Source: Micromonospora tarapacensis
GTDB taxonomy: Bacteria; Actinomycetota; Actinomycetes; Mycobacteriales; Micromonosporaceae
Direction: 5' to 3'
Assembly: GCF_019697375.1 (NCBI RefSeq)
Contig: NZ_JAHCDI010000003.1
Location: 310,001 to 374,000, forward strand
DNA length: 64,000 nucleotides
The number at the start of each line of letters is the position of its first letter. Positions within the stretch are counted from its first letter, which is position 1. Both the position numbers and the translations under genes were made by a program. Under the pieces are notes generated by a model that did no database searches, was not told the DNA's origin, and was given only the letters and a program-made list of their open reading frames with translations. Below are positions 1 through 64,000 of this stretch, piece by piece.

Positions 1-318
1 CCGGGTCACCGGGTCGATCTCCAGGATCGCGTCCATCGCGATGGTGCTGATCACCACCGCACCGTTGACGGCGTTCGCCGCGCCGGCAAGTCCGGTGCGG
101 GCACCCTGTGGCACCACCGGCACGCCGTGCCGGCCGGCCGCCCGGATCACTGCGGCCACCTCCGCGGTGCTGCGCGGCCGGGTCACGACCAGCGGTGTTC
201 CCGCCGCGCACAGGTCGGCCTCGTCCCGCGCGTGGGCGCGGAGCAGATCCGGGTCGGTGTGGACCGCCTCCGGCCCGAGGGCGGCTCGCAGTTCGTCGAG
301 GAGCGGGGAGGTGGCCAT
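1..318 (-). CDS. FAD-binding oxidase, GlcD type (3' part outside window)
   Basis: The first 106 codons of a flavoprotein of the FAD-linked oxidase C / GlcD family (glycolate oxidase or D-lactate dehydrogenase type). The start of the PCMH-type FAD-binding domain is visible: VVTRPRSTAEVAAVIRAAG, then the pyrophosphate-binding segment VVPQGARTGLAGAANA. Members oxidise 2-hydroxy acids in the cytosol or at the membrane. The ATG at 318 is preceded by TAGCCT on the minus strand (326-331) with 7 nt between, so the mRNA is probably leaderless. The substrate cannot be judged from this fragment. Family assignment is firm, function is not. Confidence 0.85.
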   Translation of the reverse strand, partial: MATSPLLDELRAALGPEAVHTDPDLLRAHARDEADLCAAGTPLVVTRPRSTAEVAAVIRAAGRHGVPVVPQGARTGLAGAANAVNGAVVISTIAMDAILEIDPVTR

Positions 319-374
319 GCGGCCGAGGCTACGACCGGCCAGCGATGATCACCAAGCTGGGGGTCGTCGCCGGG

Positions 375-380
375 TACGGT
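375..380 (+). promoter_or_regulatory. -10 box TACGGT of a leaderless start
   Basis: TACGGT fits TANNNT and ends 7 nt before GTG 388. It selects this start over GTG 379, which lies inside the box. Confidence 0.45.
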
Positions 381-387
381 GGCTGCC

Positions 388-765
388 GTGATCTACGTCG
401 ACCGGCCGGCCTGGCCGGCGCGGGGTCGGCTCTGGTCGCACCTGATCAGCGACGTCGCCCTCGCCGAACTGCACGCGTTCGCCGAGACGCTGGGCGCGCC
501 CAGGTGTGCCTTCGACCGGGACCACTACGACATTCCCGCGGAGCGCTTTCCGATGGCGGTCTGGCTGGGCGCACGCGTCGTCCCGAGCCGCGACCTGGTC
601 CGCCTCCTCCGCAACGCCGCCCTCCGCCGCCCCAAACACCTCACCCCCGCCTCCACCCCGCCGCCCCGCCACCCCGCCGCCGCCCCCGCCGCCGCCGTCG
701 ATCATGCAGTTGTGGCACCTCCCAAAAAGGTAGAAGGCGACAAAGCACCTGCCACAACTGCATGA
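388..765 (+). CDS. DUF4031 protein with a C-terminus read from a repeat element
   Basis: Short cytosolic protein of the DUF4031 family (function unknown). The conserved part covers about residues 1-90: MIYVDRPAWPARGRLWSHL at the start, then FDRDHYDIPAERFPMA. The GTG at 388 is preferred over GTG 379 because TACGGT at 375-380 lies 7 nt before it, a leaderless arrangement. After about residue 90 the protein becomes Pro/Ala-rich, and its last 23 codons and stop lie inside the inverted-repeat element at 695-772. The original C-terminus was therefore probably replaced or extended by that element. The next gene (HD hydrolase) converges on it. Confidence 0.7.
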   Translation: MIYVDRPAWPARGRLWSHLISDVALAELHAFAETLGAPRCAFDRDHYDIPAERFPMAVWLGARVVPSRDLVRLLRNAALRRPKHLTPASTPPPRHPAAAPAAAVDHAVVAPPKKVEGDKAPATTA

Positions 766-772
766 TCGACGG
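695..772. repeat. MITE-like element with 23-bp perfect terminal inverted repeats
   Basis: Positions 695-717 are the exact reverse complement of 750-772, separated by a 32-nt centre. The centre contains an A-run and is much less GC-rich than the surroundings. There is no open reading frame of its own and no obvious target-site duplication. The element sits between two convergent genes and supplies the last codons and the stop of the DUF4031 gene. It could be a dispersed intergenic repeat or MITE, or a large bidirectional terminator hairpin. The very long perfect arms favour a mobile or dispersed repeat. Confidence 0.7.
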
Positions 773-955
773 GGCAGGGCAGGGCAGGGCGGGGCGGGGC
801 GGGGCAGGGCAGGGCGGGGCGGGGCGGGGCGGGGCGGGGCGGGGCAGGGCAGGACGGGGCAGGACGGGGCAGGGCAGGACGGGGCAGGGCGGGGTGGGGC
901 AGGGCGGGGGTGGGGCAGGGCGGGGGTGGGGCAGGGTGGGGGTGGGGGGTGTTAG
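771..955. repeat. GGGGC/AGGGC/GGACG pentanucleotide tandem repeat
   Basis: About 185 bp of back-to-back 5-nt units (GGGGC, AGGGC, occasional GGACG), ending in runs of GGGGGT. The plus strand is almost pure G/C with every C isolated, giving many G-runs of 3-5 that could form G-quadruplexes. On the other side of the hairpin element (about 611-696) the plus strand is C-rich, so strand composition flips at the hairpin. The tract is noncoding and lies between convergent genes. Confidence 0.85.
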
Positions 956-1590
956 GGGGTGAGGGTGGTTAGTTCGCGGGTCAGGTTGGTGCGGGCGCGG
1001 TTCGTCCAGGAGGTGGCCAGGGCGGGGACGCGGTACAGGGCGGGGAGGGCGAGCAGGCCGGAGAGGACCCGGGCGCGGCCGGTCCGGTAGTCGGGCTCGG
1101 GCACGTGGGCGTACTCCCGCCGGATCGCGGCGGCGTACCGGTCGTACTCCGGCTCGGGTGCGGCCAGCACTGCCAGGTCGGCGTCGCAGAGCAGCCCGCC
1201 GGCACTGTCCGCCGGCTCCACCACGTGCCCGGCGGTGAGCAGGACCAGGCGGCCCACCTCGGCGACCTCGGCAGCGGGCAGCCCGGTCCGGGCGAGCAGG
1301 GTGCCGGCGAGCACCGCGCTGTCGCGTTCGTTCCGGTCGCCCGGCACGCGGGGGTCGTACACCGCGTCGTGGCACCACGCGGCGAGTCGGACCAGGTCAG
1401 GTCGCGGCGCCGTCGAGGCGTACCGGTCGACCACGTCGAGCACCGCGGCCAGGTGCTCGACCGTGTGGTAGTGCCGATGCGGCTCCCGCCACCGCCTGAC
1501 CAACTCCTCCCCGGCGACGTCCACCGCGGCCGGGTCGGTCGACCCGGCGGCCAGAGCGGCCGTTCGCCACCGTTCGATCAGCTCCGTCAC
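952..1590 (-). CDS. HD-domain metal-dependent phosphohydrolase (COG4339-like)
   Basis: A 212-residue cytosolic protein of the predicted metal-dependent HD hydrolase group (COG4339). Visible features are RHYHTVEHLAAVLDV followed by WCHDAVYD, which carries the His-Asp pair, and a later CDADLAVL with another acidic metal ligand. The physiological substrate of the family is not established. The GTG at 1590 is chosen because upstream extension runs into sequence antisense to the FUSC gene and loses similarity. It is transcribed toward the tandem repeat and convergent with the DUF4031 gene. Confidence 0.8.
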   Translation of the reverse strand: MTELIERWRTAALAAGSTDPAAVDVAGEELVRRWREPHRHYHTVEHLAAVLDVVDRYASTAPRPDLVRLAAWCHDAVYDPRVPGDRNERDSAVLAGTLLARTGLPAAEVAEVGRLVLLTAGHVVEPADSAGGLLCDADLAVLAAPEPEYDRYAAAIRREYAHVPEPDYRTGRARVLSGLLALPALYRVPALATSWTNRARTNLTRELTTLTP

Positions 1591-1745
1591 CTGGCCGAGT
1601 CTGCCCGACCTGACCCATGCCGCACCGGATGCCGCATCCCGTAGCGGCCACCGGCTCGCTCGCGGGGAAGACCCGGACGGAGGGCGTCGAGCGGACGTGC
1701 CGCGTCGGCGAGGAATGTCCCGGCGGGTGGAGGGTAGTCCCGGCC

Positions 1746-3005
1746 ATGGCGGTGGGCCGGAACCGACGATTTCCGCTGCTGCGTCGTGCCACGCGCGACC
1801 GCCGGCCCGACCTGGATTCGGCCCGGATCGCCGAGACCGTGGCGCAGCTGCACCGCCGTGGCAGGGCCACCCTGCGTGACCGCCTGCACCGGGTGCGGCT
1901 GTCGCTCGGCCTGGCCGCGCAGGCGGGCCTCGCGGCCGGGCTGTCCTGGGTGGCCGCACACGAGCTGCTGGGCAACCCGCAACCGGTGTTCGCCCCGATC
2001 TCCGCCGTCGGCACCCTGGCCGTCTCGGTTGGCCAGCGATTCCGCCGGACGGTGGAGCTGATCCTCGGGGTGGGCGTCGGGGTGTTGGTCGGCGACCTGC
2101 TGATCTACTTCCTCGGCACCGGACCCTGGCAACTCGGGCTCATCGTCACCGCCGCCATCGTGCTGACCGTCTTCGCCGGGGGCAGCGTCGCCATCGTCAT
2201 CCAGGCCGCGGCGACCGCGGTGCTGATCGTGACGCTCAGCCCGTCGGTCGGGGACGTGGAGATACCCCGGTTCATCGACGCGCTCGTCGGTGGCAGCACC
2301 GCGCTGCTGGTCACCGCGTTGCTGCTGCCGCTCAACCCGCTACGGGTGCTCAACCGGGCCGCCCGTCCGGCGCTGGACCTGCTCGCCACGCAGCTCGACA
2401 CCACCGCGAACGGCCTGCGGGACCGGGACCGGGACCGGATCCAACAGGCGCAGGACCGGCTGCGGGACAACAAGCAGGAGCTGGCCACCTTCAGCGAGGC
2501 GATCGAGGGGGCGAAGGAGACCGCGCTGCTCTCCCCGGCGCGCTGGCACCGGCGCAGCGAACTGACCCACTACGCGGAGGCGGCCGACCCGATCGACCGG
2601 GCGATGCGCAACAGCGGCACGTTGATCCGCCGGGCGGTCACCCTGGTCGAGGATTCCGAGCCGATCCCGGAACCGATGCCCGACGCGGTCGCCCACCTCG
2701 CCGAGTCGGTCCGGCTGTTGCAGCGGGAGTTCGCCCAGGGTGAGGAGCCCGAGCAGGCCCGGGAGCGGTCACTTCGCGCGGTCAGCGAGGCCGGCCGGGC
2801 GTACGGCGAGGGGGTCGGCTTCTCTGGCAGCGTGGTGGTGGCTCAGGTGCGCACCACCGCCAGCGATCTGCTGGTGGCCTCGGGGATCAGCCAGGAGGAG
2901 GCCAACCGGCTGGTGCGGCAGTCCTTCGGCGAGCAGGACCGACCGGGGGCACCGGCCGGGCCGGAACCGGCCGTCAAGCCGCCCGCCGCGCCGGCCGTGG
3001 GCTGA
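1746..3005 (+). CDS. FUSC / aromatic acid exporter family membrane protein
   Basis: A 419-residue integral membrane protein of the ArAE/FUSC exporter type. Hydrophobic segments cluster at about residues 45-190 (LAAQAGLAAGLSWVAAHELL; LILGVGVGVLVGDLLIYFLG; IVIQAAATAVLIVTL; GGSTALLVTALLLPL). A long cytoplasmic helical region follows (residues about 195-390) with charged heptads. Members are thought to export aromatic acids or similar organic anions; the substrate here is unknown. ATG 1746 begins the conserved sequence; earlier in-frame codons look like untranslated leader. It diverges from the HD hydrolase gene. Confidence 0.85.
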   Translation: MAVGRNRRFPLLRRATRDRRPDLDSARIAETVAQLHRRGRATLRDRLHRVRLSLGLAAQAGLAAGLSWVAAHELLGNPQPVFAPISAVGTLAVSVGQRFRRTVELILGVGVGVLVGDLLIYFLGTGPWQLGLIVTAAIVLTVFAGGSVAIVIQAAATAVLIVTLSPSVGDVEIPRFIDALVGGSTALLVTALLLPLNPLRVLNRAARPALDLLATQLDTTANGLRDRDRDRIQQAQDRLRDNKQELATFSEAIEGAKETALLSPARWHRRSELTHYAEAADPIDRAMRNSGTLIRRAVTLVEDSEPIPEPMPDAVAHLAESVRLLQREFAQGEEPEQARERSLRAVSEAGRAYGEGVGFSGSVVVAQVRTTASDLLVASGISQEEANRLVRQSFGEQDRPGAPAGPEPAVKPPAAPAVG

Positions 3006-3062
3006 GTCGGCGGGGCGGCGGATGCCCCGACCGGCCGGGCCGCGGGTGACTACGCTGACCGC

Positions 3063-4514
3063 ATGGTCGACACCCCGCCCGGCGGATCGCCGTCGCCGTC
3101 GCCGTCCGTGGCCGCCGCACCAGGCGCGGGTTCCGGCGTACCAGGAATGCCACGCCGCCGCCTCAGCTGGCGGCGGGCGCTGGTCCTGACCGGGGTGATC
3201 GTGCTGATCGCGGCCTGCGCGATCTTCATGCTCTTCACGCTCGGCACTAGCCTCGGCCCGGAGGCGCTGCTGGTCGGTGCCGCCGCCGCGGTGCTGCCGG
3301 TCCCGGTGCTGGTGGCCTGCTTCCTCTGGCTCGACCGGTACGAACCCGAACCGCTCAAGTATCTGATCTTCTGCTTCGCCTGGGGTGCCTTCGTATCCAC
3401 GGCGGCGTCGCTGACGGTCAACGAGACGGCCGCCGGCTGGTTCGAGGACCAGGGGCTGCCGGTCGCGCTGACCGCCGTGCTGGTCGCGCCGTTCATCGAG
3501 GAGTTGACCAAGGCGCTCGGGCCGATCCTGCTGCTGATCTTCCGGCGGCGGGAATGGTCGGGCATCACCGACGGCCTGGTCTACTGCGGGCTCTCCGCGA
3601 TCGGATTCGCGATGGTGGAGAACATCCTCTACCTGGGTGGCTACGGTTACGCCTCGGGCGTCGAGGAGTACGGCCCGGCCACCGGGGCGCAGCAGGTCTT
3701 CGCCATCTTCATCGTCCGGATCCTGCTGTTCGGTTTCGCCCATCCGCTGTTCACCTCGATGACCGGTGTGGGCCTCGGCATCGCGGCCCGCTCGGCGGAC
3801 CGGCGGGTCCGGTTCTTCGCCCCGGTCGCCGGCCTGCTGCTGGCGATGATGCTGCACGGGACGTGGAACCTGCTGCCGACGCTGACCCAGGCCACCGGAG
3901 AGGTGCTGATCTCGCTCTTCGGGTTCGTCGGAGTGATGGTGCCGATCTTCTTCGGCATGGTCGGCCTGGCGGTGTGGCTGCGCGCCTGGGAGGGCCGGCT
4001 CACCGAGCGGATCCTGCCGGACTACGTCCGGGCCGGCTGGCTCAGCCCGCCGGAGGTGGCCGCGCTGAGCAGCCTCGGCCGGCGGCATGCGGCCCGGGTG
4101 TGGGCCCGGCGGGTGGGTGGTGACGCCGGCCTTCGGGCGATGCGCGCCTACCAGTTCGCGGCGACCCGGCTCGCCCTGCTGCGTGACGGCGCGACGCGGG
4201 GCCTGGATCGCCGCCCCGTCGACCGGGAGCGGACGGCGCGGGAGGAACAGGAACTGCTCGACTCGATCACCGCCTACCGGTCGTTCTTCGTGGGCCGTGA
4301 CCCGCAGTCCCCGGTCGGAGTCTGGGACGGGCGCCGCTATCACCTGCGCTTCCCCGACGGATCCCAGCGCCCGGTGGAGGCACCCGAGGAACCGGTGGTG
4401 CCGATCCCGGTGGTGCTCGTCCCACCGCCTCCACCACCGTCGTTCCCCGGTTACGGCCCGCCCGGCTGGTACGGTCCGCGTCCCGCGGCGCCGTGGCCGC
4501 CCGGTCAGCCCTGA
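3063..4514 (+). CDS. PrsW-family intramembrane metalloprotease
   Basis: A 483-residue multi-spanning protein with the three PrsW motifs: EELTK (about residue 147), ENILY (about 186) and HGTWN (about 265), which hold the predicted zinc and catalytic residues inside membrane helices. PrsW-type proteases cleave membrane proteins such as anti-sigma factors in Bacillus; the target here is unknown. The N-terminal 30 residues and the C-terminal 60 (Pro/Gly-rich) look disordered. TACGCT at 3051-3056 ends 6 nt before the ATG, so translation is probably leaderless. The gene stands alone. Confidence 0.85.
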   Translation: MVDTPPGGSPSPSPSVAAAPGAGSGVPGMPRRRLSWRRALVLTGVIVLIAACAIFMLFTLGTSLGPEALLVGAAAAVLPVPVLVACFLWLDRYEPEPLKYLIFCFAWGAFVSTAASLTVNETAAGWFEDQGLPVALTAVLVAPFIEELTKALGPILLLIFRRREWSGITDGLVYCGLSAIGFAMVENILYLGGYGYASGVEEYGPATGAQQVFAIFIVRILLFGFAHPLFTSMTGVGLGIAARSADRRVRFFAPVAGLLLAMMLHGTWNLLPTLTQATGEVLISLFGFVGVMVPIFFGMVGLAVWLRAWEGRLTERILPDYVRAGWLSPPEVAALSSLGRRHAARVWARRVGGDAGLRAMRAYQFAATRLALLRDGATRGLDRRPVDRERTAREEQELLDSITAYRSFFVGRDPQSPVGVWDGRRYHLRFPDGSQRPVEAPEEPVVPIPVVLVPPPPPPSFPGYGPPGWYGPRPAAPWPPGQP

Positions 4515-4525
4515 CCGGGCGGGCC

Positions 4526-4693
4526 TCAACTCATCAGGCTGGTGAGAAAGTCGCCGAGCCCCTGGGCCATCATCATCAGGGCCGCTCCGATGGCCTTGAA
4601 CAGCTGCGCGGCCCCCTCCGGCCGGAACGCCATGAAGTAGATCAGGAACGCGAGGCTTCCCCAGGCCAGCACCTTCTTCACGAAAACCGGCAT
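4526..4693 (-). CDS. small membrane protein, function unknown
   Basis: A 55-residue protein with two hydrophobic stretches (VLAWGSLAFLIYFMAF and IGAALMMMAQGLGDFL) separated by a short polar loop. The ATG at 4693 has a strong Shine-Dalgarno (GGGAGGGACG just upstream), which rules out the in-frame extension to 4747. It lies downstream of, and in the same direction as, the GroES-like gene and converges with the PrsW gene. I do not recognise a function. Confidence 0.65.
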   Translation of the reverse strand: MPVFVKKVLAWGSLAFLIYFMAFRPEGAAQLFKAIGAALMMMAQGLGDFLTSLMS

Positions 4694-4775
4694 CGTCCCT
4701 CCCCAGAGCCGGTGGTGCGGCTGGCTTCCCGCCGGGGAGCGCGGCAAACGGCTGCCGGGTCGAGGGCCCGGAATC

Positions 4776-5114
4776 TCAGAGGTAGAGCCCGGTGGCGCTC
4801 TCCTCGACCCGCTCGGCGGCGACCGCGTGCACGTCGCGCTCGCGCAGCAGCACGTAGCCGCGGCCGTGCAGCTCGACCTCGGAGCGATCGTCGGGGTCGA
4901 AGAGCACCCGGTCGCCGGAGACGATCGCGCGTACGTGCGGACCGACGCCCACCGCGATGGCCCACGCCAGGCGTTTGCCCACGGCCGCGGTGGCGGGGAT
5001 CACGATGCCGGCGCTGGAGCGCCGTTCGCCGTCGCTGCCCTCCAGCCGCACCAGCACCCGGTCGTGCAGCAGCCGGATGGGCAGGCCGGAGTCGAGATTC
5101 GGGTCGGCTGTCAC
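4776..5114 (-). CDS. GroES-like co-chaperonin family protein
   Basis: A 112-residue protein with the Cpn10 fold signature: IRLLHDRVLVRLEG near the N-terminus, SSAGIVIPATA in the mobile-loop position, and GDRVLFDPDD/GRGYVLLRE toward the end. It is longer than canonical GroES (about 97 residues), and no groEL is adjacent, so it is probably a divergent paralogue and not the housekeeping co-chaperonin. The GTG at 5114 is preceded on the minus strand by TAGCGT (5122-5127) with 7 nt between, suggesting a leaderless mRNA. Confidence 0.8.
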   Translation of the reverse strand: MTADPNLDSGLPIRLLHDRVLVRLEGSDGERRSSAGIVIPATAAVGKRLAWAIAVGVGPHVRAIVSGDRVLFDPDDRSEVELHGRGYVLLRERDVHAVAAERVEESATGLYL

Positions 5115-5278
5115 GCCGCAGACGCTACCGTGTCCTTTCCGGCCCGCCGCCGGTGGTCAGCGGGGTTGGCGCGCTGGCCGGCGGGGCAATGGGTGGCGGA
5201 GCCGCTCTACCGTCAGCGTTCGGGCGTATCCTGTCCGCCCTGACGCGGTGCGCGGGCCAGATCTTGCCGGAGGTGCGC

Positions 5279-6574
5279 TTGAGCCGATTCGAGCGGATGC
5301 GCGGGCGCCTGCGTCGCGCGTACGAGTCAGGACGCGAGTCGGTCCGCGCCGGGCGCGACACACCGGCCGACGTCCCCGAGCCGGCCGAGACGGCCCCGCC
5401 GTCGAGCCCGGGGCCGGCCGCACCGCCGACCGCGACGGTGGTCGGTGCGGAGCCGCCGGCCGCGCTGCACAACTCCACCTCCAGCCGTGACGACGCGGAC
5501 GTGCCCCACGCCCTGCGGATCGCCGCCGCCTGGTCGTGGCGGCTCATCGTCGTCGGCATCGTGTTCTGGGCGCTGCTGAAACTGGTCGGCACCATCAGCA
5601 TCGTGATCATTCCGCTCGCCGTGGCGCTGCTGCTGTCGGCGTTGCTGGCACCCGCGGTCGGCTGGCTGCTGCGGGCACGCCTGCCGAGGTCGTTGTCGAC
5701 CGCCGTGGTGCTGGTCGCCGGGCTGGCCGCGGTGATCGGCACGCTGACCCTGGTGGTCAACGAGTTCATCAAGGGCGTACCGGAACTGGCCGCCAAGTCG
5801 ACCCAGGGCCTGCAGCAGATCCAGGAGTGGCTCAAGACCGGGCCGTTGCACCTGTCGGACAACGACCTCGACCGATACCTGGAGGAGAGCCAGCAGTGGG
5901 TCGACAACAACACCGAGCGGTTCACCAGCGGTGCCCTCTCCACCGCGGCCACCCTGGCCGAGGTGCTGACCGGGGCGGTGCTGGTCCTCTTCGCCACCTT
6001 CTTCTTCCTGCGTGACGGCAACCTGATCTGGCGTTTCATGGTGCGGCTGCTGCCGGTCGGCGCGCGCTGGAAGGTCGACGACGCCGGCCGGGCCGCCTGG
6101 GCGACCCTGGTCGCGTACGTCCGGGCGACGGTGCTGGTCGCCTTCATCGACGCCGTCGGCATCGGCACCTTCCTGGTCATCTTCGACGTGCCGTTCGCCT
6201 TCCCGCTGGCCGCCCTGGTCTTTCTGGGGGCGTTCATCCCGATCGTCGGTGCGACGCTCTCCGGCGGCGTGGCGGTGCTGGTCGCGCTGGTCGACAGCGG
6301 GCCGGTGACCGCGTTGATCATCCTCGGTGTGGTGATCGGGGTGCAGCAGGTGGAGGGGCATATCCTCCAGCCACTGATCATGGGCAGGGCGGTGGCCATC
6401 CACCCGCTCGCGGTGATCATCGGCCTGGCCGCCGGCGTGGTGCTCGCCGGGATCACCGGTGCGCTGGTTGCCGTCCCGCTGATCGCGGTGCTCAACACGG
6501 CGGTTCGCCGGCTGGCCGCCCGCAGCGTCCCCGACACGCCGCCCGACGCGGTCGTCGTCGCCCGCGCGCCCTGA
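5279..6574 (+). CDS. AI-2E family (PerM/YdiK) transporter
   Basis: A 431-residue membrane protein. After a cytoplasmic N-terminus of about 85 residues (Pro/Ala-rich), it has the AI-2E transporter arrangement: two helices, a soluble segment (about residues 165-225), then several helices including the conserved VQQVEGHILQPLIMGRAV. Family members export small molecules or act as antiporters; the cargo is not predictable. TTG 5279 is chosen because GGAGG lies 6 nt upstream; the open frame further upstream overlaps the GroES-like gene and is not coding. It converges with the dinG-type gene. Confidence 0.8.
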   Translation: MSRFERMRGRLRRAYESGRESVRAGRDTPADVPEPAETAPPSSPGPAAPPTATVVGAEPPAALHNSTSSRDDADVPHALRIAAAWSWRLIVVGIVFWALLKLVGTISIVIIPLAVALLLSALLAPAVGWLLRARLPRSLSTAVVLVAGLAAVIGTLTLVVNEFIKGVPELAAKSTQGLQQIQEWLKTGPLHLSDNDLDRYLEESQQWVDNNTERFTSGALSTAATLAEVLTGAVLVLFATFFFLRDGNLIWRFMVRLLPVGARWKVDDAGRAAWATLVAYVRATVLVAFIDAVGIGTFLVIFDVPFAFPLAALVFLGAFIPIVGATLSGGVAVLVALVDSGPVTALIILGVVIGVQQVEGHILQPLIMGRAVAIHPLAVIIGLAAGVVLAGITGALVAVPLIAVLNTAVRRLAARSVPDTPPDAVVVARAP

Positions 6575-6588
6575 CCCCGTCGCGCTCC

Positions 6589-6616
6589 GTGGGGGTGCCG
6601 CCGCCCCGGCACCCAC
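6589..6616. terminator. imperfect GC hairpin between convergent genes
   Basis: GTGGG.GTGCC pairs with GGCACCCAC around a short C-rich loop, with two unpaired G. It lies just after the AI-2E transporter stop and before the 3' end of the dinG-type gene. No U-tract follows, as is common in actinobacteria. Confidence 0.3.
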
Positions 6617-6701
6617 CTCGCACGCGGCGCTGGGCTACGGCCTGGCCGGCGGTCGGCCGCTCGGGTGGCGGCGGGGGCGCGACCGGTGAACCACCGGTGG
6701 C

Positions 6702-8941
6702 TCAGTCCGTCGCGAGCCGGGTCAGAGCGCCCCGGACCACCTCGGGTCGGGTGGTGTACCAGAACGGGGGTAGCGAACGGCGCAGGAACGGGCCGTAGCC
6801 CCGGGCCGTCTCCAGCCGGGAGTCGAGCACCGCCACCACGCCCCGGTCCCCGGTGGCCCGGATCAACCGGCCCACCCCCTGCGCCAGCCGGACGGCCGCG
6901 ATGGGGACGCTGACCGCGGCGAAACCCGAGCCGCCCTGCGCGTCCACCGCCGCCGCCCGCGCCGCGGCGAGCGGTTCGTCGGGTCGGGGGAAGGGCAGCC
7001 GGTCGATGACCACCAGTTGACACGAGTCACCCGGCACGTCCACCCCCTGCCACAGCGACATCACCCCGAACAGGCAACTCGACCGTTCCTCCCGGAACCG
7101 CCGGACCAGCAGCGGCAGCGCCTCCTCTCCCTGCAGCAGCACGGGCAGGTCGGTCCGGTCGCGCAGCAGCTCCGCGGCCTGCTGCGCCGCCCGCCGGGAG
7201 GAGAAGAGCCCGAGCGTACGCCCGCCCAGCGCGGTGACCAGCGTGAGCAGTTCCTCTCCGGCGGCGTCGGGCAGCCCGGAAACCCCGGGTCGGGGCAGGT
7301 GCGCGGCGACGTAGAGGATCCCCTGCCGGGGATAGTCGAACGGCGAGCCGACGTCCAACGACCGCCACCCGAGGCCGGAGTCCGCGAGCTCACCGGGCTG
7401 GCCCGCCTGCCGGCCCCCGTTGGCACCGGCGGCCGTGGCGGCGCCCACCGGACGTGCCGAGCCGGACGGTGCCGCCCCGTCCCCGGCTCTGCCCTCGTCG
7501 GGGCGGCGCTGCCCGAGGCACCGCCAGGCCCGCTCGGCCGCCGGGTGGCGTCGGCCAGGGCGGCGGCGGCCGGCGACGGCGGGGTGGGCGGGGGCGCGTC
7601 GAGGCCCAGGGCCCGGGCGACCGTGTCGAACCGGCCGCCCAGCGCGAGCGTGGCCGACGTGGCGACCACGGTCCGCTCGTCGTAGAGGTGGGTGGCGAGG
7701 GTGCCGGCGACCGAGAGCGGCGCCACCACCAGTGCCCGCCGTCCGGTGGCGTCGTTGCGCTCCACCCACGCCACGTCGTGGTCCGCCTCCTCCAGCAACC
7801 GCTGGGCGGTGGTCGACAGTTCGTCGAGGACGGCCTTGGCCTGCTGCTTGCGGACCGGATCGGGGTCGTCGGCCTTGATGTCCCCGAGGCTGTCCAGGGC
7901 CGCGCGGGTCGCGGCGTCCAGCAGCGTGCAGGACTCCCGCAACGGTTCCGGCAGGCCGCTGGTGATCCGCCCCACCGGAGCCTCGGCCAGCCCGACCGCG
8001 AGGGCGTCGCCGGACGCGGTCAGCGCCTCGGCCGTCTCCGGCCGCAGCAGCGGACGGGCCCGCCGGGCGGACCGGTCGATCAGCTCCGGGGTCAGCTCCG
8101 CCTGGGCGGCCGAGGAGACCCGGTCGGCCAGTTCGTGGGCCTCGTCGACGACGAGCAACCGGTGTGGCGGCACGATGTGTCGACCGGCGAGCATGTCGAC
8201 CGCGAGCAGGCTGTGGTTGGTGACCACGATGTCGGCCTCCCGCGCCCGCACCCGGGACGCCTCCGCGAAGCACTCCGGGCCGTACGGGCAGCGGTTCGCG
8301 CCGACGCATTCCCGGGCGGGCATGGAGACCAGCCGCCACGCCTGGTCGTCGACGCCCGGATCCAGCTCGTCACGATCACCGGTGTCGGTGTCCACGGCCC
8401 AGTCCCGCAGGCGCTGGATCTGCTTGCCGAGCCGGCCGGCCTCACCGAGCCAGCGGGTGCCGCCGCCGGGACGCTGGACCGGGGCGTCGAAGAGGGTGTC
8501 CTCCGGTTCGTTCTCGGCGGAGTTCTCCAGACGGGCCAGGCAGAGGTAGTGGTGCCGGCCCTTGAGCACCGCGAACGTCGGACGCCGTCCGAGCATCGGT
8601 TCGACCGCGTCGGCCAGCCGCGGCAGGTCGTGCTCGACCAGCTGGGCCTGCAACGCCAGGGTGGCGGTGGAGACCACGACCGGGCCGTCGACCGTCAGGG
8701 CCGGGGCGAGGTACGCGAGGGACTTGCCGGTGCCGGTGCCGGCCTGCACCAGCAGGTGTTCGCGGGCCGCCACGCACTCCTCGATCGCCGCGGCCATCTG
8801 CTGCTGGCCAGGGCGGGCCGCGCCGCCGGGCACCGCACCGACCGCGGCGGCCAGCAACCCGGCCCCACCCGGCCGGTCGCCCCGTCGGCGTGCCTTGTCA
8901 CGGGTGGTGCCGGGGCCGGTGGCGGTGTGGGGCGCAGTCAC
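6702..8941 (-). CDS. dinG: DinG/XPD-like ATP-dependent helicase, frame interrupted once
   Basis: A superfamily 2 DNA helicase of the DinG type. The N-terminal frame carries Walker A (QAGTGTGKS), an iron-sulfur cysteine cluster (YLCLARLEN, then ECVGANRCPYGPECF) and the DEAH box VVDEAHELADR. The C-terminal frame carries LFGVMSLWQGVDVPGD and the motif VI segment QGVGRLIRATGD. The frame changes inside a low-complexity linker at the four-base C run 7481-7484; one extra base restores 746 codons. Both halves look fully conserved, so a sequence error is more likely than a pseudogene. GTG 8941 follows TACCGT (8948-8953, minus strand) by 6 nt. Confidence 0.85.
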
Positions 8942-9078
8942 CGTGGCACGGTACCCGCCGGGCCCGACGTGGTCCGTACCGAACGGCCGTGTTGCGGCGT
9001 CACGGCACGGAATACCTCCTCCTCGTCCGGTAACTTCCCGACGGCGACGCGTGGGCGGAATCGGTTAGGGTGCGACTC

Positions 9079-9585
9079 ATGCCGAGCGACGTGGTCCGTG
9101 TGGTCTACCGCAAGTACGACGGCAGCGCGCACCGCGACTACCCGGCCCGCCGCCTGGCCGAGGACGACCTCGGCATCTGGCTCGGGGTGCCGGCCGGCAC
9201 CAGCTCGGTGTACCACGGCCGACCCTCGGTGGAGCAGATCCCCTTCGTGCTGCTGGTGCCCCACCATGCCTGGTGGACCGGCATGTTCAACCCGCCGCCG
9301 CGGACCAGTGAGGTCTACTGCGACATCGCCAGCCCCGCCCGGTGGGAGGGCGAGGACACGGTGCACCTGATCGACCTTGACCTGGACGTGGTCCGCCGCC
9401 GCGAGACCGGCGTGGTCGAGCTGCGCGACGAGGACGAGTTCGCCGAGCACCGGGCCCGCTTCGGCTACCCCGACGAGCTGGTGACGGAGGCCGAAACGGC
9501 GGCACGGTGGCTGCTCGGCGCGCTCGGCGACGGCACCGAGCCGTTCGCCACCTCGTACCGAAAGTGGCTGGCCCTGGTGGTCTGA
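9079..9585 (+). CDS. DUF402 family protein
   Basis: A 168-residue cytosolic protein of the DUF402 family, whose characterised relatives include nucleoside-diphosphate phosphatases and FomD. The core is visible as VYHGRPSVEQIPFVLLVPHH followed by the acidic stretch VHLIDLDLDVVRRR and ELRDEDEFAEH, with Asp/Glu residues that bind metal in relatives. ATG 9079 is supported by TAGGGT at 9066-9071, 7 nt upstream. It is divergent from the dinG-type gene. The substrate is not predictable. Confidence 0.8.
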   Translation: MPSDVVRVVYRKYDGSAHRDYPARRLAEDDLGIWLGVPAGTSSVYHGRPSVEQIPFVLLVPHHAWWTGMFNPPPRTSEVYCDIASPARWEGEDTVHLIDLDLDVVRRRETGVVELRDEDEFAEHRARFGYPDELVTEAETAARWLLGALGDGTEPFATSYRKWLALVV

Positions 9586-9666
9586 GCGCACCGCCGCGCC
9601 ACCCGGCCGGCGCGCCCGGCCCACCGCCGTTCGGCGGACGGGCGGCCCGCGGGTGATGATGCTCCG

Positions 9667-10602
9667 ATGGTGGACGACGACGGTGTAATCGACGTGCTGG
9701 CGCCGGCCGGCGGTACGGTGCGGGACCTGCTGCGGGCGTTGCCCGGCGGGCCGATCGACCTCGGGGCGACGAACCCCCGCTCGACCCCCGGGCTGCCCGG
9801 GGAACACGTGACCGGCCCGGACCGCAAGGGTTGGGCCCGCCGGCAGGTCGAACTGGTGGGCAAGGGGCTGGCCCGCCGGCAGGAGATGCTCTTCGCCGGC
9901 GCGAAGGCCGATCCCGGCGCCGGGCGGCGGGTGCTGCTGGTGCTCCAGGCGATGGACTGCGGCGGCAAGGACGGCACGATCAAGCGGGTGGTCGGCGCGA
10001 TGAACCCGCTCGGCGTGCAGATTCGGGCGTTCGGTCCGCCGACCGCCGAGGAACTGCGGCACCACTTTCTGTGGCGGATCCGGCGGGCCCTGCCCCCGCC
10101 GGGCCAGTTGGGTGTCTTCAACCGTTCCCACTACGAGGACGTGCTGGTGCCCCGGGTGCAGGAGCGGGCGCCGGAGGACGTCTGGCAGCCGAGGTACGCC
10201 GAGATCGACGAATTCGAGCGGGAACTGACCGCCGCCGGGGTGGTCGTGGTCAAGGCATTCCTGCACATCTCCTACGCCGAGCAGGCCCAGCGGCTGCTGG
10301 CGCGCCTGGACGATCCGACCAAGCACTGGAAATACCACCCCTCGGACGTCGACGCCCGCGCTCGCTGGGACGACTACCAGGCGGCGTACGCCGATCTGCT
10401 CGGCCGGGGCGGCACCGACGTCGCGCCGTGGCACGTGGTGCCGGCGGACCGCAAGTGGTATCGGGACTGGGCGGTGGCGCATCTGTTGCGTGAGACGTTC
10501 GACACGCTGGATCTGGGGTACCCGCCCGCCGACTTCGACATCGAGCGGGAACGGGAGCGACTGCTGAGGACCACGGGGCCTTCGAAGGTGTACGGCAATT
10601 GA
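9667..10602 (+). CDS. ppk2: polyphosphate kinase 2 (PPK2) family phosphotransferase
   Basis: A 311-residue cytosolic enzyme that transfers phosphate between polyphosphate and nucleotides. The Walker A segment is QAMDCGGKDGT (about residues 95-105), the Walker B/lid region is VFNRSHYEDVLVPRV, and the lid continues to KHWKYHPSDVDARARWDDY. This is a single-domain PPK2, the class that usually phosphorylates AMP or NDPs; the exact class is not resolvable by eye. Its position directly before the phosphate-uptake operon fits phosphate metabolism. Confidence 0.9.
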   Translation: MVDDDGVIDVLAPAGGTVRDLLRALPGGPIDLGATNPRSTPGLPGEHVTGPDRKGWARRQVELVGKGLARRQEMLFAGAKADPGAGRRVLLVLQAMDCGGKDGTIKRVVGAMNPLGVQIRAFGPPTAEELRHHFLWRIRRALPPPGQLGVFNRSHYEDVLVPRVQERAPEDVWQPRYAEIDEFERELTAAGVVVVKAFLHISYAEQAQRLLARLDDPTKHWKYHPSDVDARARWDDYQAAYADLLGRGGTDVAPWHVVPADRKWYRDWAVAHLLRETFDTLDLGYPPADFDIERERERLLRTTGPSKVYGN

Positions 10603-10632
10603 ACGAGCGGTGAATGAGAGGTGGTCGGGGGT
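10600..10632 (-). promoter_or_regulatory. possible PHO box (three 11-nt direct repeat units)
   Basis: Three units start exactly 11 nt apart on the plus strand (TGAA at 10600, TGAA at 10611, TGGT at 10622). On the minus strand they read GTTCAATTGCC, ATTCACCGCTC and GACCACCTCTC. This resembles the 11-nt direct repeats GTTCACC... bound by PhoP in Streptomyces. It lies about 100 nt upstream of the DUF47-Pit operon, with a possible -10 (TAGCAT, 10674-10679) between. The third unit is weak. Confidence 0.4.
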
Positions 10633-10733
10633 GGGCCGCCGAATCGCCGATCCGACGGTTCCCTAGCATTCCTTCAGCAGGGCGCCGGAACGGCGGCTGC
10701 GACCCTTCCATCTGACACGACGAGGTCCGTGCC

Positions 10734-11360
10734 GTGAGGTTTTCCTTTCGCCCCAACGAGGGCGCTTTTTACGAGCTCTTCACCAGGGCCGCGCAGAATC
10801 TGGTGCGGGGGACCGGGCTGCTCAACGAGCTCTCCCTGCCCGATGTCGAGGTGCAGTCGGTCAGCGAGCGGCTCACCGAGGTGGAGCACGACAGCGACCA
10901 GATCACCCACGAGTTGTTCAAGAAGATCAACTCGACTTTCGTCACCCCGTTCGACCGCGAGGACATCTACCGTCTCGGGTCGTTGCTCGACGACGTGATG
11001 GACCACCTGGAGGCGGTGGGCAACCTGCTCTACCTCTACGGGTTGACCAAGTTGCCGTCGCTGCCCCGGGAGATGCACGAGCTGGTGCACGTGCTCGACC
11101 AGCAGGCGAAGCTGACCGCCGACGCGATGCCCCGGCTGAAGTCGATGAAGGACCTCGAGGATTACTGGATCGAGATCAACCGGCTGGAGAACGACGGCGA
11201 CCAGGCGTACCGGATGCTGCTGGTCCGCCTCTTCTCCGGCGAGTACGACGCGTTGACCGTGCTGAAGATGAAGGAGGTCGCCGACGAGCTGGAGGCCGCC
11301 TGCGACGCCTTCGAGCACGTCGCCAACACGGTCGAGACCATCGCGGTCAAGGAGTCCTGA
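10734..11360 (+). CDS. DUF47 / PhoU-like accessory protein of the Pit transporter
   Basis: A 208-residue, all-helical cytosolic protein of the DUF47 (PhoU-like) family. The N-terminus FRPNEGAFYELFTRAAQNLV and the acidic motif EVEHDSDQITHELFKKI, repeated later as NRLENDGDQAYRMLLVRLF, are the two conserved metal-binding helices of this fold. Such proteins are encoded with Pit transporters and are thought to control phosphate flux. GTG 10734 starts the conserved sequence. The pit gene follows after 4 nt, so the two are co-transcribed. A possible PHO box lies upstream. Confidence 0.9.
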   Translation: MRFSFRPNEGAFYELFTRAAQNLVRGTGLLNELSLPDVEVQSVSERLTEVEHDSDQITHELFKKINSTFVTPFDREDIYRLGSLLDDVMDHLEAVGNLLYLYGLTKLPSLPREMHELVHVLDQQAKLTADAMPRLKSMKDLEDYWIEINRLENDGDQAYRMLLVRLFSGEYDALTVLKMKEVADELEAACDAFEHVANTVETIAVKES

Positions 11361-11364
11361 TCCT

Positions 11365-12369
11365 GTGAGTCCCGAGCTCATCGCCGTGCTGGCGGTGATC
11401 GGGGTAGCCCTGGTGTTCGACTACACCAACGGCTTCCACGACGCCGCCAACGCGATCGCGACCAGCATCTCCACCCGGGCGCTCACCCCCCGGGTGGCCC
11501 TGGCCATGGCGGCGGTCGGCAACTTCATCGGCGCGCACTTCGGCGCCGAGGTCGCCAAGACCGTCGGCAGCGGCCTGGTCGAACTGCCGACCGGCGTGTC
11601 CAGCCTCGGCATCGTCTTCGCCGGGGTGCTCGGCGCGATCACCTGGAACCTCGTCACCTGGTACTTCGGGCTGCCCTCATCGTCGTCACACGCCCTGATC
11701 GGTGGCCTGGTCGGCTCGACCGTCGCCGCCTCCGGCACCGTGCTCTGGTCGGGCATCGGCGAGAGTGTGATCATCCCGATGATCCTGTCGCCGATGGTCG
11801 GTTTCATCCTGGGTTACATCGTGATGGTCGCCGTGCGGTGGATCTTCCGCAACGGGCACCCGGGCAAGCTGAACCGGGGCTTCCGCTGGGCGCAGATCGC
11901 CTCGGCGGCGGCCATGTCGGTCGGCCACGGGATGCAGGACGCGGCCAAGACCATCGGCATCGTCGTGCTCGCCCTCTTCGTCGGTGGCTACCAGGACGAC
12001 GCGAGCTACATCCCGGAGTGGGCGTTCTGGACCTCGGCGGCGGTGCTGGCGGCCGGCACCTACGCCGGCGGCTGGCGGATCATCCGGACCCTCGGCCGGA
12101 AGATCATCGACCTGCGCCCGCCGGAGGGCTTCGCGGCCGAGACCGTGGCCAGCGGCGTGCTCTACTTCAACGCGCTGGTCCTCGGCGCCCCGATCTCGAC
12201 GACCCACACGATCACCTCGGCGATCATGGGGGTTGGCGCCACCAAGCGGCTCTCCGCCGTGCGCTGGGGGGTGGCCGGCAACATCATCGGCGCCTGGATC
12301 CTGACCTTCCCGGCCGCCGGCTCGATCGGTGCCCTGATGTTCTTCCTCGTCCGCCCCATCTTCAGCTGA
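11365..12369 (+). CDS. pit: inorganic phosphate transporter, PiT family
   Basis: A 334-residue membrane protein that imports phosphate, probably as a metal-phosphate complex driven by ion symport. Both PiT signatures are present: FDYTNGFHDAANAIATSIST at residues about 13-32 and GAPISTTHTITSAIMGVGA near residue 275. PSSSSHALIGGLVGS sits between. About ten hydrophobic segments are visible. The GTG start is 4 nt after the DUF47 stop, indicating translational coupling. A strong hairpin terminator follows. Confidence 0.93.
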   Translation: MSPELIAVLAVIGVALVFDYTNGFHDAANAIATSISTRALTPRVALAMAAVGNFIGAHFGAEVAKTVGSGLVELPTGVSSLGIVFAGVLGAITWNLVTWYFGLPSSSSHALIGGLVGSTVAASGTVLWSGIGESVIIPMILSPMVGFILGYIVMVAVRWIFRNGHPGKLNRGFRWAQIASAAAMSVGHGMQDAAKTIGIVVLALFVGGYQDDASYIPEWAFWTSAAVLAAGTYAGGWRIIRTLGRKIIDLRPPEGFAAETVASGVLYFNALVLGAPISTTHTITSAIMGVGATKRLSAVRWGVAGNIIGAWILTFPAAGSIGALMFFLVRPIFS

Positions 12370-12379
12370 GCTGTCCGGA

Positions 12380-12421
12380 AGGCCCCGGGTCGACGCCCGC
12401 ACCCGCGTCGACCCGGGGCCT
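12380..12421. terminator. bidirectional hairpin terminator, 16-bp perfect stem
   Basis: 12380-12395 pairs perfectly with 12406-12421 around a 10-nt loop. It lies between the convergent pit and oxidoreductase genes. Confidence 0.8.
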
Positions 12422-12448
12422 GTCCCGACTCGACGGGGCGACCGGCGA

Positions 12449-13417
12449 TCAGGCGTACGAGACGCCGATCTGCGCGCGGATGTCGTCCAGCAGGGCCATG
12501 ATCTCCAGGGTGGCGGAGTGCGGCACCAGCGGGCTCTCGGTCAGCCCCTCGGCCAGGCACCGCTGCACCTCGATGGCCTCGTGCTGGTAACCCGAGCCGG
12601 CCAGTTCCGCCCTGATCGTCTCCGGCTCCGCGCCGGCCCGGTGCACGGTGAACCCGTCCGGCCGGAAGAACGGCTGGGGCAGGTCGATCCGCCCGGAGGT
12701 GCCGGTGATCGAGGCGGTCAGGCCGGTCGCCCCGACCATGCCGCAGCTCAGCGTGGCGATGGCTCCCGAGTCGTACCCGAAGAGCAGGCCGGTGTTCTCG
12801 TCCGTGCCCTCCGGGCCGAGCTTCGCCCACGACCGCACCTGCTGCGGCGCACCGAGCAGCAGGTGGGCCAGGCTCACCGGGTAGACGCCGAGATCCAACA
12901 GCGCGCCGCCACCGAGTGCCCGGGCCCTCATCCGGTGCTCGGGTGGGAAGGGCCCGGCGACGCCGAAATCGGCCTGGACGTTGGTCACCTCGCCGATCGC
13001 GCCCTCGGCGATCAGCTCGCAGACCCGCAGGATGAGTGGGTTGCACCGCATCCACATCGCCTCCATGAGGAAGACCCCGGCGGCGCGAGCGGCGTCGATC
13101 ACTTCGGTGCTGGTGGCCAGGTCGAGGGTGAACGGCTTCTCCAGCAGCACCGGTCGACCGGCGGTCAGACAGGTCAGCGCCGCCTCGTGGTGGGCGGCGT
13201 GCGGGGTGGCGACGTAGATCACGTCGATGTCGGCATCCGCGGCCAGTTCCGCCCACGAGGCGTACGCCCGTGGTATGCCGTGCCGCTGCGCGAAGCGCTG
13301 CGCGGTCTCGGCGGTCCGTGAACCGACCGCGACCAGTTCGGCCCCCGGCACCAGCCGGAGGTCCTCGGCGAATCGGGCGGCGATGTGTCCGGTGGCCAGG
13401 ATGCCCCAACGAGTCAT
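12449..13417 (-). CDS. Gfo/Idh/MocA family NAD(P)-dependent oxidoreductase
   Basis: A 322-residue cytosolic dehydrogenase. The N-terminal Rossmann motif is GILATGHIAARFAEDL, the conserved VIYVATPHAAHHEAAL follows, and the lysine motif LLEKPFTLDL lies near residue 95. The C-terminal alpha/beta domain contains GGGALLDLGVYPVSLA. Relatives act on sugars, inositols or trans-dihydrodiols; the substrate is not resolved. ATG 13417 is preceded by TAGCGT on the minus strand (13424-13429) with 6 nt between, indicating a leaderless mRNA. It is divergent from the NUDIX gene. Confidence 0.87.
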   Translation of the reverse strand: MTRWGILATGHIAARFAEDLRLVPGAELVAVGSRTAETAQRFAQRHGIPRAYASWAELAADADIDVIYVATPHAAHHEAALTCLTAGRPVLLEKPFTLDLATSTEVIDAARAAGVFLMEAMWMRCNPLILRVCELIAEGAIGEVTNVQADFGVAGPFPPEHRMRARALGGGALLDLGVYPVSLAHLLLGAPQQVRSWAKLGPEGTDENTGLLFGYDSGAIATLSCGMVGATGLTASITGTSGRIDLPQPFFRPDGFTVHRAGAEPETIRAELAGSGYQHEAIEVQRCLAEGLTESPLVPHSATLEIMALLDDIRAQIGVSYA

Positions 13418-13474
13418 GGCGTGACGCTACCGAAGATCACCTTGGGGCTGTACTGGGCATCCACGGGTCGGGAC

Positions 13475-13480
13475 TAGGCT
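13475..13480 (+). promoter_or_regulatory. -10 box TAGGCT of a leaderless start
   Basis: TAGGCT ends 6 nt before ATG 13487. It supports that start although the downstream NUDIX frame is shifted relative to it. Confidence 0.5.
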
Positions 13481-13486
13481 CGGCGC

Positions 13487-14316
13487 ATGACGACCGACGG
13501 CGGCTTCCCGGTGCCGCCCGCACTGGTGCGACACGCCCGCCGGTTCCGGGCCCTGGGCGGGGCTCCGGCGGTGCCCGGGTGGCGGCCACCGTGCTGCTGC
13601 TCCGCCCGGCCGGCGAGGGCTTCGAGGTGTACCTGATCCGCCGGGTCGCCGCCATGGCCTTCGGTGGCATGTACGCCTTCCCCGGCGGCGGGGTCGACCC
13701 TTCCGACTCCACCACCCACCTGGACTGGGCGGGTCCGGAGCCGGCGGACTGGGGGGTACGCCTCAACCTGGCCCCGGCCCCCGCCCAGGCGGTCGTCTGC
13801 GCGGCGGCCCGTGAGGTCTTCGAGGAGGCCGGGGTGCTGCTCGCCGGCCTGGATCCGAGCGGCGTCATCGGCGATGTCAGCGACGACGGTTGGGAGGCCG
13901 CGCGGGCAGACCTGGAGCAGCGGCGCACCGGCTTCGCCGAGTTGCTCGCCCGGCGGGAGCTCACCCTCCGCTCGGACCTGCTGCTGCCGTGGAGCCGGTG
14001 GGTGACCCCGGAGTTCGAGCCGCGCCGCTTCGACACCTACTTCTTCGTGGCCCTCCTCCCGGACGGCCAGCAGACCCGCGACGTCTCCGGCGAGGCCGAC
14101 CACACCCTCTGGGTCCGGCCCGGCGAGGCCTGTGAGCGCGCCGCGGCCGGCGAGCTGACCATGCTCCCGCCGACCCTGGTCACCCTCGGCGAGGTGGCCG
14201 CCTGCGCCGACCTGGCGGCGGTGGTGTCGGCGGCTGCCACCCGGGACGCGGCGACCCCGATCACCCCGATCCTGGATCTCTCCGACGCCGCCGCGCCCCG
14301 GTTCCGCCTGGTCTGA
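13487..14316 (+). CDS. NUDIX hydrolase, frame interrupted once
   Basis: A NUDIX-superfamily hydrolase. The Nudix box ends in AAAREVFEEAGVLL; before it come ATVLLLRPAGEGFEVYLIRR and YAFPGGGVDP. The long insert between sheet and box is typical of the actinobacterial CoA/ADP-ribose-like group, but the substrate is unknown. From the leaderless ATG 13487 the frame reads TTDGGFPVPPALVRHARRF and then shifts at the three-base C run 13574-13576. One extra C gives PAVPRVAATVLLL and a 276-residue protein. If the break is real, the in-frame GTG 13579 would give 245 residues. Confidence 0.8.
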
Positions 14317-14337
14317 CCTCAGGGCCGGGCGGTCCGC

Positions 14338-15264
14338 TCAGCCGAGGTGATAGTTGACGTGGGCGGACCAGCGGGCGAAGCCGATCCGCTCGTAGAGTGC
14401 CACCGCGCCGGTGTTCGACTCGTCCACGTAGAGCATCACCCGATCCAACCCACGCCGCTCGCGCAGGTAGGCCAGCCCGGCCGTGGTCAGTGCCCGGCCG
14501 AGCCCGCCGCCGTGCGCGGACGGCTCCACCCCTAGCACGTACACCTCGCCGATGCGGGCCGAGCCGGGCCGCTCGTGGACCTTGGTCCAGTGGAAGCCGA
14601 GCAGCCGGCCGGTCGCCGACTCGACGGCGAGCAGGAAGCCGGCCGGGTCGAACCACGGCTCGGCGAGGCGTTGGCGCAGCTCGCCCAGGGCCCACCGACC
14701 CTGCTCCGGATGGTCGGCGAAGGCTCGTGCGTTCAGCGCCAGCCAGTCCTCGTCGTCGGTGCCGGGGCGGAACGCGCGCAACGTCACCCCGTCGGGCAGC
14801 CGCGGTTCGGCCAGTGGCGCGGTGAGCGGCCGGCGCAGCTGCCACAGGACGCGCGCACGGTGGAAGCCCAGATCCACCGCCAACGCCGCGGCCGAGGGAT
14901 GGTCGCCGTGTGCCCAGGCGCGCAGCGGCCCGGTGGCGGTCGCCAGCACCGCCCGGGCCAGCGCCCGGCCGGTCCCTCGCCGCCGGTACGCCGGATGCAC
15001 CACGAGTTCCACACCGACGCCGCTGCCCGGGTCGGTCGTGTCGAGGTGGGCGTACCCGGTGAGCGTGCCGTCGTCGGATCGGGCGACCAGGTGGGTCGCC
15101 GGGGCATCCTCGTCGCGCAGCCGGAGCAGGACGTGTTCGTCGAACGGATCCGCACCGTCGGCGTCGCCCGCCGTCCGGGCGAGCGCCAGCACCTCGGCGG
15201 TCTCGGGCGGCCCGAGCCGGTCGAGGCGGCTGACCTCGTCGCTGGTCGCCTCGCTGCTGCTCAT
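14338..15264 (-). CDS. mshD: mycothiol synthase
   Basis: A 308-residue cytosolic acetyltransferase with two GNAT domains. It makes the last step of mycothiol synthesis, acetyl transfer to Cys-GlcN-Ins. The N-terminal domain has VVHPAYRRRGTGRALARAV; the active C-terminal domain has the MshD-specific stretch IGEVYVLGVEPSAHGGGLGR and LYVDESNTGAVALYERIGF. Mycothiol is the actinobacterial thiol buffer. It lies downstream of glnR and a polysaccharide deacetylase on the same strand; glnR next to mshD is also the order in mycobacteria (Rv0818-Rv0819). Confidence 0.93.
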   Translation of the reverse strand: MSSSEATSDEVSRLDRLGPPETAEVLALARTAGDADGADPFDEHVLLRLRDEDAPATHLVARSDDGTLTGYAHLDTTDPGSGVGVELVVHPAYRRRGTGRALARAVLATATGPLRAWAHGDHPSAAALAVDLGFHRARVLWQLRRPLTAPLAEPRLPDGVTLRAFRPGTDDEDWLALNARAFADHPEQGRWALGELRQRLAEPWFDPAGFLLAVESATGRLLGFHWTKVHERPGSARIGEVYVLGVEPSAHGGGLGRALTTAGLAYLRERRGLDRVMLYVDESNTGAVALYERIGFARWSAHVNYHLG

Positions 15265-15360
15265 GCCGGCACTCCACGGTGCCCGGTGATTGGCTCGTTC
15301 ATCGCGGTCACCGTACCCAAGCGGACCGGCCGCCGGGTGACCAGGCGGGATGGTCCGCCG

Positions 15361-16242
15361 TCACATCCCTCGCTGCGGCAGTGCCTGGATGTCGTACCGG
15401 CTGGTCAGCTCCGGCAGGATGCGGTACAACGCGTTCACGGTGCCCTGCCGGTCGCCGCCCGCGTCGTGCAGCAGGACGATCGACCCGGGCCGCACCCCGT
15501 CGACCACCGAGGTGGCGATCCGGGTCGCGCCGGGCGCCCGCCAGTCGGACGGGTCCAGCGTCCAGTGCAGGGGCACCATGCCCAGATCCCGGGAGACAGA
15601 GACGACCGAGTAGGTCCAGGCGCCGCCGGGCTGCCGGTACCAGGAGATCGGCGCGTCCGGTGCCGCCGCGCGGATCGCCGCGCTGGTCCGCAGCAGGTCG
15701 GTCCGGATCCACTCGGGCGACCGGGCGCCCAGGGCGACGTCGTGGTCCCAACTGTGGTTACACAGCGTGTGGCCATCGGCGACGATCTGCTGAATGAGCC
15801 ACGGGTACGCCTCGGCGTTCTCGCCGACCACGCAGAAGGTGGCCGTGATGTGGTGCTCCCGCAGGATCGCGAGAACCTGGGGGGTGTAGTCCGGGCTCGG
15901 CCCGTCGTCGAAGGTGAGCGCGACGCCGCCGGTGCCGGTGCCGACCCGGGTGCCCATGGGGCCGATGCTCGGGTCCTGCTCCGGCCCGTTCGGCTCGCCG
16001 CCGGGTGGCGGCTGACTGGTGTCGGCACGTGGCTCGGTGTCGGCGCGCGGCTCGGTGTCGACGGGTGCGGACTGGTCGGCGTACTCGGGATGGTCGGCGC
16101 CGGTCGCGGTGACCGCGGAGTCGGTGCGTACCGGCCCGGGCACCAGACTCCGCCCGAGCAGGTACGCCGAGCCGAGTACCGCAGACACCACGAGCGTGAT
16201 GATCCCGAGGGCGCGTCCCGCCCCCACGTCGTTACCGCCCAC
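15361..16242 (-). CDS. polysaccharide deacetylase (NodB domain), membrane-anchored
   Basis: A 293-residue protein with an N-terminal membrane anchor (ALGIITLVVSAVLGSAYLLG), a linker rich in repeated DTEPRADTEPRAD, and a NodB deacetylase domain from about residue 105. The catalytic motifs are intact: TFDDGP with its Asp pair, NHSWDHD with metal-binding His, WYRQPGGAW and VLLHDAGGD. It would remove acetyl groups from peptidoglycan or another cell-surface glycan outside the membrane. GTG 16242 has GGGAGGGG upstream. It lies between glnR and mshD. Confidence 0.88.
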   Translation of the reverse strand: MGGNDVGAGRALGIITLVVSAVLGSAYLLGRSLVPGPVRTDSAVTATGADHPEYADQSAPVDTEPRADTEPRADTSQPPPGGEPNGPEQDPSIGPMGTRVGTGTGGVALTFDDGPSPDYTPQVLAILREHHITATFCVVGENAEAYPWLIQQIVADGHTLCNHSWDHDVALGARSPEWIRTDLLRTSAAIRAAAPDAPISWYRQPGGAWTYSVVSVSRDLGMVPLHWTLDPSDWRAPGATRIATSVVDGVRPGSIVLLHDAGGDRQGTVNALYRILPELTSRYDIQALPQRGM

Positions 16243-16257
16243 CGCTGCCCCTCCCGC

Positions 16258-16298
16258 TGGCCAACTCGGCAGTCACCATAAGGCGCGCTAGTTGGCCA
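16258..16298. promoter_or_regulatory. 9-bp inverted repeat upstream of the deacetylase gene
   Basis: TGGCCAACT (16258-16266) and AGTTGGCCA (16290-16298) are perfect complements separated by 23 nt. They lie between the glnR stop and the deacetylase start. It could be an operator or a loose hairpin. Confidence 0.3.
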
Positions 16299-16316
16299 AA
16301 AGGGGCATACGGGAAA

Positions 16317-17054
16317 TTATGCCTCGACGGTGAGGGCGCGTACCGCCAGCGGCGCGTGCTCGGGAGCCTCGGCCAGCGTCCGCGACGGTTGGACGACGAA
16401 CTTGTAGCCCACCTGGCGAACGGTGCCGATCATCGACTCGTACTCCGAGCCGAGCTTGGCGCGCAGTCGACGCACGTGCACGTCGACCGTCCGGGTGCCA
16501 CCGAAGTAGTCGTAGCCCCACACCTCGCGCAGCAACTGATCGCGCGTGAACACCCGCCCCGGGTGCTGGGCGAGGAACTTCAGCAGCTCGAACTCCTTGT
16601 AGGTGAGATCGAGCGGGCGACCCTTCAGCTTCGCGGCGTAGGTGTCCGGGTCGATCATCAACTCGCCGGCCCGGATCGAGCCGCCGGCGCCGGCCGTCGA
16701 GTTGCTCAGCCGGCCGACCGCGAGCCGCAGCCGGGCCTCCACCTCGGCCGGGCCGGCGGAGGCGAGGATGACGTCGTCGACGCCCCAGTCGGCGTTGAGC
16801 GCGATCAGCCCGGCCTCGGTGACCACCGCCACCAGCGGGACGCCGAGCCCGGTGGCGTGCAGCATCCGGCAGGTGGCCCGGGCCTCGCTCAGCTCGGAGC
16901 GGGCGTCAACCAGCACGGCGTCCGGGCTCGGGCCGGCAACCAGTGTGCGGACGTCACGCGGTGCGGTGCGAACCGAGTGCGGCAGCAGGTCCAGTGCCGG
17001 CAGCACTGCGGATGGTTCACCTGCCCGTGCGGTCACCAGCAGTAGGATCTCCAC
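16317..17054 (-). CDS. glnR: GlnR, orphan OmpR-type global nitrogen regulator
   Basis: A 245-residue DNA-binding regulator, the actinobacterial master of nitrogen assimilation. The receiver-like N-terminal domain (about residues 1-120) includes [20 protein letters not shown] and [12 protein letters not shown]. The winged helix is very conserved: [40 protein letters not shown] and [10 protein letters not shown]. No partner histidine kinase is nearby, as usual for GlnR. GTG 17054 is selected by the ribosome-binding site GGAGGTGATC immediately upstream. Adjacent mshD supports the assignment. Confidence 0.92.
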
Positions 17055-17308
17055 GATCACCTCCGTCCCGGCGGCCCGTCGCGGGCCGCGCGCGACCAGC
17101 GGCACTCCGGTCAGGGTGTGGCGCTGGGAACTTCCGTGGGTCCCGGCGTCGCTGACGGGCGGGTTTCGGGATGAGCGTAACCGATTGCCCGGGCAGCGCC
17201 TCGACGCGGTTTCCTGTTTGCCCTATCTGCCCCTGATCGCGGCTCAGGTTTTAACGTCACCGAAACCGTGGCACCCGCGATTTGCGGTTGGTCTGGCACG
17301 ATCGGTGG

Positions 17309-18330
17309 GTGTTTCCCTCCAGCTCGCCCGAGACCGGCCGCGAACAGTGGGTCAACGACCCGCCTCCGGCGCCGCGTACCGGCCCGGCCGTGGACAACGA
17401 CGAGCGGCGACGCTCCGGTGGACCGCGACGCCTGCGCCGTGGCGGTTCGAGTCGCCGCGCCGACGACGCGCCGGACGTCGACGACGAGGAGGAGTCGGAG
17501 CCGCCGGTCGCCGTACGCCGGCAGCTCTCGCTCGCCATCGGCGGCTTCGCGGCGCTGCTCGGGCTCGGGCTGGTCGTCGCGGCACAGACGTCCGGACCCG
17601 GGCATCGGCTGCCCTTCACCGTCGTGGTGCTCACCGTGCAGCTGCTGTTCGTGCTCGTCTGGACGATGGTCAGCCGACCGCCGGCAATGGCGGTGGTGAT
17701 CGGGGTCGGCGCGCTCAGCGCGCTGGCGGCCGACACCCTGGCCGTGCAGTCGGCCGAGGCCCGCCTGGGGCCGCTGCTCGGCGTCGCGATCGGCGGGGTG
17801 GTCGCCGCGGTGCTCGGCCAGCTGGTCCGCCGGGTCGACCGGGTCCGGGTCACCGACTCCCTGCGGACGACCGCCGCCATCGTGTTCGGGGTGGTCGCCC
17901 TCGCCATGCTCATCGTGCTCAGCCGGATCCCCGCCGGCACCCAGGCGATCGCCGTCTGTCTCACCGCGGCCGGGGTCGCGCTCACCGTCGCCCGGCTGGC
18001 CGACGCCGTCGCCGCCTGGCCGCGGCTGGCGCCCCAGGTGCCCCGGGGGCGGGCGGCGTGGTCGGCGGCGCGATGGTCGGCACCCTGGTCGGCGCCCTCC
18101 TCGGTGGTTACCTGGTCACCCCGTTCACCCCGACGAGGGCCGCGGTCATCGGCCTCGTCGCGGCGGTCGTCGCGGTCCTGGCCGATCTCGCGGTCAGCTA
18201 TGCCGAGGCGAGTCGCCTGATGGCGGGCGAGTTGCCCTCGGTCTGGGCGGCGCGCCACGTGCAGGGGCCACTCGGCGGCTTCGCCATGGTGGCGCCGGCC
18301 GCCTACCTGATGTGCCGGCTGGTGCTCTGA
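17309..18330 (+). CDS. membrane protein of unknown function, frame interrupted once
   Basis: A charged cytoplasmic N-terminus (about 60 residues, Arg- then Glu/Asp-rich) is followed by six or more membrane segments, e.g. LSLAIGGFAALLGLGLVVAA, FTVVVLTVQLLFVLVWTMV and LLGVAIGGVVAAVLGQLVRR. After LAPQVPRG the frame shifts at the five-base G run 18045-18049. One extra base continues it as AGGVVGGAMVGTLVGALLGG through two more helices to AYLMCRLVL, giving 340 residues. I do not recognise a family. It is followed by the DUF2993 gene after about 100 nt. Confidence 0.7.
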
Positions 18331-18427
18331 CCGGCCGGTCGGGCGCCGCGCGGTTGAGAAATCCGGACGACGGGTACCACCGGTTCGCCGCCGGGCGGCA
18401 TCGAGGTAGGACGAGACAGGAGGCGGC

Positions 18428-19213
18428 GTGGAGCGCGAGCAGACGTACGGACGGCGACCGCGGCGACGCGGACGCAAGGTACTGGTCGGGCTCGTCGTCC
18501 TGCTGCTCGTCCTGGCCGGGCTGCTCGCCATCGCCGACCGGGTGGCGGCCACGATGGCCGAGCGGACCATCGCCGACGAGGTCCGCCAGCAGGTGGCCGA
18601 GCAGAGCGCGCAGTCCTCGCCACCGGAGGTCGAGGTGGGCGGCTTCCCGTTCCTCACCCAGGTGCTCGACGGCCGGTACGAACGCATCTCGATCCGGCTG
18701 CGGGACGTGCGGGGCTCGGTGCTGGGCGACGCGGTCGCGCTGCCCAGCCTGGACGTGGACGCCCGCAACGTCCGGGCCTCGCTGGACACCCTGCGCACCG
18801 GCCAGGGCGAGGTGGTGGCCGAGACCGTCAACGGCACCGGCACCATCGAGTACCAGAGCCTGGCCGCCCTGCTCGACCGGGACGGGCTGACCCTCGGCGA
18901 GCGGGACGGGCAACTCGCCGTCACCGCCCCGGTGGACGTGCTCGGTCAGCGGCTCACCGTCACCGGCACCGCCGACATCGTCGTCGGTGAGCAGGGACAG
19001 ATCGCGCTGAAGTTCGACGACCTGGACGCCGAAGGGCTGCCGGACGTGCCGCTGGCCCGCGCCCTGGTGAACAACTTCGCCCGCAGCATCTCGGTCGACG
19101 TGCCCCTGCCGGAGCTGCCCTTCCAGCTCACCGTGCGCGAGGTGCGCCCGCAGCCGCAGGGACTGACGGTGACCGCGGACGCACGGGACGTGCCGATCAA
19201 CTCGGTCGGCTGA
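18428..19213 (+). CDS. DUF2993 (LmeA-like) membrane-anchored lipid-binding protein
   Basis: A 261-residue protein: a basic N-terminus (RRPRRRGRK), one membrane anchor (VLVGLVVLLLVLAGLLAIAD), then an extracytoplasmic DUF2993 domain with the hallmark VEVGGFPFLTQVLDGRYERI. LmeA in mycobacteria is a periplasmic phospholipid-binding protein affecting lipomannan maturation; a similar envelope role is inferred. GTG 18428 starts the basic N-terminus. It is followed by the sulfur leader peptide. Confidence 0.85.
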   Translation: MEREQTYGRRPRRRGRKVLVGLVVLLLVLAGLLAIADRVAATMAERTIADEVRQQVAEQSAQSSPPEVEVGGFPFLTQVLDGRYERISIRLRDVRGSVLGDAVALPSLDVDARNVRASLDTLRTGQGEVVAETVNGTGTIEYQSLAALLDRDGLTLGERDGQLAVTAPVDVLGQRLTVTGTADIVVGEQGQIALKFDDLDAEGLPDVPLARALVNNFARSISVDVPLPELPFQLTVREVRPQPQGLTVTADARDVPINSVG

Positions 19214-19271
19214 CGCCGGGACCGGCGTCCCGGATGCTGGTCGGCCCGCTGGAGATATCCGGGATCGCTGG

Positions 19272-19277
19272 TAGGCT
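19272..19277 (+). promoter_or_regulatory. -10 box TAGGCT of the sseA leader transcript
   Basis: TAGGCT ends 8 nt before the ATG of the leader peptide at 19286, so the transcript probably starts at or next to that ATG. Confidence 0.45.
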
Positions 19278-19285
19278 CCCTGCTC

Positions 19286-19363
19286 ATGGGGACGCTCCTC
19301 ACCAAACGGCGCGCGGTCGACCTGTGCCGCGTGGCCACCTGCCTGTGTCGCCCCGTCATCTGA
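19286..19363 (+). CDS. Cys-rich leader peptide upstream of sseA
   Basis: A 25-residue open frame starting MGTLLTKRRAVDLCRVATCL, with Cys at positions 14, 19 and 21, and ending RPVI. It matches the actinobacterial leader-peptide type (RRAVDLCRVA...C) found upstream of sulfur-assimilation genes. It probably senses cysteinyl-tRNA or cysteine supply by ribosome stalling and controls the downstream sulfurtransferase operon. Two small hairpins follow: 19353-19366, overlapping the stop codon, and 19380-19394. About 210 nt of untranslated RNA separates it from sseA. Confidence 0.75.
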   Translation: MGTLLTKRRAVDLCRVATCLCRPVI

Positions 19364-19379
19364 CGGCGGGGCTGTTTCG

Positions 19380-19394
19380 GGCCGCCTAGCGGCC
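19380..19394 (+). promoter_or_regulatory. hairpin in the sseA leader RNA
   Basis: GGCCGC and GCGGCC form a 6-bp perfect stem around CTA, 16 nt after the leader-peptide stop. It may be part of an attenuation switch. Confidence 0.35.
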
Positions 19395-19576
19395 ATCGGC
19401 ACTCGGGGTAGGCGTACCTAACATCCCGGTGCACCCCACCGGACGCCCGGCAGCGGCGCCGTCGCACAAACCCGTGATCCGTTCCTAGCTATGGGTCCCG
19501 CGCGTGGTGCGACAAGTCCATCTCCAACGGCCTCCACGCGCTGGCTCACCATCCATCCTCACCAGGGAGTGATCTG

Positions 19577-20425
19577 ATGAGTCGCGACACCGCACTCGTC
19601 TCGGCCGAGTGGGCCGAGAAGAACCTCGACGCCCCGGGCGTCGTCTTCGTCGAGGTCGACGAGGACACCTCGGCCTACGACACCGGCCACATCGCCGGCG
19701 CGATCAAGCTCGACTGGAAGACCGACCTACAGGATCCGGTCCGCCGGGACTTCGTCAACAAGGCCCAGTTCGAGGCGCTGCTGTCCGAGCGGGGCGTCGG
19801 CAACGACGACGCCGTCATCCTCTACGGCGGCAACAACAACTGGTTCGCCGCGTACGCGTACTGGTACTTCAAGCTCTACGGCCACCGCGACGTCAAGCTG
19901 CTCGACGGCGGCCGCAAGAAGTGGGAGCTGGACGCCCGTCCGCTGGTCACCGACGCGGTGACCCGTCCGGCGACGCAGTACGTCGCCAAGGAGCCGGACA
20001 CCAGCATCCGTGCCTTCCGCGACGAGGTCGTCGCCGCGATCGGCGCCAAGAACCTGGTCGACGTGCGCAGCCCCGACGAGTACGCGGGCCGGCTGCTCGC
20101 CCCCGCCCACCTGCCGCAGGAGCAGGCGCAGCGCGGCGGCCACATCCCGAGCGCGATCAGCGTGCCGTGGTCGAAGGCGGCCAACGAGGACGGCACCTTC
20201 AAGTCCGACGACGAGCTGCGCACGATCTACGGCGAGGCCGGGCTGGACGACAGCAAGGAGACCATCGCGTACTGCCGGATCGGCGAGCGTTCCTCGCACA
20301 CCTGGTTCGTGCTCCAGGAACTGCTGGGCCACACCAACGTGAAGAACTACGACGGATCCTGGACCGAGTACGGCTCGCTGGTCGGGGTGCCGGTGGCGCT
20401 CGGCGACGAGCCGGGGGAGGCCTGA
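19577..20425 (+). CDS. sseA: thiosulfate sulfurtransferase (two-domain rhodanese)
   Basis: A 282-residue cytosolic enzyme that moves sulfane sulfur from thiosulfate to an acceptor. Two rhodanese domains are visible: an inactive N-terminal one (DTGHIAGAIKLDWKTDLQD) and a C-terminal one (VDVRSPDEYAG, GGHIPSAISVPW) with the active-site loop CRIGERSSHTW. It matches mycobacterial CysA2/SseA. The ATG has GGGAG upstream. DUF1416 starts 1 nt after the stop. The Cys-rich leader peptide suggests control by cysteine supply. Confidence 0.92.
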   Translation: MSRDTALVSAEWAEKNLDAPGVVFVEVDEDTSAYDTGHIAGAIKLDWKTDLQDPVRRDFVNKAQFEALLSERGVGNDDAVILYGGNNNWFAAYAYWYFKLYGHRDVKLLDGGRKKWELDARPLVTDAVTRPATQYVAKEPDTSIRAFRDEVVAAIGAKNLVDVRSPDEYAGRLLAPAHLPQEQAQRGGHIPSAISVPWSKAANEDGTFKSDDELRTIYGEAGLDDSKETIAYCRIGERSSHTWFVLQELLGHTNVKNYDGSWTEYGSLVGVPVALGDEPGEA

Positions 20426-20426
20426 G

Positions 20427-20759
20427 ATGACCGCACCCACCGCTGCCACCGCCGCCGGTTGCGCGGCACCGGACCAGGCCGCCCCGCTGCCCGCCGGCCT
20501 CGACCTGGAGAAGGAGACCGTCATCACCGGTGTCGTCCGCTCCGCGCAGGGCGAGGCAGTGCCGGGCGCGTACGTCCGCCTGCTCGACTCGACCGGTGAG
20601 TTCACCGCCGAGGTGGTCACCTCGCCGGCCGGGCAGTTCCGCTTCTTCGCCGCGCCGGGCAGCTGGACGCTGCGGGCGCTCTCCCGCCACGGCAACGGCG
20701 ACACCGCCGTGACGGCCGGCCGGGGCGTCAACGAGGTGTCCGTGACGGTCACCGACTGA
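20427..20759 (+). CDS. DUF1416 protein (SseC-like)
   Basis: A 110-residue protein of the DUF1416 family, found after sseA across actinobacteria (SseC, Rv0814c). The body is a carboxypeptidase-regulatory-like beta sandwich: ITGVVRSAQGEAVPGAYVRL, then VVTSPAGQFRFFAAPGSWTL. Cys12 lies in the flexible N-terminus. Its role in sulfur metabolism is inferred from strict coupling to sseA; the biochemistry is unknown. Confidence 0.88.
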   Translation: MTAPTAATAAGCAAPDQAAPLPAGLDLEKETVITGVVRSAQGEAVPGAYVRLLDSTGEFTAEVVTSPAGQFRFFAAPGSWTLRALSRHGNGDTAVTAGRGVNEVSVTVTD

Positions 20760-20781
20760 CCCCAACTCTGATCGGCCGCGT

Positions 20782-20873
20782 GGCCCGGTCCCTCCTGCTG
20801 CGAGGGGTCCGGGCCACGGGCCTGTCCGCCGGTGGTGGGCGCCGATCCGATGAGGAGCGGCGCCCACCACCGG
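20782..20873. terminator. two hairpins between convergent genes
   Basis: The first stem pairs 20782-20788 with 20809-20815 (GGCCCGG/CCGGGCC). The second is much stronger, with 15 perfect base pairs between 20829-20843 and 20859-20873. They would terminate both the sseA operon and, from the other side, the S8 protease gene. Confidence 0.75.
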
Positions 20874-20883
20874 TCGAGCAGGG

Positions 20884-23800
20884 TCAGATGCCGGTTGCCC
20901 TGGTGCAGGTCGAGGTCGGATCCAGGGCGAAGTCGAGCGTGCCGACGATGCCCGCCTCGATCCGGTGGCGCCGCACCTGCGGCACCCAGCCGTCCTTGGC
21001 GACGATCACCTCGTAGCGGCCCTTCGGCAACCACCAGGCGTACCTGCCGGTGGAGCCGGCCGTCAGGGTGGTGCCGGTGCCGGTCGAGATCAGGTTCACC
21101 CGGACGGTCGCCGGTATGCCGACCGTCACGCCACCGCAGGTCGTGCCGGTGACGGTGCCCTGGATCTTGCCCCAACTGGCGGGCGGGGACACGTTCATCT
21201 CCACCGATACCGCATCGGTCCCGTACGGCGTGTCCGAGGCGATGGCCAGTTCGCCGGCGTACCGGCCCGGCTGGGCGACACCCGCCGCCGCGGTTGCGGT
21301 GAGCGTGACGGTCACCGTCCGCGACGCACCCGGGGCGAGCGTGAAGCTGGTCGGGGACGTCTCCAGCCACGGCAGGTCCGCCTCGGCGGCGCAGAGTTCC
21401 AGGCCACCGAGCCGCTCGCTGTCCGCGCTGCCCACGAAGGAACTGGGCGAACCGCCGATCTTGTAGGTGCCGCAGGCGGCGGCGCCCCGGTACCGGCTGA
21501 ATTGCGCGTTTGGCAGGTCACGCCAGGCGCCGGCGGCCGGGTCGTAGGCGATGGTGCGGTTGCTGACCGCCGTCGACCCGTCCGTCACGCCGCCGGCCAG
21601 CACGAGCATCCCGCCCGCCGCCGCGAACTGCGAACCCCACAACTCGGTCGGCATGCCCGGCAGCGGACTCCAGGCGTCGGCCGCCGGGTCGTACCGGTAG
21701 GCGTCGGTGTACTCGGTGCCGCCCGTGCCACCGGCGCAGTAGACCGCGGCCCCGATCCCGCCGCAGGCCAGCCAGGCCACCGGGTGCGGGTAGGCGGCGC
21801 CGGTGCCGAACGAGCCCGTCGCCGGGTCGAACACCACCAGCCGGTCGGTGTCGGTGCAGGTGGCGTCGGCGCAGCCGCCCACCAGGTAGACCTTTCCGCC
21901 GAGCACCGCCGCGCCGGCCGCCGCGACCGGGGCCGGGTTGGTGGCCCCGGGCAGCGTGCTCCACGTCCCGGCGGCCGGGTCGAAGACGTCGACCGTCGCG
22001 ACGGTGCCGTCGTCCGCGCCCCATCCGCCGATGACGTAGAGCTTGCCGTCGACCGCTGCCGCGGCCGGCTTGGAGCGCACCGTCGGCAGGTCAGGCAGGG
22101 CCGTCCAGGCGTCGGCCCCGGGGTCGTACGCCCATGCCTTGCGCTCGGTGCCGGTGCCACCGCCACCACCGACGGAGTAGACCTTCCCGTCCAGCCAGGC
22201 GGCGGCGTTGTCGTAGATCGACGCCGGCAGGTCGGCGATCTCGCTCCACGCGTCGTCGGCGGCCGTGCCCGTCTCGGGTGCCGCCCCGCCGTACGCGGTG
22301 CCGGTGCGCTCCTTGCTGATCCCCTTCATCTTCTGTTCGCGCAGCGGTGCACCGTCCTGCTTGAGCAGGTCGAACTGGCCGGAGCGTTCCAGCAGGTCCA
22401 CGGTGGCCGGTGCGGTGCCGGTGTTGCTCACCGTCACCCGGGTGGTACGGGTGCTGCCGTACGACTGGTGTGACTCGATCGTCGTCGGGCTGACGGTCAA
22501 CCGACCGGCGCGAAGGGCGAAGTTGGCCCGCTTCACCCCGTCGGCGGCCACCGTGACGTCCTTCGTGGCCGACCGGTACGGGGTGCGGCTGGCGGTGAAC
22601 GGGTGGCTGCCGGTCAGCCCGGAGAAGAGCCAGTAGAAGCCGTCCGGCTTGGCCGGGTCCTCCGGGGTGGCCGCGGACACCGCCCGGTCCTCCGGTCGTT
22701 CGTCGCTGACCACCGTCACCCCGGCCAGCGGGGCACCGGTGTTGCGGTCGGTGGTGGTACCCACCACCAGCCCGCCGGGTACCGGCGAACACTCGCGGTT
22801 GACCACCTCCACGTCGTCCACCTGCCACCACCAGGCGAAGGTGCCCTTGAAGCGGAAGCGGACCAGTGCGGCGGAGGCGTTGGCCGCCGGGGTCAGCGGC
22901 ACCTCCTCGACCCGGGGGCCGCGCCGGCTGGACGTCTGGTGCCAGACGTTGGTCCAGGTGGCACCCGAGTCGGTCGAGACATCGATGTCGGCGGTGTCGG
23001 TGATCCCGACGGCCCGCCAGTCGCTGCGGAAGCGCAGCACCGGCGCGGCGGCTCCGGTCAGGTCCAGGTGCGGGGCGACCAGGTCGGTGTCCTGGGTGTT
23101 GCCGGTGCCGAGGGCGTCGCTGTCGATGATGGCGAAGCCGCCGGAACCGCCGGTGAGGTTGCCGCGCGAGCGGGGGTCGTCGAAGACCCAGCCGCCGGAG
23201 GCGGTCCGGTTGGTCACCGTCCAGCCGTCCGGCGCGCTCGTGCCGTCGAAGCTCTGGGTCAGCAGCGGTGCGCCGAACTGGCCGGTGTAGCCGGCGGCGG
23301 TGCAGGCGGCGTCGACGGGTACCGCCACGTTGACCGTGGTGGCGTCGCCACCGACCGGCACGTCGCGGGTGACGGTCTGGTAGCCCGGGTACCGGGCGGT
23401 CACGGTCAGCCGGTACGAGGTGTCGCCCGGCACGGTGAAGGAGTAGCGGCCGGTCACCGGGTTGGTGAAGACCGGGTCGCCGGGGCGGCCGGCCACCTCG
23501 ACCTTCGCGTACAGCGGCCAGCCGTGGCCGGAACCGTCGGTGATCTTTCCGCGCACCGTGACCGTCGGCGTCGCCACGAGGGTGAAGTCACGGGTGACCG
23601 CACCGCCCTCGGGCACGGTGACGGTCGCCGACTGGCCGGCGTAGCCGTAGGCGCTCACCGAGAGGGTGGTCTCGCCGGCCGGCACGCTCAGCGCGTACCG
23701 CCCGTCGACGCCGGTGGTGGCGCTGCGGGTGCCGTCGGTGACCTCCGCTCCGGTGAGCGGGTCGCCGTCGCTGTCGGTGACCACGCCGGTGATGCGGCCC

Positions 23801-25254
23801 ACCAGGCCCCGGGGTGCGTCCCGCACCGCCGCGTACGCGTCGAGGCGGCCCTCCCCGAAGACGTTGTTGTCGGCCGGGGTGCCACCGCAGGTGGTGGCGT
23901 CGACGTCCCGCGCCGTCCGGTCGAGCAGTTCCTCCGTGGCGGCGATGTCGCCGCGCAGGCTCGGTGCCGCCGCCCAGACCAGTGCGACCGTCCCGGCGAC
24001 GTGCGGCGCGGCCATCGAGGTGCCGCTGAACGAGGCGTACCCGCCGTTGCGGACGCTGGACCGGACGCTGCTGCCGGGCGCGGCGATGTTCGGCTTGATC
24101 AGCTCGGTGCCGGAGCCCCGGCCGGAGAAGCCGGCGATGGTGTTGTTCACGTCGTACGCGCCGACCGCGTACGCGTTGGCGTTGTCGCCGGGCGAGCCGG
24201 CGCTGCCGCAGGCCGGGCCGTCGTTGCCGGACGAGAAGACCGGAAACATGCCGGCCGCCCGCCAGGCGGCGACGGTCTGCTGGTACCAGGGGTCGCCCCC
24301 GTCGCCGCCCCAGGAGTTGTTGACGATGTCCGGGCGCAGGTCCGGCCGGGGATTCTGCCCGTTGGCGTCGGTGGGTGCGAGCACCCACTGGCCGGCCGCG
24401 AGCAACGACGCGTCGGAGCAGTTGTTCGACTCACAGCCCTTGGCCGCGATCCAGCGGGCGCCGGGGGCGACACCGATCTGGTTGCCGGCGCCGTCGTCAC
24501 CGACCATCGTGCCCATCGTGTGGGTGCCGTGGTCGTTGTTGTCACAGGGTGCCACGCCGCCGCAGACGCCGGCCGGGTCGAACCAGTTGTACGCGTGGTC
24601 GAAACTGCCCCCGAGGTTGCCGCGGTAGGAGGTGACCAGCGCCGGGTGGTCGTACCGCACACCGCTGTCGATGTTGGCCACCACCAGTCCCTCGCCGCGG
24701 TCGCCGAACTCGTCCCACACCTGGGGGGCGCCGATGTTGGCCAGTCCCCACTCGACCGCCGCGGTGCCGGCCCGCGCGGCCTCGGTCGTGGTGGGCCGCA
24801 CCAGGGGGTAGCTGCGGCTCGGTGTGATTCGGGCCACCTCCGGCCGGCCGGCGATCTCGTCGATCAGCGCCTTGTCGCCCTCGACCCGCAGCGCGTTGGC
24901 GATCCAGTACGCGGTGTGCGGCACCTTCCGCTCGTCGAGCATCGTCCGCAGGTCGCGCTGGGTGCGGGTGGCCGTGCCGGTGAGCAGCCGGTGCACTTCG
25001 CGGGCCCGGTCGTCGGGGTCGGGCAGCCTGCCGGCCTGCGCCAGCGGTGCGGTTTCGGTCAGGTAGACCAGGAACGTCGCGGTCGACGCGGTGCCGAGCT
25101 GGTCGAGCAGCGCCGGGTCGACGGCGGCCCGGTGCGAGACCGACTGCGGTGCCGGTGCGGCGACCGCCGGCTGGGCGGTGAGGCCCAGGACGGCGGCGGT
25201 CAGCACCGCCACCGCCCGCCACCGTGCTGATCGGGTGGATGGTCGTGTGAACAA
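20884..25254 (-). CDS. giant secreted S8 serine protease with kelch propeller
   Basis: A 1456-residue exported protein. A signal peptide (VAVLTAAVLGLTAQPAVAA) is followed by a propeptide-like region and a subtilase domain with an intact triad: IDSGVRYDHP (Asp about 195), HGTHTMGTM (His about 239) and GTSMAAPHVAG (Ser about 412). SSGNDGPACG carries the oxyanion Asn. Then come two or three carboxypeptidase-regulatory-like beta domains (about 490-650), a choice-of-anchor-J/MAM-like domain (about 665-820), and about six kelch repeats (about 1000-1270, e.g. KLYVIGGWGADDGTVATVDV) forming a propeller. TTG 25254 is chosen from GGGGAGGAACC just upstream. No cell-wall anchor is seen. Confidence 0.85.
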   Translation of the reverse strand: MFTRPSTRSARWRAVAVLTAAVLGLTAQPAVAAPAPQSVSHRAAVDPALLDQLGTASTATFLVYLTETAPLAQAGRLPDPDDRAREVHRLLTGTATRTQRDLRTMLDERKVPHTAYWIANALRVEGDKALIDEIAGRPEVARITPSRSYPLVRPTTTEAARAGTAAVEWGLANIGAPQVWDEFGDRGEGLVVANIDSGVRYDHPALVTSYRGNLGGSFDHAYNWFDPAGVCGGVAPCDNNDHGTHTMGTMVGDDGAGNQIGVAPGARWIAAKGCESNNCSDASLLAAGQWVLAPTDANGQNPRPDLRPDIVNNSWGGDGGDPWYQQTVAAWRAAGMFPVFSSGNDGPACGSAGSPGDNANAYAVGAYDVNNTIAGFSGRGSGTELIKPNIAAPGSSVRSSVRNGGYASFSGTSMAAPHVAGTVALVWAAAPSLRGDIAATEELLDRTARDVDATTCGGTPADNNVFGEGRLDAYAAVRDAPRGLVGRITGVVTDSDGDPLTGAEVTDGTRSATTGVDGRYALSVPAGETTLSVSAYGYAGQSATVTVPEGGAVTRDFTLVATPTVTVRGKITDGSGHGWPLYAKVEVAGRPGDPVFTNPVTGRYSFTVPGDTSYRLTVTARYPGYQTVTRDVPVGGDATTVNVAVPVDAACTAAGYTGQFGAPLLTQSFDGTSAPDGWTVTNRTASGGWVFDDPRSRGNLTGGSGGFAIIDSDALGTGNTQDTDLVAPHLDLTGAAAPVLRFRSDWRAVGITDTADIDVSTDSGATWTNVWHQTSSRRGPRVEEVPLTPAANASAALVRFRFKGTFAWWWQVDDVEVVNRECSPVPGGLVVGTTTDRNTGAPLAGVTVVSDERPEDRAVSAATPEDPAKPDGFYWLFSGLTGSHPFTASRTPYRSATKDVTVAADGVKRANFALRAGRLTVSPTTIESHQSYGSTRTTRVTVSNTGTAPATVDLLERSGQFDLLKQDGAPLREQKMKGISKERTGTAYGGAAPETGTAADDAWSEIADLPASIYDNAAAWLDGKVYSVGGGGGTGTERKAWAYDPGADAWTALPDLPTVRSKPAAAAVDGKLYVIGGWGADDGTVATVDVFDPAAGTWSTLPGATNPAPVAAAGAAVLGGKVYLVGGCADATCTDTDRLVVFDPATGSFGTGAAYPHPVAWLACGGIGAAVYCAGGTGGTEYTDAYRYDPAADAWSPLPGMPTELWGSQFAAAGGMLVLAGGVTDGSTAVSNRTIAYDPAAGAWRDLPNAQFSRYRGAAACGTYKIGGSPSSFVGSADSERLGGLELCAAEADLPWLETSPTSFTLAPGASRTVTVTLTATAAAGVAQPGRYAGELAIASDTPYGTDAVSVEMNVSPPASWGKIQGTVTGTTCGGVTVGIPATVRVNLISTGTGTTLTAGSTGRYAWWLPKGRYEVIVAKDGWVPQVRRHRIEAGIVGTLDFALDPTSTCTRATGI

Positions 25255-25545
25255 GGTTCCTCCCCCACGTCGTCGGTCCCGATCGGTTCGGGGCCTGGAC
25301 ATCCGCGAGCCGGGGCGCGACGTCGCGGCGCGGCCGGGGCGGTGTGGGTGGCTGGTGGTGGTGCCCGCCCGCATGAGAGTCATGCTCTTGCCCGGACAGT
25401 CGGTGATCAATGGGTGGGGTCGGTCAGTACTCGGTCAGTGACGAGGCGCGATCCTGACCGTTAGGCTGAAACCGGCGCCATCGGTGACTGTCATTGGCGA
25501 TTGGTGGGAAGTCGCAGGTCAGATCGGTGCGCTCGGGGAGGCGTC

Positions 25546-26094
25546 GTGTCCGGTGGAGAGATCCCGATCCTGGTCTGCGTCAGCTCCGACGCCACCGTCC
25601 GGCAGCGGGTGATGCAGCGGTTGGACGGAGTGGGGCCGGTGGTGATCTGCGCCGACCTGGCCCAGTTGCGGGCGATGTTCCCGGCCCCGGCGGTGTCGCC
25701 CGGGGCGCCGGGCGGCGGGTCGGGCGACGAGCCGGCGCAACGCCCGGCCAGTTGCGGAGACCTCGTGGTCGATCGGGCCGGGCACCTGGTGACCTGGCGG
25801 GGGGTGCCGCTGGGGCTGACGCGCACCGAGCGGGAACTGCTCGCCCGGCTGGTCAGTCCACCGATCACGCTGTGGAGCTACGAGCGGCTGTTCGCCTCCG
25901 TCTGGGGCGGTGCGTACCTCGGCGACACCGCGATCCTGCACTCGGCACTCAAGCGGCTCCGCCGCAAGCTGCGGACGCTGCCCGACGGGCCGCAGGTGCA
26001 GACCGTCCGCGGCGTCGGCTACCGCCTGACCGTGCCGCCGGAGGCCGCCGACGGGCGTCCCGGCGAGGCCGTCACACCCCGCATGACACCATGA
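25546..26094 (+). CDS. winged-helix (OmpR/PhoB-type) regulator without a normal receiver
   Basis: A 182-residue cytosolic DNA-binding protein. The C-terminal half is an OmpR-type winged helix: GVPLGLTRTERELLARLVS, HSALKRLRRKLRTLPDG and VQTVRGVGYRLTVPP. The N-terminal part (about 60 residues, PILVCVSSDATVRQRVMQRL) looks like a shortened receiver remnant lacking the acidic pocket and phospho-Asp, so it is probably not phosphorylated. GTG 25546 has GGGGAGG upstream. It is divergent from the giant protease, which it may control, and precedes a membrane-anchored protein by 4 nt. Confidence 0.75.
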   Translation: MSGGEIPILVCVSSDATVRQRVMQRLDGVGPVVICADLAQLRAMFPAPAVSPGAPGGGSGDEPAQRPASCGDLVVDRAGHLVTWRGVPLGLTRTERELLARLVSPPITLWSYERLFASVWGGAYLGDTAILHSALKRLRRKLRTLPDGPQVQTVRGVGYRLTVPPEAADGRPGEAVTPRMTP

Positions 26095-26098
26095 CCGG

Positions 26099-26957
26099 GT
26101 GAGCAGCTCGGTCGACGCGGGGCAGGCCCCGCCCACGGGTCCCCGGTCGCCGGATTCCGGTGCCCGGTGGCCGCGCTGGTTGATTGTGGTGACCGTGGCC
26201 TGGGCGGTGCTGCTCGCCGGCCTCACCTGGGCCTCGTCCCGGGACGACCCGCCGACCGTGCGCGAACAACGCACCCTGGCGCAGGCCGGGCCGGTGGTGG
26301 ACGGCGCGATCGGTGAGCTGGTCGCGGCGGCCGGTGCCGGCGTGCCCGCGCTGGCTCCGCCCGAGATCGACCGGGGCTGCCGGGTCACCCCGTTCGCCGA
26401 CGGTGCCACCCTGGTGCGTACGGCCGAGCTGGCCGTGCCGGTGGGCGAGGAACGGGCGCTGCTGGAGCAGGTCGCCGATCGGCTGCCCGCGCGGTGGCGG
26501 GCCGGCGTGCGGTCCACCTCCGACGGCCCCGGCTGCGCGCCGATGCGGGCGATTTCGTCACCGTGGCCGGCCGGCCGGTCGCGGACGGCCGGATCCGGTT
26601 CACCGTCGACACCGGGTGCCGCCTCGCCGGCGAGGCAGACGCCGGCGACGCGGCCCTCCCGCGGGGCCCGAGGCCGGCGCGTTGGCCGAGGCGCTGGCCG
26701 CCCTCGGCAGCCCGGCCGCCGACCCGGAGGCCGCGGTGCAGGCGCCCTGCCCCGGCGGTGGGGCGGCCCGTACCGTCCGATCGGTCGCCGGCCCGGTCAC
26801 GACGCCGCCGCCGGGCGCGCTCGCGTCGCTGGCGGGCGGCACGCCGGTGGTCGACACGCCGGAGCTGTACGCCTACCGGCGCGACGGCGTGGCGGTGCTG
26901 GTCGACCTCCAGGCGGAGCGGATCCTGGTCTCGGCGACCACCGGCTGCGCCGGCTGA
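26099..26957 (+). CDS. membrane-anchored protein of unknown function, frame interrupted twice
   Basis: After a short cytoplasmic tail a single membrane anchor is seen (WLIVVTVAWAVLLAGLTWAS), then an extracytoplasmic region. The open frame changes at the four-base C run 26527-26530 and at the four-base G run 26663-26666. Adding one base at each gives DGPRLRADAGDFVTVAGRPV and ALPRGPEAGALAEALAALG and a continuous 286-residue protein ending SATTGCAG. Cys pairs in the outer domain (DRGCRV, DTGCRL, QAPCPGG, TTGCAG) may form disulfides. It starts 4 nt after the winged-helix gene. No family is recognised. Confidence 0.65.
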
Positions 26958-26966
26958 CCGGCAGCT

Positions 26967-29015
26967 TCACTCCGGCCGGCTGGACTCCTCGCGGCTGCGA
27001 CCCAGCGCGTCCACCCGGCCCCACCGGCCGGGGATGTCCAACAGTTCCACCCGACCCATGCCGGACGGCACGTACGGGTCGATGATCAGGTGCTCGCCCT
27101 GCGGTTCCAGCCCGAGAATGACCCGCAGCAGCAACAGTGGCGTCCCCGCCGACCATGCCTGCGGGCTGCACGCCGTCGGGTACTGCACCGGATACTCGGT
27201 GAGGTCGCGCTCGTAGCCCGCGAAGGCTTCCGGCAACCGCCCGGCGAAGTAGTGGGACGCGGCCAGCATCGACTCGGCGATCCGCCCCGCCTCCTCCCGG
27301 AAGCCGTACCGCCACAGTCCCCAGGCGATGATCGAGTTGTCGAACGGCCAGACGGTGCCGACGTGGTAGCCGATCGGGTTGTAGCGCCCCTGGTCGTCGG
27401 CGAGCGTGCGGACCCCCCAGCCGGAGTAGAGCCGCGGCCCGAGCAGGTGTTCGGCGACCCGTGCGGCCCGGGACTCGTCGACGATGCCGCTCCAGAGCAG
27501 GTGCCCGATGTTGGAGCTGAGCGCGTCCACCGGGGTGCCGTCGGAGTCCAGGGCGAGCGCGTAGTACTCCTTGTCCGGCAGCCAGAAGTCCCGGTTGAAC
27601 CGTTCCTTCAACTCGGCGGCCTCCCGCTCCAGGCGGTCGGCGTACTGCGGGTCGTTGAAGCAGAGTCGGGCCAGCCGGGCGCCGCGCAGCTTGGCGTCGT
27701 AGGCGTAGCCCTGCAACTCGCAGGTGGCCCGGGGGAAGCTCGGCAGCCGGCCGTCCGAGTAGGAGACGGCGTCCCACGAGTCCTTCCAGCACTGGTTCTC
27801 CAGGCCGGTCTTCGGATTGCGGGTCTGGTACCAGAGATACCCGGTGCCGAGCAGGTCGCCGTAGCTGTCGATCCAGGCCAGGGCCGCCCGGACGGAGAAC
27901 TCCAGCCGCTTGACCAGCTCGACGTCGCCGGTCCACCGCTCGTACTCGTCGAGCAGGATCACGAACAGCGGCGTGGAGTCGGCCGCGCCGTAGTAGGGCG
28001 AGTGGGGCTGCTCCTCGAAGCCGGAACTCTCCCCGTAGCGCAGCTCGTGCAGGATCTTGCCCGGCTCCTCGTCGCGGAAGTCGTCCAACCGGTGCCCCTG
28101 AAGCCCGGCCAGCATGGTCAGTGTCGGCGGGATCAGCTCCGGCAGGAACGGCAGAACCTGGAGCGAGGTGATGATGCTGTCCCGGCCGAACAACGTCATG
28201 AACCAGGGCAGGCCGGCGGCCACCAGGCGTACGCCGAGCGCGATCGACTCGTACCGCAGCGCGGCCAGGTCGTTGAGGCTGCGCTGGTACGCCCCGGCCA
28301 GTGGTTGGCAGTCGCAGCCCAGCTTCGGCGCCTTGGCGACGAACTCGCCGTGCTCCGCCTCGATCGCCGCCGTGGTCCGGTTGCCGGCGAACGGCAGCAG
28401 GGTGCGGATGTCCTGGCCGCGGGCACCGTAGATCACGGCGGTGACGGTCAGCCGGGTGGTCCACTCGCCGTGCGGCCCGAGCCGGATCGGGAAGGTCATG
28501 CCCTTCCGGTCGACCTGGGCGGGTGCGCTGCTGTGGATCAGCGTCTCGCGGTGGAACGCGTCCCGCCGGTAGTTCAGCCGCAGTGTGTCCTCGCCGGGCG
28601 CGGCGGTGTTGTGGCCGTTCTTGCCGCGGATGTCCTTGATCTCGAAGATGTCGGCGAAGTCCGCGGCGATCTCCATCCGGAGGGTGAAGCTCGTCTCCTC
28701 CCCGGAGTGGTTGAGCACGGTCAGCTCCTCCTCGAGGCTGCCGCTGATCGCCCGACTCCTGATCACCGAGACCTTGGTGTCCAGGAAGTGGCTGGGCTCG
28801 CCCGGGACCAGGAAGTAGCGGGTCCGGTGGGACTCCGCGTCGTCGATGGAGAGCGCGTGTAACCGCCCGCCGTCGAGCAGCAGCCGCCAGGTGGAGAGGA
28901 ACCGGGTGTCGAAGGAGAACAGGCCGGTCGGGAAGTCCAGTGCCGCCTCGACGTCCCCACGGCGGTCGCTGACCAGGAAGGTGTTGCCGTCCAGGATGCT
29001 GACCAGTTGCTTCAC
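26967..29015 (-). CDS. amylo-alpha-1,6-glucosidase / glycogen debranching type enzyme
   Basis: A 682-residue cytosolic glycoside hydrolase. The N-terminal beta domain (about 1-200) begins LVSILDGNTFLVSDRRGDVE; the C-terminal six-hairpin helical domain (about 270-650) has GLPWFMTLFGRDSIITSLQV, NQCWKDSWDAVSYSDG and YHVGTVWPFDNSIIAWGLW. These are features of bacterial trehalose/glycogen-related debranching glucosidases. It would hydrolyse alpha-1,6 or terminal alpha-glucosyl bonds; exact specificity is open. GTG 29015 overlaps the stop of the SCP2 gene (GTGA) with AGGTGG upstream, so the two are coupled. Confidence 0.85.
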   Translation of the reverse strand: MKQLVSILDGNTFLVSDRRGDVEAALDFPTGLFSFDTRFLSTWRLLLDGGRLHALSIDDAESHRTRYFLVPGEPSHFLDTKVSVIRSRAISGSLEEELTVLNHSGEETSFTLRMEIAADFADIFEIKDIRGKNGHNTAAPGEDTLRLNYRRDAFHRETLIHSSAPAQVDRKGMTFPIRLGPHGEWTTRLTVTAVIYGARGQDIRTLLPFAGNRTTAAIEAEHGEFVAKAPKLGCDCQPLAGAYQRSLNDLAALRYESIALGVRLVAAGLPWFMTLFGRDSIITSLQVLPFLPELIPPTLTMLAGLQGHRLDDFRDEEPGKILHELRYGESSGFEEQPHSPYYGAADSTPLFVILLDEYERWTGDVELVKRLEFSVRAALAWIDSYGDLLGTGYLWYQTRNPKTGLENQCWKDSWDAVSYSDGRLPSFPRATCELQGYAYDAKLRGARLARLCFNDPQYADRLEREAAELKERFNRDFWLPDKEYYALALDSDGTPVDALSSNIGHLLWSGIVDESRAARVAEHLLGPRLYSGWGVRTLADDQGRYNPIGYHVGTVWPFDNSIIAWGLWRYGFREEAGRIAESMLAASHYFAGRLPEAFAGYERDLTEYPVQYPTACSPQAWSAGTPLLLLRVILGLEPQGEHLIIDPYVPSGMGRVELLDIPGRWGRVDALGRSREESSRPE

Positions 29016-29392
29016 CGCGTCCACCTGGCGTGCTTGCGGGCCACCTCGCGCGGGTCCCGGGTGCCCGGCGGTGATGGGAAGAAGTGCCGGAAGGCGAGGA
29101 ACAGCACCACGTTTCCGCGGTAGGTGCCCTCGTTGCGGAACACCGCGGCGATCGCCTGCGCCCGTCCGGTGATCAACCTGTCGAAGAGGTCCATACCGCA
29201 GTACCAGATCGCATCGCCCTGTTCCGGACGCTGACTGACCTCGACCGCGCCCTGTTGCATCCGGACCAGCCAGTGCTCGGTGACGCGGCCGTCGGACAGG
29301 TCGATCCGAAGCGTGCCCGCGACCGAAGCGCGCAGGGTTTCCGGGGCACGGTCCGGCAAGGTCGCGAAGAACTGCTCGGTCGCCTCGGTCAC
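29012..29392 (-). CDS. SCP2 sterol-binding domain protein
   Basis: A 126-residue protein with an SCP2-like fold: ASVAGTLRIDLSDGRVTEHW, then VSQRPEQGDAIWYCGMDLFD and GNVVLFLAFRHFFPSPPGTR. Members bind lipids or CoA esters. GTG 29392 begins the conserved sequence; the upstream extension is basic and lacks a family match. It is the first gene of a two-gene operon with the debranching-type enzyme, overlapping its start by 4 nt. The functional link between the two is not evident. Confidence 0.75.
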   Translation of the reverse strand: MTEATEQFFATLPDRAPETLRASVAGTLRIDLSDGRVTEHWLVRMQQGAVEVSQRPEQGDAIWYCGMDLFDRLITGRAQAIAAVFRNEGTYRGNVVLFLAFRHFFPSPPGTRDPREVARKHARWTR

Positions 29393-29462
29393 ATCCGAAT
29401 CGTAGGCATTGGTCCGCGTTGTCGGGCGGGTTCCGCCGCGTTGCCGCGCGCTGTCCGGCCAC

Positions 29463-29825
29463 TCAGTAGACGAGCGCCTGCGCGCCCTCCGCCATCGCCT
29501 CCTCGACGAAGACCGCAGCCCCGGCGATCCGGACACCGGGGAGCACGTCGCCGGAGTCGATGTCCCGGCGGGCGGCGCACTGGGTGCAGGCGGTCACCGT
29601 GCCGGTGGCCAGGATCACGTGCAGCAACTCGGCCAGCGGGGCCGAGTGCGGCAACGCGAAGTCCTGTGCCCGGCCGGGCAGGGCGAACCAGGTCGACTCG
29701 CCGGTCAGCCAGAGCGAGACGGGCACCCCGGCGGCGGCGGCGGTGGCCGCCACGGTGAATGCCTGGGCGCACCGTTCCGGCGCGTCGGCGCCGGCGGTGG
29801 CCTTGACGACGAGAGTGCGGGCCAT
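29463..29825 (-). CDS. DsrE/DsrF-like family protein
   Basis: A 120-residue single-domain DsrE-like protein: TLVVKATAGADAPERCAQAF at the start and GVPVSLWLTGESTWFALPGR in the middle. TACTQCAARRDIDSGDVLPG includes two Cys spaced CTQC that could carry sulfur or metal. DsrE folds take part in sulfur relay or small-molecule binding; no specific role can be given. ATG 29825 follows TATGCT (minus strand, 29833-29838) by 7 nt. That box interlocks with the -10 box of the divergent small membrane gene. Confidence 0.75.
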   Translation of the reverse strand: MARTLVVKATAGADAPERCAQAFTVAATAAAAGVPVSLWLTGESTWFALPGRAQDFALPHSAPLAELLHVILATGTVTACTQCAARRDIDSGDVLPGVRIAGAAVFVEEAMAEGAQALVY

Positions 29826-29832
29826 GCCGCCC

Positions 29833-29842
29833 AGCATAGGAT
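29833..29842. promoter_or_regulatory. bidirectional promoter with interlocked -10 boxes
   Basis: The ten bases AGCATAGGAT hold a minus-strand -10 (TATGCT, 29833-29838) and a plus-strand -10 (TAGGAT, 29837-29842) that share two base pairs. Each ends 7 nt before a start codon (ATG 29825 minus, ATG 29850 plus). RNA polymerase can bind in only one direction at a time, so the two genes would compete. Confidence 0.55.
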
Positions 29843-29849
29843 GACCCGG

Positions 29850-29954
29850 ATGGTCACCGAGATCGGGTTCGTCAGCCTGCTGGTCGCCGGCCTGGGCGCG
29901 CTCGCCGGTGGTCTGGTCTACCTGGCTGTCCGCATATCGAGAGGCAAATGGTGA
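29850..29954 (+). CDS. 34-residue single-span membrane protein
   Basis: A short protein, VTEIGFVSLLVAGLGALAGG followed by LVYLAVRISRGKW, with one membrane helix and a basic C-terminus. ATG 29850 is preferred over ATG 29841 because the -10 box TAGGAT lies exactly 7 nt upstream and overlaps ATG 29841. Its last codons overlap the start of the nitrobindin gene (ATGGTGA), so they are translationally coupled. Function unknown. Confidence 0.6.
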   Translation: MVTEIGFVSLLVAGLGALAGGLVYLAVRISRGKW

Positions 29955-30565
29955 GCGCGAGCGAAGGCGATTCGGTGAGTGACAACCCGCTGGCGCCGCC
30001 GCCCTGGCTGAACGCGCCGCCGGTCGAGCCCTATCCCTTCGAGGAGAGCCACGACCTGCGCGTCGGCCCGAAGTTGCACCCCGCGCTGGACGGCCTGCTG
30101 CCGTACATCGGCGTGTGGCGGGGCCGGGGCCGGGGCGGGTTCCCCACCATCGAGGACTTCGACTTCGCCCAGGAGATCCGGATCAGCCACGACGGCCGGC
30201 CGTTCCTGCACTACGCGTCCCGGGCGTGGATCCTCGACGAGCAGAGTCGCCCGGTGCGGCCGGCGGGCCGGGAGGTCGGCTGGTGGCGGCCGGTGCTGGA
30301 CGGCGACCGGGTCACCGATGAACTGGAGGCCCTGCTGACCACCCCCACCGGGGTGATGGAGCTGCACGTCGGCCGGCGTAAGGGCACCCAGGTCGAGTTC
30401 GTCACCGACGCCGTGGTGCGTACGGCCACCGCCAAGGAGGTCAGCGCCGGGCATCGTCTCTTCGGCATCGTCGAGGGTGCCCTGCTCTACGCCCAGGACA
30501 TGGCCGCCGTCGGCCAGCCCCTGTCGCCGCACCTGTCCGCCCGCCTCATCCGGGTCGCCGGCTGA
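29948..30565 (+). CDS. nitrobindin / FABP-like heme-binding beta-barrel protein
   Basis: A 205-residue cytosolic protein of the nitrobindin (DUF1794, FABP-like) family. The barrel opens with the hallmark GVWRGRGRGGFPTIEDFDFA and continues FLHYASRAWILDEQSRPVRP and REVGWWRPV. A His near the C-terminus (SAGHRLFGIVEGALLYAQDM) is where family members bind ferric heme and isomerise peroxynitrite. The ATG at 29948 overlaps the small membrane gene; GTG starts at 29951 or 29981 are possible. Heme binding is inferred from the family. Confidence 0.87.
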   Translation: MVSASEGDSVSDNPLAPPPWLNAPPVEPYPFEESHDLRVGPKLHPALDGLLPYIGVWRGRGRGGFPTIEDFDFAQEIRISHDGRPFLHYASRAWILDEQSRPVRPAGREVGWWRPVLDGDRVTDELEALLTTPTGVMELHVGRRKGTQVEFVTDAVVRTATAKEVSAGHRLFGIVEGALLYAQDMAAVGQPLSPHLSARLIRVAG

Positions 30566-30591
30566 CCCCTCGCCCTGCCGGTGCCGAACTG

Positions 30592-31440
30592 TCAGGGCAG
30601 CGGAAACCCGAGCAGCTCCTGCAACGCGCGGGTACGCGGCCCGGGGAGCAGCGGCTCACCGTCGAGGGTGTGCACCGCCACCAGGCCGCGTACGGACGAG
30701 GTGAGCCAGACGCCGTCGGCGTCGCGCAGCCCGACCGGGGTGACCATGCGTTCGGCGGCGGCGCAGCCGATCTCGCCGGCGTGGGCGAGCAGCCAGGCGA
30801 CGGTGGTGCCGGGCAGGATGCCGGTGCGGCGGGCCGGCACCGTGCACAACGTGTCGCCGGTCGACCAGACCAGGTTGGCGGTGGGGCCCTCCAGCGCGTA
30901 CCCGTCCGAGGAGATCCAGAGCACGTCGTCCACCCCCGCGCGGGCCGCCCAGCGGCGGGCCGCGCTGCTCGCCCCGTACGAGGTGGACTTGATGCCGACC
31001 GGGAGCCAGTCCAGCTCAGGTCGGGCCGCGGCGGGCACGCCCAGGGAGAGGGTGACCACGCTCACCCCGTCGTGCCGGGCCTGCCGGGCCGCGGCGGGCA
31101 CCGCGGCGAGGGTGGCGTAGACGGTGGGCGGGCCGCCGCCCTCCGGCCCCCGGGTGCAGACCAGGCGCAGCGCGCCCTCCACCTGGGTCGGCCAGCCTGC
31201 CGCGATGTCGTCCAGCAGCTCGACCAGGGCCTCGTCCGCCGGCAGGATCAGCTCTATGGCCGCCGCGCCGGCCCGCAGCCGGGCCAGGTGCTCCGGGCGC
31301 AGCCAGGGTCGGCCGTGACGCAGGTGCATCGTCTCGAAGAGGCCGTCGCCGCGCAGCACACCGAGGTCGTCACCGCGCAGCACCGGTTCGCCGGCCGGCA
31401 GCACCCCCCGCCCCAGCACGGCGATCCGCGACGCCACCAT
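30592..31440 (-). CDS. aminotransferase class IV (aminodeoxychorismate lyase-like)
   Basis: A 282-residue fold-type IV PLP enzyme. Visible are DDLGVLRGDGLFETMHLRHG near the N-terminus, the PLP lysine region VGIKSTSYGASSAARRWAA, and ALEGPTANLVWSTGDTLCTV with GILPGTTVAWLL. This set fits PabC-type aminodeoxychorismate lyase or a D-amino-acid/branched-chain aminotransferase; no folate gene is adjacent to decide. ATG 31440 follows TATGCT (minus strand, 31449-31454) by 8 nt. It is divergent from the Fur-family gene. Confidence 0.82.
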   Translation of the reverse strand: MVASRIAVLGRGVLPAGEPVLRGDDLGVLRGDGLFETMHLRHGRPWLRPEHLARLRAGAAAIELILPADEALVELLDDIAAGWPTQVEGALRLVCTRGPEGGGPPTVYATLAAVPAAARQARHDGVSVVTLSLGVPAAARPELDWLPVGIKSTSYGASSAARRWAARAGVDDVLWISSDGYALEGPTANLVWSTGDTLCTVPARRTGILPGTTVAWLLAHAGEIGCAAAERMVTPVGLRDADGVWLTSSVRGLVAVHTLDGEPLLPGPRTRALQELLGFPLP

Positions 31441-31495
31441 GGGGGCCGAGCATAGTGCGGTGCCCGTCACGCCGGGAGACACCGGACGCCCGAAC

Positions 31496-31501
31496 TATGA
31501 T
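31496..31501 (+). promoter_or_regulatory. -10 box TATGAT of a leaderless start
   Basis: TATGAT ends 6 nt before GTG 31508 and decides the start of the Fur-family gene; longer in-frame extensions would begin upstream of the promoter. Confidence 0.5.
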
Positions 31502-31507
31502 CGGTGG

Positions 31508-31936
31508 GTGTCCGAATCCTCCCTCGCGGAACTGCTCCGCGCCCGTGGGCTGCGGCTGACGGCGCAGCGACAGTTGATCCTCCAGGCCGTGCTGGATCTC
31601 GGGCACGCCACCCCCGAGCAGGTGCACACGGCGGTACGCGAGGTCGCCGCCGGGGTCAACATCACCACCATCTATCGCACGCTTGAGCTGCTGGAGCGGC
31701 TTGGCCTGGTCACCCACACCCACCTCTCGCACGGTTCGCCGACCTACCACGCAGCCGGTGCGGACCAGCACGTACACCTGGTCTGCCGGGAGTGCGGCGC
31801 GATCGACGAGATGGATCCCGAACTGCTGCGCCCGCTGGCCGACCGGTTGGCGGGCGAGCGGGGCTTCCGGGTGGACATCGGCCACGTCTCGTTCTTCGGC
31901 GTCTGTGAACGTTGCGGGAACGAGGGCCAGGAATGA
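31508..31936 (+). CDS. Fur-family metal-dependent repressor
   Basis: A 142-residue regulator. The winged helix reads LRARGLRLTAQRQLILQAVL and GVNITTIYRTLELLERLGLV; the dimer/metal part has GADQHVHLVCRECGAIDEMD, with the HxH and first CxxC, and a second CERCGNE near the C-terminus (structural zinc). It could be Fur, Zur or PerR; the residues visible do not decide. ATGA overlap with the next gene (YgfZ type) suggests a common transcript, and YgfZ acts in iron-sulfur repair, which fits iron control. Confidence 0.87.
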   Translation: MSESSLAELLRARGLRLTAQRQLILQAVLDLGHATPEQVHTAVREVAAGVNITTIYRTLELLERLGLVTHTHLSHGSPTYHAAGADQHVHLVCRECGAIDEMDPELLRPLADRLAGERGFRVDIGHVSFFGVCERCGNEGQE

Positions 31937-33045
31937 TCGATATCGCGGGTGCAGTGGCCGTGGAGCGCATCGACGAGGCCAGCCGGGACCAGCCGGAGCC
32001 GGCCCACCTCGCCGCCGGGGTGCGGGGGGTGGCCGCGCACTACGGCGACCCGATGCGCGAGCAGCGCCGGTTGGACACGGAGGTCGGTGTGGTGGACCGC
32101 TCCCACCGCGGCGTCATCGCGGTGCCGGGCGCCGAGCGCATCTCCTGGCTGCACACCCTGACCACCCAGCACCTCGCCGAGCTGAGCCCGTGGCAGGGCA
32201 CCGAGCTGCTGGTGCTCTCGCCGCACGGCCACGTCGAACAGCACGCCATGGTCGCCGAGGACGGCGTCACCACCTGGCTGGACACCGAGCCCGGGGCCAC
32301 CGGGGGGCTGCTGACCTACCTGGAGAAGATGCGATTCTTCAGCCAGGTCGACCCGCGCGACGTGACCGCCGAGCACGCGCTGCTGTCGCTGGTCGGGCCG
32401 AAGGCGCCCGAGGCGGTCGCCGTGCTCGGCGTGCCGGCGCTCGCGGAGCCGGACGTGGTGGGGGTGCCGGGCCCGAAGTTCCGGTCGGGCGAGTTGCCGT
32501 ACCGCCCGACCGCCCGCTACGACGTGCAGCCGCTGCCGGTGGGCGGATGGGCCCGGCGCGGTCCGCTGGGCGTGGACCTGCTGGTGCCTCGGGCGGCGAT
32601 GGAGCAGGTGGTCACGCAGCTGCGCGGCAACGGTGTTCCCGCGGTCGGGTTGTGGGCGTACGAGGCGGTGCGGGTGGCCGCCCGCCGGGCCCGGGTCGGT
32701 GTCGACACCGACCACCGGACGATCCCCGCCGAGGTGGACCTGATCGCCCCCGCCGTGCACCTGGAGAAGGGATGCTACCGGGGGCAGGAGACGGTCGCCC
32801 GGGTGCACAACATGGGTCGGCCGCCGCGCCGGCTGGTCCTGCTGCATCTCGACGGGGTGACCACCGACCAGCTGCCCGCCGCCGGGATCCCGGTCACCCT
32901 GGACGGCCGGACGGTCGGTTTCGTCGGCACCGCCGTGCACCACCACGAACTGGGCCAGATCGCGCTCGCGGTGCTCAAGCGTTCCGTGCCCGACGACGCC
33001 CAACTCCGCGTCGGTGACAGCGCCGCCGCCATCGACCCCAGGTGA
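31933..33045 (+). CDS. ygfZ: YgfZ/GcvT-domain folate-binding protein
   Basis: A 370-residue cytosolic tetrahydrofolate-dependent protein for synthesis or repair of certain iron-sulfur enzymes. The diagnostic motif KGCYRGQETVARVHNMG with its functional Cys is at about residue 280. The N-terminal GcvT-like domain has VVDRSHRGVIAVPGAERISW. The length is larger than Escherichia coli YgfZ (326) but usual for actinobacteria. ATG 31933 overlaps the stop of the Fur-family gene by 4 nt, so they are coupled. Confidence 0.9.
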   Translation: MIDIAGAVAVERIDEASRDQPEPAHLAAGVRGVAAHYGDPMREQRRLDTEVGVVDRSHRGVIAVPGAERISWLHTLTTQHLAELSPWQGTELLVLSPHGHVEQHAMVAEDGVTTWLDTEPGATGGLLTYLEKMRFFSQVDPRDVTAEHALLSLVGPKAPEAVAVLGVPALAEPDVVGVPGPKFRSGELPYRPTARYDVQPLPVGGWARRGPLGVDLLVPRAAMEQVVTQLRGNGVPAVGLWAYEAVRVAARRARVGVDTDHRTIPAEVDLIAPAVHLEKGCYRGQETVARVHNMGRPPRRLVLLHLDGVTTDQLPAAGIPVTLDGRTVGFVGTAVHHHELGQIALAVLKRSVPDDAQLRVGDSAAAIDPR

Positions 33046-33058
33046 GCAACCCTCGGCA

Positions 33059-33075
33059 CCGGCGGTCTCCGCCGG
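33059..33075 (+). terminator. 7-bp GC hairpin after ygfZ
   Basis: CCGGCGG and CCGCCGG pair perfectly around a 3-nt loop, 14 nt after the ygfZ stop and upstream of the BKACE promoter. Confidence 0.4.
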
Positions 33076-33111
33076 CACCGGCGGCCGGTCCGGCGTTCTA
33101 GGATCGCCGGC

Positions 33112-33939
33112 ATGACGACAGGGACGTTGATCACGGTTGCCCCCACCGGCGCGGAGTCGGCCAAGACGGAGGTGCCGGCGTTGCCGGTCACCCTCGACGA
33201 ACTTGTCCTCACCGCCAGGGAGTGCGAGGCGCTCGGCGCCTCCGTGATCCACGTCCACGTCCGGGACGGCGAGGGGCGGCCCACCCTCGACCAGGGCCGG
33301 CTGCGCGCGGCCGTGGCGGCGCTGCGGGAGAGCACCGACCTGATCGTGCAGCTCTCCACCGGCGGCGCGGTCACCGACCCGGAGGCCCACCGGCTCGCCG
33401 TCCTGGACGCTGATCCGGACATGGCCTCCTGCACGATGGGCACGGTCAACTTCGGCGACGACGTCTTCCTCAACCGCTGGGGATTCATCGTCGACCTGCA
33501 CGGGCGGATGCAGGAACGAGGCATCGTCGCGGAGTACGAGATCTTCGACCTCGGTCAGCTGACCGCGTTGCAGCGCCTGCTGGGCAGGTACGGCCTGCCG
33601 CACGGCGGCCACGTCCACGTCGACTTCGTGATGGGGGTCCCCGGCGGGATGCCGGGAACCACGGCGACCCTCGTGGCGGCCCAGCAGATGCTGCGCGACC
33701 TGCCGGAGGGCACCACGTTCTCGGCGACCGGGGTCGGCCGTACCGCCATCCCGGTGATGCTCGCCGCGCTCTCCGCCGGCGGTCACCTGCGGGTCGGGAT
33801 GGAAGACACGGTGACGTACGCCAAGGGCCGCCCGGTGGAGTCGAACATGCAGCTGGTGGCCAGGGCGGTCGGCTTCGCCCAACTCGCCCAGCGTCCGCCG
33901 GTGAACACCGCCGAGGCCCGGGAGATGCTCGGCCTGTAA
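33112..33939 (+). CDS. beta-keto acid cleavage enzyme (BKACE, DUF849)
   Basis: A 275-residue cytosolic TIM-barrel enzyme of the BKACE family, which condenses a beta-keto acid with acetyl-CoA to give acetoacetate and a new acyl-CoA. The zinc-binding HVHVRDGEGRPTLDQGR (HxH), the later MGVPGGMPGTTATL, and SATGVGRTAIPVMLAALSAG with GMEDTVTYAKGRPVESNMQL are all typical. The natural keto acid is unknown. ATG 33112 follows TAGGAT (33099-33104) by 7 nt. It stands alone between ygfZ and asparaginase. Confidence 0.88.
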   Translation: MTTGTLITVAPTGAESAKTEVPALPVTLDELVLTARECEALGASVIHVHVRDGEGRPTLDQGRLRAAVAALRESTDLIVQLSTGGAVTDPEAHRLAVLDADPDMASCTMGTVNFGDDVFLNRWGFIVDLHGRMQERGIVAEYEIFDLGQLTALQRLLGRYGLPHGGHVHVDFVMGVPGGMPGTTATLVAAQQMLRDLPEGTTFSATGVGRTAIPVMLAALSAGGHLRVGMEDTVTYAKGRPVESNMQLVARAVGFAQLAQRPPVNTAEAREMLGL

Positions 33940-34034
33940 GGCGCGACGACGCTCTGCGTTCCTTCGCACCCGGAGGTGGCGTGCCTGGTCACCCCGGTGC
34001 CTGACCGGCCGCGAGCCTCGGTACCGTCCACGTT

Positions 34035-34994
34035 GTGGGAAAGAGCTACGAGGGTGGCGTGCCGCTCGCCGAGGTGGTCCGGTCCGACTTCGTCGAGGGC
34101 GTGCACCGTGGTTCGGTGGTGGTCGTCGACGCCGCCGGTGGGGTTCTGGCCGGCGCGGGTGACGTGACCTCTCCGATCTTCCCGCGCTCGTCGAACAAGC
34201 CGATGCAGGCGGTCGGGATGCTCCGTGCCGGGCTGCGGTTGACCGACCCCGCCGACCTGGCCCTCGTCTCGGCCAGCCACGCGGGGGAGGAGTTTCACCT
34301 GGCGAGGGTCGCCGGGCTGCTCGCCGGTGCCGGGCTCGACGAGGACGCGCTGCACTGCCCGCCGGACCTGCCGGCCGGCGAACAGGCCCGGATGGCGGTG
34401 CTGCGGGCCGGTGGCGGCCCGACCCGGATCCGGATGAACTGCTCGGGCAAGCACGCCGGGATGCTGTTGACCTGCCGTTCCGCCGGGTGGCCGGTGGACG
34501 GGTACTGGCGAGTGGAGCACCCCCTCCAGCAGCTGCTGCGCGACACCGTCGAGGATCTCACCGGCGAAGAGGCGGTGGCGGTCGGCGTGGACGGGTGTGG
34601 TGCCCCGGTGCTGTCCGCGTCGTTGACCGGGCTGGCCGGCGCGTACCTGCGGCTGGTGGAGTCCGAGAACGACCCGGTGGCGAGTGCGGTGGCCGACGCG
34701 ATGCGGGCACACCCGGAGATCGTCGGTGGTACGCAGGCCGACGACACCCGGCTGATGCGTGGCGTACCCGGGCTGCTGGCGAAGATCGGCGCTGAGGGTG
34801 TCATCGCCGCGGCGCTGCCCGGCGTCGGTGCCGTGGCATTGAAGATCGACGACGGCGCGGGACGGGCCCGGATGCCGGTGCTGGTTTCCGCGCTGCGCCG
34901 CCTCGGGATCGCCGCGCCGGTGCTGGAGGAGTTCGCGGCGGTGCCGCTCTTCGGTGGCGGCCTTCCGGTCGGCGGCGTACGCCCGCTCTGGTAG
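34035..34994 (+). CDS. asparaginase, type II-like (Rhizobium etli family)
   Basis: A 319-residue enzyme of the asparaginase_II family, distinct from the classical bacterial AnsA/AnsB and close to the thermolabile Rhizobium type. Conserved parts are VVRSDFVEGVHRGSVVVVDA, SPIFPRSSNKPMQAVGMLRA, the active-site SASHAGEEFHL, MNCSGKHAGMLLTCRSAGWP and VDGCGAPVLSASLTGLAGAY. It would hydrolyse L-asparagine to aspartate and ammonia in the cytosol. GTG 34035 follows TACCGT (34022-34027) by 7 nt. It converges tightly (5 nt) with the alpha/beta hydrolase gene. Confidence 0.9.
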   Translation: MGKSYEGGVPLAEVVRSDFVEGVHRGSVVVVDAAGGVLAGAGDVTSPIFPRSSNKPMQAVGMLRAGLRLTDPADLALVSASHAGEEFHLARVAGLLAGAGLDEDALHCPPDLPAGEQARMAVLRAGGGPTRIRMNCSGKHAGMLLTCRSAGWPVDGYWRVEHPLQQLLRDTVEDLTGEEAVAVGVDGCGAPVLSASLTGLAGAYLRLVESENDPVASAVADAMRAHPEIVGGTQADDTRLMRGVPGLLAKIGAEGVIAAALPGVGAVALKIDDGAGRARMPVLVSALRRLGIAAPVLEEFAAVPLFGGGLPVGGVRPLW

Positions 34995-34999
34995 CCAGG

Positions 35000-35797
35000 T
35001 CAGGGCAGGAAGTCGAGCAGGGCCGCGTTGACCGGGCCCGGGCGCTCCAGCGGCAGCAGGTGGGCGGCGTCCGGCACGTCGGGCAGGCGGATCGCCTGCG
35101 GCGCCTCGGCCGCGATGCGGTCGGCCAGTTGCCGGATGTCGGGCACGTCGGCCGCGCCGGCGCCGACCAGCACCGGCATGGTCAGCTGGCCGAGCCGGCC
35201 GATCGCCGGCGGGTCGAGCTCGGCGACATCCACCGCGCTGAGCGCCAGCTCGGCGGCGAGTGCCCGCTCGTCCATCGCGGTGGCGAAGGCGATCAGTCGC
35301 GGGTCGACGTCCGCCGGATCGCGTTCCGGGCCGACCACCCAGAACCGCACCTCGCCCGCGGCGGTGCCGGCGAAGTCCTCCGGGTCGACCTCGCCGACCA
35401 GGGCCTCCCACAGGTCGTTGGTCCGCTCCGACCAGTCGTGGCCCGACACGGCCGAGCCGAGCAGGGCGAGCGCGCTGACCCGGCCCGGGTGGGCGAGCGC
35501 GGTGTCGATGGCCACCGCCCCACCGAAGGAGCACCCGACCAGCGCGGCCCGGGCCAGGCCGAGGGCGTCGAGCAGGCCGGCGACGTCGTCATGGTGGGCG
35601 AAGGCGGTGGTCGGCAACTCGGACTCGCCGTAGCCGCGCAGGTCCACGGCGACGACCCGGTGCCGGGCGGCGAGTACGTCGATCTGTTCGCGCCACATGC
35701 GGCGGTCGGCGATGCCGGCGTGCAGCAGGACGACGGGGGAACCCGTGCCGGTCTCGTCGCAGGCCAGCCGGGCGCCATTCACCTGGATCTTGATCAC
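35000..35797 (-). CDS. alpha/beta hydrolase
   Basis: A 265-residue cytosolic serine hydrolase. The oxyanion segment is VVLLHAGIADRRMW, the nucleophile elbow is VGCSFGGAVAID, the acid is in LVGAGAADVPDIRQLADRI and the catalytic His is in VPDAAHLLPLERPG. The substrate is not predictable. GTG 35797 begins IKIQVNGARLACDETGTG and follows TACCGT (minus strand, 35804-35809) by 6 nt. It is divergent from the XRE-hbhA-like operon. Confidence 0.85.
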   Translation of the reverse strand: MIKIQVNGARLACDETGTGSPVVLLHAGIADRRMWREQIDVLAARHRVVAVDLRGYGESELPTTAFAHHDDVAGLLDALGLARAALVGCSFGGAVAIDTALAHPGRVSALALLGSAVSGHDWSERTNDLWEALVGEVDPEDFAGTAAGEVRFWVVGPERDPADVDPRLIAFATAMDERALAAELALSAVDVAELDPPAIGRLGQLTMPVLVGAGAADVPDIRQLADRIAAEAPQAIRLPDVPDAAHLLPLERPGPVNAALLDFLP

Positions 35798-35858
35798 CGC
35801 AGAACGGTACGACCGGGCACGAGTGGCGCGCAACCGCGCGGTGACGTTGCTAACTCCG

Positions 35859-35900
35859 GCAAGCGATTTGCTTGCAACTGCTAGCGGCGCGGGCTACCGT
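35859..35900 (+). promoter_or_regulatory. promoter and possible operator of the XRE-HbhA-like operon
   Basis: TTGCAA (35872-35877) and TACCGT (35895-35900) are spaced 17 nt and the -10 ends 6 nt before ATG 35907, giving a leaderless mRNA. GCAAGC and GCTTGC (35859-35864 and 35870-35875) form an inverted repeat overlapping the -35, a plausible autoregulatory operator for the XRE protein. Confidence 0.5.
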
Positions 35901-35906
35901 TGAACC

Positions 35907-36536
35907 ATGGCCACTTCCAAGGACCTTCCCGATGTCGGCGGGTTCATTCGTGACCTGCGGCGCAACGCGAAGATTTCGCTGCGGCAGCTCGCCGAGCAGG
36001 CGGGGGTCAGCAATCCCTATCTCAGCCAGATCGAGCGTGGCCTGCGGCGGCCCAGCGCCGAGGTGCTCCAGCAACTCGCCAGCGCACTGCGGGTCTCCAC
36101 CCCGGCGATGTACCTGCGGGCCGGGCTGCTCGACGACAAGGAGGGCCAGGGTGTGCTGGCGGCCATCGCGGTCGACCCGGACCTGACGATGGCCCAGCGG
36201 CAGTCGCTCACCCAGATCTACGAGACGTTTCGCCGGGAGAACAACCGGCTGGCCGAGGCGACCGCGGCGGCCGAGACCGCGAGCGCGGGTGCCGGCGACG
36301 CGAACCTCCCGACCGGCACCTCCGGTGTGCACGACGGCACCGCGCCCGACGTGGCCAACCTGGCCGCAACCGGGCCCACCACCGAGGAGGGCACCCCGAC
36401 CGAGGCCGTCCTCGAGTCGGTCGCCGTGACCGAGGCGGGTGCGGCCCCCGCGCCGACCCGCAGCCCTGCCCCGAAGACCGCCCGCAAGGTGGTCCGCAAG
36501 ACCGCGACCGCGACTCAGGAGGAGAAGCAGTCATGA
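35907..36536 (+). CDS. XRE-family regulator (Rv0474-like)
   Basis: A 209-residue protein. The N-terminal helix-turn-helix (about residues 10-70) reads FIRDLRRNAKISLRQLAEQA, GVSNPYLSQIERGLRRPSAE and QQLASALRVSTPAMYLRAGL. After about residue 115 the sequence is Ala/Thr/Pro-rich and ends with a basic segment (KTARKVVRKT). It matches the regulator preceding hbhA in mycobacteria. The last codons overlap the start of the HbhA-like gene (ATGA). It probably autoregulates through the inverted repeat at its promoter. Confidence 0.85.
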   Translation: MATSKDLPDVGGFIRDLRRNAKISLRQLAEQAGVSNPYLSQIERGLRRPSAEVLQQLASALRVSTPAMYLRAGLLDDKEGQGVLAAIAVDPDLTMAQRQSLTQIYETFRRENNRLAEATAAAETASAGAGDANLPTGTSGVHDGTAPDVANLAATGPTTEEGTPTEAVLESVAVTEAGAAPAPTRSPAPKTARKVVRKTATATQEEKQS

Positions 36537-37255
36537 ACCAGCCGAAGACCAACCGCATCCCTGCCCCGATATACGCCGCCGCCGGTGCCGGCGAACTGGC
36601 CCTGCAGCAGTTGCGCAAGCTGCCCACCGTGGTCGGTGAGCTGCGCGACCGGGTCGTCGCCGACGGTGGCAAGGTCGTCAACGACCTCGGCGGCAAGGCC
36701 GTCGTCACCGGATTCGAGCTGCGCCAGAAGGCCAACGACACGCTGCGCAACGCGAACCAGACCGTCGAGTCGCTGCGGCAGCGGGCCACCCCGACCGCCG
36801 ACCTCAACCGGCTGCGCGAGCACGCCGACCTGGCCGACCCGGACCGGCTGCGCGAGCTGGCGACCCGGAACGCGACCGTGATCGTGGCTGGTGCCCAGGC
36901 GGCGCAGGAGCGCGCGCTGGCCGTGTACGGCGCGCTGGTCGCGCGCGGCGAGCGGGTGGTCGGCGTGGGCGTGCTGGGGGCCGCCGACACGGTGAACGCC
37001 GACATCGAGGCGACCGGGGCCACGGTGGAGCCGGCCACCGAGCCGCCCGCGACCGCGACGCCGGTTGCCGAGGCAACTCCGGCCGCGGTGCCGAGCCCGG
37101 CCGAGGTGGCCGAGATCGCGGAGGCCAAGCCAGCAGCCGCGAAGAAGTCCACCCGCACCAAGACGACGACCACGCAGCCCACGGTCAAGCGGACCACCAC
37201 CCCGTCGGCGAAGCTGCCCCGGGGCACCAAGCGGAACCGCCCGACCACCGAGTGA
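36533..37255 (+). CDS. HbhA-like protein with Lys/Thr/Pro-rich tail
   Basis: A 240-residue protein. The N-terminal 160 residues are an amphipathic helical region (AAAGAGELALQQLRKLPTVV, ELRDRVVADGGKVVNDLGGK) with heptad pattern, followed by a basic Ala/Pro/Lys/Thr-rich tail (AKPAAAKKSTRTKTTTTQP, KRTTTP). This layout is that of mycobacterial heparin-binding hemagglutinin HbhA (Rv0475), which binds glycans with its Lys-rich tail and affects membrane domains and lipid bodies. No signal peptide is present, as in HbhA. The name is given by layout and gene order, not by proven adhesin function. Confidence 0.78.
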   Translation: MNQPKTNRIPAPIYAAAGAGELALQQLRKLPTVVGELRDRVVADGGKVVNDLGGKAVVTGFELRQKANDTLRNANQTVESLRQRATPTADLNRLREHADLADPDRLRELATRNATVIVAGAQAAQERALAVYGALVARGERVVGVGVLGAADTVNADIEATGATVEPATEPPATATPVAEATPAAVPSPAEVAEIAEAKPAAAKKSTRTKTTTTQPTVKRTTTPSAKLPRGTKRNRPTTE

Positions 37256-37355
37256 CGATTGCGACCGCGCGGTTGGCGGTCTCGCCGAACTGCCGGCGAT
37301 CCCGGGCCACCGTCCTGTCGGACGAACCCGGGGTCGCCGGCATAAGCTAGCCGTC

Positions 37356-37670
37356 ATGGCCAACGCCGCGCCGATCTTCGTCTTCGATGTCCGCTACGTG
37401 ATCGACCTGATCCTCTTCGTCTTCGCGCTGGTCGTGCAGGGGGTGGCCCTCGTGCATGCCGTCACGCAGCGTTCCGACGCCTTCCCCGCCATCGGCACCC
37501 TGCCGAAGGGCGGTTGGATCGCGATCCTCGCGGTCACCCTGCTGCTGACCCTGCTCACCCAGAGCACGCTCAGCATCTTCGGGCTGATCGGCATCGCGGC
37601 GGCGCTCATCTACCTGCTCGACGTCCGGGTCGGCCTGCGCGACCTGGGCGACAACAGAGGATCCTGGTGA
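37356..37670 (+). CDS. DUF2516 membrane protein (Rv0476-like)
   Basis: A 104-residue protein with three hydrophobic segments: VRYVIDLILFVFALVVQGVA, GGWIAILAVTLLLTLL and LSIFGLIGIAAALIYLLDVR. It belongs to DUF2516, encoded directly after hbhA in mycobacteria. Function unknown. ATG 37356 follows TAAGCT (37343-37348) by 7 nt, so it has its own leaderless promoter. GTGA overlap couples it to the following hydrolase. Confidence 0.85.
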   Translation: MANAAPIFVFDVRYVIDLILFVFALVVQGVALVHAVTQRSDAFPAIGTLPKGGWIAILAVTLLLTLLTQSTLSIFGLIGIAAALIYLLDVRVGLRDLGDNRGSW

Positions 37671-38554
37671 GGGCCTTCCGCTGGCCACCACCACCGGACG
37701 GTGGCCCGCGGACCTGGGGCCCGGGGCCGGGCGCGCCGCGCACCGGCCGGCCACCCCTGCCCGAGCCGGAGACCGAGCTGGTCGACACCCCGCACGGCGT
37801 ACGACTGGAGCGGCTGGTCACCGGCATCGGTGACCCGGTCACCGTGTTCGCCCACGGTCTGGGTAACGGCATCGCCACCACCCGACCCTTTGGCAGCGGC
37901 GTCACCGGCCGCAGGGTCTTCTTCCAGTTCCGGGGCCACGGCCGCTCCGACGCGCCCGACGGTCCGTGGAGCCACCTCGACCTCGCCCGCGACCTGCGGG
38001 CCATCGCCGATCTCAGCGGCGCCACCCGCGCCTTCGGCGCCAGCCTCGGCGCGGGCGCGCTGTGCCGCCTGCTCGTGCAGAGCCCGGAGCGTTTCGAGCG
38101 GCTCGTCTTCTTTCTGCCCGCCGCCCTCGACCGGCCGCGGGGGCCGGTCGCCCAGGCGCGGCTGACGGAGCTGTTGACGGCGGTGGAGAGCGGAGATGCC
38201 TCGGCGGTGGCCGAGGTCGTCTCGGCGGAGCTGCCGCCGGCCGTACGCAACACCCCCGCCGGCTGGGCCTATCTCCGCCAGCGGCTGGACCATCTGCTGC
38301 GCGACGGGCTGGCCGGCGGGCTGGCCGATTTGCCCGGGCAGGCGCCGCTGCCCGACGCCGGGGCGCTCGCGAAGGTGACCGCGCCGGCTCTGGTCATCGC
38401 CGCCGAGGGCGACGACCTGCACCCGGTGCAGGTGGCCGAGCAACTCGCCGCCGCGCTGCCCCGGGCGACCCTGCACCGTTACGCCCGCCCCGGTGTCCTG
38501 TGGACGGACCGCGCCGACCTGCGCGGGCGGATCTCCGACTTCCTCAACGGGTAG
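37667..38554 (+). CDS. alpha/beta hydrolase
   Basis: A 295-residue protein. After a Pro-rich N-terminus the fold begins at TPHGVRLERLVTGIGDPVTV. Conserved elements are VFAHGLGNGIATTRPFGSGV (oxyanion region), FQFRGHGRSDAPDG, nucleophile elbow AFGASLGAGALCRLL and acid region ALVIAAEGDDLHPVQVAEQL. The expected C-terminal catalytic His may be in LHRYARPG, which is atypical, so activity is uncertain. GTG 37667 overlaps the DUF2516 stop by 4 nt. Confidence 0.8.
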   Translation: MRAFRWPPPPDGGPRTWGPGPGAPRTGRPPLPEPETELVDTPHGVRLERLVTGIGDPVTVFAHGLGNGIATTRPFGSGVTGRRVFFQFRGHGRSDAPDGPWSHLDLARDLRAIADLSGATRAFGASLGAGALCRLLVQSPERFERLVFFLPAALDRPRGPVAQARLTELLTAVESGDASAVAEVVSAELPPAVRNTPAGWAYLRQRLDHLLRDGLAGGLADLPGQAPLPDAGALAKVTAPALVIAAEGDDLHPVQVAEQLAAALPRATLHRYARPGVLWTDRADLRGRISDFLNG

Positions 38555-38565
38555 CCTGCCCTGTC

Positions 38566-38712
38566 ATGGGCGTCACACACCACGGCCGTACGCACCGGCT
38601 CGACCTCGCCGACCCGACCCCGCGCGAGTGGGAGTGCACGGTTCTGAGAGGGTCGTTCCCAGACTGGGATGCGCAGGACCGACCGCGTGTCGCGAGTCGC
38701 AGGGATACCTGA
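38566..38712 (+). pseudogene. short remnant resembling the start of an AlaX-type tRNA editing gene
   Basis: ATG 38566 follows TAGCCT (38552-38557) by 8 nt and opens a 48-residue frame. Its beginning, HHGRTHRLDLADPTPREWEC, resembles the first strand of alanyl-tRNA editing (AlaX-like) proteins. After TVL the similarity stops and the frame ends at 38712. I read it as a truncated remnant left by a deletion just upstream of the SDR promoter. The resemblance rests on about 20 residues, so this is tentative. Confidence 0.3.
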
Positions 38713-38734
38713 CGTCGGTTGTCAGGTATCCCTG
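38700..38734. promoter_or_regulatory. 14-bp perfect inverted repeat, probable operator of the SDR gene
   Basis: CAGGGATACCTGAC (38700-38713) and its exact complement (38721-38734) flank a 7-nt spacer, 14 nt before the ATG of the SDR gene. The repeat is AT-richer than its surroundings. Its position at the promoter suggests repression, most simply by the WYL-domain regulator encoded just beyond the SDR gene. Confidence 0.6.
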
Positions 38735-38748
38735 GCAGCGTGGAGCCC

Positions 38749-39663
38749 ATGACGAAATCGCTTACCGGAAGGGTGGCGCTGGTCGCCGGGGCGACCCGGG
38801 GGGCCGGCCGGCAGATCGCCGTGCAGCTCGGCGCCGCCGGTGCCACCGTTTACGCCACCGGGCGCAGCAGCCGCGCCGGCCGCTCGGAGCTGGATCGGCC
38901 GGAGACCATCGAGGAGACCGCCGAGTTGGTGACCGCGGCGGGCGGCACCGGGATCGCCGTCCGGGTCGACCACCTGGTGCCCGACGAGGTGCGGGCGCTG
39001 GTGGCGCGGATCGACGCCGAGCAGGGCCGGCTCGACGTGCTGGTCAACGACGTGTGGGGCGCCGACCCGCTGATCACCTGGGAGAAGCCGGTCTGGGAAC
39101 AACCACTGGAGGCCGGCTTCCGGACGCTGCGGCTGGCCGTCGACACCCACGTGATCACCAGCCACTTCGCCCTGCCGCTGCTGATCCGCCACCCGGGCGG
39201 CCTGGTGGTCGAGATCGGCGACGGCACGAAGGCGTACAACGACGGGAACTATCGGCTCTCGGTCTTCTACGACCTGGCCAAGACCTCGGTCAACCGGCTC
39301 GCCTTCAGCTGGGCGCACGAGTTGACACCGCACGGCGGCACGGCCGTCGCGCTCAGCCCGGGGTGGCTGCGCTCCGAGGCGATGCTGGAACACTTCGGCG
39401 TCACCGAGGAGAACTGGCGCGATGGCGCGGCCACGGATCCGCACTTCCTCATCTCGGAAACCCCGGCGTTCGTCGGGCGGGCGGTCGCCGCGCTCGCCGC
39501 CGACAGCGACCGGAGCCGGTGGAGCGGCCAGTCGGTCTCGGCGGGCGACCTGGCCAAGGTGTACGGCTTCACCGACGTCGACGGCAGCCAGCCGGACGCG
39601 TACCGCTACATCTCCGAGGTGGTCGACGCCGGCAGGCCCGCCGACGTGACCGGCTACCGCTGA
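38749..39663 (+). CDS. short-chain dehydrogenase/reductase
   Basis: A 304-residue cytosolic NAD(P)-dependent oxidoreductase. The nucleotide-binding motif is VALVAGATRGAGRQIAVQLG, followed by ATVYATGRSS. The usual NNAG is changed to VNDVWGADP, and the usual Tyr-x3-Lys is present as YDLAKTSVNR. This is a divergent SDR type common in actinobacteria; the substrate is unknown. ATG 38749 is chosen because the operator-like repeat ends 14 nt upstream. It converges with the WYL regulator gene. Confidence 0.82.
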   Translation: MTKSLTGRVALVAGATRGAGRQIAVQLGAAGATVYATGRSSRAGRSELDRPETIEETAELVTAAGGTGIAVRVDHLVPDEVRALVARIDAEQGRLDVLVNDVWGADPLITWEKPVWEQPLEAGFRTLRLAVDTHVITSHFALPLLIRHPGGLVVEIGDGTKAYNDGNYRLSVFYDLAKTSVNRLAFSWAHELTPHGGTAVALSPGWLRSEAMLEHFGVTEENWRDGAATDPHFLISETPAFVGRAVAALAADSDRSRWSGQSVSAGDLAKVYGFTDVDGSQPDAYRYISEVVDAGRPADVTGYR

Positions 39664-39693
39664 CCGTCACCACCCACCGCTGACCGTCGCCAC

Positions 39694-40674
39694 CTACCGC
39701 TGGTCGTCGGCGTAGAGCGCGGCAGCCCGCGCTGTCGCGCCGGCCATTCGCGCCCGCAACTCGGGCGGGTCGAGCACCTCCACCTCCGGACCCAGCCCGA
39801 GCAGCTGGGTGTACGCCACCTCGACGGACTCGACGGGCAGTCGGGTGGTCACCCAGCCCTGCCCGTCGGGTTCGCCTGCGGCGAGGACCGCCTCCGCGTA
39901 CCCGAACGGGATCTCGGTCAGGTGCCGGAGCCGGCGCAGGCCGGCGGGGCTCAGCCGGATTGTCACCTCGGCCCGCAGCATGCCCCGCAGGAACGCCTCG
40001 GCCTGCGCCCGCCAGTACCCGGCCAGGTCGAAGCCCGGCTCCCGGTCGAAGGTCTCCTCGTGTGGCTCGACGGCGCTGACCCGGTCCACCCGGTAGGTGC
40101 GGACGTCGTCGCCGACCCGGCCGATCAGATACCAGGTGCCGCTCTTGAGCACCAGGCCGTAGGGGAGTGTCCGCCGGGTGACCTCCCGCTCCCCGCGCCG
40201 GTAACGGAGGGTGATCACCCGGTCCCGCCAGACCGCGCCGGCCAGCTCGGCCAGCCACGGTGGTGGTGCCGTCTCGCGGTACCAGCCCGGCACGTCCAGG
40301 TGGAACCGCTGCCCGGCGCGGGCGGGGGCGTCCCGCAGGCTCGGCGGTAGCGCCGCGAGGAGCTTCAGCTCCGCCGCCGCCACCGCGTCGGCCAGCCCCA
40401 TCTCACCGGCCGGGCCGGGCAGCCCGGCGAGGAACAGCGCCTCCGCCTCGTCCCGCCTCATTCCGGTCAGCCTGGTCCGGTAGCCGCCGAGCAACCGGTA
40501 GCCGCCGGCCCGCCCCCGGTCGGCGTAGACCGGCACCCCGGCTGCGGAGAGCGCCAGCACGTCCCGGTAGATCGTCCGCTCGGAGACCTCCAACTCCCGC
40601 GCCAGTTCCGCGGCCGTCATCACCTCACGGGCCTGCAACAACAACAGCAACGAGATCAAGCGTGACGCCCGCAC
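39694..40674 (-). CDS. YafY/DeoR-type HTH regulator with WYL domain
   Basis: A 326-residue regulator. The N-terminal helix-turn-helix reads LARELEVSERTIYRDVLALS and PVYADRGRAGGYRLLGGYRT. The WYL domain lies around residues 145-215, with VITLRYRRGE and the namesake YGLVLKSGTWYLIGRVGDDV, which in relatives senses a ligand or nucleic acid. A C-terminal extension (WCX-like) follows. It probably controls the adjacent convergent SDR gene through the 14-bp inverted repeat. Confidence 0.87.
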   Translation of the reverse strand: MRASRLISLLLLLQAREVMTAAELARELEVSERTIYRDVLALSAAGVPVYADRGRAGGYRLLGGYRTRLTGMRRDEAEALFLAGLPGPAGEMGLADAVAAAELKLLAALPPSLRDAPARAGQRFHLDVPGWYRETAPPPWLAELAGAVWRDRVITLRYRRGEREVTRRTLPYGLVLKSGTWYLIGRVGDDVRTYRVDRVSAVEPHEETFDREPGFDLAGYWRAQAEAFLRGMLRAEVTIRLSPAGLRRLRHLTEIPFGYAEAVLAAGEPDGQGWVTTRLPVESVEVAYTQLLGLGPEVEVLDPPELRARMAGATARAAALYADDQR

Positions 40675-40680
40675 CCACCC

Positions 40681-41328
40681 TCACCGTCCGCCGGGAGTGA
40701 GCAACCCCCGGTCGTACGCGGCGGCCACCGCAGCTGCCCGGTCGTTGACCCCGAGCTTGGCGTAGACGTGCAGCAGGTGCGTCTTGACCGTGGCTTCGCT
40801 GATGAACAGCCGGGCGGCGGCCTCCCGGTTCGACGAGCCGCGCGCCACCAGCGTCAGCACCTCCAGCTCGCGCTGGCTGAGCGGCTCCTCGGCCGGCCCC
40901 GGGTCCCGCAGGCGGCCCATCAGCCGGCCGGCGACGCTGGGCGAGAGCACCGACTCGCCCCGGGCGGCGGAGCGTACCGCCCGGACCAGTTCCTCCCGGG
41001 GTGCGTCCTTGAGCAGGTAGCCGGTGGCGCCGGCCTCGATCGCCGGCAGCACGTCGGCGTCGGTGTCGTACGTGGTCAGCACCAGCACCTTCGCCGGGCT
41101 GCCCGAGCGCACCAGCCGGCCGATCGCGGTGACCCCGTCCATGCCGGGCATCCGCAGGTCCATCAGCACCACGTCGGGGCGCAGCGTCGCGGTCAGGGCC
41201 AGCGCCTCGGTGCCGTCCGCCGCCTCGCCGACCACCTGGAAGCCGGGGTCGCCGGTGAACATGCCGCGCAGTCCGTCCCGGACCACCGGGTGGTCGTCGA
41301 CGATCAGCAGGCGCACCGGGCCGGTCAA
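40681..41328 (-). CDS. NarL/LuxR-family response regulator
   Basis: A 215-residue two-component regulator. The receiver domain has RLLIVDDHPVVRDGLRGMF, the phospho-Asp in DVVLMDLRMPGMDGV, and VLTTYD with GYLLKDAPREELV. The LuxR-type DNA-binding domain has LSQRELEVLTLVARGSSNRE and ARLFISEATVKTHLLHVYAK. TTG 41328 overlaps the kinase stop (TTGA); GTG 41316 is an alternative. It forms an operon with the kinase and the ABC exporter genes on the same strand. Confidence 0.9.
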   Translation of the reverse strand: MTGPVRLLIVDDHPVVRDGLRGMFTGDPGFQVVGEAADGTEALALTATLRPDVVLMDLRMPGMDGVTAIGRLVRSGSPAKVLVLTTYDTDADVLPAIEAGATGYLLKDAPREELVRAVRSAARGESVLSPSVAGRLMGRLRDPGPAEEPLSQRELEVLTLVARGSSNREAAARLFISEATVKTHLLHVYAKLGVNDRAAAVAAAYDRGLLTPGGR

Positions 41329-42632
41329 CCGGCACCGCCGGGCAGGGCCGGTACGGAGGCCGAGATCGCGGTGCCGCCGCCCGGCTCGGACTCCACGGCC
41401 AGCTGGCCACCGACCCGGGTGATCCGCTGCCGCATGGCGGTCAGCCCGTAGCCGCCGTCCGGTTTCGGTGCCGCCGACCCGTTGGTGGCGTCGAAGCCCG
41501 CCCCGTCGTCGCGGACGTCCAGCGTCACCACGTCCGACATGTACGACAGGGTGACACCGACGCGGGAAGCGGCGGCGTGCCGGGCCACGTTGGCCAGCGC
41601 CTCCTGGGCGGCCCGCAGCAGGGTCACCTCGACCTCCGGATGCAGTGGGCGGGGCGAGCCGGTGGTGCTCACGCTGGCCGGCACACCGTGCAGAGCCGAC
41701 CAGCGCCCGCCCAGTTCGGTGAGCGCGTCGGACAGCCGGGCCGTCTCCAGCGGCTCCGGGCGGACGGCCCGTACCGAGCGGCGGGCCTCGGTGAGGCTCT
41801 CCCGGGCCAGGGCCAGCGCGTTGTCCACGTGCCGCCGCCAGTCGGCGGAGCGGTCCCGGGTCTGCTCGGCCGCCTCCAGCTGGGTGATGATGCCGGTCAG
41901 CCCCTGTGCCAGGGTGTCGTGGATCTCCCGGGCCATCCGCTGCCGCTCGTCCAGCACGCCGGCCTCCCGTGCCTGGGTGACGAGTTGGGCGTGCAGCCCT
42001 TCGTTCTCCCGGATCGTCTCGGCGAGCTGGCGGTTGGCGGCGCCGAGCTCCGCCATCAACCGCTTGCGCTTGGCGTGCTCCCGTTCGCCGACGAGGTTGA
42101 ACCAGCTCACCGCGCCGGCTAGGACCAGGTTGACCAGCACCAACGCCAGCCATAGCGGCCAGTTCGACCACGAGGATGGCAGGCCGCCGCCCTGTGCGGT
42201 GGCGACCAGCACGGCAGTGGCGGCCATGCCGACGAACCGCCATCGCCCGGTCAGCACGAGGAAGGCGTGCAGGAATCCGACCCAGGCGAAGAAGCCGTAC
42301 CACGGGTTCGCGGCCACCAGGACGGCGGCGAAGGCGAGCAGCCCGACGTAGTAGACCGCCATCGACCGGTGTCGCCCCTGCCAGTCCGGGTGCAGGGTGA
42401 CAAACCAGCCGATCCAGCCGGCGGATGCCGCGGCGATGACCAGGGTGGGCAGCATCGGCAGGCCGCCGGGTGCCGGCGCGAAGGCGGCCAGCAGCGAACC
42501 CACGAGCAGCCCGCCGAAGGGCAGCACCCGGTGGAAACGCGCCTCCCGCGCCCGCCAGTTGGCCAGCCGGTCGTCGTCGGTGGGCACCGTGTCGTCGCGG
42601 CCGGCCGTCGCGTCGCCTCCGCTGCTGGTCAT
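41325..42632 (-). CDS. sensor histidine kinase (HisKA_3, NarX/DesK-like)
   Basis: A 435-residue membrane kinase. Six or so N-terminal helices (about residues 30-160) end in LVLVNLVLAGAVSWFNLVG, then a coiled coil (HAKRKRLMAELGAANRQLAE) leads to the phosphoacceptor ERQRMAREIHDTLAQGLTGI. The ATPase domain has EALANVARHAAASRVGV, VRDDGAGFD and GGYGLTAMRQRI. It has no large extracellular sensor, so it probably senses the membrane or its ABC partner. ATG 42632 is preferred; GTG 42650 is possible. It is encoded between the ABC permease and the response regulator. Confidence 0.88.
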   Translation of the reverse strand: MTSSGGDATAGRDDTVPTDDDRLANWRAREARFHRVLPFGGLLVGSLLAAFAPAPGGLPMLPTLVIAAASAGWIGWFVTLHPDWQGRHRSMAVYYVGLLAFAAVLVAANPWYGFFAWVGFLHAFLVLTGRWRFVGMAATAVLVATAQGGGLPSSWSNWPLWLALVLVNLVLAGAVSWFNLVGEREHAKRKRLMAELGAANRQLAETIRENEGLHAQLVTQAREAGVLDERQRMAREIHDTLAQGLTGIITQLEAAEQTRDRSADWRRHVDNALALARESLTEARRSVRAVRPEPLETARLSDALTELGGRWSALHGVPASVSTTGSPRPLHPEVEVTLLRAAQEALANVARHAAASRVGVTLSYMSDVVTLDVRDDGAGFDATNGSAAPKPDGGYGLTAMRQRITRVGGQLAVESEPGGGTAISASVPALPGGAG

Positions 42633-42654
42633 CCCGTCCCCGCTCACCACGCGC

Positions 42655-43388
42655 TCACTCCCAGCGGAACAGCTTCGCCGCGCCGGCGCCGGCCGCTACC
42701 GCGATGACCGCCATTATCCCCAGGTGCAGCGGCTGCGGGGCGGTGCCGGTCCAGGCATCGAGCAGCGCCTGGACGCCCGGCGGCGTGTACGCGCCGATCT
42801 CGGCCAGGAAGTCGGGCAGCAGAAACCTGGGCAGGTACACCCCACCGAAGAACATGATCACCATGAACACGGGTACGGCCAGCGCCTGGGCCGCCTTGGC
42901 CGTCGGAGCGACCGCCGCGACCAGCAGGCCCACCGCGAGCAGCGCCGTCGCGCCCAGGGCCAGGGCTGCCGCGAATCCGAGCGGATGCTGCGGCAATGGT
43001 GAGCCGAACGCCAGCCGGGCGACCACGGCGAGCAGCACGGCACTGGCCAGGATGCCCACGAGGGCCAGCACGAGCTGGGCGGCGAGCAGCGCCAGGGGCT
43101 GGCCGGGGTGGTCGCCAGCCGGCGCAGGATGCCGCGCTCGCGGTAGGTGGCCAGCACGGTGGGCAGCGCGTTCACCCCGACCATCGCCAGCGTGATCACC
43201 AGCAGCGACGGTGTGAAGTACGTGACGAAGGACTGGTTGTCGAAGTCCGGACTGGGCTCGCGGAGCGTGGGAATCAGCCCGAGCACCACCAGGATCAGGG
43301 TGGGCAGGGCGACGGTGAGCACCAGCGTCGGGACGTCCCGCAGCTGGAGCTTCGCCTCAGTCTTGAGGATCTGGCCGAAGGCGTGCAT
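42655..43388 (-). CDS. ABC-2 type transporter permease, frame interrupted once
   Basis: Membrane subunit of a drug- or lipid-type ABC exporter. The N-terminal frame begins MHAFGQILKTEAKLQLRD and includes YFTPSLLVITLAMVGVNALP and the conserved RERGILRRLATTP. The frame shifts at the four-base run 43105-43108. One added base gives TTPGQPLALLAAQLVLALVG and leads into AALALGATALLAVGLLVAAV and FMVIMFFGGVYLPRFLLPD. The repaired protein has 244 residues, six helices and the usual ABC-2 layout. It lies 11 nt after the ATPase gene. Confidence 0.85.
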
Positions 43389-43399
43389 GGGTGTTCCCC

Positions 43400-44308
43400 T
43401 CAGTCGGTGAGCCGGTGCCCGGTCAGCTCGACGAACGCGTCGTCGAGCGTGGCCTGCTCCAGCCGGAGGTCGGCGGCGATGATCTGGTGGCGGGCGAGGA
43501 CCGAGGTGACCGCGTGCAGCACGTCGTCGGTGCCGGTGACCACCACCTGGGCGCCGCTGCGGGTCACGGCGGTCACCTGCGGCAGCTCGATGAGCAGCCG
43601 GTCGTCCATCGGCGCGGACGGCCGGAACCGGATCCGCTGCTCCGGGGCGACCGCCGAGACCAGCCCGGCCGGGCTGTCCAGCGCCACCACCCGCCCCTGG
43701 TCGATCACGGCGAGCCGGTCGCAGAGCCGCTCGGCCTCCTCCATGAAGTGGGTGACCAGCACGATCGTCACCCCGCTGTCGCGGACCCGTTCGATCAGGC
43801 CCCAGGTGTCCCGGCGGGCCTGCGGGTCCAACCCGGTGGTCAGCTCGTCCAGGATCGCGATCTTCGGGTTGCCGACCAGTGCCAGCGCGATGGAGAGCCG
43901 CTGCTTCTGGCCGCCGGAGAGCTTGTCGTACCGGGTGTTGCGCTTCGCGCCGAGCCCCAACTCGTCGATCAGCCGGGCCGGGTCGGCCGGGTCACGGTAG
44001 AACGAGGCGTACAGCTCCAGCGCCTCCGTGACCCGCAGCCGGTCGGGTAGCTGGCTCTCCTGGAGTTGCACCCCCACCAGTTGGCGGAGCCGGGTGGCGT
44101 CCCGGCGGGGGTCGAGCCCGAGGACCGACACCCCGCCCCCGTCGGGGACGCGCAGCCCGGCGACGCACTCCACAGTGGTGGTCTTGCCGGCACCGTTCGG
44201 GCCGAGCACCCCGAAGATCTCCCCGGTCTCGACGGCGAACGACACGTCGTCCACCGCCACGGTCCCGCCGTACCGCTTGTACAGGTTGGTCACCTCGATG
44301 ACCGCCAT
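43400..44308 (-). CDS. ABC exporter ATP-binding protein (DrrA-like)
   Basis: A 302-residue ATPase of the multidrug/daunorubicin-type exporters. Walker A is GVLGPNGAGKTTTVE, the Q-loop region is GVQLQESQLPDRL, the signature is KLSGGQKQRLSIALAL, Walker B is IAILDELTTGLDPQARRD and the H-loop is VTHFMEEAERL. The C-terminal 80 residues are the extra regulatory domain of this group. It is the first gene of the operon ATPase-permease-kinase-regulator; such sets usually respond to membrane-active compounds. The cargo is unknown. Confidence 0.92.
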   Translation of the reverse strand: MAVIEVTNLYKRYGGTVAVDDVSFAVETGEIFGVLGPNGAGKTTTVECVAGLRVPDGGGVSVLGLDPRRDATRLRQLVGVQLQESQLPDRLRVTEALELYASFYRDPADPARLIDELGLGAKRNTRYDKLSGGQKQRLSIALALVGNPKIAILDELTTGLDPQARRDTWGLIERVRDSGVTIVLVTHFMEEAERLCDRLAVIDQGRVVALDSPAGLVSAVAPEQRIRFRPSAPMDDRLLIELPQVTAVTRSGAQVVVTGTDDVLHAVTSVLARHQIIAADLRLEQATLDDAFVELTGHRLTD

Positions 44309-44467
44309 GGCGTCGCCTTTCGCCGTCGGTGTTCCGGATACCGCTCCAGGGTCGCGAAGGCGGGCCGGCGGCGGATCGACCAGCCGGCGGTGATCTCCGC
44401 CGGCACCGGTTGACCCGACCGATCCGCCAACCGGTTGATGCGGCAGGCAGGCCCTAGGCTCTTCGGC

Positions 44468-45259
44468 GTGAACGCATCCGGAATTCCCGGCACCGCCGTG
44501 GGCGCCGCCCGCCGGTTCGCCGGCGGGGCCGCGCTGCTGCTGCGGGGCATCGGTCTGTACGTGCGCAGCCCCGGACTGATGCTGCTGGGCGTCGTACCGG
44601 CCGTGATCTCCGGGGCGATCTTCCTGGCCGCGTACGCCGTCCTGGTGTTCTTCGTGAACGACCTGGCCGTGGCGGTGACCCCGTACGCCGACGACTGGCC
44701 GACCACGGCGCGCAGCCTGGTCCGGGTGATCGCCGCGCTGGCGTTCCTCGGCCTCGGCGGCCTGCTCGCGGTGCTCACCTTCACCGCCGTCACCCTGGTC
44801 ATCGGCGACCCGTTCTACGAAAAGATCTCCGAGCGGGTGGAGCAGCGGTACGGCGGCGCGCCGGACACCGTCGAGGTGCCGTTCTGGCCGTCGCTGCGCC
44901 GCAGCGCCGCCGACTCGCTGCGCCTGGTGGCCCTGGCGGCAGTCTTCGGCGTCCCGCTGTTCGCCGCCGGCTTCATCCCGCTGATCGGCCAGACGGTGGT
45001 GCCGGTGATCGGCGCGGCGGTCGGCGGCTGGCTGCTCGCCGTGGAGCTGGTGGGCTCACCCTTCTACCGGCGGGGCAAGCGACTGCCGGACCGCCGAGCG
45101 GCGCTGAAGGCGGACCGCGCCACGACGCTCGGGTTCGGGGTGGCGGTCTTTGTCTGTTTCCTCATCCCGCTCGGTGCCGTGCTGCTGATGCCGGCGGCGG
45201 TGGCCGGCGCGGCGCTGCTGGCCCGCCGTTCACTGGGCCAACCCATCACGGAGGGCTGA
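44468..45259 (+). CDS. EI24 domain (CysZ-like) membrane protein
   Basis: A 263-residue protein with the EI24/CysZ fold: four main hydrophobic regions including GLMLLGVVPAVISGAIFLAA, AALAFLGLGGLLAVLTFTAV and FGVAVFVCFLIPLGAVLLMP, with the conserved DPFYEKISERVEQRYGG loop. CysZ relatives carry sulfate; whether this one does is uncertain, since actinobacterial EI24 proteins are not characterised. GTG 44468 follows TAGGCT (44455-44460) by 7 nt. It is divergent from the ABC operon. Confidence 0.82.
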   Translation: MNASGIPGTAVGAARRFAGGAALLLRGIGLYVRSPGLMLLGVVPAVISGAIFLAAYAVLVFFVNDLAVAVTPYADDWPTTARSLVRVIAALAFLGLGGLLAVLTFTAVTLVIGDPFYEKISERVEQRYGGAPDTVEVPFWPSLRRSAADSLRLVALAAVFGVPLFAAGFIPLIGQTVVPVIGAAVGGWLLAVELVGSPFYRRGKRLPDRRAALKADRATTLGFGVAVFVCFLIPLGAVLLMPAAVAGAALLARRSLGQPITEG

Positions 45260-45339
45260 CGTCGACTGTTGCTTGCGCCGGCGATGGCGCCCGCCTGACG
45301 GTCCAGCGAGGTCGGCTGGCCTTCCGGTCGGCCCCGGCT

Positions 45340-45450
45340 CTAGCGGCGTCCCGATCGTTTGGCGAAAAGCAGGACTAGTCCGACAACAACCGCGACGGTC
45401 ACGACGACGCAGAGCAGCACGGCGACATGCCATGGCCTCAGAGAACCCAT
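45340..45450 (-). CDS. 36-residue single-span membrane protein
   Basis: Starts MGSLRPWHVAVLLCVVVTVA and ends VGLVLLFAKRSGRR: a short N-terminus, one strong membrane helix and a basic C-terminal tail. It is preserved as an open frame between the EI24 gene and the DUF397 cassette. ATG 45450 is the only start giving a compact hydrophobic peptide, though the ribosome-binding site is weak. Function unknown. Confidence 0.5.
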   Translation of the reverse strand: MGSLRPWHVAVLLCVVVTVAVVVGLVLLFAKRSGRR

Positions 45451-45614
45451 GCCGGGCACCGTACCGTCCAGGCGGACAACGTGTCGCGCCCGTGTCCGCC
45501 CCGGCGCAGCTCTCGGCCACGATGGACACAGCCAGTCGGGCGGGTGCCCGGGCGAGTGGCTGTGGCCGTGGGGTGAGTCGCCCGGCATGGGAGGGGCGCT
45601 CTCGGGCGTTTGGG

Positions 45615-45806
45615 TCAGGCCCGCTCGGCGACCTGGGCAACGAAGGTGCGCCACGCCGTCGGCCCGAAGGCCAACGCCGGACCGGCCGGGTCCTTCGAGT
45701 CGCGTACGCCGACGACACCGGAAAGATTGTCGGCGACCTCGACACAGTCGCCACCGTTGGAGCTGCTTCGGGTGCTCTTGCGCCACTGTGCGCCGGTTAG
45801 GTCCAT
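45615..45806 (-). CDS. DUF397 protein, copy 1
   Basis: A 63-residue DUF397 protein: AQWRKSTRSSSNGGDCVEVA, then GVRDSKDPAGPALAFGPTAW and RTFVAQVAERA. DUF397 proteins are encoded with XRE/DUF5753 regulators throughout actinobacteria and are thought to act as small partners in a WhiJ-like regulatory or toxin-antitoxin-like pair. Its own regulator is reduced to the remnant immediately upstream, which it overlaps by 10 nt just as copy 2 overlaps the intact regulator. It is about 75% identical to copy 2 by eye. Confidence 0.82.
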   Translation of the reverse strand: MDLTGAQWRKSTRSSSNGGDCVEVADNLSGVVGVRDSKDPAGPALAFGPTAWRTFVAQVAERA

Positions 45807-45985
45807 GATGTCGCCGCTTCCCTCAAGAGTTCCACGGATCGCCCCCGGGGTAGCGCCTCACTCCGGACGCGTTCCCAACGCCTTTCGAGCGTAGCAAGGT
45901 CCGCTGCCTGCTCTATGATCTGCGCTCGCGCTTGACTGTCCACATGCGCAACCCGCGTGCCGTCCGCTAGATCGAAGATGGTGGG
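45797..45985 (-). pseudogene. C-terminal remnant of an XRE/DUF5753 regulator
   Basis: About 62 codons (PTIFDLADGTRVAHVD, QAADLATLERRWERVRSEAL, LLREAATSWT and stop) match the end of the intact regulator at 46437-47237. The helix-turn-helix and most of DUF5753 are missing. At 45985 the similarity switches abruptly to the plus-strand small-gene pair, which marks the deletion junction. There is no start codon in a plausible context. Confidence 0.75.
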
Positions 45986-46170
45986 ATGCGTCCGGTGGAC
46001 GTCCGGCCGGTCCCGTACGCCGAGCGGCGTCGCTCCCCGGCGAGATCCGGCGGCGTCAGGGCCGGCGGGTGAGCGGGGATCTCGCCGCGCACATCCCGTG
46101 CCGCCCGTCGTGGCGGTGCATGGCGTGCGGTGCGGCGTTGGCTGCGCCGACGAAGCGGGCCGCGCCGGCC
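45986..46170 (+). pseudogene. remnants of a second copy of the small-gene pair
   Basis: 45986-46072 matches the last 28 codons of the gene at 47480-47838 (PYAERRR.PARSGGVRAGG and stop). GTG 46069 opens a copy of the following gene (SGDLAAHIPCRPSWRCMACG) whose similarity to 47835-48089 stops at about residue 24. The DNA is nearly identical to about 47750-47910. Both fragments are truncated and presumably inactive. Confidence 0.7.
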
Positions 46171-46254
46171 CGGAAGGTGGCGCGGTGCCGTGTCGTACGG
46201 GCAAAGCGAAGCGCCCGCCCCGGTGCGTGGGAGGGGCGCTCTCGCGCGTCCGGG

Positions 46255-46446
46255 TCAGGCCCGCTCGGCAACCCGGGCGACGAAGGCACGCCACGCGGAC
46301 GGGGCGAAGGTCAGTGCCGGGCCGGTCAGGTCCTTCGAGTCCCGTACGCCGACGATGCCGGGCAGGTTGTCGGCGACCTCGACGCAGTTGCCGCCGCCGG
46401 AGCCGCTGCGGGTTGACTTGCGCCATGTAGCGCCGATCAGGTCCAC
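46255..46446 (-). CDS. DUF397 protein, copy 2
   Basis: A 63-residue DUF397 protein: IGATWRKSTRSGSGGGNCVE, then VGVRDSKDLTGPALTFAPSA and WRAFVARVAERA. GTG 46446 overlaps the end of the XRE/DUF5753 gene by 10 nt, so the pair is translationally coupled. It presumably works with that regulator, as in WhiJ/abaA-like loci of Streptomyces. The 40 nt after its stop are also duplicated after copy 1. Confidence 0.85.
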   Translation of the reverse strand: MDLIGATWRKSTRSGSGGGNCVEVADNLPGIVGVRDSKDLTGPALTFAPSAWRAFVARVAERA

Positions 46447-47237
46447 GAGTCCACAACTTCCTTCATTAGCGCGATCGACTGGCGGCGGGGAAGGGCTTCG
46501 TTGCGAACCGTCTCCCACCTCTCAAGCAGAGTATCCACATCATCATCCTTGTCGACCACGACCCCGCCAAGCTGGTTTTCCATCTCGCCCACCCACCGGT
46601 GATCAGGACAGCGCGCGAGACTGAAAGGCCCGGTCAGCCCCACATGCATGCTGACCTCGTCCGGCAGGATGTGCACACCGATATGGGGACGCTCGGCAAG
46701 CGCAATCAGGTGCTTAAGCTGCCCTGCCATGACGTCGCGGAAGTCCTCGGCCGCACGACGAAGCACGGCCTCGGCGACGACTGCGACGAACTGCGGGGCG
46801 TGCTCCTGAGTGATGGCTGTCTGCCGCTCGATCCGATCGGCGAGCCGCTTGTCGACTTCCTCTTCACTGAGCGTGTCGTCGCAGCGGATGACGGCCCGAG
46901 CGTAGTCCTCCGTCTGAAGCAAGCCGGGTACAAGGCAGGGTTGAAAGCATCTGAGTTGCGTCGTGTTGCGCTCAGCGTCAAGCCAGGGCAGGAACCAGGA
47001 TGGTGTACCCAACTCGGCGGCTAGGCGCTCAAACAGCCCGCCGGTACTCAGCACGCGGTCAGCGCCGCGGATGAAGTCCAACGTCAGCGCCCGCGTGCCA
47101 CCCTCTACGGCGCTGACGTGGGACGCGCTGAAGCCCGCGCCACGACCAAACGCCTCTTGCGTCATGCCGGCCGCACCGCGGGCTCGACGGATCTCGCTAA
47201 CGATGAAGGCGCCTAGCGCGGTCGGTACGTCAGGCAT
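46437..47237 (-). CDS. XRE-family regulator with DUF5753 domain
   Basis: A 266-residue protein. The N-terminal helix-turn-helix (about 10-70) reads MTQEAFGRGAGFSASHVSAV, then EGGTRALTLDFIRGADRVLS. DUF5753 (about 85-260) has QPCLVPGLLQTEDYARAVI, IERQTAITQEHAPQFVAVVA and PHIGVHILPDEVSMHVGLTG. The ATG has GAGGAG upstream. Base composition looks less GC-rich than its neighbours, a possible sign of transfer. It pairs with the overlapping DUF397 gene. Confidence 0.87.
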   Translation of the reverse strand: MPDVPTALGAFIVSEIRRARGAAGMTQEAFGRGAGFSASHVSAVEGGTRALTLDFIRGADRVLSTGGLFERLAAELGTPSWFLPWLDAERNTTQLRCFQPCLVPGLLQTEDYARAVIRCDDTLSEEEVDKRLADRIERQTAITQEHAPQFVAVVAEAVLRRAAEDFRDVMAGQLKHLIALAERPHIGVHILPDEVSMHVGLTGPFSLARCPDHRWVGEMENQLGGVVVDKDDDVDTLLERWETVRNEALPRRQSIALMKEVVDSWT

Positions 47238-47479
47238 TCAGGGCTCCTCAGATTGAAAGATCGACTACCCGCCTTGCCACAGATTCAGCGCCCGTTTCGC
47301 CAGCTCAGCCCGGCTGCCGGAAGCACCTTCCGAGAGTAACGGCCTCCATATCAGAGTGTCACTAGACAGCACGCGCGAGCAGAGGCCCCGGGTGACTCGC
47401 TCGCCTTGCCGTCAGGGGTCGCCCCGACCGGCGAGCACCACGGGGCGGCCCCTTCCAACTTCGACGGAGGAGGTCCGCT

Positions 47480-47838
47480 GTGCGTGCGAAGAAGTCCGTG
47501 AGCGTCGTTCCGGCGTCGCGCTGGTCAGACCGGCACAACCGTCCCCGTGTCCGGTGACGCCCCGGGTCTGCCCCGGCGTGTACCTCTTGACCCGGGAGGC
47601 GTCCCCGCAGTTCTGCGAGCCCATTGTGGTCCGGGTGATCCGGCAGTTGGACCGGACGACGTACGACGGGTGGGCGTGGGTGGACGTATACCAGCTCGAC
47701 AGGCACGGAGACGCCACGGCCCGTCGGGCGTTGTTTCTGATGCCTGCGGGGATGCGTCCGGTGACCGTCGCGCCGATCCCGTACGCCGAGCGGCGTCGCT
47801 TCCCGGCGAGGTCCGGCGGCGTCAGGGCCGGCGGGTGA
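47480..47838 (+). CDS. small conserved actinobacterial protein, frame interrupted once
   Basis: GTG 47480 has a good ribosome-binding site (GGAGGAGG) and reads RAKKSVSVVPASRWSDRHNR before hitting TGA at about 47555. The next frame continues TPRVCPGVYLLTREASPQFC, VRVIRQLDRTTYDGWAWVD and RALFLMPAGMRPV. One added base near 47553 joins them into a 119-residue protein. Proteins of this type recur beside XRE/DUF397 genes; function unknown. The stop overlaps the GTG of the next gene. Confidence 0.6.
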
Positions 47839-48089
47839 GCGGGGATCTCGCCGCACACGTCCCGTGTCGCCCGTCGTGGCGCTGCGCGGCGTGCGGCGCG
47901 GCGTGGCCGTGCTCTCCGGCGAAGCTGTGCCTGCTCGCGGAGTACAAGGGCAACATGCCGGGACTCATGGTCTATCTCGTGACGCTCCGCGAGGAGGCCG
48001 CCGAACAGCTCGCCGGGCTGGACTCCGGCGAGCGGCCGGCGAACCTGCACGTCCGCTTCACGGACTGGGTTCCGGCCCGCTCGGGATAG
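47835..48089 (+). CDS. small Cys-containing protein found with XRE/DUF397 cassettes
   Basis: An 84-residue protein: SGDLAAHVPCRPSWRCAACG, AAWPCSPAKLCLLAEYKGN, then MVYLVTLREEAAEQL and FTDWVPARSG. The Cys pattern CxxCGxxWPC suggests a small metal or redox site. Databases often label such proteins flavin reductase, which nothing in the sequence supports. GTG 47835 overlaps the preceding stop (GTGA). Its 3' end overlaps the convergent GNAT gene by 32 nt. Confidence 0.7.
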   Translation: MSGDLAAHVPCRPSWRCAACGAAWPCSPAKLCLLAEYKGNMPGLMVYLVTLREEAAEQLAGLDSGERPANLHVRFTDWVPARSG

Positions 48090-49011
48090 CGGGCCGCAGC
48101 TCGCGTACGCAGGACCACTGGCTGGCCACCAGCCGGTAGCCGAGCCGGGCGTTGACCGCCAGCATCGGGGCGTTCGCCGCGTCGTTCCCGGTGTACGCCA
48201 CGGTGACCCCACCGGCCGCCGCCCAGTGCAGCGCGGCCAGCTTCGCCAACCGGGCCAGCCCTCGCCCACGGAACTCCGGCACGGTGCCGGTGAAGTCCGA
48301 CCACATCCGCGCGCCGTCCCGCTTCACCAGGCTGATCGCGGCCAGCACGCCGTCGACCTCGGCGCCGGTGCTGGCCTCCCGGTCCAGGCCGACGTTGTCC
48401 CACGTGACGGCGAGCCAGTCGGCGTAGCCGATCGAGCCGGCGACCACGTCGCCCGGCTCGTCGGCACTGGCCGACACCTCCACCTCGTACACCCGGCGGG
48501 GGTCGACGCCGGCCAGCGGGACCAGCCGGACGCCGTCGGGAGCCTCCGGCAGCGGCGGCAGTGAACGCAGTTCCACGGCCGAGAAGTGTTCCCGGCGACT
48601 CGACGCGAAGCCGTGCCGGCGGGCGAACGGCAGCGCCTCCGGCAGGGCGCGCCCGCGCAGCCGGGCCAGGTCGAGCGGGGCCAGGTGCTCCAGCGCCCGG
48701 GCCAGCAGCGCCGCGCCGATCCCGCGCCGCCGCTGGTCGGGGTGTACGTGCAGCAGCGACACCTCGCCGACGGCCGCGCTGGTGCGCTCGTTGCGGGACG
48801 CCGACACCCAGCCGACGACGTCTCCGTCGACCTCGGCGACGAAACCGGCCCAGTGCTGGTCCGCCGGTGGCGTGGCGATCAGCTGCCGGGTGGACGCGAC
48901 CCCGCGTACCAGGAAGGGGAACACGAGCGTACGCAGCGTCACCACGGACGGTGCGTCGTCGGGGTTCGCCGGGCGGACCAGCGCGGACGTCCGTCTTCTG
49001 GGAATCGGCAT
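48058..49011 (-). CDS. tandem GNAT N-acetyltransferase
   Basis: A 317-residue protein with two GNAT domains. The first has SLLHVHPDQRRRGIGAALLA (acetyl-CoA loop RRRGIG); the second has GTVPEFRGRGLARLAKLAAL and YTGNDAANAPMLAVNARLGY. This two-domain layout resembles MshD and antibiotic-resistance-type enzymes, but there are no MshD-specific motifs. The substrate is unknown. ATG 49011 follows TACCCT (minus strand, 49019-49024) by 7 nt. Confidence 0.83.
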   Translation of the reverse strand: MPIPRRRTSALVRPANPDDAPSVVTLRTLVFPFLVRGVASTRQLIATPPADQHWAGFVAEVDGDVVGWVSASRNERTSAAVGEVSLLHVHPDQRRRGIGAALLARALEHLAPLDLARLRGRALPEALPFARRHGFASSRREHFSAVELRSLPPLPEAPDGVRLVPLAGVDPRRVYEVEVSASADEPGDVVAGSIGYADWLAVTWDNVGLDREASTGAEVDGVLAAISLVKRDGARMWSDFTGTVPEFRGRGLARLAKLAALHWAAAGGVTVAYTGNDAANAPMLAVNARLGYRLVASQWSCVRELRPAIPSGPEPSP

Positions 49012-49143
49012 GCGCGGGAGGGTAGCCGTTTTCCAAACCGGACCGATGGTCGGTGAACCAGCGGCGGTCCCGCGCCGTCATGCGCGTGCCGCACCCGTAC
49101 GAGGACCTGGTGCGTCCCGTCTGTCAGGCCGATGGAGGGCTAC

Positions 49144-50373
49144 ATGATTCTGGGTACTGGCTCGCGTTCGATCCGCCGTTTCTGGACGAGCACGAGAGCT
49201 GCGGTGGTCGTCGTGTCGGTGCTCGCTGCCGGCCTGATCGTGGTGATGTCGAGCAGCTCCGACGCCGTCGCCGGTGAGCGGGTGAGGTTCGTCAACGCCA
49301 CCGGCGAGACGTTGTGGATCGGCTCGGGCGAGAGTGGCGACGGCTCGCGCAGGATCGGCGGCATGCCGGTCCTGCGACCGGGCGAGTCGAAGAGCATCGT
49401 CATTCCGGACGGCGGTCAGCCGGGCCACTGGCGCGGCAGGTTCTTCGCCCGGCAACGGTGCAGCGGAGACCCCGGCAGCACTTTCAAGTGCCTGGTGGGC
49501 GACTGTGGTCCCCACCTGGACCACTGCGTGCGGGGCGCGGAGCCGGTGAGCCTGGCCGAGTTCAACTTCGACCAGAACAACCCGGCGGCTCCCTGGTACA
49601 ACGTCAGCTATGTCGACGCGCTGTCGACGACGATCACGATCGAGGCGCCCGGTGCGCCGAACCCGGCCCTCGCCGGAAGCTGCGTCCGGACGGACTGCTC
49701 CGGTGGGCAGATGCTCGCCGCCTGCCCCGAGGCCCATGCCGTGCGTGATCCCCGGCGTGGCGACCGGATAAATTGCGTCAACCCCAACCGGGACGCGGAG
49801 AGCGCCTACACCGCCGCGCTGCGTCCCTTCGGCCCGCGGGCCTACCTGTGGTCGACCCACGACAAGGTCCCGGGCAACCAGACCGTCTTCAACTGCCCCG
49901 GGTGTGCGGACTTCACTGTCACCTTCCGCAACGGGGGTGCCTCGGCGGCCCCGCCCGCCCAGAGGCGCGACACGCGGGACTCATCCGAGTTCGCGCTGCG
50001 GGGATATGCCGACAAGTGCGTCGACGTGCCGGGTGGTGTCTCGGCCGACGGTGCACAGTTGCAGCTCTGGCGGTGCAACGGCACCCCGGCCCAGCGGTTC
50101 AAGCGCGGCCCGAACGGCTCCCTGGTGGCGCTCGGCAAGTGCATGGATGTCGCGTGGGCAAAACGGGACAACGGGACGAAGGTGCAGCTCGCGCACTGTA
50201 GTGGTGGGCCGGCGCAGATCTGGGTGGCCGAGCGGGGGATGCTGCGCAACCCGCACTCGGGCAAGTGCGTCGACGTGCGCGACTGGAACGCTGGCGACGG
50301 TGCCCCGTTGCAGATCTGGGAGTGCAATCCCGCGGGACAGGCCAACCAGACCTGGCGGGCGATCGGTCGCTGA
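49144..50373 (+). CDS. secreted thaumatin-like protein fused to a ricin-type lectin
   Basis: A 409-residue exported protein. A signal peptide or anchor (AVVVVSVLAAGLIVVMSSSS) precedes a thaumatin-like domain (about 45-260): RVRFVNATGETLWIGSGESG, CLVGDCGPHLDHCVRGAEPV, SLAEFNFDQNN, YNVSYVDALSTTITIEAP, then Cys-rich CVRTDCSGGQMLAACPEAHA and FNCPGCADFTVTF. The C-terminal beta-trefoil has three Q/x/W repeats: LQLWRCNGTPAQRF, VQLAHCSGGPAQIW and LQIWECNPAGQ. Thaumatin-like proteins bind or cleave beta-glucans in plants and fungi. ATG 49144 follows GGAGG by 6 nt. Confidence 0.8.
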   Translation: MILGTGSRSIRRFWTSTRAAVVVVSVLAAGLIVVMSSSSDAVAGERVRFVNATGETLWIGSGESGDGSRRIGGMPVLRPGESKSIVIPDGGQPGHWRGRFFARQRCSGDPGSTFKCLVGDCGPHLDHCVRGAEPVSLAEFNFDQNNPAAPWYNVSYVDALSTTITIEAPGAPNPALAGSCVRTDCSGGQMLAACPEAHAVRDPRRGDRINCVNPNRDAESAYTAALRPFGPRAYLWSTHDKVPGNQTVFNCPGCADFTVTFRNGGASAAPPAQRRDTRDSSEFALRGYADKCVDVPGGVSADGAQLQLWRCNGTPAQRFKRGPNGSLVALGKCMDVAWAKRDNGTKVQLAHCSGGPAQIWVAERGMLRNPHSGKCVDVRDWNAGDGAPLQIWECNPAGQANQTWRAIGR

Positions 50374-50482
50374 GCAGCCGCAGCGGACCGACTTCTGGAC
50401 GGCTGACGGTTCGCCCCGCGCTGCCTGGCGGCGGCTGGTTGTGCGGTGCCCTGTAGAACGGACCGGGAACGAAGGGATGCGA

Positions 50483-51978
50483 ATGGAGTCAGGGTGCGGC
50501 CGGCGGACGGCGAGGCTCTGGTGGACGCTGCCGTTGCTGCTGGCGGTCCTGTCCGTGCCGCTCGTTCCGGCGGCTGCGGCCAGCGCGGCGCCCGAGGAGA
50601 CCGGCAGGTACTACGTCGTCGGGCCGCCGGTCGACGGCCAGCGGGAGTACCTGTACAGCATCGCCCTGGTCACCCTCGGCAACGGTAACCGGTTCCGCGA
50701 GATCATCGATCTGAACCGGGGCCGCAGGCAGCCCGACGGCGCGACCTTCACCGACGGCGTCGAGCTGGGACCTGGCTGGATCCTGGTGCTGCCCACCGAC
50801 GCCGATGGGCCGGGGGTGCGGACCGGCGCGCTTCCGGCGATCGGGCCGCCGACGCCCCGGCCGACGCCTCCGCGGTCGCCGAGCGCGTCGGCGCCGCCCC
50901 GAGCGCGTCGGCGCCGCCCCGAGCACGGCGGCGCCGTCGCCGAGCGCCACGACCCGGCCGCCGCCGTCGAGCGCGGACCCCTCGCCTCCGGCGGCCGGCC
51001 CGGTGACCCCGGCCGTCGCCGCCCCGGGCCGGAGTCTTCCGGGCTGGCGGGTCTCAGTCCCAACCTGATCCGGATCGGGGCGGGCGGGCTGGCGGTGCTC
51101 CTGGCCGTCGTGGCGCTCCTGGTGCTGCCCCGGCGGATGCACCAGAGGCGCTCGGTGGGTCTCGACGACGGACCGTGGCCGCCGGAGCGGCATCACACAC
51201 CGACGCCGGCGGAGCTTGAGGCCGACGTGCCGGCCACCCCGTCGACCTCTCCACCTGCGCCGGCAGATGACCTACCGCCGGCGCCACCCGGGTCGCCGGT
51301 GTCGCGGCCGCCGGCCGACTGGCCACCCTGGCCGACGCCACGCCGACGCCGGTACCTCCTCAGCCGATGGCAAGGGACGAGCCGGCCGACGCGGCGGGCG
51401 ACGGCGGTCCGGCGGAAGCCGGTGACCTGCCCCGGCCGCAGCTGCCGGTCGACGGCGACGTGCCGTACGTCCGGGCCGAGGTGCGCACCGGGGCCGGCCC
51501 GGTCCTGGTGCGGCTGATCGGCGTCACGACTGGTCCGAGCACGCCCGCCTACAGCTGGCTCGCCGACGACGAACCCGCGCCCGCGGCAGCGGTACCGCTG
51601 GTGCTGGGCCGCAGGGGGGGATGGCGGCTTCAGGTCGACCTCGGTCGGGCCCCCGACGTGTTCACCCTGGTCGGCGACCTGGACGAGTGCCGCCGGCTGG
51701 CTGCCGAGTACGCCCGGCAGTTGCACGCGGGCGGGATCGGGGTCGGCGTCGTCGGTGACGCACTCGGCGGCGAGACCATCGACGGTTGCCGTCGCCTGAC
51801 CGGGCTCCCCGAGCCGGGCGAGATGAACTCCGACCGGTATGTCGTGATCACCGCGGGCCTGCCGCAGGGGACCGGGATACGCGGGCTCGCCGCCGCCACC
51901 GGCGGTCGCTGCATACCGGTGGTGATCGGTCCGGTGCCGGACGGCCGGTGGTCGGCTCAGCTCGGCGCGGAGGGCTGA
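50483..51978 (+). CDS. LysM-like single-pass membrane protein, frame interrupted four times
   Basis: Signal peptide (LWWTLPLLLAVLSVPLVPAA), a LysM-like domain (RYYVVGPPVDGQREYLYSIA, IIDLNRGRRQPDGATF, GWILVLPTDADGPGV), a Pro/Ser linker, a membrane helix (LAVLLAVVALLVLPRR) and a cytoplasmic domain (VPYVRAEVRTGAGPVLVRLI, WRLQVDLGRAPDVFTLVGDL, IPVVIGPVPDGRW). Frame breaks lie at C runs 50897-50900 and 50917-50920, at G run 51026-51028 and near 51287-51300. Adding one base at each gives exactly 500 codons. The LysM-like part is paralogous to that of the mycosin-like protein. ATG 50483 has GAAGGG 6 nt upstream. Its stop overlaps the convergent gene by 22 nt. Confidence 0.65.
50881..50920 (+). repeat. 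20-nt tandem duplication in the Pro/Ser linker
   Basis: Two identical 20-nt copies (GAGCGCGTCGGCGCCGCCCC). With five instead of four C at each end the unit would be 21 nt and encode PSASAPP twice in frame, so both copies probably lost one base. Confidence 0.7.
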
Positions 51979-53921
51979 AGCCGAGCCATGACGGTCGGCA
52001 GCGGTCCCTTCGGCAGTTGCGGCACGCGCTGCCAGGCGCCTGCGTCAGCGCGGTACGCACGGCGTACCCGGACCCGTGGGTAGGAGCGGCTGCCGAGGAT
52101 CAGGTCCACCTGCGCGGTGCGCAGCGGTTCCGCCTGGGTGCGGACCCGGGTGAGCGGGGCGAGCAGGTCGGCCGTTGCCGTCACGTCGATCGTCCGCGCC
52201 CTCGGCACCTGGAGTTCCAGCAGCAGCCGTCCCGGCTGGACCGGTGGCCGACGGCGGTGGAGTCGCAGCCAGTTGCGCGGCAGTCGGAGGCGCTCCGCAG
52301 GCAGCAGGGCGTACGCCCGACGGGTGCCGACGGTGGGCCAGCGCCGCACCTCGTTGGGCAGGCCGGCGATCGAGCGGGCCGGGGAGGCGCAGCGGATCCG
52401 CAACGATCCGGCTTCGCACGTGCCGGCCGAGGTCAGGTTGCCGGAGCGGTCCAGATCGAAGGTGTCCACCGCGAAGATCCGGTCCAGGCGCGCCGCCGGC
52501 AGAAGATACGCCTCGCGGAGGCCACGCAGGTGCTGTAGGCGGGCGGGCAGGTGCGCCCGGAGCAACTCCATCGGGATCGCACCGCCCGGCTCGACCCGCA
52601 CCCGCAGCACTCGACTGCCCTCCGGCATCGACCTGGGATCCAGGAACGCGAGCAGGAAGAGTTCGGCGCTGGGCATGCCGTCGGCGATCGACCGGGCGTC
52701 GACCGGCGAGACGACGAACGCCTCGAACTGCTCGGCGTTGACCTGCTGCGCCGCGGACAGCCACGCCGGGCCGTACGCCGTCCGGCGGTTCTCGGCGGCC
52801 AGCTCGGGACGGGGGAGCGGCGTTTCTGGAACGGCGGCCGTAGGCTCATCCGCCTCCGCCGGTCCGAAGTCCGGCGGCGCGGCGGCCGGCGGGGACGTGG
52901 TGCCTGCCGTGGTGCCTGCCGTGATGCTGACGCTGGCGGACACCGGCACCAGCAGGCCGGCGGGGGTAGCGCGTAGCGCCGGCGGGCCGAGGGCGAACCG
53001 GGGCCGGTGGGCCCGCCACTCGACGGGCTTCCCCGCGTGGTCGAGTGCGCGTAGGTCCTGCCGCCCGTCCACCAGCTCCGCGCTGCCACCCGGCGGCGGT
53101 GTCCAGATGGTGGCGCCGGTCGTCTCGGCCAACTCCTGCGCCTGCGCGCGTAGCCGCTGCTGCTCGTCCGGGTCGGACGGCCAGGTGAGCCAGAGCCGCA
53201 GTTCGCTGCCGTATAGCGGCAGGTCGCCCAGCAGGGCGGCGAGCTGGCCGCCGTCGTACACCCGCTGGGTTCCGCCGTAGTCGCCGACCAGGAAGCCGCC
53301 GGCCCGTGCGGTGACCGCGATGGTCACCAGCCCGTCCGACGCCGAGCCGAGCCGGTGCGCGGTGGCCCGCCGGGTGACGAAGTCGGCCCGGGTGGCCAGG
53401 ACGACCCCGCCGTGCAGGGGCAGGCCCACCACGCCGGTGCGGGGACGGACCAGGCCGTGGTCCACGGTGAACCAGCCGGGCAGCGGGGTGGCCAGCTCCG
53501 GCGGCTGGATCACGAGCCAGTCGCTGACCCGCCGGGTGGTCCGGTCCAGCGGCACCGCGTGCAGCGGCTCGTTCCCGATCTGCCGGTCGTGGTGCCGGAC
53601 CACCGCGCCGTCGGGGCTCACCAGGACGTCGTGGGCGAGTAATCCGGCGACCTCGCTGAACAGCTCCGTGTGCCGGGCGCCGTCGGCGGCCAGGATCCGT
53701 ACATCGTTCGCGGCCTCGCCGGAACGCCGGACCAGGTCGGTGATGTCCGATGCGGTCAACGGCCGGTCGGGCTTGCGCGGCACGACCAGCCCACCGCGTT
53801 CACCGGGCTCCAGCCAGAGATCGAACAGTCCGGTGATCCGCCGGTGCCGGCTGAGATCGAAGCGGCGGGTCGCCGGCGGCTCGTCGATGATCGCGTCTGT
53901 CGTCGCGGGCATGGCGTTCAT
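51957..53921 (-). CDS. 654-residue protein of unknown function
   Basis: No signal peptide or membrane segment is seen, so it is probably cytosolic. The N-terminal part (about 1-330) has LVVPRKPDRPLTASDITDLV, VLVSPDGAVVRHHDRQI, GTQRVYDGGQLAALLGDLPL and LRLWLTWPSDPDEQQRLRAQ, ending ETTGATIWTPPPGGSAE. A Pro/Ala-rich linker (about 330-390) leads to a C-terminal part (RRTAYGPAWLSAAQQVNAEQ, LFLLAFLDPRSMPEGSRVLR). I recognise no family. Layout and neighbours (divergent mycosin-like gene, convergent LysM-like gene) suggest a cytosolic component or substrate of the same envelope system. Confidence 0.7.
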   Translation of the reverse strand: MNAMPATTDAIIDEPPATRRFDLSRHRRITGLFDLWLEPGERGGLVVPRKPDRPLTASDITDLVRRSGEAANDVRILAADGARHTELFSEVAGLLAHDVLVSPDGAVVRHHDRQIGNEPLHAVPLDRTTRRVSDWLVIQPPELATPLPGWFTVDHGLVRPRTGVVGLPLHGGVVLATRADFVTRRATAHRLGSASDGLVTIAVTARAGGFLVGDYGGTQRVYDGGQLAALLGDLPLYGSELRLWLTWPSDPDEQQRLRAQAQELAETTGATIWTPPPGGSAELVDGRQDLRALDHAGKPVEWRAHRPRFALGPPALRATPAGLLVPVSASVSITAGTTAGTTSPPAAAPPDFGPAEADEPTAAVPETPLPRPELAAENRRTAYGPAWLSAAQQVNAEQFEAFVVSPVDARSIADGMPSAELFLLAFLDPRSMPEGSRVLRVRVEPGGAIPMELLRAHLPARLQHLRGLREAYLLPAARLDRIFAVDTFDLDRSGNLTSAGTCEAGSLRIRCASPARSIAGLPNEVRRWPTVGTRRAYALLPAERLRLPRNWLRLHRRRPPVQPGRLLLELQVPRARTIDVTATADLLAPLTRVRTQAEPLRTAQVDLILGSRSYPRVRVRRAYRADAGAWQRVPQLPKGPLPTVMARLQPSAPS

Positions 53922-54164
53922 GCGCTCTCACCACCGTCCATTCGGCTCGACGTTCACGGGTGGCCTCGCTCGACCTGTGCCCCTGGGCGCCCGGCCTCCG
54001 CCTGGGCCGCATGCCGGGCCTTACGCCCTCCACGACGAGGATCCTCGGCGACTGGTTCAGCTCAACTCGAACGTTTCTGCCGATCGGATTGAACGTAATC
54101 GGCGCTGATCCGCTGTAGAGGGTGTCGGCCGGTCGGCCGGCGCCTACTGAAGGAGGACGGATCA

Positions 54165-55646
54165 GTGCTGGCGAACGTTGGACGCCTGCTGGCGGGTGTG
54201 GCGGTTGCCTGCTGCCTGGTCGTGGCGATGGCCGGCACCTCGGCGGCCCAGAAGGCACCGCCGGACCCGCAGGCCTACGTCAAGTACTACGTCGTCGCCG
54301 CCGCGTACCAGGAGCAGCCGGAGACCCTCGCCGCGATCGCGATCCGGTTTCTCGGCAGCGGCGAGCGATCCGCGGAGATCTACAACCTGAACGCCGGACG
54401 GGTGCAGCCGGACGGGGCGAGCCTGACCGACCCGTCCCGACTCAATCGCGGCTGGTACCTGGTGCTGCCGTGGGACGCTGCCGGCGAGGGGGTGAAGTAC
54501 GGCCAGATTCCGTCCGGCCCGAAACCGACCACCCGGGCTCCCGCGCCCACCGGCACCGCGAAGCCGCCCGCCAGCCCCAGCCCCAGCCCGAGCGCCAGCC
54601 CCAGCGGCAGCCCGTCGCCGACCGGCACGAAGGCTCCCGGTTGTACCGCCGTCGCCGCGTCGAGCAGCCGTTCGGACTGGGCGCAGCTGCGGATGGCGGC
54701 CGACGGCGCATGGGACCTCAGCCGTGGCAACGGCGTCATGGTGGCGGTGGTCGACTCCGGGGTCGACGGCGACCTCGAACAGCTCAACGGCCGCATCGCG
54801 GTCGGTGCCGACGTCACCGTCGGCAACGGACGCGGTGACACCGACTGTCACGGGACCGGCACGGCGATGGCGAGCATCATCGCCGCGAACGCCAGCGGCG
54901 AGCGGACCCCGGCCGGTCTCGCACCGGACGCCACGATCCTGCCGGTACGGATGGTGGGCGCGTCGGGCAAGAGCCGGGCCACGGACGCGGCGAACGCCAT
55001 CGAGGTGGCGGTGAGCGCGGGTGCCTCGGTGGTGGCCCTCGGCTCGCACGTGGATCTGTCCGCCCCGGCGGTCGTCACCTCGCTGACCACCGCGCTCAAC
55101 CACGACGTGCTGGTGGTGGCGGGTGCGCCGAGCAAGCCCGTCACGCTCCCGTCGCCCGGTGAGCCCGACGCCACCGGCGCTCTGCTGCTTGTCGGTGGGG
55201 TCGGCGCAGACAACCAGTTCGTCGAGGAGTACCAGCCGACCACCGTGGAGGTGGTCGCGCCCGGCGCGGACGTGACCAGCGTGGGGCAGGGTGATGCCGG
55301 CCCGCTGAGCTACACGGGCACCCGCTTCGCCGTCGCCTTCGCCGCCGGACAGGCGGCGCTCGTCCGGGCGGCCTATCCCGAGCTGAATGCCGTCCAGGTC
55401 GAGCAGCGGATCCAGGACACCGCCGACGCGTTGGGCGGCGACGCTCCCGACGAGAGGTACGGCGCTGGCATGATCAATCCAGCCGCGTCCGTCGCCCGGC
55501 CGGTCGAGGACGAGCGGCCGGTCGGGGTGGGCACGGACAACGGTGGTGGTGGCGGTGGCATGGGTGCGCTCGTCCTCCTCGGCCTGGCACTCATCGGTGG
55601 CGGTGCCTTCCTGACGTTGCAGCTCCGCCGCCGCGCCCTCGGCTGA
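54165..55646 (+). CDS. mycosin-like S8 protein with LysM-like domain, predicted inactive
   Basis: A 493-residue protein: signal peptide, LysM-like domain (about 43-115: KYYVVAAAYQEQPETLAAIA, IYNLNAGRVQPDGASL, GWYLVLPWDAAGEGVKYGQI), Pro/Ser linker, S8 domain (about 165-445) and a C-terminal membrane helix (GALVLLGLALIGGGAFLTLQ) with basic tail. Mycosins of type VII secretion have the same end layout. Asp197 (VVDSGVD) and His229 (DCHGTGTA) are present, but the Ser position is Arg387 (GTRFAVAFAAG) and the oxyanion Asn position is Ala321 (VVAGAP). It is therefore probably a pseudoprotease. GTG 54165 has AGGAGG upstream. Confidence 0.82.
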   Translation: MLANVGRLLAGVAVACCLVVAMAGTSAAQKAPPDPQAYVKYYVVAAAYQEQPETLAAIAIRFLGSGERSAEIYNLNAGRVQPDGASLTDPSRLNRGWYLVLPWDAAGEGVKYGQIPSGPKPTTRAPAPTGTAKPPASPSPSPSASPSGSPSPTGTKAPGCTAVAASSSRSDWAQLRMAADGAWDLSRGNGVMVAVVDSGVDGDLEQLNGRIAVGADVTVGNGRGDTDCHGTGTAMASIIAANASGERTPAGLAPDATILPVRMVGASGKSRATDAANAIEVAVSAGASVVALGSHVDLSAPAVVTSLTTALNHDVLVVAGAPSKPVTLPSPGEPDATGALLLVGGVGADNQFVEEYQPTTVEVVAPGADVTSVGQGDAGPLSYTGTRFAVAFAAGQAALVRAAYPELNAVQVEQRIQDTADALGGDAPDERYGAGMINPAASVARPVEDERPVGVGTDNGGGGGGMGALVLLGLALIGGGAFLTLQLRRRALG

Positions 55647-55660
55647 CCAGCGCCTGACGA

Positions 55661-55693
55661 AACGGGGTACGGGCGAAGCGCCCGTACCCCGTT
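55661..55693. terminator. bidirectional terminator, 15-bp perfect stem
   Basis: 55661-55675 pairs perfectly with 55679-55693 around the loop AAG, between the convergent mycosin-like and transglycosylase-like genes. A_T ends on the stem give a short U-tract on both strands. Confidence 0.85.
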
Positions 55694-55711
55694 CCCGTGT
55701 CGAGTTGTCGG

Positions 55712-57343
55712 TTACCGCTTCCGCCAGGTCTGCTCGGCGTTCCCGACGTAGATCCACAGCTCGAGTGGCTTGTCGGCGCTCTTGGCGTTCATGTCGACGT
55801 CGACGGACTTGCCGTTGAGCTTGCTGATGATGCCGCCCTTGGCGTTGAACTGCCACGACTGGGCCGGGTTGCCGCTACAGACGGCCACCTGGATCGCGGT
55901 GCCGTCCGTGGAGCCGGCCCAGGCGATGTCCATGCAGAGCCCACGGGCGCGGATCGTGCCGTCCGTGCGGAAGTCCCACCACTGGGCCGGATCCTCCGTG
56001 CAGGGCTTCAGCAACAGCCGGGTCCCGTCACCGGTCTTGCCGGAGCTGACGCATCTTCCGCTACGCGGGTGGAAGATCATCTTCATGCCGGCCGGCCGGA
56101 CCGGTTTCGGCGCGGCGGTGGTCTGCTTCGGCGCGGCGGTGGTCGGCTCCGGCTCGACCGGAACCAGCTCGATGATCGACTGCCTCGGCGTCGGCTTGGT
56201 GGTGGGTGGGTCGGCCGACGCGCTCGGCTGCGGCTCGGGCGCCGAGGCCGACGGTGACGCCGAGGGCTCGGCCGGTGCGGGCCGGCCGAGTCGGGTGTCG
56301 AGCAGGTAGAGGTCGGTGAGAGCCTTCACCGCCCGCAGAAACGTCTCGGTCGGTTGGTCGAGGGTGCCGCCGGCCTGTCGCACGGCGGTGGGACCGTTGC
56401 GGTAGGCGGCGAGCGCCAGCAGGTACGGGTCGCCGTCGAGGTTGGACAGCTCGGTGACCAGGCTGCACATCGCCTCGCCGACGGTCGGGATCGCCACCGT
56501 CGGGTCCCAGGCCGAGCCATCCGCTGGCCCGTACGCCCGCCACACCTCGGGGAGGAACTGCGCGATGCCCCGTTGCCCGGTCGGGCCGAGCAGGTTGGCG
56601 TCGAACCCGGAGAGCGCGTTCAGTTGGGCGGCGACCATCGGTGGTGTCACCTGATCGCAGACCGATCCGGCCCGCACGACGAGCGGGACGTACTCGGCGG
56701 GCACGCCCTTCGCGTCGTTGGCCGGCGGGGGCGTCGGCGTGGGGACGCCGTTCCCGCCGAACTGCCTCAACCGCTCGTAGTACCCGGCGTAGCCGCTGAC
56801 CAGGTCGACGTACCCGATGGCATCGGCGGGCACCCCCTTGGCCTCGGTTACCGCGGGCAGGCCGGCATGGAACGCGGCCACCGAGAGACGCCAGTGGTCA
56901 CCCGAGATGCCGGCCAGCCGAAGTTGGCCGCTGAAGTCGCACATCTGGTGGGCGAGCGCCAGGATGCTCGCCGAGATGTCCGAGCGTCGCGCGTCCGGCC
57001 ACGGCTTCCACGCCCTCCAGTCGTCATCGTCGAGGCCGGCGATGCCCCGGCCACCGGAGGCGGTCTGCCGCGCCCGGTTGTTCAGACCCGACTCGGCCAT
57101 GAGCTGCCCGGCGATTCTCGCCGGATCGAGCACCGGGCAGGAGCGGGCGGCGGCGGCGATGGCCGTCATCTGCTTCTGGGTGACCGGATCGCCGACCACC
57201 GTGTCGTCGCGAGCCGAGGCGACACTCCAGTTGATGGTTGCCAGGACGGCGGAGAGGACGGCCAGTGCGGCCAGGCCGGCCGCCAGCGCTTTGCGCGGCG
57301 TACGGCCGAAGGTGAACCTGGTGGATCGGAGATCGGTTGTCAC
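55712..57343 (-). CDS. double transglycosylase-like protein with ricin lectin domain
   Basis: A 543-residue exported protein. An N-terminal anchor or signal (LAAGLAALAVLSAVLATINW) is followed by two lysozyme-like SLT domains. The first (about 60-190) has AGQLMAESGLNNRARQT with catalytic-type Glu84. The second (about 220-360) has AAQLNALSGFDANLLGPTGQ, where the Glu is Leu244, and so is probably inactive. A Pro/Ser/Thr linker leads to a C-terminal ricin trefoil (LLLKPCTEDPAQWW, IQVAVCSGNPAQSW, YVGNAEQTWRKR). It would open or bind peptidoglycan, as VirB1 does. GTG 57343 fits AGGG 9-10 nt upstream; ATG 57352 is the alternative. Confidence 0.78.
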   Translation of the reverse strand: MTTDLRSTRFTFGRTPRKALAAGLAALAVLSAVLATINWSVASARDDTVVGDPVTQKQMTAIAAAARSCPVLDPARIAGQLMAESGLNNRARQTASGGRGIAGLDDDDWRAWKPWPDARRSDISASILALAHQMCDFSGQLRLAGISGDHWRLSVAAFHAGLPAVTEAKGVPADAIGYVDLVSGYAGYYERLRQFGGNGVPTPTPPPANDAKGVPAEYVPLVVRAGSVCDQVTPPMVAAQLNALSGFDANLLGPTGQRGIAQFLPEVWRAYGPADGSAWDPTVAIPTVGEAMCSLVTELSNLDGDPYLLALAAYRNGPTAVRQAGGTLDQPTETFLRAVKALTDLYLLDTRLGRPAPAEPSASPSASAPEPQPSASADPPTTKPTPRQSIIELVPVEPEPTTAAPKQTTAAPKPVRPAGMKMIFHPRSGRCVSSGKTGDGTRLLLKPCTEDPAQWWDFRTDGTIRARGLCMDIAWAGSTDGTAIQVAVCSGNPAQSWQFNAKGGIISKLNGKSVDVDMNAKSADKPLELWIYVGNAEQTWRKR

Positions 57344-57736
57344 GGGGGCCATCCCTTTCGGCGTGGCGACACTGTCGTGACGAATTTCCAGCGCCCGGCG
57401 TTCAGATCCGGCATGGATTTCTCTCGGGAATGTGCCGCACAGACTGAACCGGCTGGGCCGGGGAGCCGTTGATCGGGCAGCGCGCGGCTCCGGCAGGTTC
57501 GCGGTCTGGCCGGAGCGAAACCGTCGACAGGGAAAGAGCATGACGTTGAACAGGGAAGACTTGTGCGGTGCGGCGTCCGTCGGTGCGGTCGCGGCCGGCC
57601 AGGTGCACACTCGACCTACGGGCGATCTGCGGGTCGTTTGCAGTGCGGCTATGCTGCCTGTGAGGGCCGTGGAAACGGGGGCGCGTCACGTTCACCCGGC
57701 CCGCAGGGTGCGATCCGTCCGTCAGGGAGGCGGTCT
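57344..57736. other. divergent regulatory region, no gene seen
   Basis: 393 nt between the transglycosylase-like gene and the sigma-factor gene. It holds several overlapping GC hairpins (about 57450-57530) and a possible -10 TATGCT at 57650-57655, 81 nt before the sigma start. I found no convincing ECF-type -35/-10 pair and no coding frame of its own. Confidence 0.4.
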
Positions 57737-58306
57737 GTGTCGGCGGTGCCCAACGAGTCGGCTGGACCCTGTCTGTCGGACAGCGCCGCCTTCGATTCGT
57801 CCGCCGCCGCGACTCTGCTGAGGCAGGTCGTCGAGGAATATCATCGGCCCCTGCACCGCTTCCTCACCCGCCTGCTGCTCGGGCAGCAGGATCTTGCCGA
57901 GGACCTGGTACAGGAGACGTTCCTACGCGCGTGGCGGCACGCGGAAAAGCTCGCCGCCGACCCGTCGAAGATCGCGCCCTGGCTCTACACGGTCGCCCGG
58001 CACGTGGCGATCGACGCGATGCGGGCCCGGCAGGCCCGGCCGCCGGAGGTCAGCCTGCCGGATCTCAACCGGATGCCCACCTCGGACGACGAGATGGATC
58101 GTGTGGTGAACGTCCACGCGGTGCGGCTCGCGCTGACGATGATCAGCCCGGAACACCGTGAGGTGCTCCACGAGATGTACTACCGGGGCGCCTCCGTAGC
58201 CGAGGCGGCGGTGCGACTGGGGATACCCGAGGGTACGGTGAAGTCCAGAGCCTTCTACGCGGTGCGCGCACTACACGCCGCGCTCGGCTCTACCGAAGCG
58301 TCCTGA
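57737..58306 (+). CDS. ECF-type RNA polymerase sigma factor
   Basis: A 189-residue sigma-70 factor of the extracytoplasmic-function class. Region 2: YHRPLHRFLTRLLLGQQDLA, then EDLVQETFLRAWRH and WLYTVARHVAIDAMRARQAR. Region 4: LTMISPEHREVLHEMYYRGA, SVAEAAVRLGIPEGTVKSRA. GTG 57737 has GGGAGG 6 nt upstream. An anti-sigma gene follows after 70 nt. It probably directs transcription of the flanking envelope and secretion genes, an inference from position. Confidence 0.93.
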   Translation: MSAVPNESAGPCLSDSAAFDSSAAATLLRQVVEEYHRPLHRFLTRLLLGQQDLAEDLVQETFLRAWRHAEKLAADPSKIAPWLYTVARHVAIDAMRARQARPPEVSLPDLNRMPTSDDEMDRVVNVHAVRLALTMISPEHREVLHEMYYRGASVAEAAVRLGIPEGTVKSRAFYAVRALHAALGSTEAS

Positions 58307-58376
58307 TGTCAAGGTCGCCCCGGACCCTGGAACCAGGAAACACCGCGTGGTGCCGACCCGTTGAGGAGAGGGCTGG

Positions 58377-59276
58377 ATGCGCGCAGGCGGGGATCACACC
58401 ACGGCCGAGCGGGAGAGGCTGACTCTCTACCTGCTGGGGGCCCTGGAGGACGCTGAGCGCGAGTCCTTCGAAGATCATCTCGCCGGCTGCTGGCACTGCC
58501 TCGACGAGGCAGCCGCTATCGGCCCCTCGGTCGGCGGACTGGCCGGGCTGGGTGACGCGGACTGGTCACCTCCCACCGCCGAGACGCCGACGCCCGCGCC
58601 ACCCGCCGCCGAGAATCCGGTGCTGTCCGCGTCCGTTTCGGCGGCGACGGACGCCTCCGACGCGGCGGCGGCCACCGACGGCCGCCCGGCGCGGGACGGC
58701 AATGATGATCTCGGTCGCGCTTCGGGGCCCGACGGGGCGGCCGGGACGCGGGAGCGCGACGCCGGTGACGCGGAGACCGGTCCGGTCCGCGGGGCCGGCA
58801 GCCGCCCGGCGGGTAGACGTCCGTCCGTCGGGCGTCCGCCGTCGACGGCCGGTTCGCGGCGCCGGCGGCAGGCCCGGTGGGTCGGTGCCGCGGCGGTCGT
58901 CCTGGCGTTGGCCGGCGGTGCGGTGGCCGTCAACGAATGGGCCGCCGGCCCCGACGCGGTGCTGACCGCCTCGGGGGAGGCGCCCGGCTACGGTGCCAGC
59001 CTCTCCGTCGCCATCACGGTCGGCGACGGGGGTAGCGCCACCATCCGGATCACCGCCACCGGCCTGCGGCAGGGCCTCCGGTACCGCCTGTTCGCCGTGA
59101 CCCGCGACGGTGCGACGCACGTGGTGCGCGACTGGACCGCCTCGTCCGGGCCGCAGGAGGTGGCCGGCGAGACCTCCCTGCCCATTGACGAGCTGTCGTT
59201 CATCACCGTCGGGCTGGTCGACGGCTCCGCGATCGTGACCGCGCCGATCGCCCAGGATCCGACTCCGCCGCGCTGA
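58377..59276 (+). CDS. zinc-binding anti-sigma factor, membrane-anchored
   Basis: A 299-residue protein. The N-terminal ZAS domain has the HX3CX2C motif as HLAGCWHC (His34, Cys38, Cys41) after LTLYLLGALEDAERESFEDH. A disordered Ala/Asp/Pro-rich stretch of about 90 residues leads to one membrane helix (WVGAAAVVLALAGGAVAVNE) and an outer beta-rich domain (GYGASLSVAITVGDGGSATI, LRYRLFAVTRDGATHVV). It would hold the sigma factor at the membrane until an envelope signal releases it. Confidence 0.9.
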   Translation: MRAGGDHTTAERERLTLYLLGALEDAERESFEDHLAGCWHCLDEAAAIGPSVGGLAGLGDADWSPPTAETPTPAPPAAENPVLSASVSAATDASDAAAATDGRPARDGNDDLGRASGPDGAAGTRERDAGDAETGPVRGAGSRPAGRRPSVGRPPSTAGSRRRRQARWVGAAAVVLALAGGAVAVNEWAAGPDAVLTASGEAPGYGASLSVAITVGDGGSATIRITATGLRQGLRYRLFAVTRDGATHVVRDWTASSGPQEVAGETSLPIDELSFITVGLVDGSAIVTAPIAQDPTPPR

Positions 59277-59616
59277 GCGCAGGCCCCAGCCCCGCACCGG
59301 ACTCGTCGACGATCCCGACGATCGGCGGATCGCAGGCCTGGGCCGGAGGAGCCGGCCAGGGCCCGAGTGGCGGCAGTCAGCAGCGCAAGGGCAGGAAGTA
59401 GCGATCGACGCGATTCTCGCCACGGCAGGGTAGACCCGGATCGCCTGCTCGCGGGCTGACCCGGTGGATCGCTCGGTGCCCCGCCGCGAGCGGGTCGAGG
59501 AAAAATCCCGAACTCGTGCTGAACCGAGCGGCCGGCCGCGCCGTAAAGCGGCCGTCACCGGTGCCGGTTGCGCGCCCGGTGACCGCGAAGGCGAGCGGCG
59601 AAGGGAGGCGAGGCGG
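59277..59616. other. 340-nt intergenic region before the secretion genes
   Basis: No gene seen. It probably holds the promoter of the downstream operon, but I could not pick a -35/-10 pair with confidence. The short A-run GAAAAATCCC at about 59501-59510 is the most AT-rich point. Confidence 0.35.
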
Positions 59617-60153
59617 ATGGGCAACGGGTCCGTGGCGTTGCGGCGAAACGCGAGATCAGGGCTGGACGAGCCACCCGCCGTGCGGGCGTACGACGACGGC
59701 CCGGCCTGGCGGCGCGACAGCCTCTCCGACGAGGGCATCGGGTGGATCGGCGCTCACGGTGGTGCCGGCGCGACCACGCTGACCCGCTTGCTGGGCGGCA
59801 CCGACATCGGCTGCCGCTGGCCGGATCCGGCCCTCGCCGAGCCCGCTCAGGTCATGGTCGTCGGGCGGACGAACCTGGAAGGGCTGCGGGCGGTCTCCCG
59901 CGCGCTGCACGCGATGCGTGAGGGCCGGCACCCGGCCGGGATGCGGTTGCTCGGCGTGGTGCTGATCGCCGACGCGCCCGGCCGGCTTCCGCCGCCGCTG
60001 CTCGGCCGGATCCGGCTGCTGCGGTCGATCGCACCGGTACACCGGCTGCCGTGGATCCCGTCATACCGGGTGGGCGGGGAGCCGAAGCGACCGCCGGGGC
60101 AACTGTCCCGCCTGTCCACGGTGATCTCCCCCGAGCGACGGAGGCAGCCGTGA
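59617..60153 (+). CDS. MinD/ParA-like P-loop protein (DUF6668-like)
   Basis: A 178-residue cytosolic protein. The modified P-loop WIGAHGGAGATTLTRLLGG (about residues 42-60) resembles the KGGxGKTT motif of MinD/ParA ATPases but lacks the usual Lys before TT. MVVGRTNLEGLRAVSRALHA and LLGVVLIADAPGRLPPPLLG match later core strands. It is shorter than true MinD and may bind without hydrolysing nucleotide. ATG 59617 has GGGAGG upstream. It overlaps the next gene (GTGA) and opens the T4SS-like operon. Confidence 0.75.
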   Translation: MGNGSVALRRNARSGLDEPPAVRAYDDGPAWRRDSLSDEGIGWIGAHGGAGATTLTRLLGGTDIGCRWPDPALAEPAQVMVVGRTNLEGLRAVSRALHAMREGRHPAGMRLLGVVLIADAPGRLPPPLLGRIRLLRSIAPVHRLPWIPSYRVGGEPKRPPGQLSRLSTVISPERRRQP

Positions 60154-60833
60154 CCAGGGCTGTCCCGCGCGCAGCGACCGTCGTAGCCCTGCTGGGGATG
60201 GGCCTGCTGGCGCCCTCGGCGGCGCTGGCGGCCGAGGACACCTACACCGTGAAGATCCATGGCGGGGGTGCGGTCTACAACTACACCCTCTGCCTGAAGA
60301 CCACCACCACCATGGCGCGACCGCGCGGCAACGGCAGCGACCGAATTTGCAGCGGGAAGAGGAACTCGACCAACGGGTCCTACGACCTGTCCGCCCCGTA
60401 CACGTCGGGCGACACGGTGAAGATGGACATCGAGATGCACACCGGTCTCACCGGGGAGTCGGTCACCAAGGACAACGTCGAGATCACCGGGGCGACCAGC
60501 TGCACGATCTCGGGCCTGGTGCACGCCGGGAAGTTCGAGTGTGACACTCCGATCAACAGCATCAAGTTCTCGCCGCCGGCGATCGAGGCATACACGATCG
60601 ACACCAACGAGGACCGGGCGGTCTCGAAACTGCTCGACTTCATGGCGTGGCTGGTGAGCGCCGCCGCTGTGGCCGGCCTGCTGATCACCGCCGCGACGCT
60701 GGCGTCGCAGGTGCGTCGCGGTGCCCTCGAAGAGCGGACCGAGTACGTGAAACACCTCGCCTTCGTCCTCACAGCGTGCCTGCTGGCGACCACTGCCGGC
60801 CCGATCATCGCGTGGCTCGACATTACCGGGTGA
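60150..60833 (+). CDS. exported protein with VirB2-like C-terminal two-helix segment
   Basis: A 227-residue protein. Signal peptide (ATVVALLGMGLLAPSAALAA), an outer domain of about 120 residues with Cys at YTLCLKTTT, RICSGK, TSCTISG and FECDTP, then two membrane helices (LLDFMAWLVSAAAVAGLLIT and LAFVLTACLLATTAGPIIAW) joined by a basic loop. The two-helix part is paralogous to the next protein and resembles VirB2/TrbC pilins of type IV secretion. GTG 60150 overlaps the preceding stop. Confidence 0.75.
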   Translation: MTRAVPRAATVVALLGMGLLAPSAALAAEDTYTVKIHGGGAVYNYTLCLKTTTTMARPRGNGSDRICSGKRNSTNGSYDLSAPYTSGDTVKMDIEMHTGLTGESVTKDNVEITGATSCTISGLVHAGKFECDTPINSIKFSPPAIEAYTIDTNEDRAVSKLLDFMAWLVSAAAVAGLLITAATLASQVRRGALEERTEYVKHLAFVLTACLLATTAGPIIAWLDITG

Positions 60834-60897
60834 CACCCGCCCGGGCCGGAGTCCGCCCGAGTGGAAGAACGACCGTCCTGACCTCGAAGGAGACACA

Positions 60898-61251
60898 ATG
60901 ATCCTCTCCGACATCTACTACCTGAGCGTGCTGCGGATTTCAGCGGTGCTCCAGGCACCCGCCTATCCCGAGCGCGCTGGCGTCCCGCAGCCCGAGACCG
61001 GTGGATCACTGCCGGAAGGACTCGCCGAGAAGGTCGAGCAGGCGCTGGGCCTCGTCGCGTGGATCGGGACGGCGGCTGGTGTCGTCGGTGTCCTGGCCAC
61101 CGGCGCGGTCATGGCCATCTCGCACAAGCGCGGCGAGAGTTCGGAGCACATGAGCCGCCTCGGCATGGTGCTGGGGGGCTGCATCCTGGTCGCCATGGCC
61201 GGGCCGATCGTCACCTGGCTGTTCGGCAGCGGAGGCGGGGGCACCAACTGA
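60898..61251 (+). CDS. VirB2/TrbC-like small membrane protein
   Basis: A 117-residue protein with two membrane helices (LGLVAWIGTAAGVVGVLATG and LGMVLGGCILVAMAGPIVTW) around a short basic loop (HKRGESSEH), ending in GSGGGGTN. Size and topology fit a T4SS pilin-like subunit, and the end AGPI.TW matches the preceding protein. The N-terminal part (ILSDIYYLSVLRISAVL) could be a weak signal sequence. The ATG has AAGGAG upstream. Confidence 0.75.
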   Translation: MILSDIYYLSVLRISAVLQAPAYPERAGVPQPETGGSLPEGLAEKVEQALGLVAWIGTAAGVVGVLATGAVMAISHKRGESSEHMSRLGMVLGGCILVAMAGPIVTWLFGSGGGGTN

Positions 61252-61303
61252 CCGCCCATCGACCGCGCTCCCGAGCGCTCGTCCGTCCAACAGGGTAGGT
61301 GCC

Positions 61304-62047
61304 ATGAGACCGAGATACGCATCCGGCGACGAGCCGGACGAGGAAAGGCCGTTCTGGCAGCACCGCCGCTGGCAGCTGTCGGCCGCCTTTCTCGCCCTCG
61401 CCCTCTGTACCGGCACGGTCGCGGCGCTCAGTGGTGGCCGCGACGCCAACTCCAGCGTGTCGGCCCCCGCCGGGCCGGTGATCGGCATGCTCGGCCCGGA
61501 CGGATCCCGGCCGCAGGACTGTCGCACCGACGACTCCGCGCAGCGGTTGCCGAGCGAGGCGCCACGGGACATCACCTGGCGACCGCTCAACGGGGCGCAG
61601 ACTCCGCTGTCCGCCTCGGCGGGGCCGCTGAAGACCACCGGGCCGCTGCTGTGGTGTTTCGCGCACACCCCGATGGGGGCGGTCATGGCGGCGCACACCA
61701 TCTCCCGCCAGATGAGTGGGCCTGACTGGCAGGCGGTCAGTGAGCAGCAACTCGTACCAGGTTTGGGGCGGGACTACTTCGACGCGATGCGTGCGTCGAT
61801 GCCGGAGACCGGGCCGGTGCAGACCGTCAACGCCCTGGCCGGATTTCTCGTGCTGAGGTACTCGCCGAGCACCGCCACCGTCCGGGTCCTGGTCCGGCAG
61901 GCGAACGTGCTCTACGTGTCCCTCGACTACATCGTCGACTGGAACGGTGTGGATTGGCAGCTCCGGCCGCTGAACTCCGGGGGCCTGTACAGCCGGGTCA
62001 ACCCCGTCGTCTCGCTCGTCGGCTTCGTGCTGTGGAACGAGGTGTGA
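61304..62047 (+). CDS. single-pass protein with VirB8-like outer domain
   Basis: A 247-residue protein: cytoplasmic N-terminus, one membrane helix (WQLSAAFLALALCTGTVAAL) and an outer domain of about 195 residues. The outer domain has FAHTPMGAVMAAHTISRQMS, TVNALAGFLVLRYSPSTATV and LYVSLDYIVDWNGVDWQLRP. Topology, length and the terminal strand pattern resemble VirB8/TcpC NTF2-like proteins of T4SS. Similarity is by topology more than by motif, so the assignment is moderate. It lies 1 nt before the VirB6-like gene. Confidence 0.68.
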   Translation: MRPRYASGDEPDEERPFWQHRRWQLSAAFLALALCTGTVAALSGGRDANSSVSAPAGPVIGMLGPDGSRPQDCRTDDSAQRLPSEAPRDITWRPLNGAQTPLSASAGPLKTTGPLLWCFAHTPMGAVMAAHTISRQMSGPDWQAVSEQQLVPGLGRDYFDAMRASMPETGPVQTVNALAGFLVLRYSPSTATVRVLVRQANVLYVSLDYIVDWNGVDWQLRPLNSGGLYSRVNPVVSLVGFVLWNEV

Positions 62048-62048
62048 C

Positions 62049-63354
62049 GTGGCAGAGTGCGCTACCGGTGACGCCGTCTACATCGGCACGGTCGGGCAGG
62101 TGGTCGGCTTCTTCGAGCGGGGCATCGACGGCATTCTCAGCGACATCGCCAGCGCCATCCTGGGTGCGGCGGTCGAACTCTTCGCCAACCTCGGCGACAT
62201 CCCCACGATCGGCGACGAGAGCCTCAACGACAGCATCCACCTTCAGACCGACTGGTTGGTCGTCACGATCGCGGTCGCCTCGCTGCTGGCGGCGGCCTTC
62301 CGGATGGCGCTGGAACGCAAGGGGCAGTCCCTCGTCGTGGCGCTGATGGGTCTGGTCCGCATGGTCCTCACCGTGTCGGCCGCCTGGTGGGTGGTCAACT
62401 GGCTCGCCAGCGAGGCGGACGCCTACACCGATCATCTCTACGAAGAGGGCATCAAGGCACAGCTCAAGCTGATCGCCAACTGCGGCACGGACGGCCTCAC
62501 CGCCTTCCTGCTGATCATCATCGGGCTGTTGCTGCTGATCGCCGGCTGTATCCACATCATCCTGATGTACATCCGGCTCGGCGTGATGGTGCTGCTCACC
62601 GGCACGCTGCCGTTGGCCGCCGCGGCCTCGATGTCCGAGTGGGGCGGGGGGTGGTGGCGCAAGCACATCGCCTGGATGGTCGCCTGGCTGGCATTCAAAC
62701 CGGTGGTCGGGCTGATCATGTATTCGGGTGCGGCCATGATCGGTGCCACCGACGACATGGAAGGCGCGGACAACGCCAAGCACTACAAGATCGCCGGCGC
62801 CGCCGTCCTGCTGATGGCCGCGGTCGCACTGCCCGCGCTGATGCGGCTGGTCGTGCCGGCAATGGCGAGCCTCGGCTCGCGCGACGGCGTCGGCGCGGGC
62901 GCCGCCGCCGGTGCCGCCGGCGCGGGAGCGGTGGCGAGTGGCGCCAAGAAGATCGCCGGCGGCGCGGCCTCGGCGGCCTCCGCCGGCAGGTCCCGGGGCC
63001 GAGCGGCGGCAGTTCGTCGCCGGGCGGCGCCTCGGGTGGCGGCCGGTCGGCCGGCGGCTCCGGGGCAGCCCATCCGGTAGCGGTTCCGGTAGCGGGTCCG
63101 GTGGTGGTTCCGGCGGGTCCGGTGGCGGTTCCGGCGGGTCCGGTGGTGGTTCCGGCGGTTCCGGCGGTTCCGGTGGCGGGTCGGGCAGCGGTGGGTCGAG
63201 ATCCGGGCAGATCGCCCGGGGTGCGGTCGGCGTCGCCGCCTCGACGGTCGGTGCCGCGGCCTCGGCGGTGCAGCTGGGCGCACGCGCCGTGACCAGCACC
63301 CACAAGCACGCCAGCAACATCGCCAGTGGAGCGCTGCCCGACAGACATGACTAG
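62049..63354 (+). CDS. VirB6/TrbL-like polytopic protein with Gly-Ser tail, frame interrupted twice
   Basis: About six membrane helices (residues 60-290), including LIIIGLLLLIAGCIHIILMY and GVMVLLTGTLPLAAAASMSE, and the loop WWRKHIAWMVAWLAFKPVVG typical of VirB6/TrbL pore proteins. The tail is Gly/Ser-rich and ends HKHASNIASGALPDRHD. The frame breaks at G runs 62995-62998 and 63062-63065. One added G at each gives RGPSGGSSSPGGASGGG and GSGGSPSGSGSG and exactly 436 codons. GTG 62049 starts 1 nt after the upstream stop. Confidence 0.78.
63080..63196 (+). repeat. Gly-Ser coding tandem repeat
   Basis: Imperfect repeats of GGTTCCGGCGGGTCCGGTGG-type units encode a (GGS)n linker in the VirB6-like tail. 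The tract is prone to slippage. Confidence 0.8.
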
Positions 63355-63456
63355 GGCCTGCGGCGAAGTCCCTGGCTGGCCTGCGGCGGGCTCAGGTTCA
63401 GCCGGAGACTTCGACACACGCCCTTGCTGAGGTCCGGGACAAGGAGAAGGCTCATC

Positions 63457-64000
63457 GTGAGTACGACAGCGGAATCCATGAAGACACCGACGTACGGCAA
63501 CTGGCGTCGCCCCCGCAAGGCGGGACTGGGCTCGCTGGGCCTGGTCGGGACCGTCGGCCTGTTCGGTGGGCTGGTGCTGGTCCTGATCTCCTCCCTGGTC
63601 TCCCTGAACGCGGCCGTGGTGGTAGGGCTTCCGTTCGCGGTGCTGCTGGCGCCGCTGGCGTTCCGCACCGCCGACGGTCGCAACGTCTACGACATGGCCG
63701 CCGTCCGGATCGGTTGGCTGCGCCGCAGGTCCAAGGGGCAGCATCTGTACGCCGCCGGGCCGCTGTCGACGCGCCCGGGTGGCCGGTTCCGCCCACCCGG
63801 GCTGCTGAGCCGCGTGGTCATGATGGAGGGACGCGACCCGTACGACCGCCCCTTCGGGGTGCTCTACCACCGCAACCGCAACCAGTACACCATCGTGCTC
63901 AGCTGCGAGCCGGACGGCGGTTCGCTCGTCGACCCCGACCAGGTCGACACCTGGGTGGCGCTCTGGGGTGAGTGGCTGTCCCGGTTGTCGCACGAGCCGG
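63457..64000 (+). CDS. SCO6880-family membrane protein (5' part only)
   Basis: The first 181 codons, open to the window edge. A cytoplasmic N-terminus (KTPTYGNWRRPRKAGLGSLG) leads to two membrane helices (LVGTVGLFGGLVLVLISSLV and AVVVGLPFAVLLAPLAFRTA), then a soluble part (YDMAAVRIGWLRRRSKGQHL, GVLYHRNRNQYTIVLSCEPD, VDTWVALWGEWLSRLSHEP). This is the layout of SCO6880-family proteins, encoded next to VirB4- and VirD4-like ATPases in Streptomyces. GTG 63457 has AAGGAGAAGG upstream. Confidence 0.8.
   Translation, partial: MSTTAESMKTPTYGNWRRPRKAGLGSLGLVGTVGLFGGLVLVLISSLVSLNAAVVVGLPFAVLLAPLAFRTADGRNVYDMAAVRIGWLRRRSKGQHLYAAGPLSTRPGGRFRPPGLLSRVVMMEGRDPYDRPFGVLYHRNRNQYTIVLSCEPDGGSLVDPDQVDTWVALWGEWLSRLSHEP

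Follow-up and report, generated by a model that had tools for sequence, protein, structure and literature searches.

What does a chromosomal type IV secretion (T4SS)-like operon that carries its own ECF sigma and anti-sigma factors transport, DNA or protein? The original prediction raised this question for the right end of the window, which here means the whole 64,000 nt of DNA analysed (positions 310,001 to 374,000 of Micromonospora tarapacensis contig NZ_JAHCDI010000003.1, assembly GCF_019697375.1). All of the genes that it named were found, with the codon usage pattern of protein-coding sequence. They lie in a chromosomal island of ∼24 kb, from about 49.0 to 72.7 kb, the right part of which extends beyond the window, whose edge cuts through the SCO6880 gene. 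The extent of the island, its cargo genes and its plasmid relatives were beyond the view of that prediction. In the nearest relatives the conserved unit has its left end at 49028–49033, and the unit is found in more than one chromosomal context. PADLOC reported no system, and only a weak ATPase match.

The T4SS operon runs on the forward strand and begins with a DUF6668/MinD-like protein (59617–60153, +; PF20373 E 2e-4, below cut-off). The gene for a predicted MinD-like P-loop protein is present, albeit with a degenerate P-loop; the lysine is missing in 21/21 family members that match the search pattern, which the other 50 of 71 did not match. Both of the expected VirB2-like two-helix proteins follow. 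The first (60150–60833, +) has helices at residues 160–186 and 202–223 but also an extra outer domain of ∼130 residues N-terminal to them that had not been foreseen; it clusters with the next gene and gave zero matches in a Pfam search. The second (60898–61251, +) scores 24 bits against PF04956 (TrbC/VirB2), below the cut-off of 27.9. A VirB8-like single-pass protein with a putative NTF2-like outer domain (61304–62047, +) precedes a VirB6/TrbL-like protein (62049–63080, +), which was identified by its position, has a computed polytopic topology and found no match in family profile searches. The pore gene is as anticipated in its topology, although its conserved C-terminal segment lies in a second reading frame, extending to 63354. 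The spacing described as mostly overlapping or 1–66 nt does not extend to the gap between the anti-sigma and DUF6668 genes, which is really 187–340 nt.

Continuation of a T4SS-like machine to the right, with ATPase genes, had been predicted, and both a VirB4-like and a VirD4/TraG ATPase are located within the next 6 kb. The SCO6880 family protein (63478/63424–64956, +; NF042935 507.5 bits, cut-off 60) has the layout of a VirB3-like hairpin joined to a VirB4 N-domain. It is followed by a VirB4-like ATPase (64953–66749, +), which matches VirB4-type models at E 1.7e-8 and 1.7e-6, far below the equivalog cut-offs, a VirD4/TraG ATPase (66746–68509, +; PF12696 108.2 bits, cut-off 22; PF02534 70.6 bits, cut-off 20.1) and, as the last operon gene, a muralytic enzyme (68476–69942, +; GH19 148 bits), the lytic enzyme expected of a T4SS. 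The SCO6880 model matches the N-domain of two canonical VirB4 proteins of the same genome (E 3e-14 and 7e-8), and SCO6880 and the next gene align consecutively as VirB4 halves, with weak scores; by these alignments the two look like a VirB4 split over two genes. A PDB sequence search with the VirB4-like ATPase gave no match, one with the SCO6880 profile just two weak matches, both to designed proteins, and phage records held zero SCO6880 relatives at E 1e-5. An ARAGORN tRNA-Ser call was rejected as an attachment site, as it sits within SCO6880. Using protein families constructed from the loci, we found all six core families in 70 of 81 loci; in the genus, the order from DUF6668 to VirD4 is kept in 17 of 18 loci (SCO6880 identity 72–96%), the 18th being truncated by a contig end.

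Left of the operon lie a secreted thaumatin and ricin-B-lectin protein (49204–50373, +; PF00314 78.8 bits, PF00652 83 bits), an island-conserved hypothetical protein (51367–51978, +; no Pfam match), a 654-aa protein of no known family (51957–53921, −; no match in Pfam or NCBIfam) and a membrane-anchored, mycosin-like S8 protease (54165–55646, +; PF00082 85.3 bits) with a TM-like segment at residues 463–488. The protease misses the curated mycosin model TIGR03921 (178.9 bits against a cut-off of 278.75). For SCO6880, the 192-aa piece inside the window scores 27.4 to the EccE model TIGR03923 (cut-off 108), a match that is not listed for the full protein. The divergent VirB1-like transglycosylase is present in the predicted orientation (55712–57352, −), with a ricin-B lectin domain (PF00652 71.8 bits), although its SLT domain (PF01464, 20.8 bits) falls just below the cut-off of 21.3.

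The ECF sigma factor is called at 57737–58306 (+) by codon score, its frame being open from 57563, and the zinc-binding anti-sigma factor at 58377–59276 (+), with a TM-like segment at residues 166–187 and an outer domain. Profile matches bear out the pair (PF04542 69.1 bits; PF13490 zf-HC2 25.2 bits, cut-off 22.2). Sigma, at ≥68% identity, is present in 19 of 101 genus genomes, the identical 19 that carry the mycosin protease domain at ≥66% identity, and orthologous SCO6880 is present in 20, including all of these. Sigma is thus found in 19/20 machine-bearing genomes versus 0/81 others, the sole exception being G083, an assembly in 580 contigs. This co-occurrence, with the promoter motifs that the genes share, agrees with the view that the sigma factor is the machine's own.

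An ECF-type motif, TGAAC-N16/17-CGT, is common to the upstream regions of the T4SS operon and of the genes for lytic enzymes, lectin and cargo. Matches precede the lectin gene (49054–49079, +; 10/10 genomes), the 654-aa gene (54035–54059, −; 10/11), the lytic/lectin gene (57379–57404, −; 15/16) and the T4SS operon (59520–59544, +), where TGAAC-N16..18-CGT occurs in 13/16 genomes against 18/375 control genes. The strict CGTY form stands ahead of the operon in 6/16 genomes; at four island genes the strict motif occurs in 10/10, 10/11, 15/16 and 6/6, versus 8/375 other genes. A match before sigma (57445–57469, +) is 268 nt upstream of the called start, with one within 260 nt in only 2/16 genomes; by position it is a possible, albeit weak, sign of autoregulation. 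In the window's own genome, 5 of 66 matches to TGAACC-N16-CGT fall within the 24 kb (Poisson 4e-6). Across the wider set the motif precedes lysins in 75/112 cases and lectins in 9/12, and the T4SS operon in only 25/69 loci; among nine plasmid loci it is found at 11 of 12 called lysin/lectin genes and at only 1 of 6 called T4SS operons.

Beyond 69942, and reaching to 71289, are a DUF4913 gene and then a cargo gene, both on the reverse strand. Throughout the subfamily, in a set that left out 163 further relatives, sequence comparison finds turnover of cargo; the proteins beside DUF4913 are unrelated to one another, hydrophilic and signal-less, and many have basic C-terminal tails. The motif precedes 35/59 DUF4913-adjacent genes versus 71/381 others (by family, 20/35 versus 26/153), and 9 of 10 listed genus cargo genes, in 2 of those 9 within the called start. 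The tail pattern was spotted first and then tested on overlapping data: the last 25 residues have a median net charge of 4 in cargo versus 1, and K or R is among the final two residues in 42/61 versus 153/417 (by family, 24/36 versus 64/174), basic ends being frequent in controls as well (35/126 control genes). An N-terminal hydrophobic segment is rarer in cargo (3/61 versus 105/417). Outside the subfamily, at 40 class-wide DUF4913 loci, the motif is at 0/46 DUF4913 neighbours versus 5/196, and K/R ends are not in excess (19/46 versus 84/196); the same neighbours gave p 0.066 for charge and p 0.019 for disorder. In plasmid loci of the subfamily basic-tail cargo was seldom called beside DUF4913, using a simple gene caller that misses some annotated genes. 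A remnant at 59366–59401 (+) translates as a basic tail, SGGSQQRKGRK followed by a stop, and resembles the end of the cargo at the same site in G099. A domain scan of 31 downstream proteins (30 of 41 basic-tail family representatives, the other 11 being excluded because they looked like part of the flanks, together with one homolog of the window genome's cargo) gave one toxin-family match (zeta toxin) and at least three housekeeping enzymes. A search for plasmid relatives of the cargo protein encoded by the window's genome gave none, and a predicted DUF4913 model (pLDDT 87) had no convincing PDB match. Reading HEVGGH in the cargo as an HExxH zincin was dropped because three residues separate E and H.

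The machine shares homology with the conjugation operons of actinobacterial plasmids. Plasmid modules in S. canus (NZ_CP107988) and Streptomyces (NZ_CP109498) have DUF6668, three hypothetical proteins, SCO6880, an ATPase, TraM/VirD4 and DUF4913, the three hypotheticals being assigned the VirB2, VirB8 and VirB6 places by order alone. These plasmids carry a relaxase, MobC and a zeta toxin, none of which was found at the window's locus, whereas the locus has the ECF sigma, anti-sigma, mycosin, lectins and cargo genes. The statement that no relaxase is visible holds for PF03432 on the window's contig and, over the surrounding 94 kb, for homologs of five relaxases from plasmids. Neither integrases nor attachment sites stood out among the listed genes or when a selection of neighbours was scanned with Pfam.

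Loss of the DNA-transfer enzyme, together with changeable proteins under a shared switch, suggests protein export. We therefore propose, at even weight, that a plasmid-type T4SS has been turned into an ECF-switched protein exporter. Its machine and regulon are well supported, while export itself, judged from sequence comparison, is evenly balanced. The island would encode a complete Gram-positive-type T4SS, with VirB2-, VirB8- and VirB6-like proteins, a two-gene VirB4, VirD4 and lytic enzymes. The membrane anti-sigma would hold the ECF sigma until an envelope signal, upon which the freed sigma would bind the TGAAC-N16/17-CGT promoter and activate the T4SS operon together with the lysin, lectin and cargo genes. 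Hydrophilic cargo would be recruited through the basic C-terminal tails by VirD4, DUF4913 being a possible adaptor, and the T4SS would export it to a neighbouring cell, the outside or the cell's own wall. Taken jointly, and tentatively, a little short of an even chance, we suggest that Micromonospora, Phytohabitans, Streptomyces and related Gram-positive actinobacteria have a family of T4SSs, encoded on the chromosome, that is dedicated to protein export. Its ancestors would be plasmid conjugation machines in which polymorphic effectors took the place of the relaxase cassette, and it would use a split VirB4, a DUF4913 adaptor, a basic export tail and one ECF promoter for machine, wall-piercing enzymes and effectors. 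Counting against export are the failed test outside the subfamily, the overlap of the tail test with the data that prompted it, the frequency of basic ends in controls, the patchiness of the motif ahead of sigma and of the T4SS operon in the wider set and in plasmid loci, the housekeeping enzymes and lone toxin match among the scanned downstream proteins, the two-frame VirB6 tail, a relaxase possibly acting in trans and the developmental phenotype of the homologous cmdABCDEF (PMC2782261).

That phenotype points to another reading, which we consider unlikely, of a T4SS-like complex for hyphal or spore development, without effectors, that perhaps moves DNA or proteins inside the mycelium. Excerpts of the cmd study report that cmdB–D resemble SCO6878/6880/6881, that cmd nulls show aberrant branching with chromosome segregation and septation defects, that CmdB lysines are required and that a cmd mutant kept normal SLP2-derived plasmid transfer (PMC2782261); gene order is likely shared with cmd as well. 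However, the island is in only 20/101 genus genomes and is therefore not a general developmental gene set, and SCO6878 or SCO6881 nulls are described without such a phenotype, nor do the excerpts mention sigma-linked lysins or variable cargo for cmd (PMC2782261).

Similarly improbable is a conjugative element that has decayed or been parasitised, namely a chromosome-captured plasmid module whose relaxase is supplied in trans or which is nonfunctional. The homologous plasmid operons do carry a relaxase, the genome has three PF03432 relaxases, all on contig C4, and the VirB6 frame change and the multiple chromosomal contexts fit; against this, the DUF6668-to-VirD4 order is conserved in the genus, homologs of the five plasmid relaxases are absent from 80 related loci, and the dedicated sigma and promoters are retained. 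Least probable, and very unlikely, is an ECF envelope-stress regulon in which lysins and lectins serve to remodel the wall, the T4SS is a passenger and the cargo consists of ordinary cytosolic proteins; the motif is indeed strongest ahead of lysins and lectins and persists in plasmid loci without obvious cargo, but it is also upstream of the genus T4SS operon and of unrelated cargo genes.

If the exporter reading is true, the orphan proteins beside DUF4913 would be explained. The X-T4SS of Xanthomonadales is a diderm machine, whose shared C-terminal signal is a folded domain and whose immunity genes adjoin the effectors, traits that were not noticed in the island. Like the proposed exporter it is a T4SS for proteins, and is described as injecting several antibacterial ones (PMC6536674, PMC7286519). 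Mycobacterial pRAW-type plasmids combine a T4SS with a T7SS (PMC12857230), and the island likewise has a T7SS-type gene beside its T4SS, albeit the mycosin-like protease alone, below the TIGR03921 cut-off and with no other T7SS gene noticed adjoining. The Streptococcus suis 89K T4SS is a Gram-positive system with reported secretion of the SspA-1 protein; it differs in belonging to a pathogenicity island of another phylum, with no shared variable-cargo regulon in the sections describing it (PMC12857230). Passages of the same 2025 review treat dedicated effector T4SSs in Gram-positives as a long-standing question (PMC12857230), and the island, for which the machine is defined, a switch is predicted and candidate substrates are listed, in harmless and culturable hosts such as M. 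phaseoli and M. marina, therefore makes that question directly testable. The cmdABCDEF (SCO4126–4131) and SCO6871–6884 clusters of Streptomyces coelicolor are, like the island, chromosomal with a VirB4-like membrane ATPase; compared by description, cmdABCDEF differs in its developmental phenotype and in that the excerpts mention no sigma/anti-sigma pair (PMC2782261). Should the island prove to be an exporter, cmdABCDEF would be readable as a T4SS.

The original prediction had read 57343..64000 as a T4SS-like operon continuing to the right. Every gene it listed was found in the window (G000:C3:310001-374000 of a 6.9 Mb genome), and genes for an ATPase, a VirD4/TraG protein and a GH19 enzyme were found past the window end. 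The SCO6880 gene ends at 64956, beyond the window, and overlaps by 4 nt the ATPase gene (64953-66749), which itself overlaps by 4 nt the gene for the VirD4/TraG protein (66746-68509; PF12696, 108 bits, and PF02534, 70.6 bits). A membrane-anchored GH19-domain enzyme comes next (68476-69942; 148 bits), and on the strand opposite to the T4SS operon lie DUF4913 (70049-70489; 90.6 bits) and a 267-aa protein, the window's cargo, that has no Pfam match (70486-71289). To the right of the 267-aa gene are a second ECF sigma factor gene (71533-72132), two response-regulator genes and a histidine kinase gene; the left side of the island holds an SLT/lectin gene, a mycosin-like S8 protease, a 654-aa orphan and a thaumatin/ricin lectin. 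Judged by gene content, the presence of a T4SS machine is near certain.

In the VirB2-like protein encoded at 60150-60833, the two helices are preceded by an additional outer domain some 130 residues long. The conserved C-terminal part of VirB6 lies in a second reading frame at 62911-63354, after a glycine-rich repeat; relatives have both parts joined, and the frame split in the window is either genuine or due to a sequencing error. ARAGORN places a tRNA-Ser at 63612-63695, inside the SCO6880 reading frame, and this call is probably false.

The NCBIfam SCO6880 model scores 507 bits over the full-length SCO6880 protein, and also matches two canonical VirB4 proteins of the window genome at model positions 309-476 and 313-477 (E 3e-14 and 7e-8). 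Profile comparison aligned the end of SCO6880 with VirB4 residues 111-185 and the product of the following gene with residues 201-310. Both alignments score low (at best 13.9 bits, and 4.6 bits), so our proposal of a split VirB4 rests on the model matches to canonical VirB4 and on gene order. SCO6880 looks like a membrane hairpin joined to a VirB4 N-domain, with the next gene encoding the ATPase half. In 72 of 83 family members, MPGLGKS is the first GK[ST] motif. Contig C4 of the window genome carries two further SCO6880-type loci, at 1.48 Mb (L072) and 4.17 Mb (L073), with DUF4913 and two relaxases near the 4.17-4.21 Mb locus, and the genome also has two canonical VirB4 loci (L022, L023). The N-terminal piece of SCO6880 (window 63424-63999) matches the T7SS EccE model with an E value of 1.4e-6, below cut-off; together with the mycosin in the island, this would make a T4SS-T7SS link possible.

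The locus is an island and not a housekeeping operon. SCO6880 occurs at 72-100% identity in 20 of 101 genus genomes (next best 43%), the island sigma at 68% identity or more in 19 (next sigma 55%), and the mycosin protease domain at 66% or more in 19 (next mycosin 59%, in G047). The same 19 genomes bear the sigma and the mycosin, and all are within the 20 with SCO6880, although these counts come from related genomes and are not independent events; in genome G083 the machine is present without the island sigma. The protease or its neighbour, SLT/lectin, sigma and anti-sigma precede the machine in 15 of 18 fetched loci, the others being two that end at contig ends and that of G083. The order from DUF6668 to VirD4 is kept in 17 of the 18, the remaining one being cut at a contig end, and five have the lysin and DUF4913 to the left of DUF6668. 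Both flanks are common to the window genome and three of ten relatives (G041, G007, G078) and differ in seven. On the left, the shared unit begins at 49.03-49.22 kb in six relatives and at 50.5-50.6 kb in the four that are more distant; its right end varies, reaching 74.8 kb in G036, 75.6 kb in G003 and less elsewhere. Judging by the differing flanks and these edges, the whole unit apparently moved or disappeared in one piece.

We searched for pentamer-spacer-tetramer pairs that recur upstream of different island genes, and the top-ranked pair was TGAAC-N17-CGTC, which we take to be an ECF-type promoter. Within 260 nt upstream, the strict form TGAAC-N16..18-CGTY precedes the lectin in 10/10 genomes, the 654-aa gene in 10/11, the SLT/lectin gene in 15/16, the receiver gene in 6/6 and the T4SS operon in 6/16, compared with 8 of 375 other genes. 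Relaxing the motif to CGT raises the operon to 13/16, with the window's cargo family at 4/4 (18/375 others), and the looser GAAC-N15..19-CGT gives 15/16 for the operon (47/375 others). The motif precedes the sigma in 2/16 genomes and was not found upstream of the mycosin, DUF4913, response regulator or kinase in the genus set. TGAACC-N16-CGT has 66 sites in the 6.9 Mb genome, five of them in the 24 kb island, where 0.23 would be expected. The island sigma presumably reads this TGAAC-type motif. With the co-occurrence in genus genomes, the shared motif bears out the earlier assignment to the operon of its own ECF sigma, which, with a shared regulon, is well supported in the genus.

The motif, derived from genus island genes, was afterwards tested on 81 loci (80 named plus the window's), over 300 nt upstream and 60 nt inside each gene. 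It was present at 35 of 59 DUF4913-adjacent non-core genes versus 71 of 381 others (20/35 versus 26/153 by family) and at 75 of 112 lysins, but at only 25 of 69 T4SS operons; SCO6880, ATPase, VirD4 and VirB6 had it in 0 or 1. On nine plasmid loci it preceded 11 of 12 called lysin or lectin genes and one of six called DUF6668 genes. In this wider set a promoter of the T4SS operon's own is less well supported.

Among 72,556 plasmid records, 442 hold a relative of SCO6880; phage records hold none. Four annotated Streptomyces and Arthrobacter plasmids have three hypotheticals at the VirB2/B8/B6 places, then SCO6880, ATPase, VirD4 and DUF4913, with DUF6668 annotated on three; after DUF4913 come a relaxase gene (4/4), MobC (3/4) and a zeta toxin (3/4). 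A fifth plasmid (L185) is mostly annotated hypothetical, and its gene labels were assigned by likeness. Genes for zeta toxin are repeatedly found next to those for relaxase and MobC on these plasmids (loci L098, L182 and L184; L185 by likeness), and the toxins have relatives in chromosomal loci L168, L171, L176, L177, L179 and L181. The original prediction saw no relaxase at the window locus. This held: PF03432 matches in the genome are on contig C4 only, with none on C3, and the five plasmid relaxases as queries matched nothing in 94 kb around the locus or in 80 related loci. The locus is firmly relaxase-less as to PF03432.

Two positions hold unrelated genes in relatives: one separates anti-sigma from DUF6668, and the other, downstream of VirD4, adjoins DUF4913. 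Nine of ten listed genus cargo genes have the motif ahead of them, in two of the nine cases at a site within the called start; three of the proteins (G008, G049, G012) are mutually homologous and that of G003 is without a basic tail. We compared 61 genes (36 families), picked by position alone, with 417 other non-core genes from 81 loci. Net charge of the last 25 residues was 4 in cargo versus 1 in others (by family p 7e-4), and K/R stood in the last two residues of 42/61 versus 153/417 (by family p 9e-4), albeit with tails noticed before the test and overlapping data. An N-terminal hydrophobic segment was found in 3/61 cargo versus 105/417 other proteins. Plasmid relaxases end in arginine in four of five cases, with a last-25 net charge of -1 to 2, not clearly basic. 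The window's cargo and six typed relatives had no Pfam match over cut-off. Among 31 basic-tailed downstream proteins, Pfam (E 0.05) gave 13 families, each matched by one member; one is a zeta toxin, but others are an amidase, a FolD-type enzyme and a glycosyltransferase, so the set of 31 includes housekeeping genes from the flanks. Window 59366-59401, between anti-sigma and DUF6668, reads SGGSQQRKGRK plus stop, like the end of the cargo of G099 at that spot, a putative remnant and sign of cargo turnover. That the T4SS exports proteins by their basic tails, the part of our verdict that would matter most, is about as likely as not.

DUF4913 is a T4SS-associated domain. It occurs in 51 of 296 genomes of the class, and we took the best 40 of the listed matches outside the genus, from 32 of the 51. 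Three loci nearly the same as earlier ones were removed ahead of counting, as were relaxases and any neighbour with homology to earlier cargo. DUF4913 was called in 38 of the 40 loci, with T4SS core genes within 14 kb in 32 of the 38. SCO6880 lies in the stretch of 25 of the 40 loci, 21 at 26-43% identity and four at 69-77%, the latter being the three removed loci and one adding no gene. The motif was at 0/46 DUF4913-adjacent genes versus 5/196 others and K/R ends showed no excess (19/46 versus 84/196); charge (p 0.066) and disorder (p 0.019) shifted only weakly. Therefore DUF4913 accompanies these T4SS machines in general, but within the range tested the basic tail and the motif are particular to the subfamily around the window.

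A survey of ICEs in actinobacteria reports 17 putative T4SS-type ICEs in 275 genomes (PMC3218068), and a T4SS review describes the S. suis 89K system as apparently the first Gram-positive effector T4SS, with the general question open (PMC12857230). Among the matches listed (in two cases 20 of 34 and 12 of 39), judged by title and start of abstract and with most subscription papers outside the scope, PMC2782261 was the only publication on such a locus, apart from PMC6585502, where the term cmdABCDEF occurs once. The authors of PMC2782261 describe CmdB of Streptomyces as VirB4-like and report that SCO6878, 6880 and 6881 resemble cmdB, C and D and that cmd null mutants have sporulation and chromosome segregation defects. 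Streptomyces cmdABCDEF contains homologs of the island's machine and, from gene order and the published description, we infer that cmdA to cmdF correspond to VirD4, VirB4, SCO6880, VirB6, VirB8 and VirB2, respectively.
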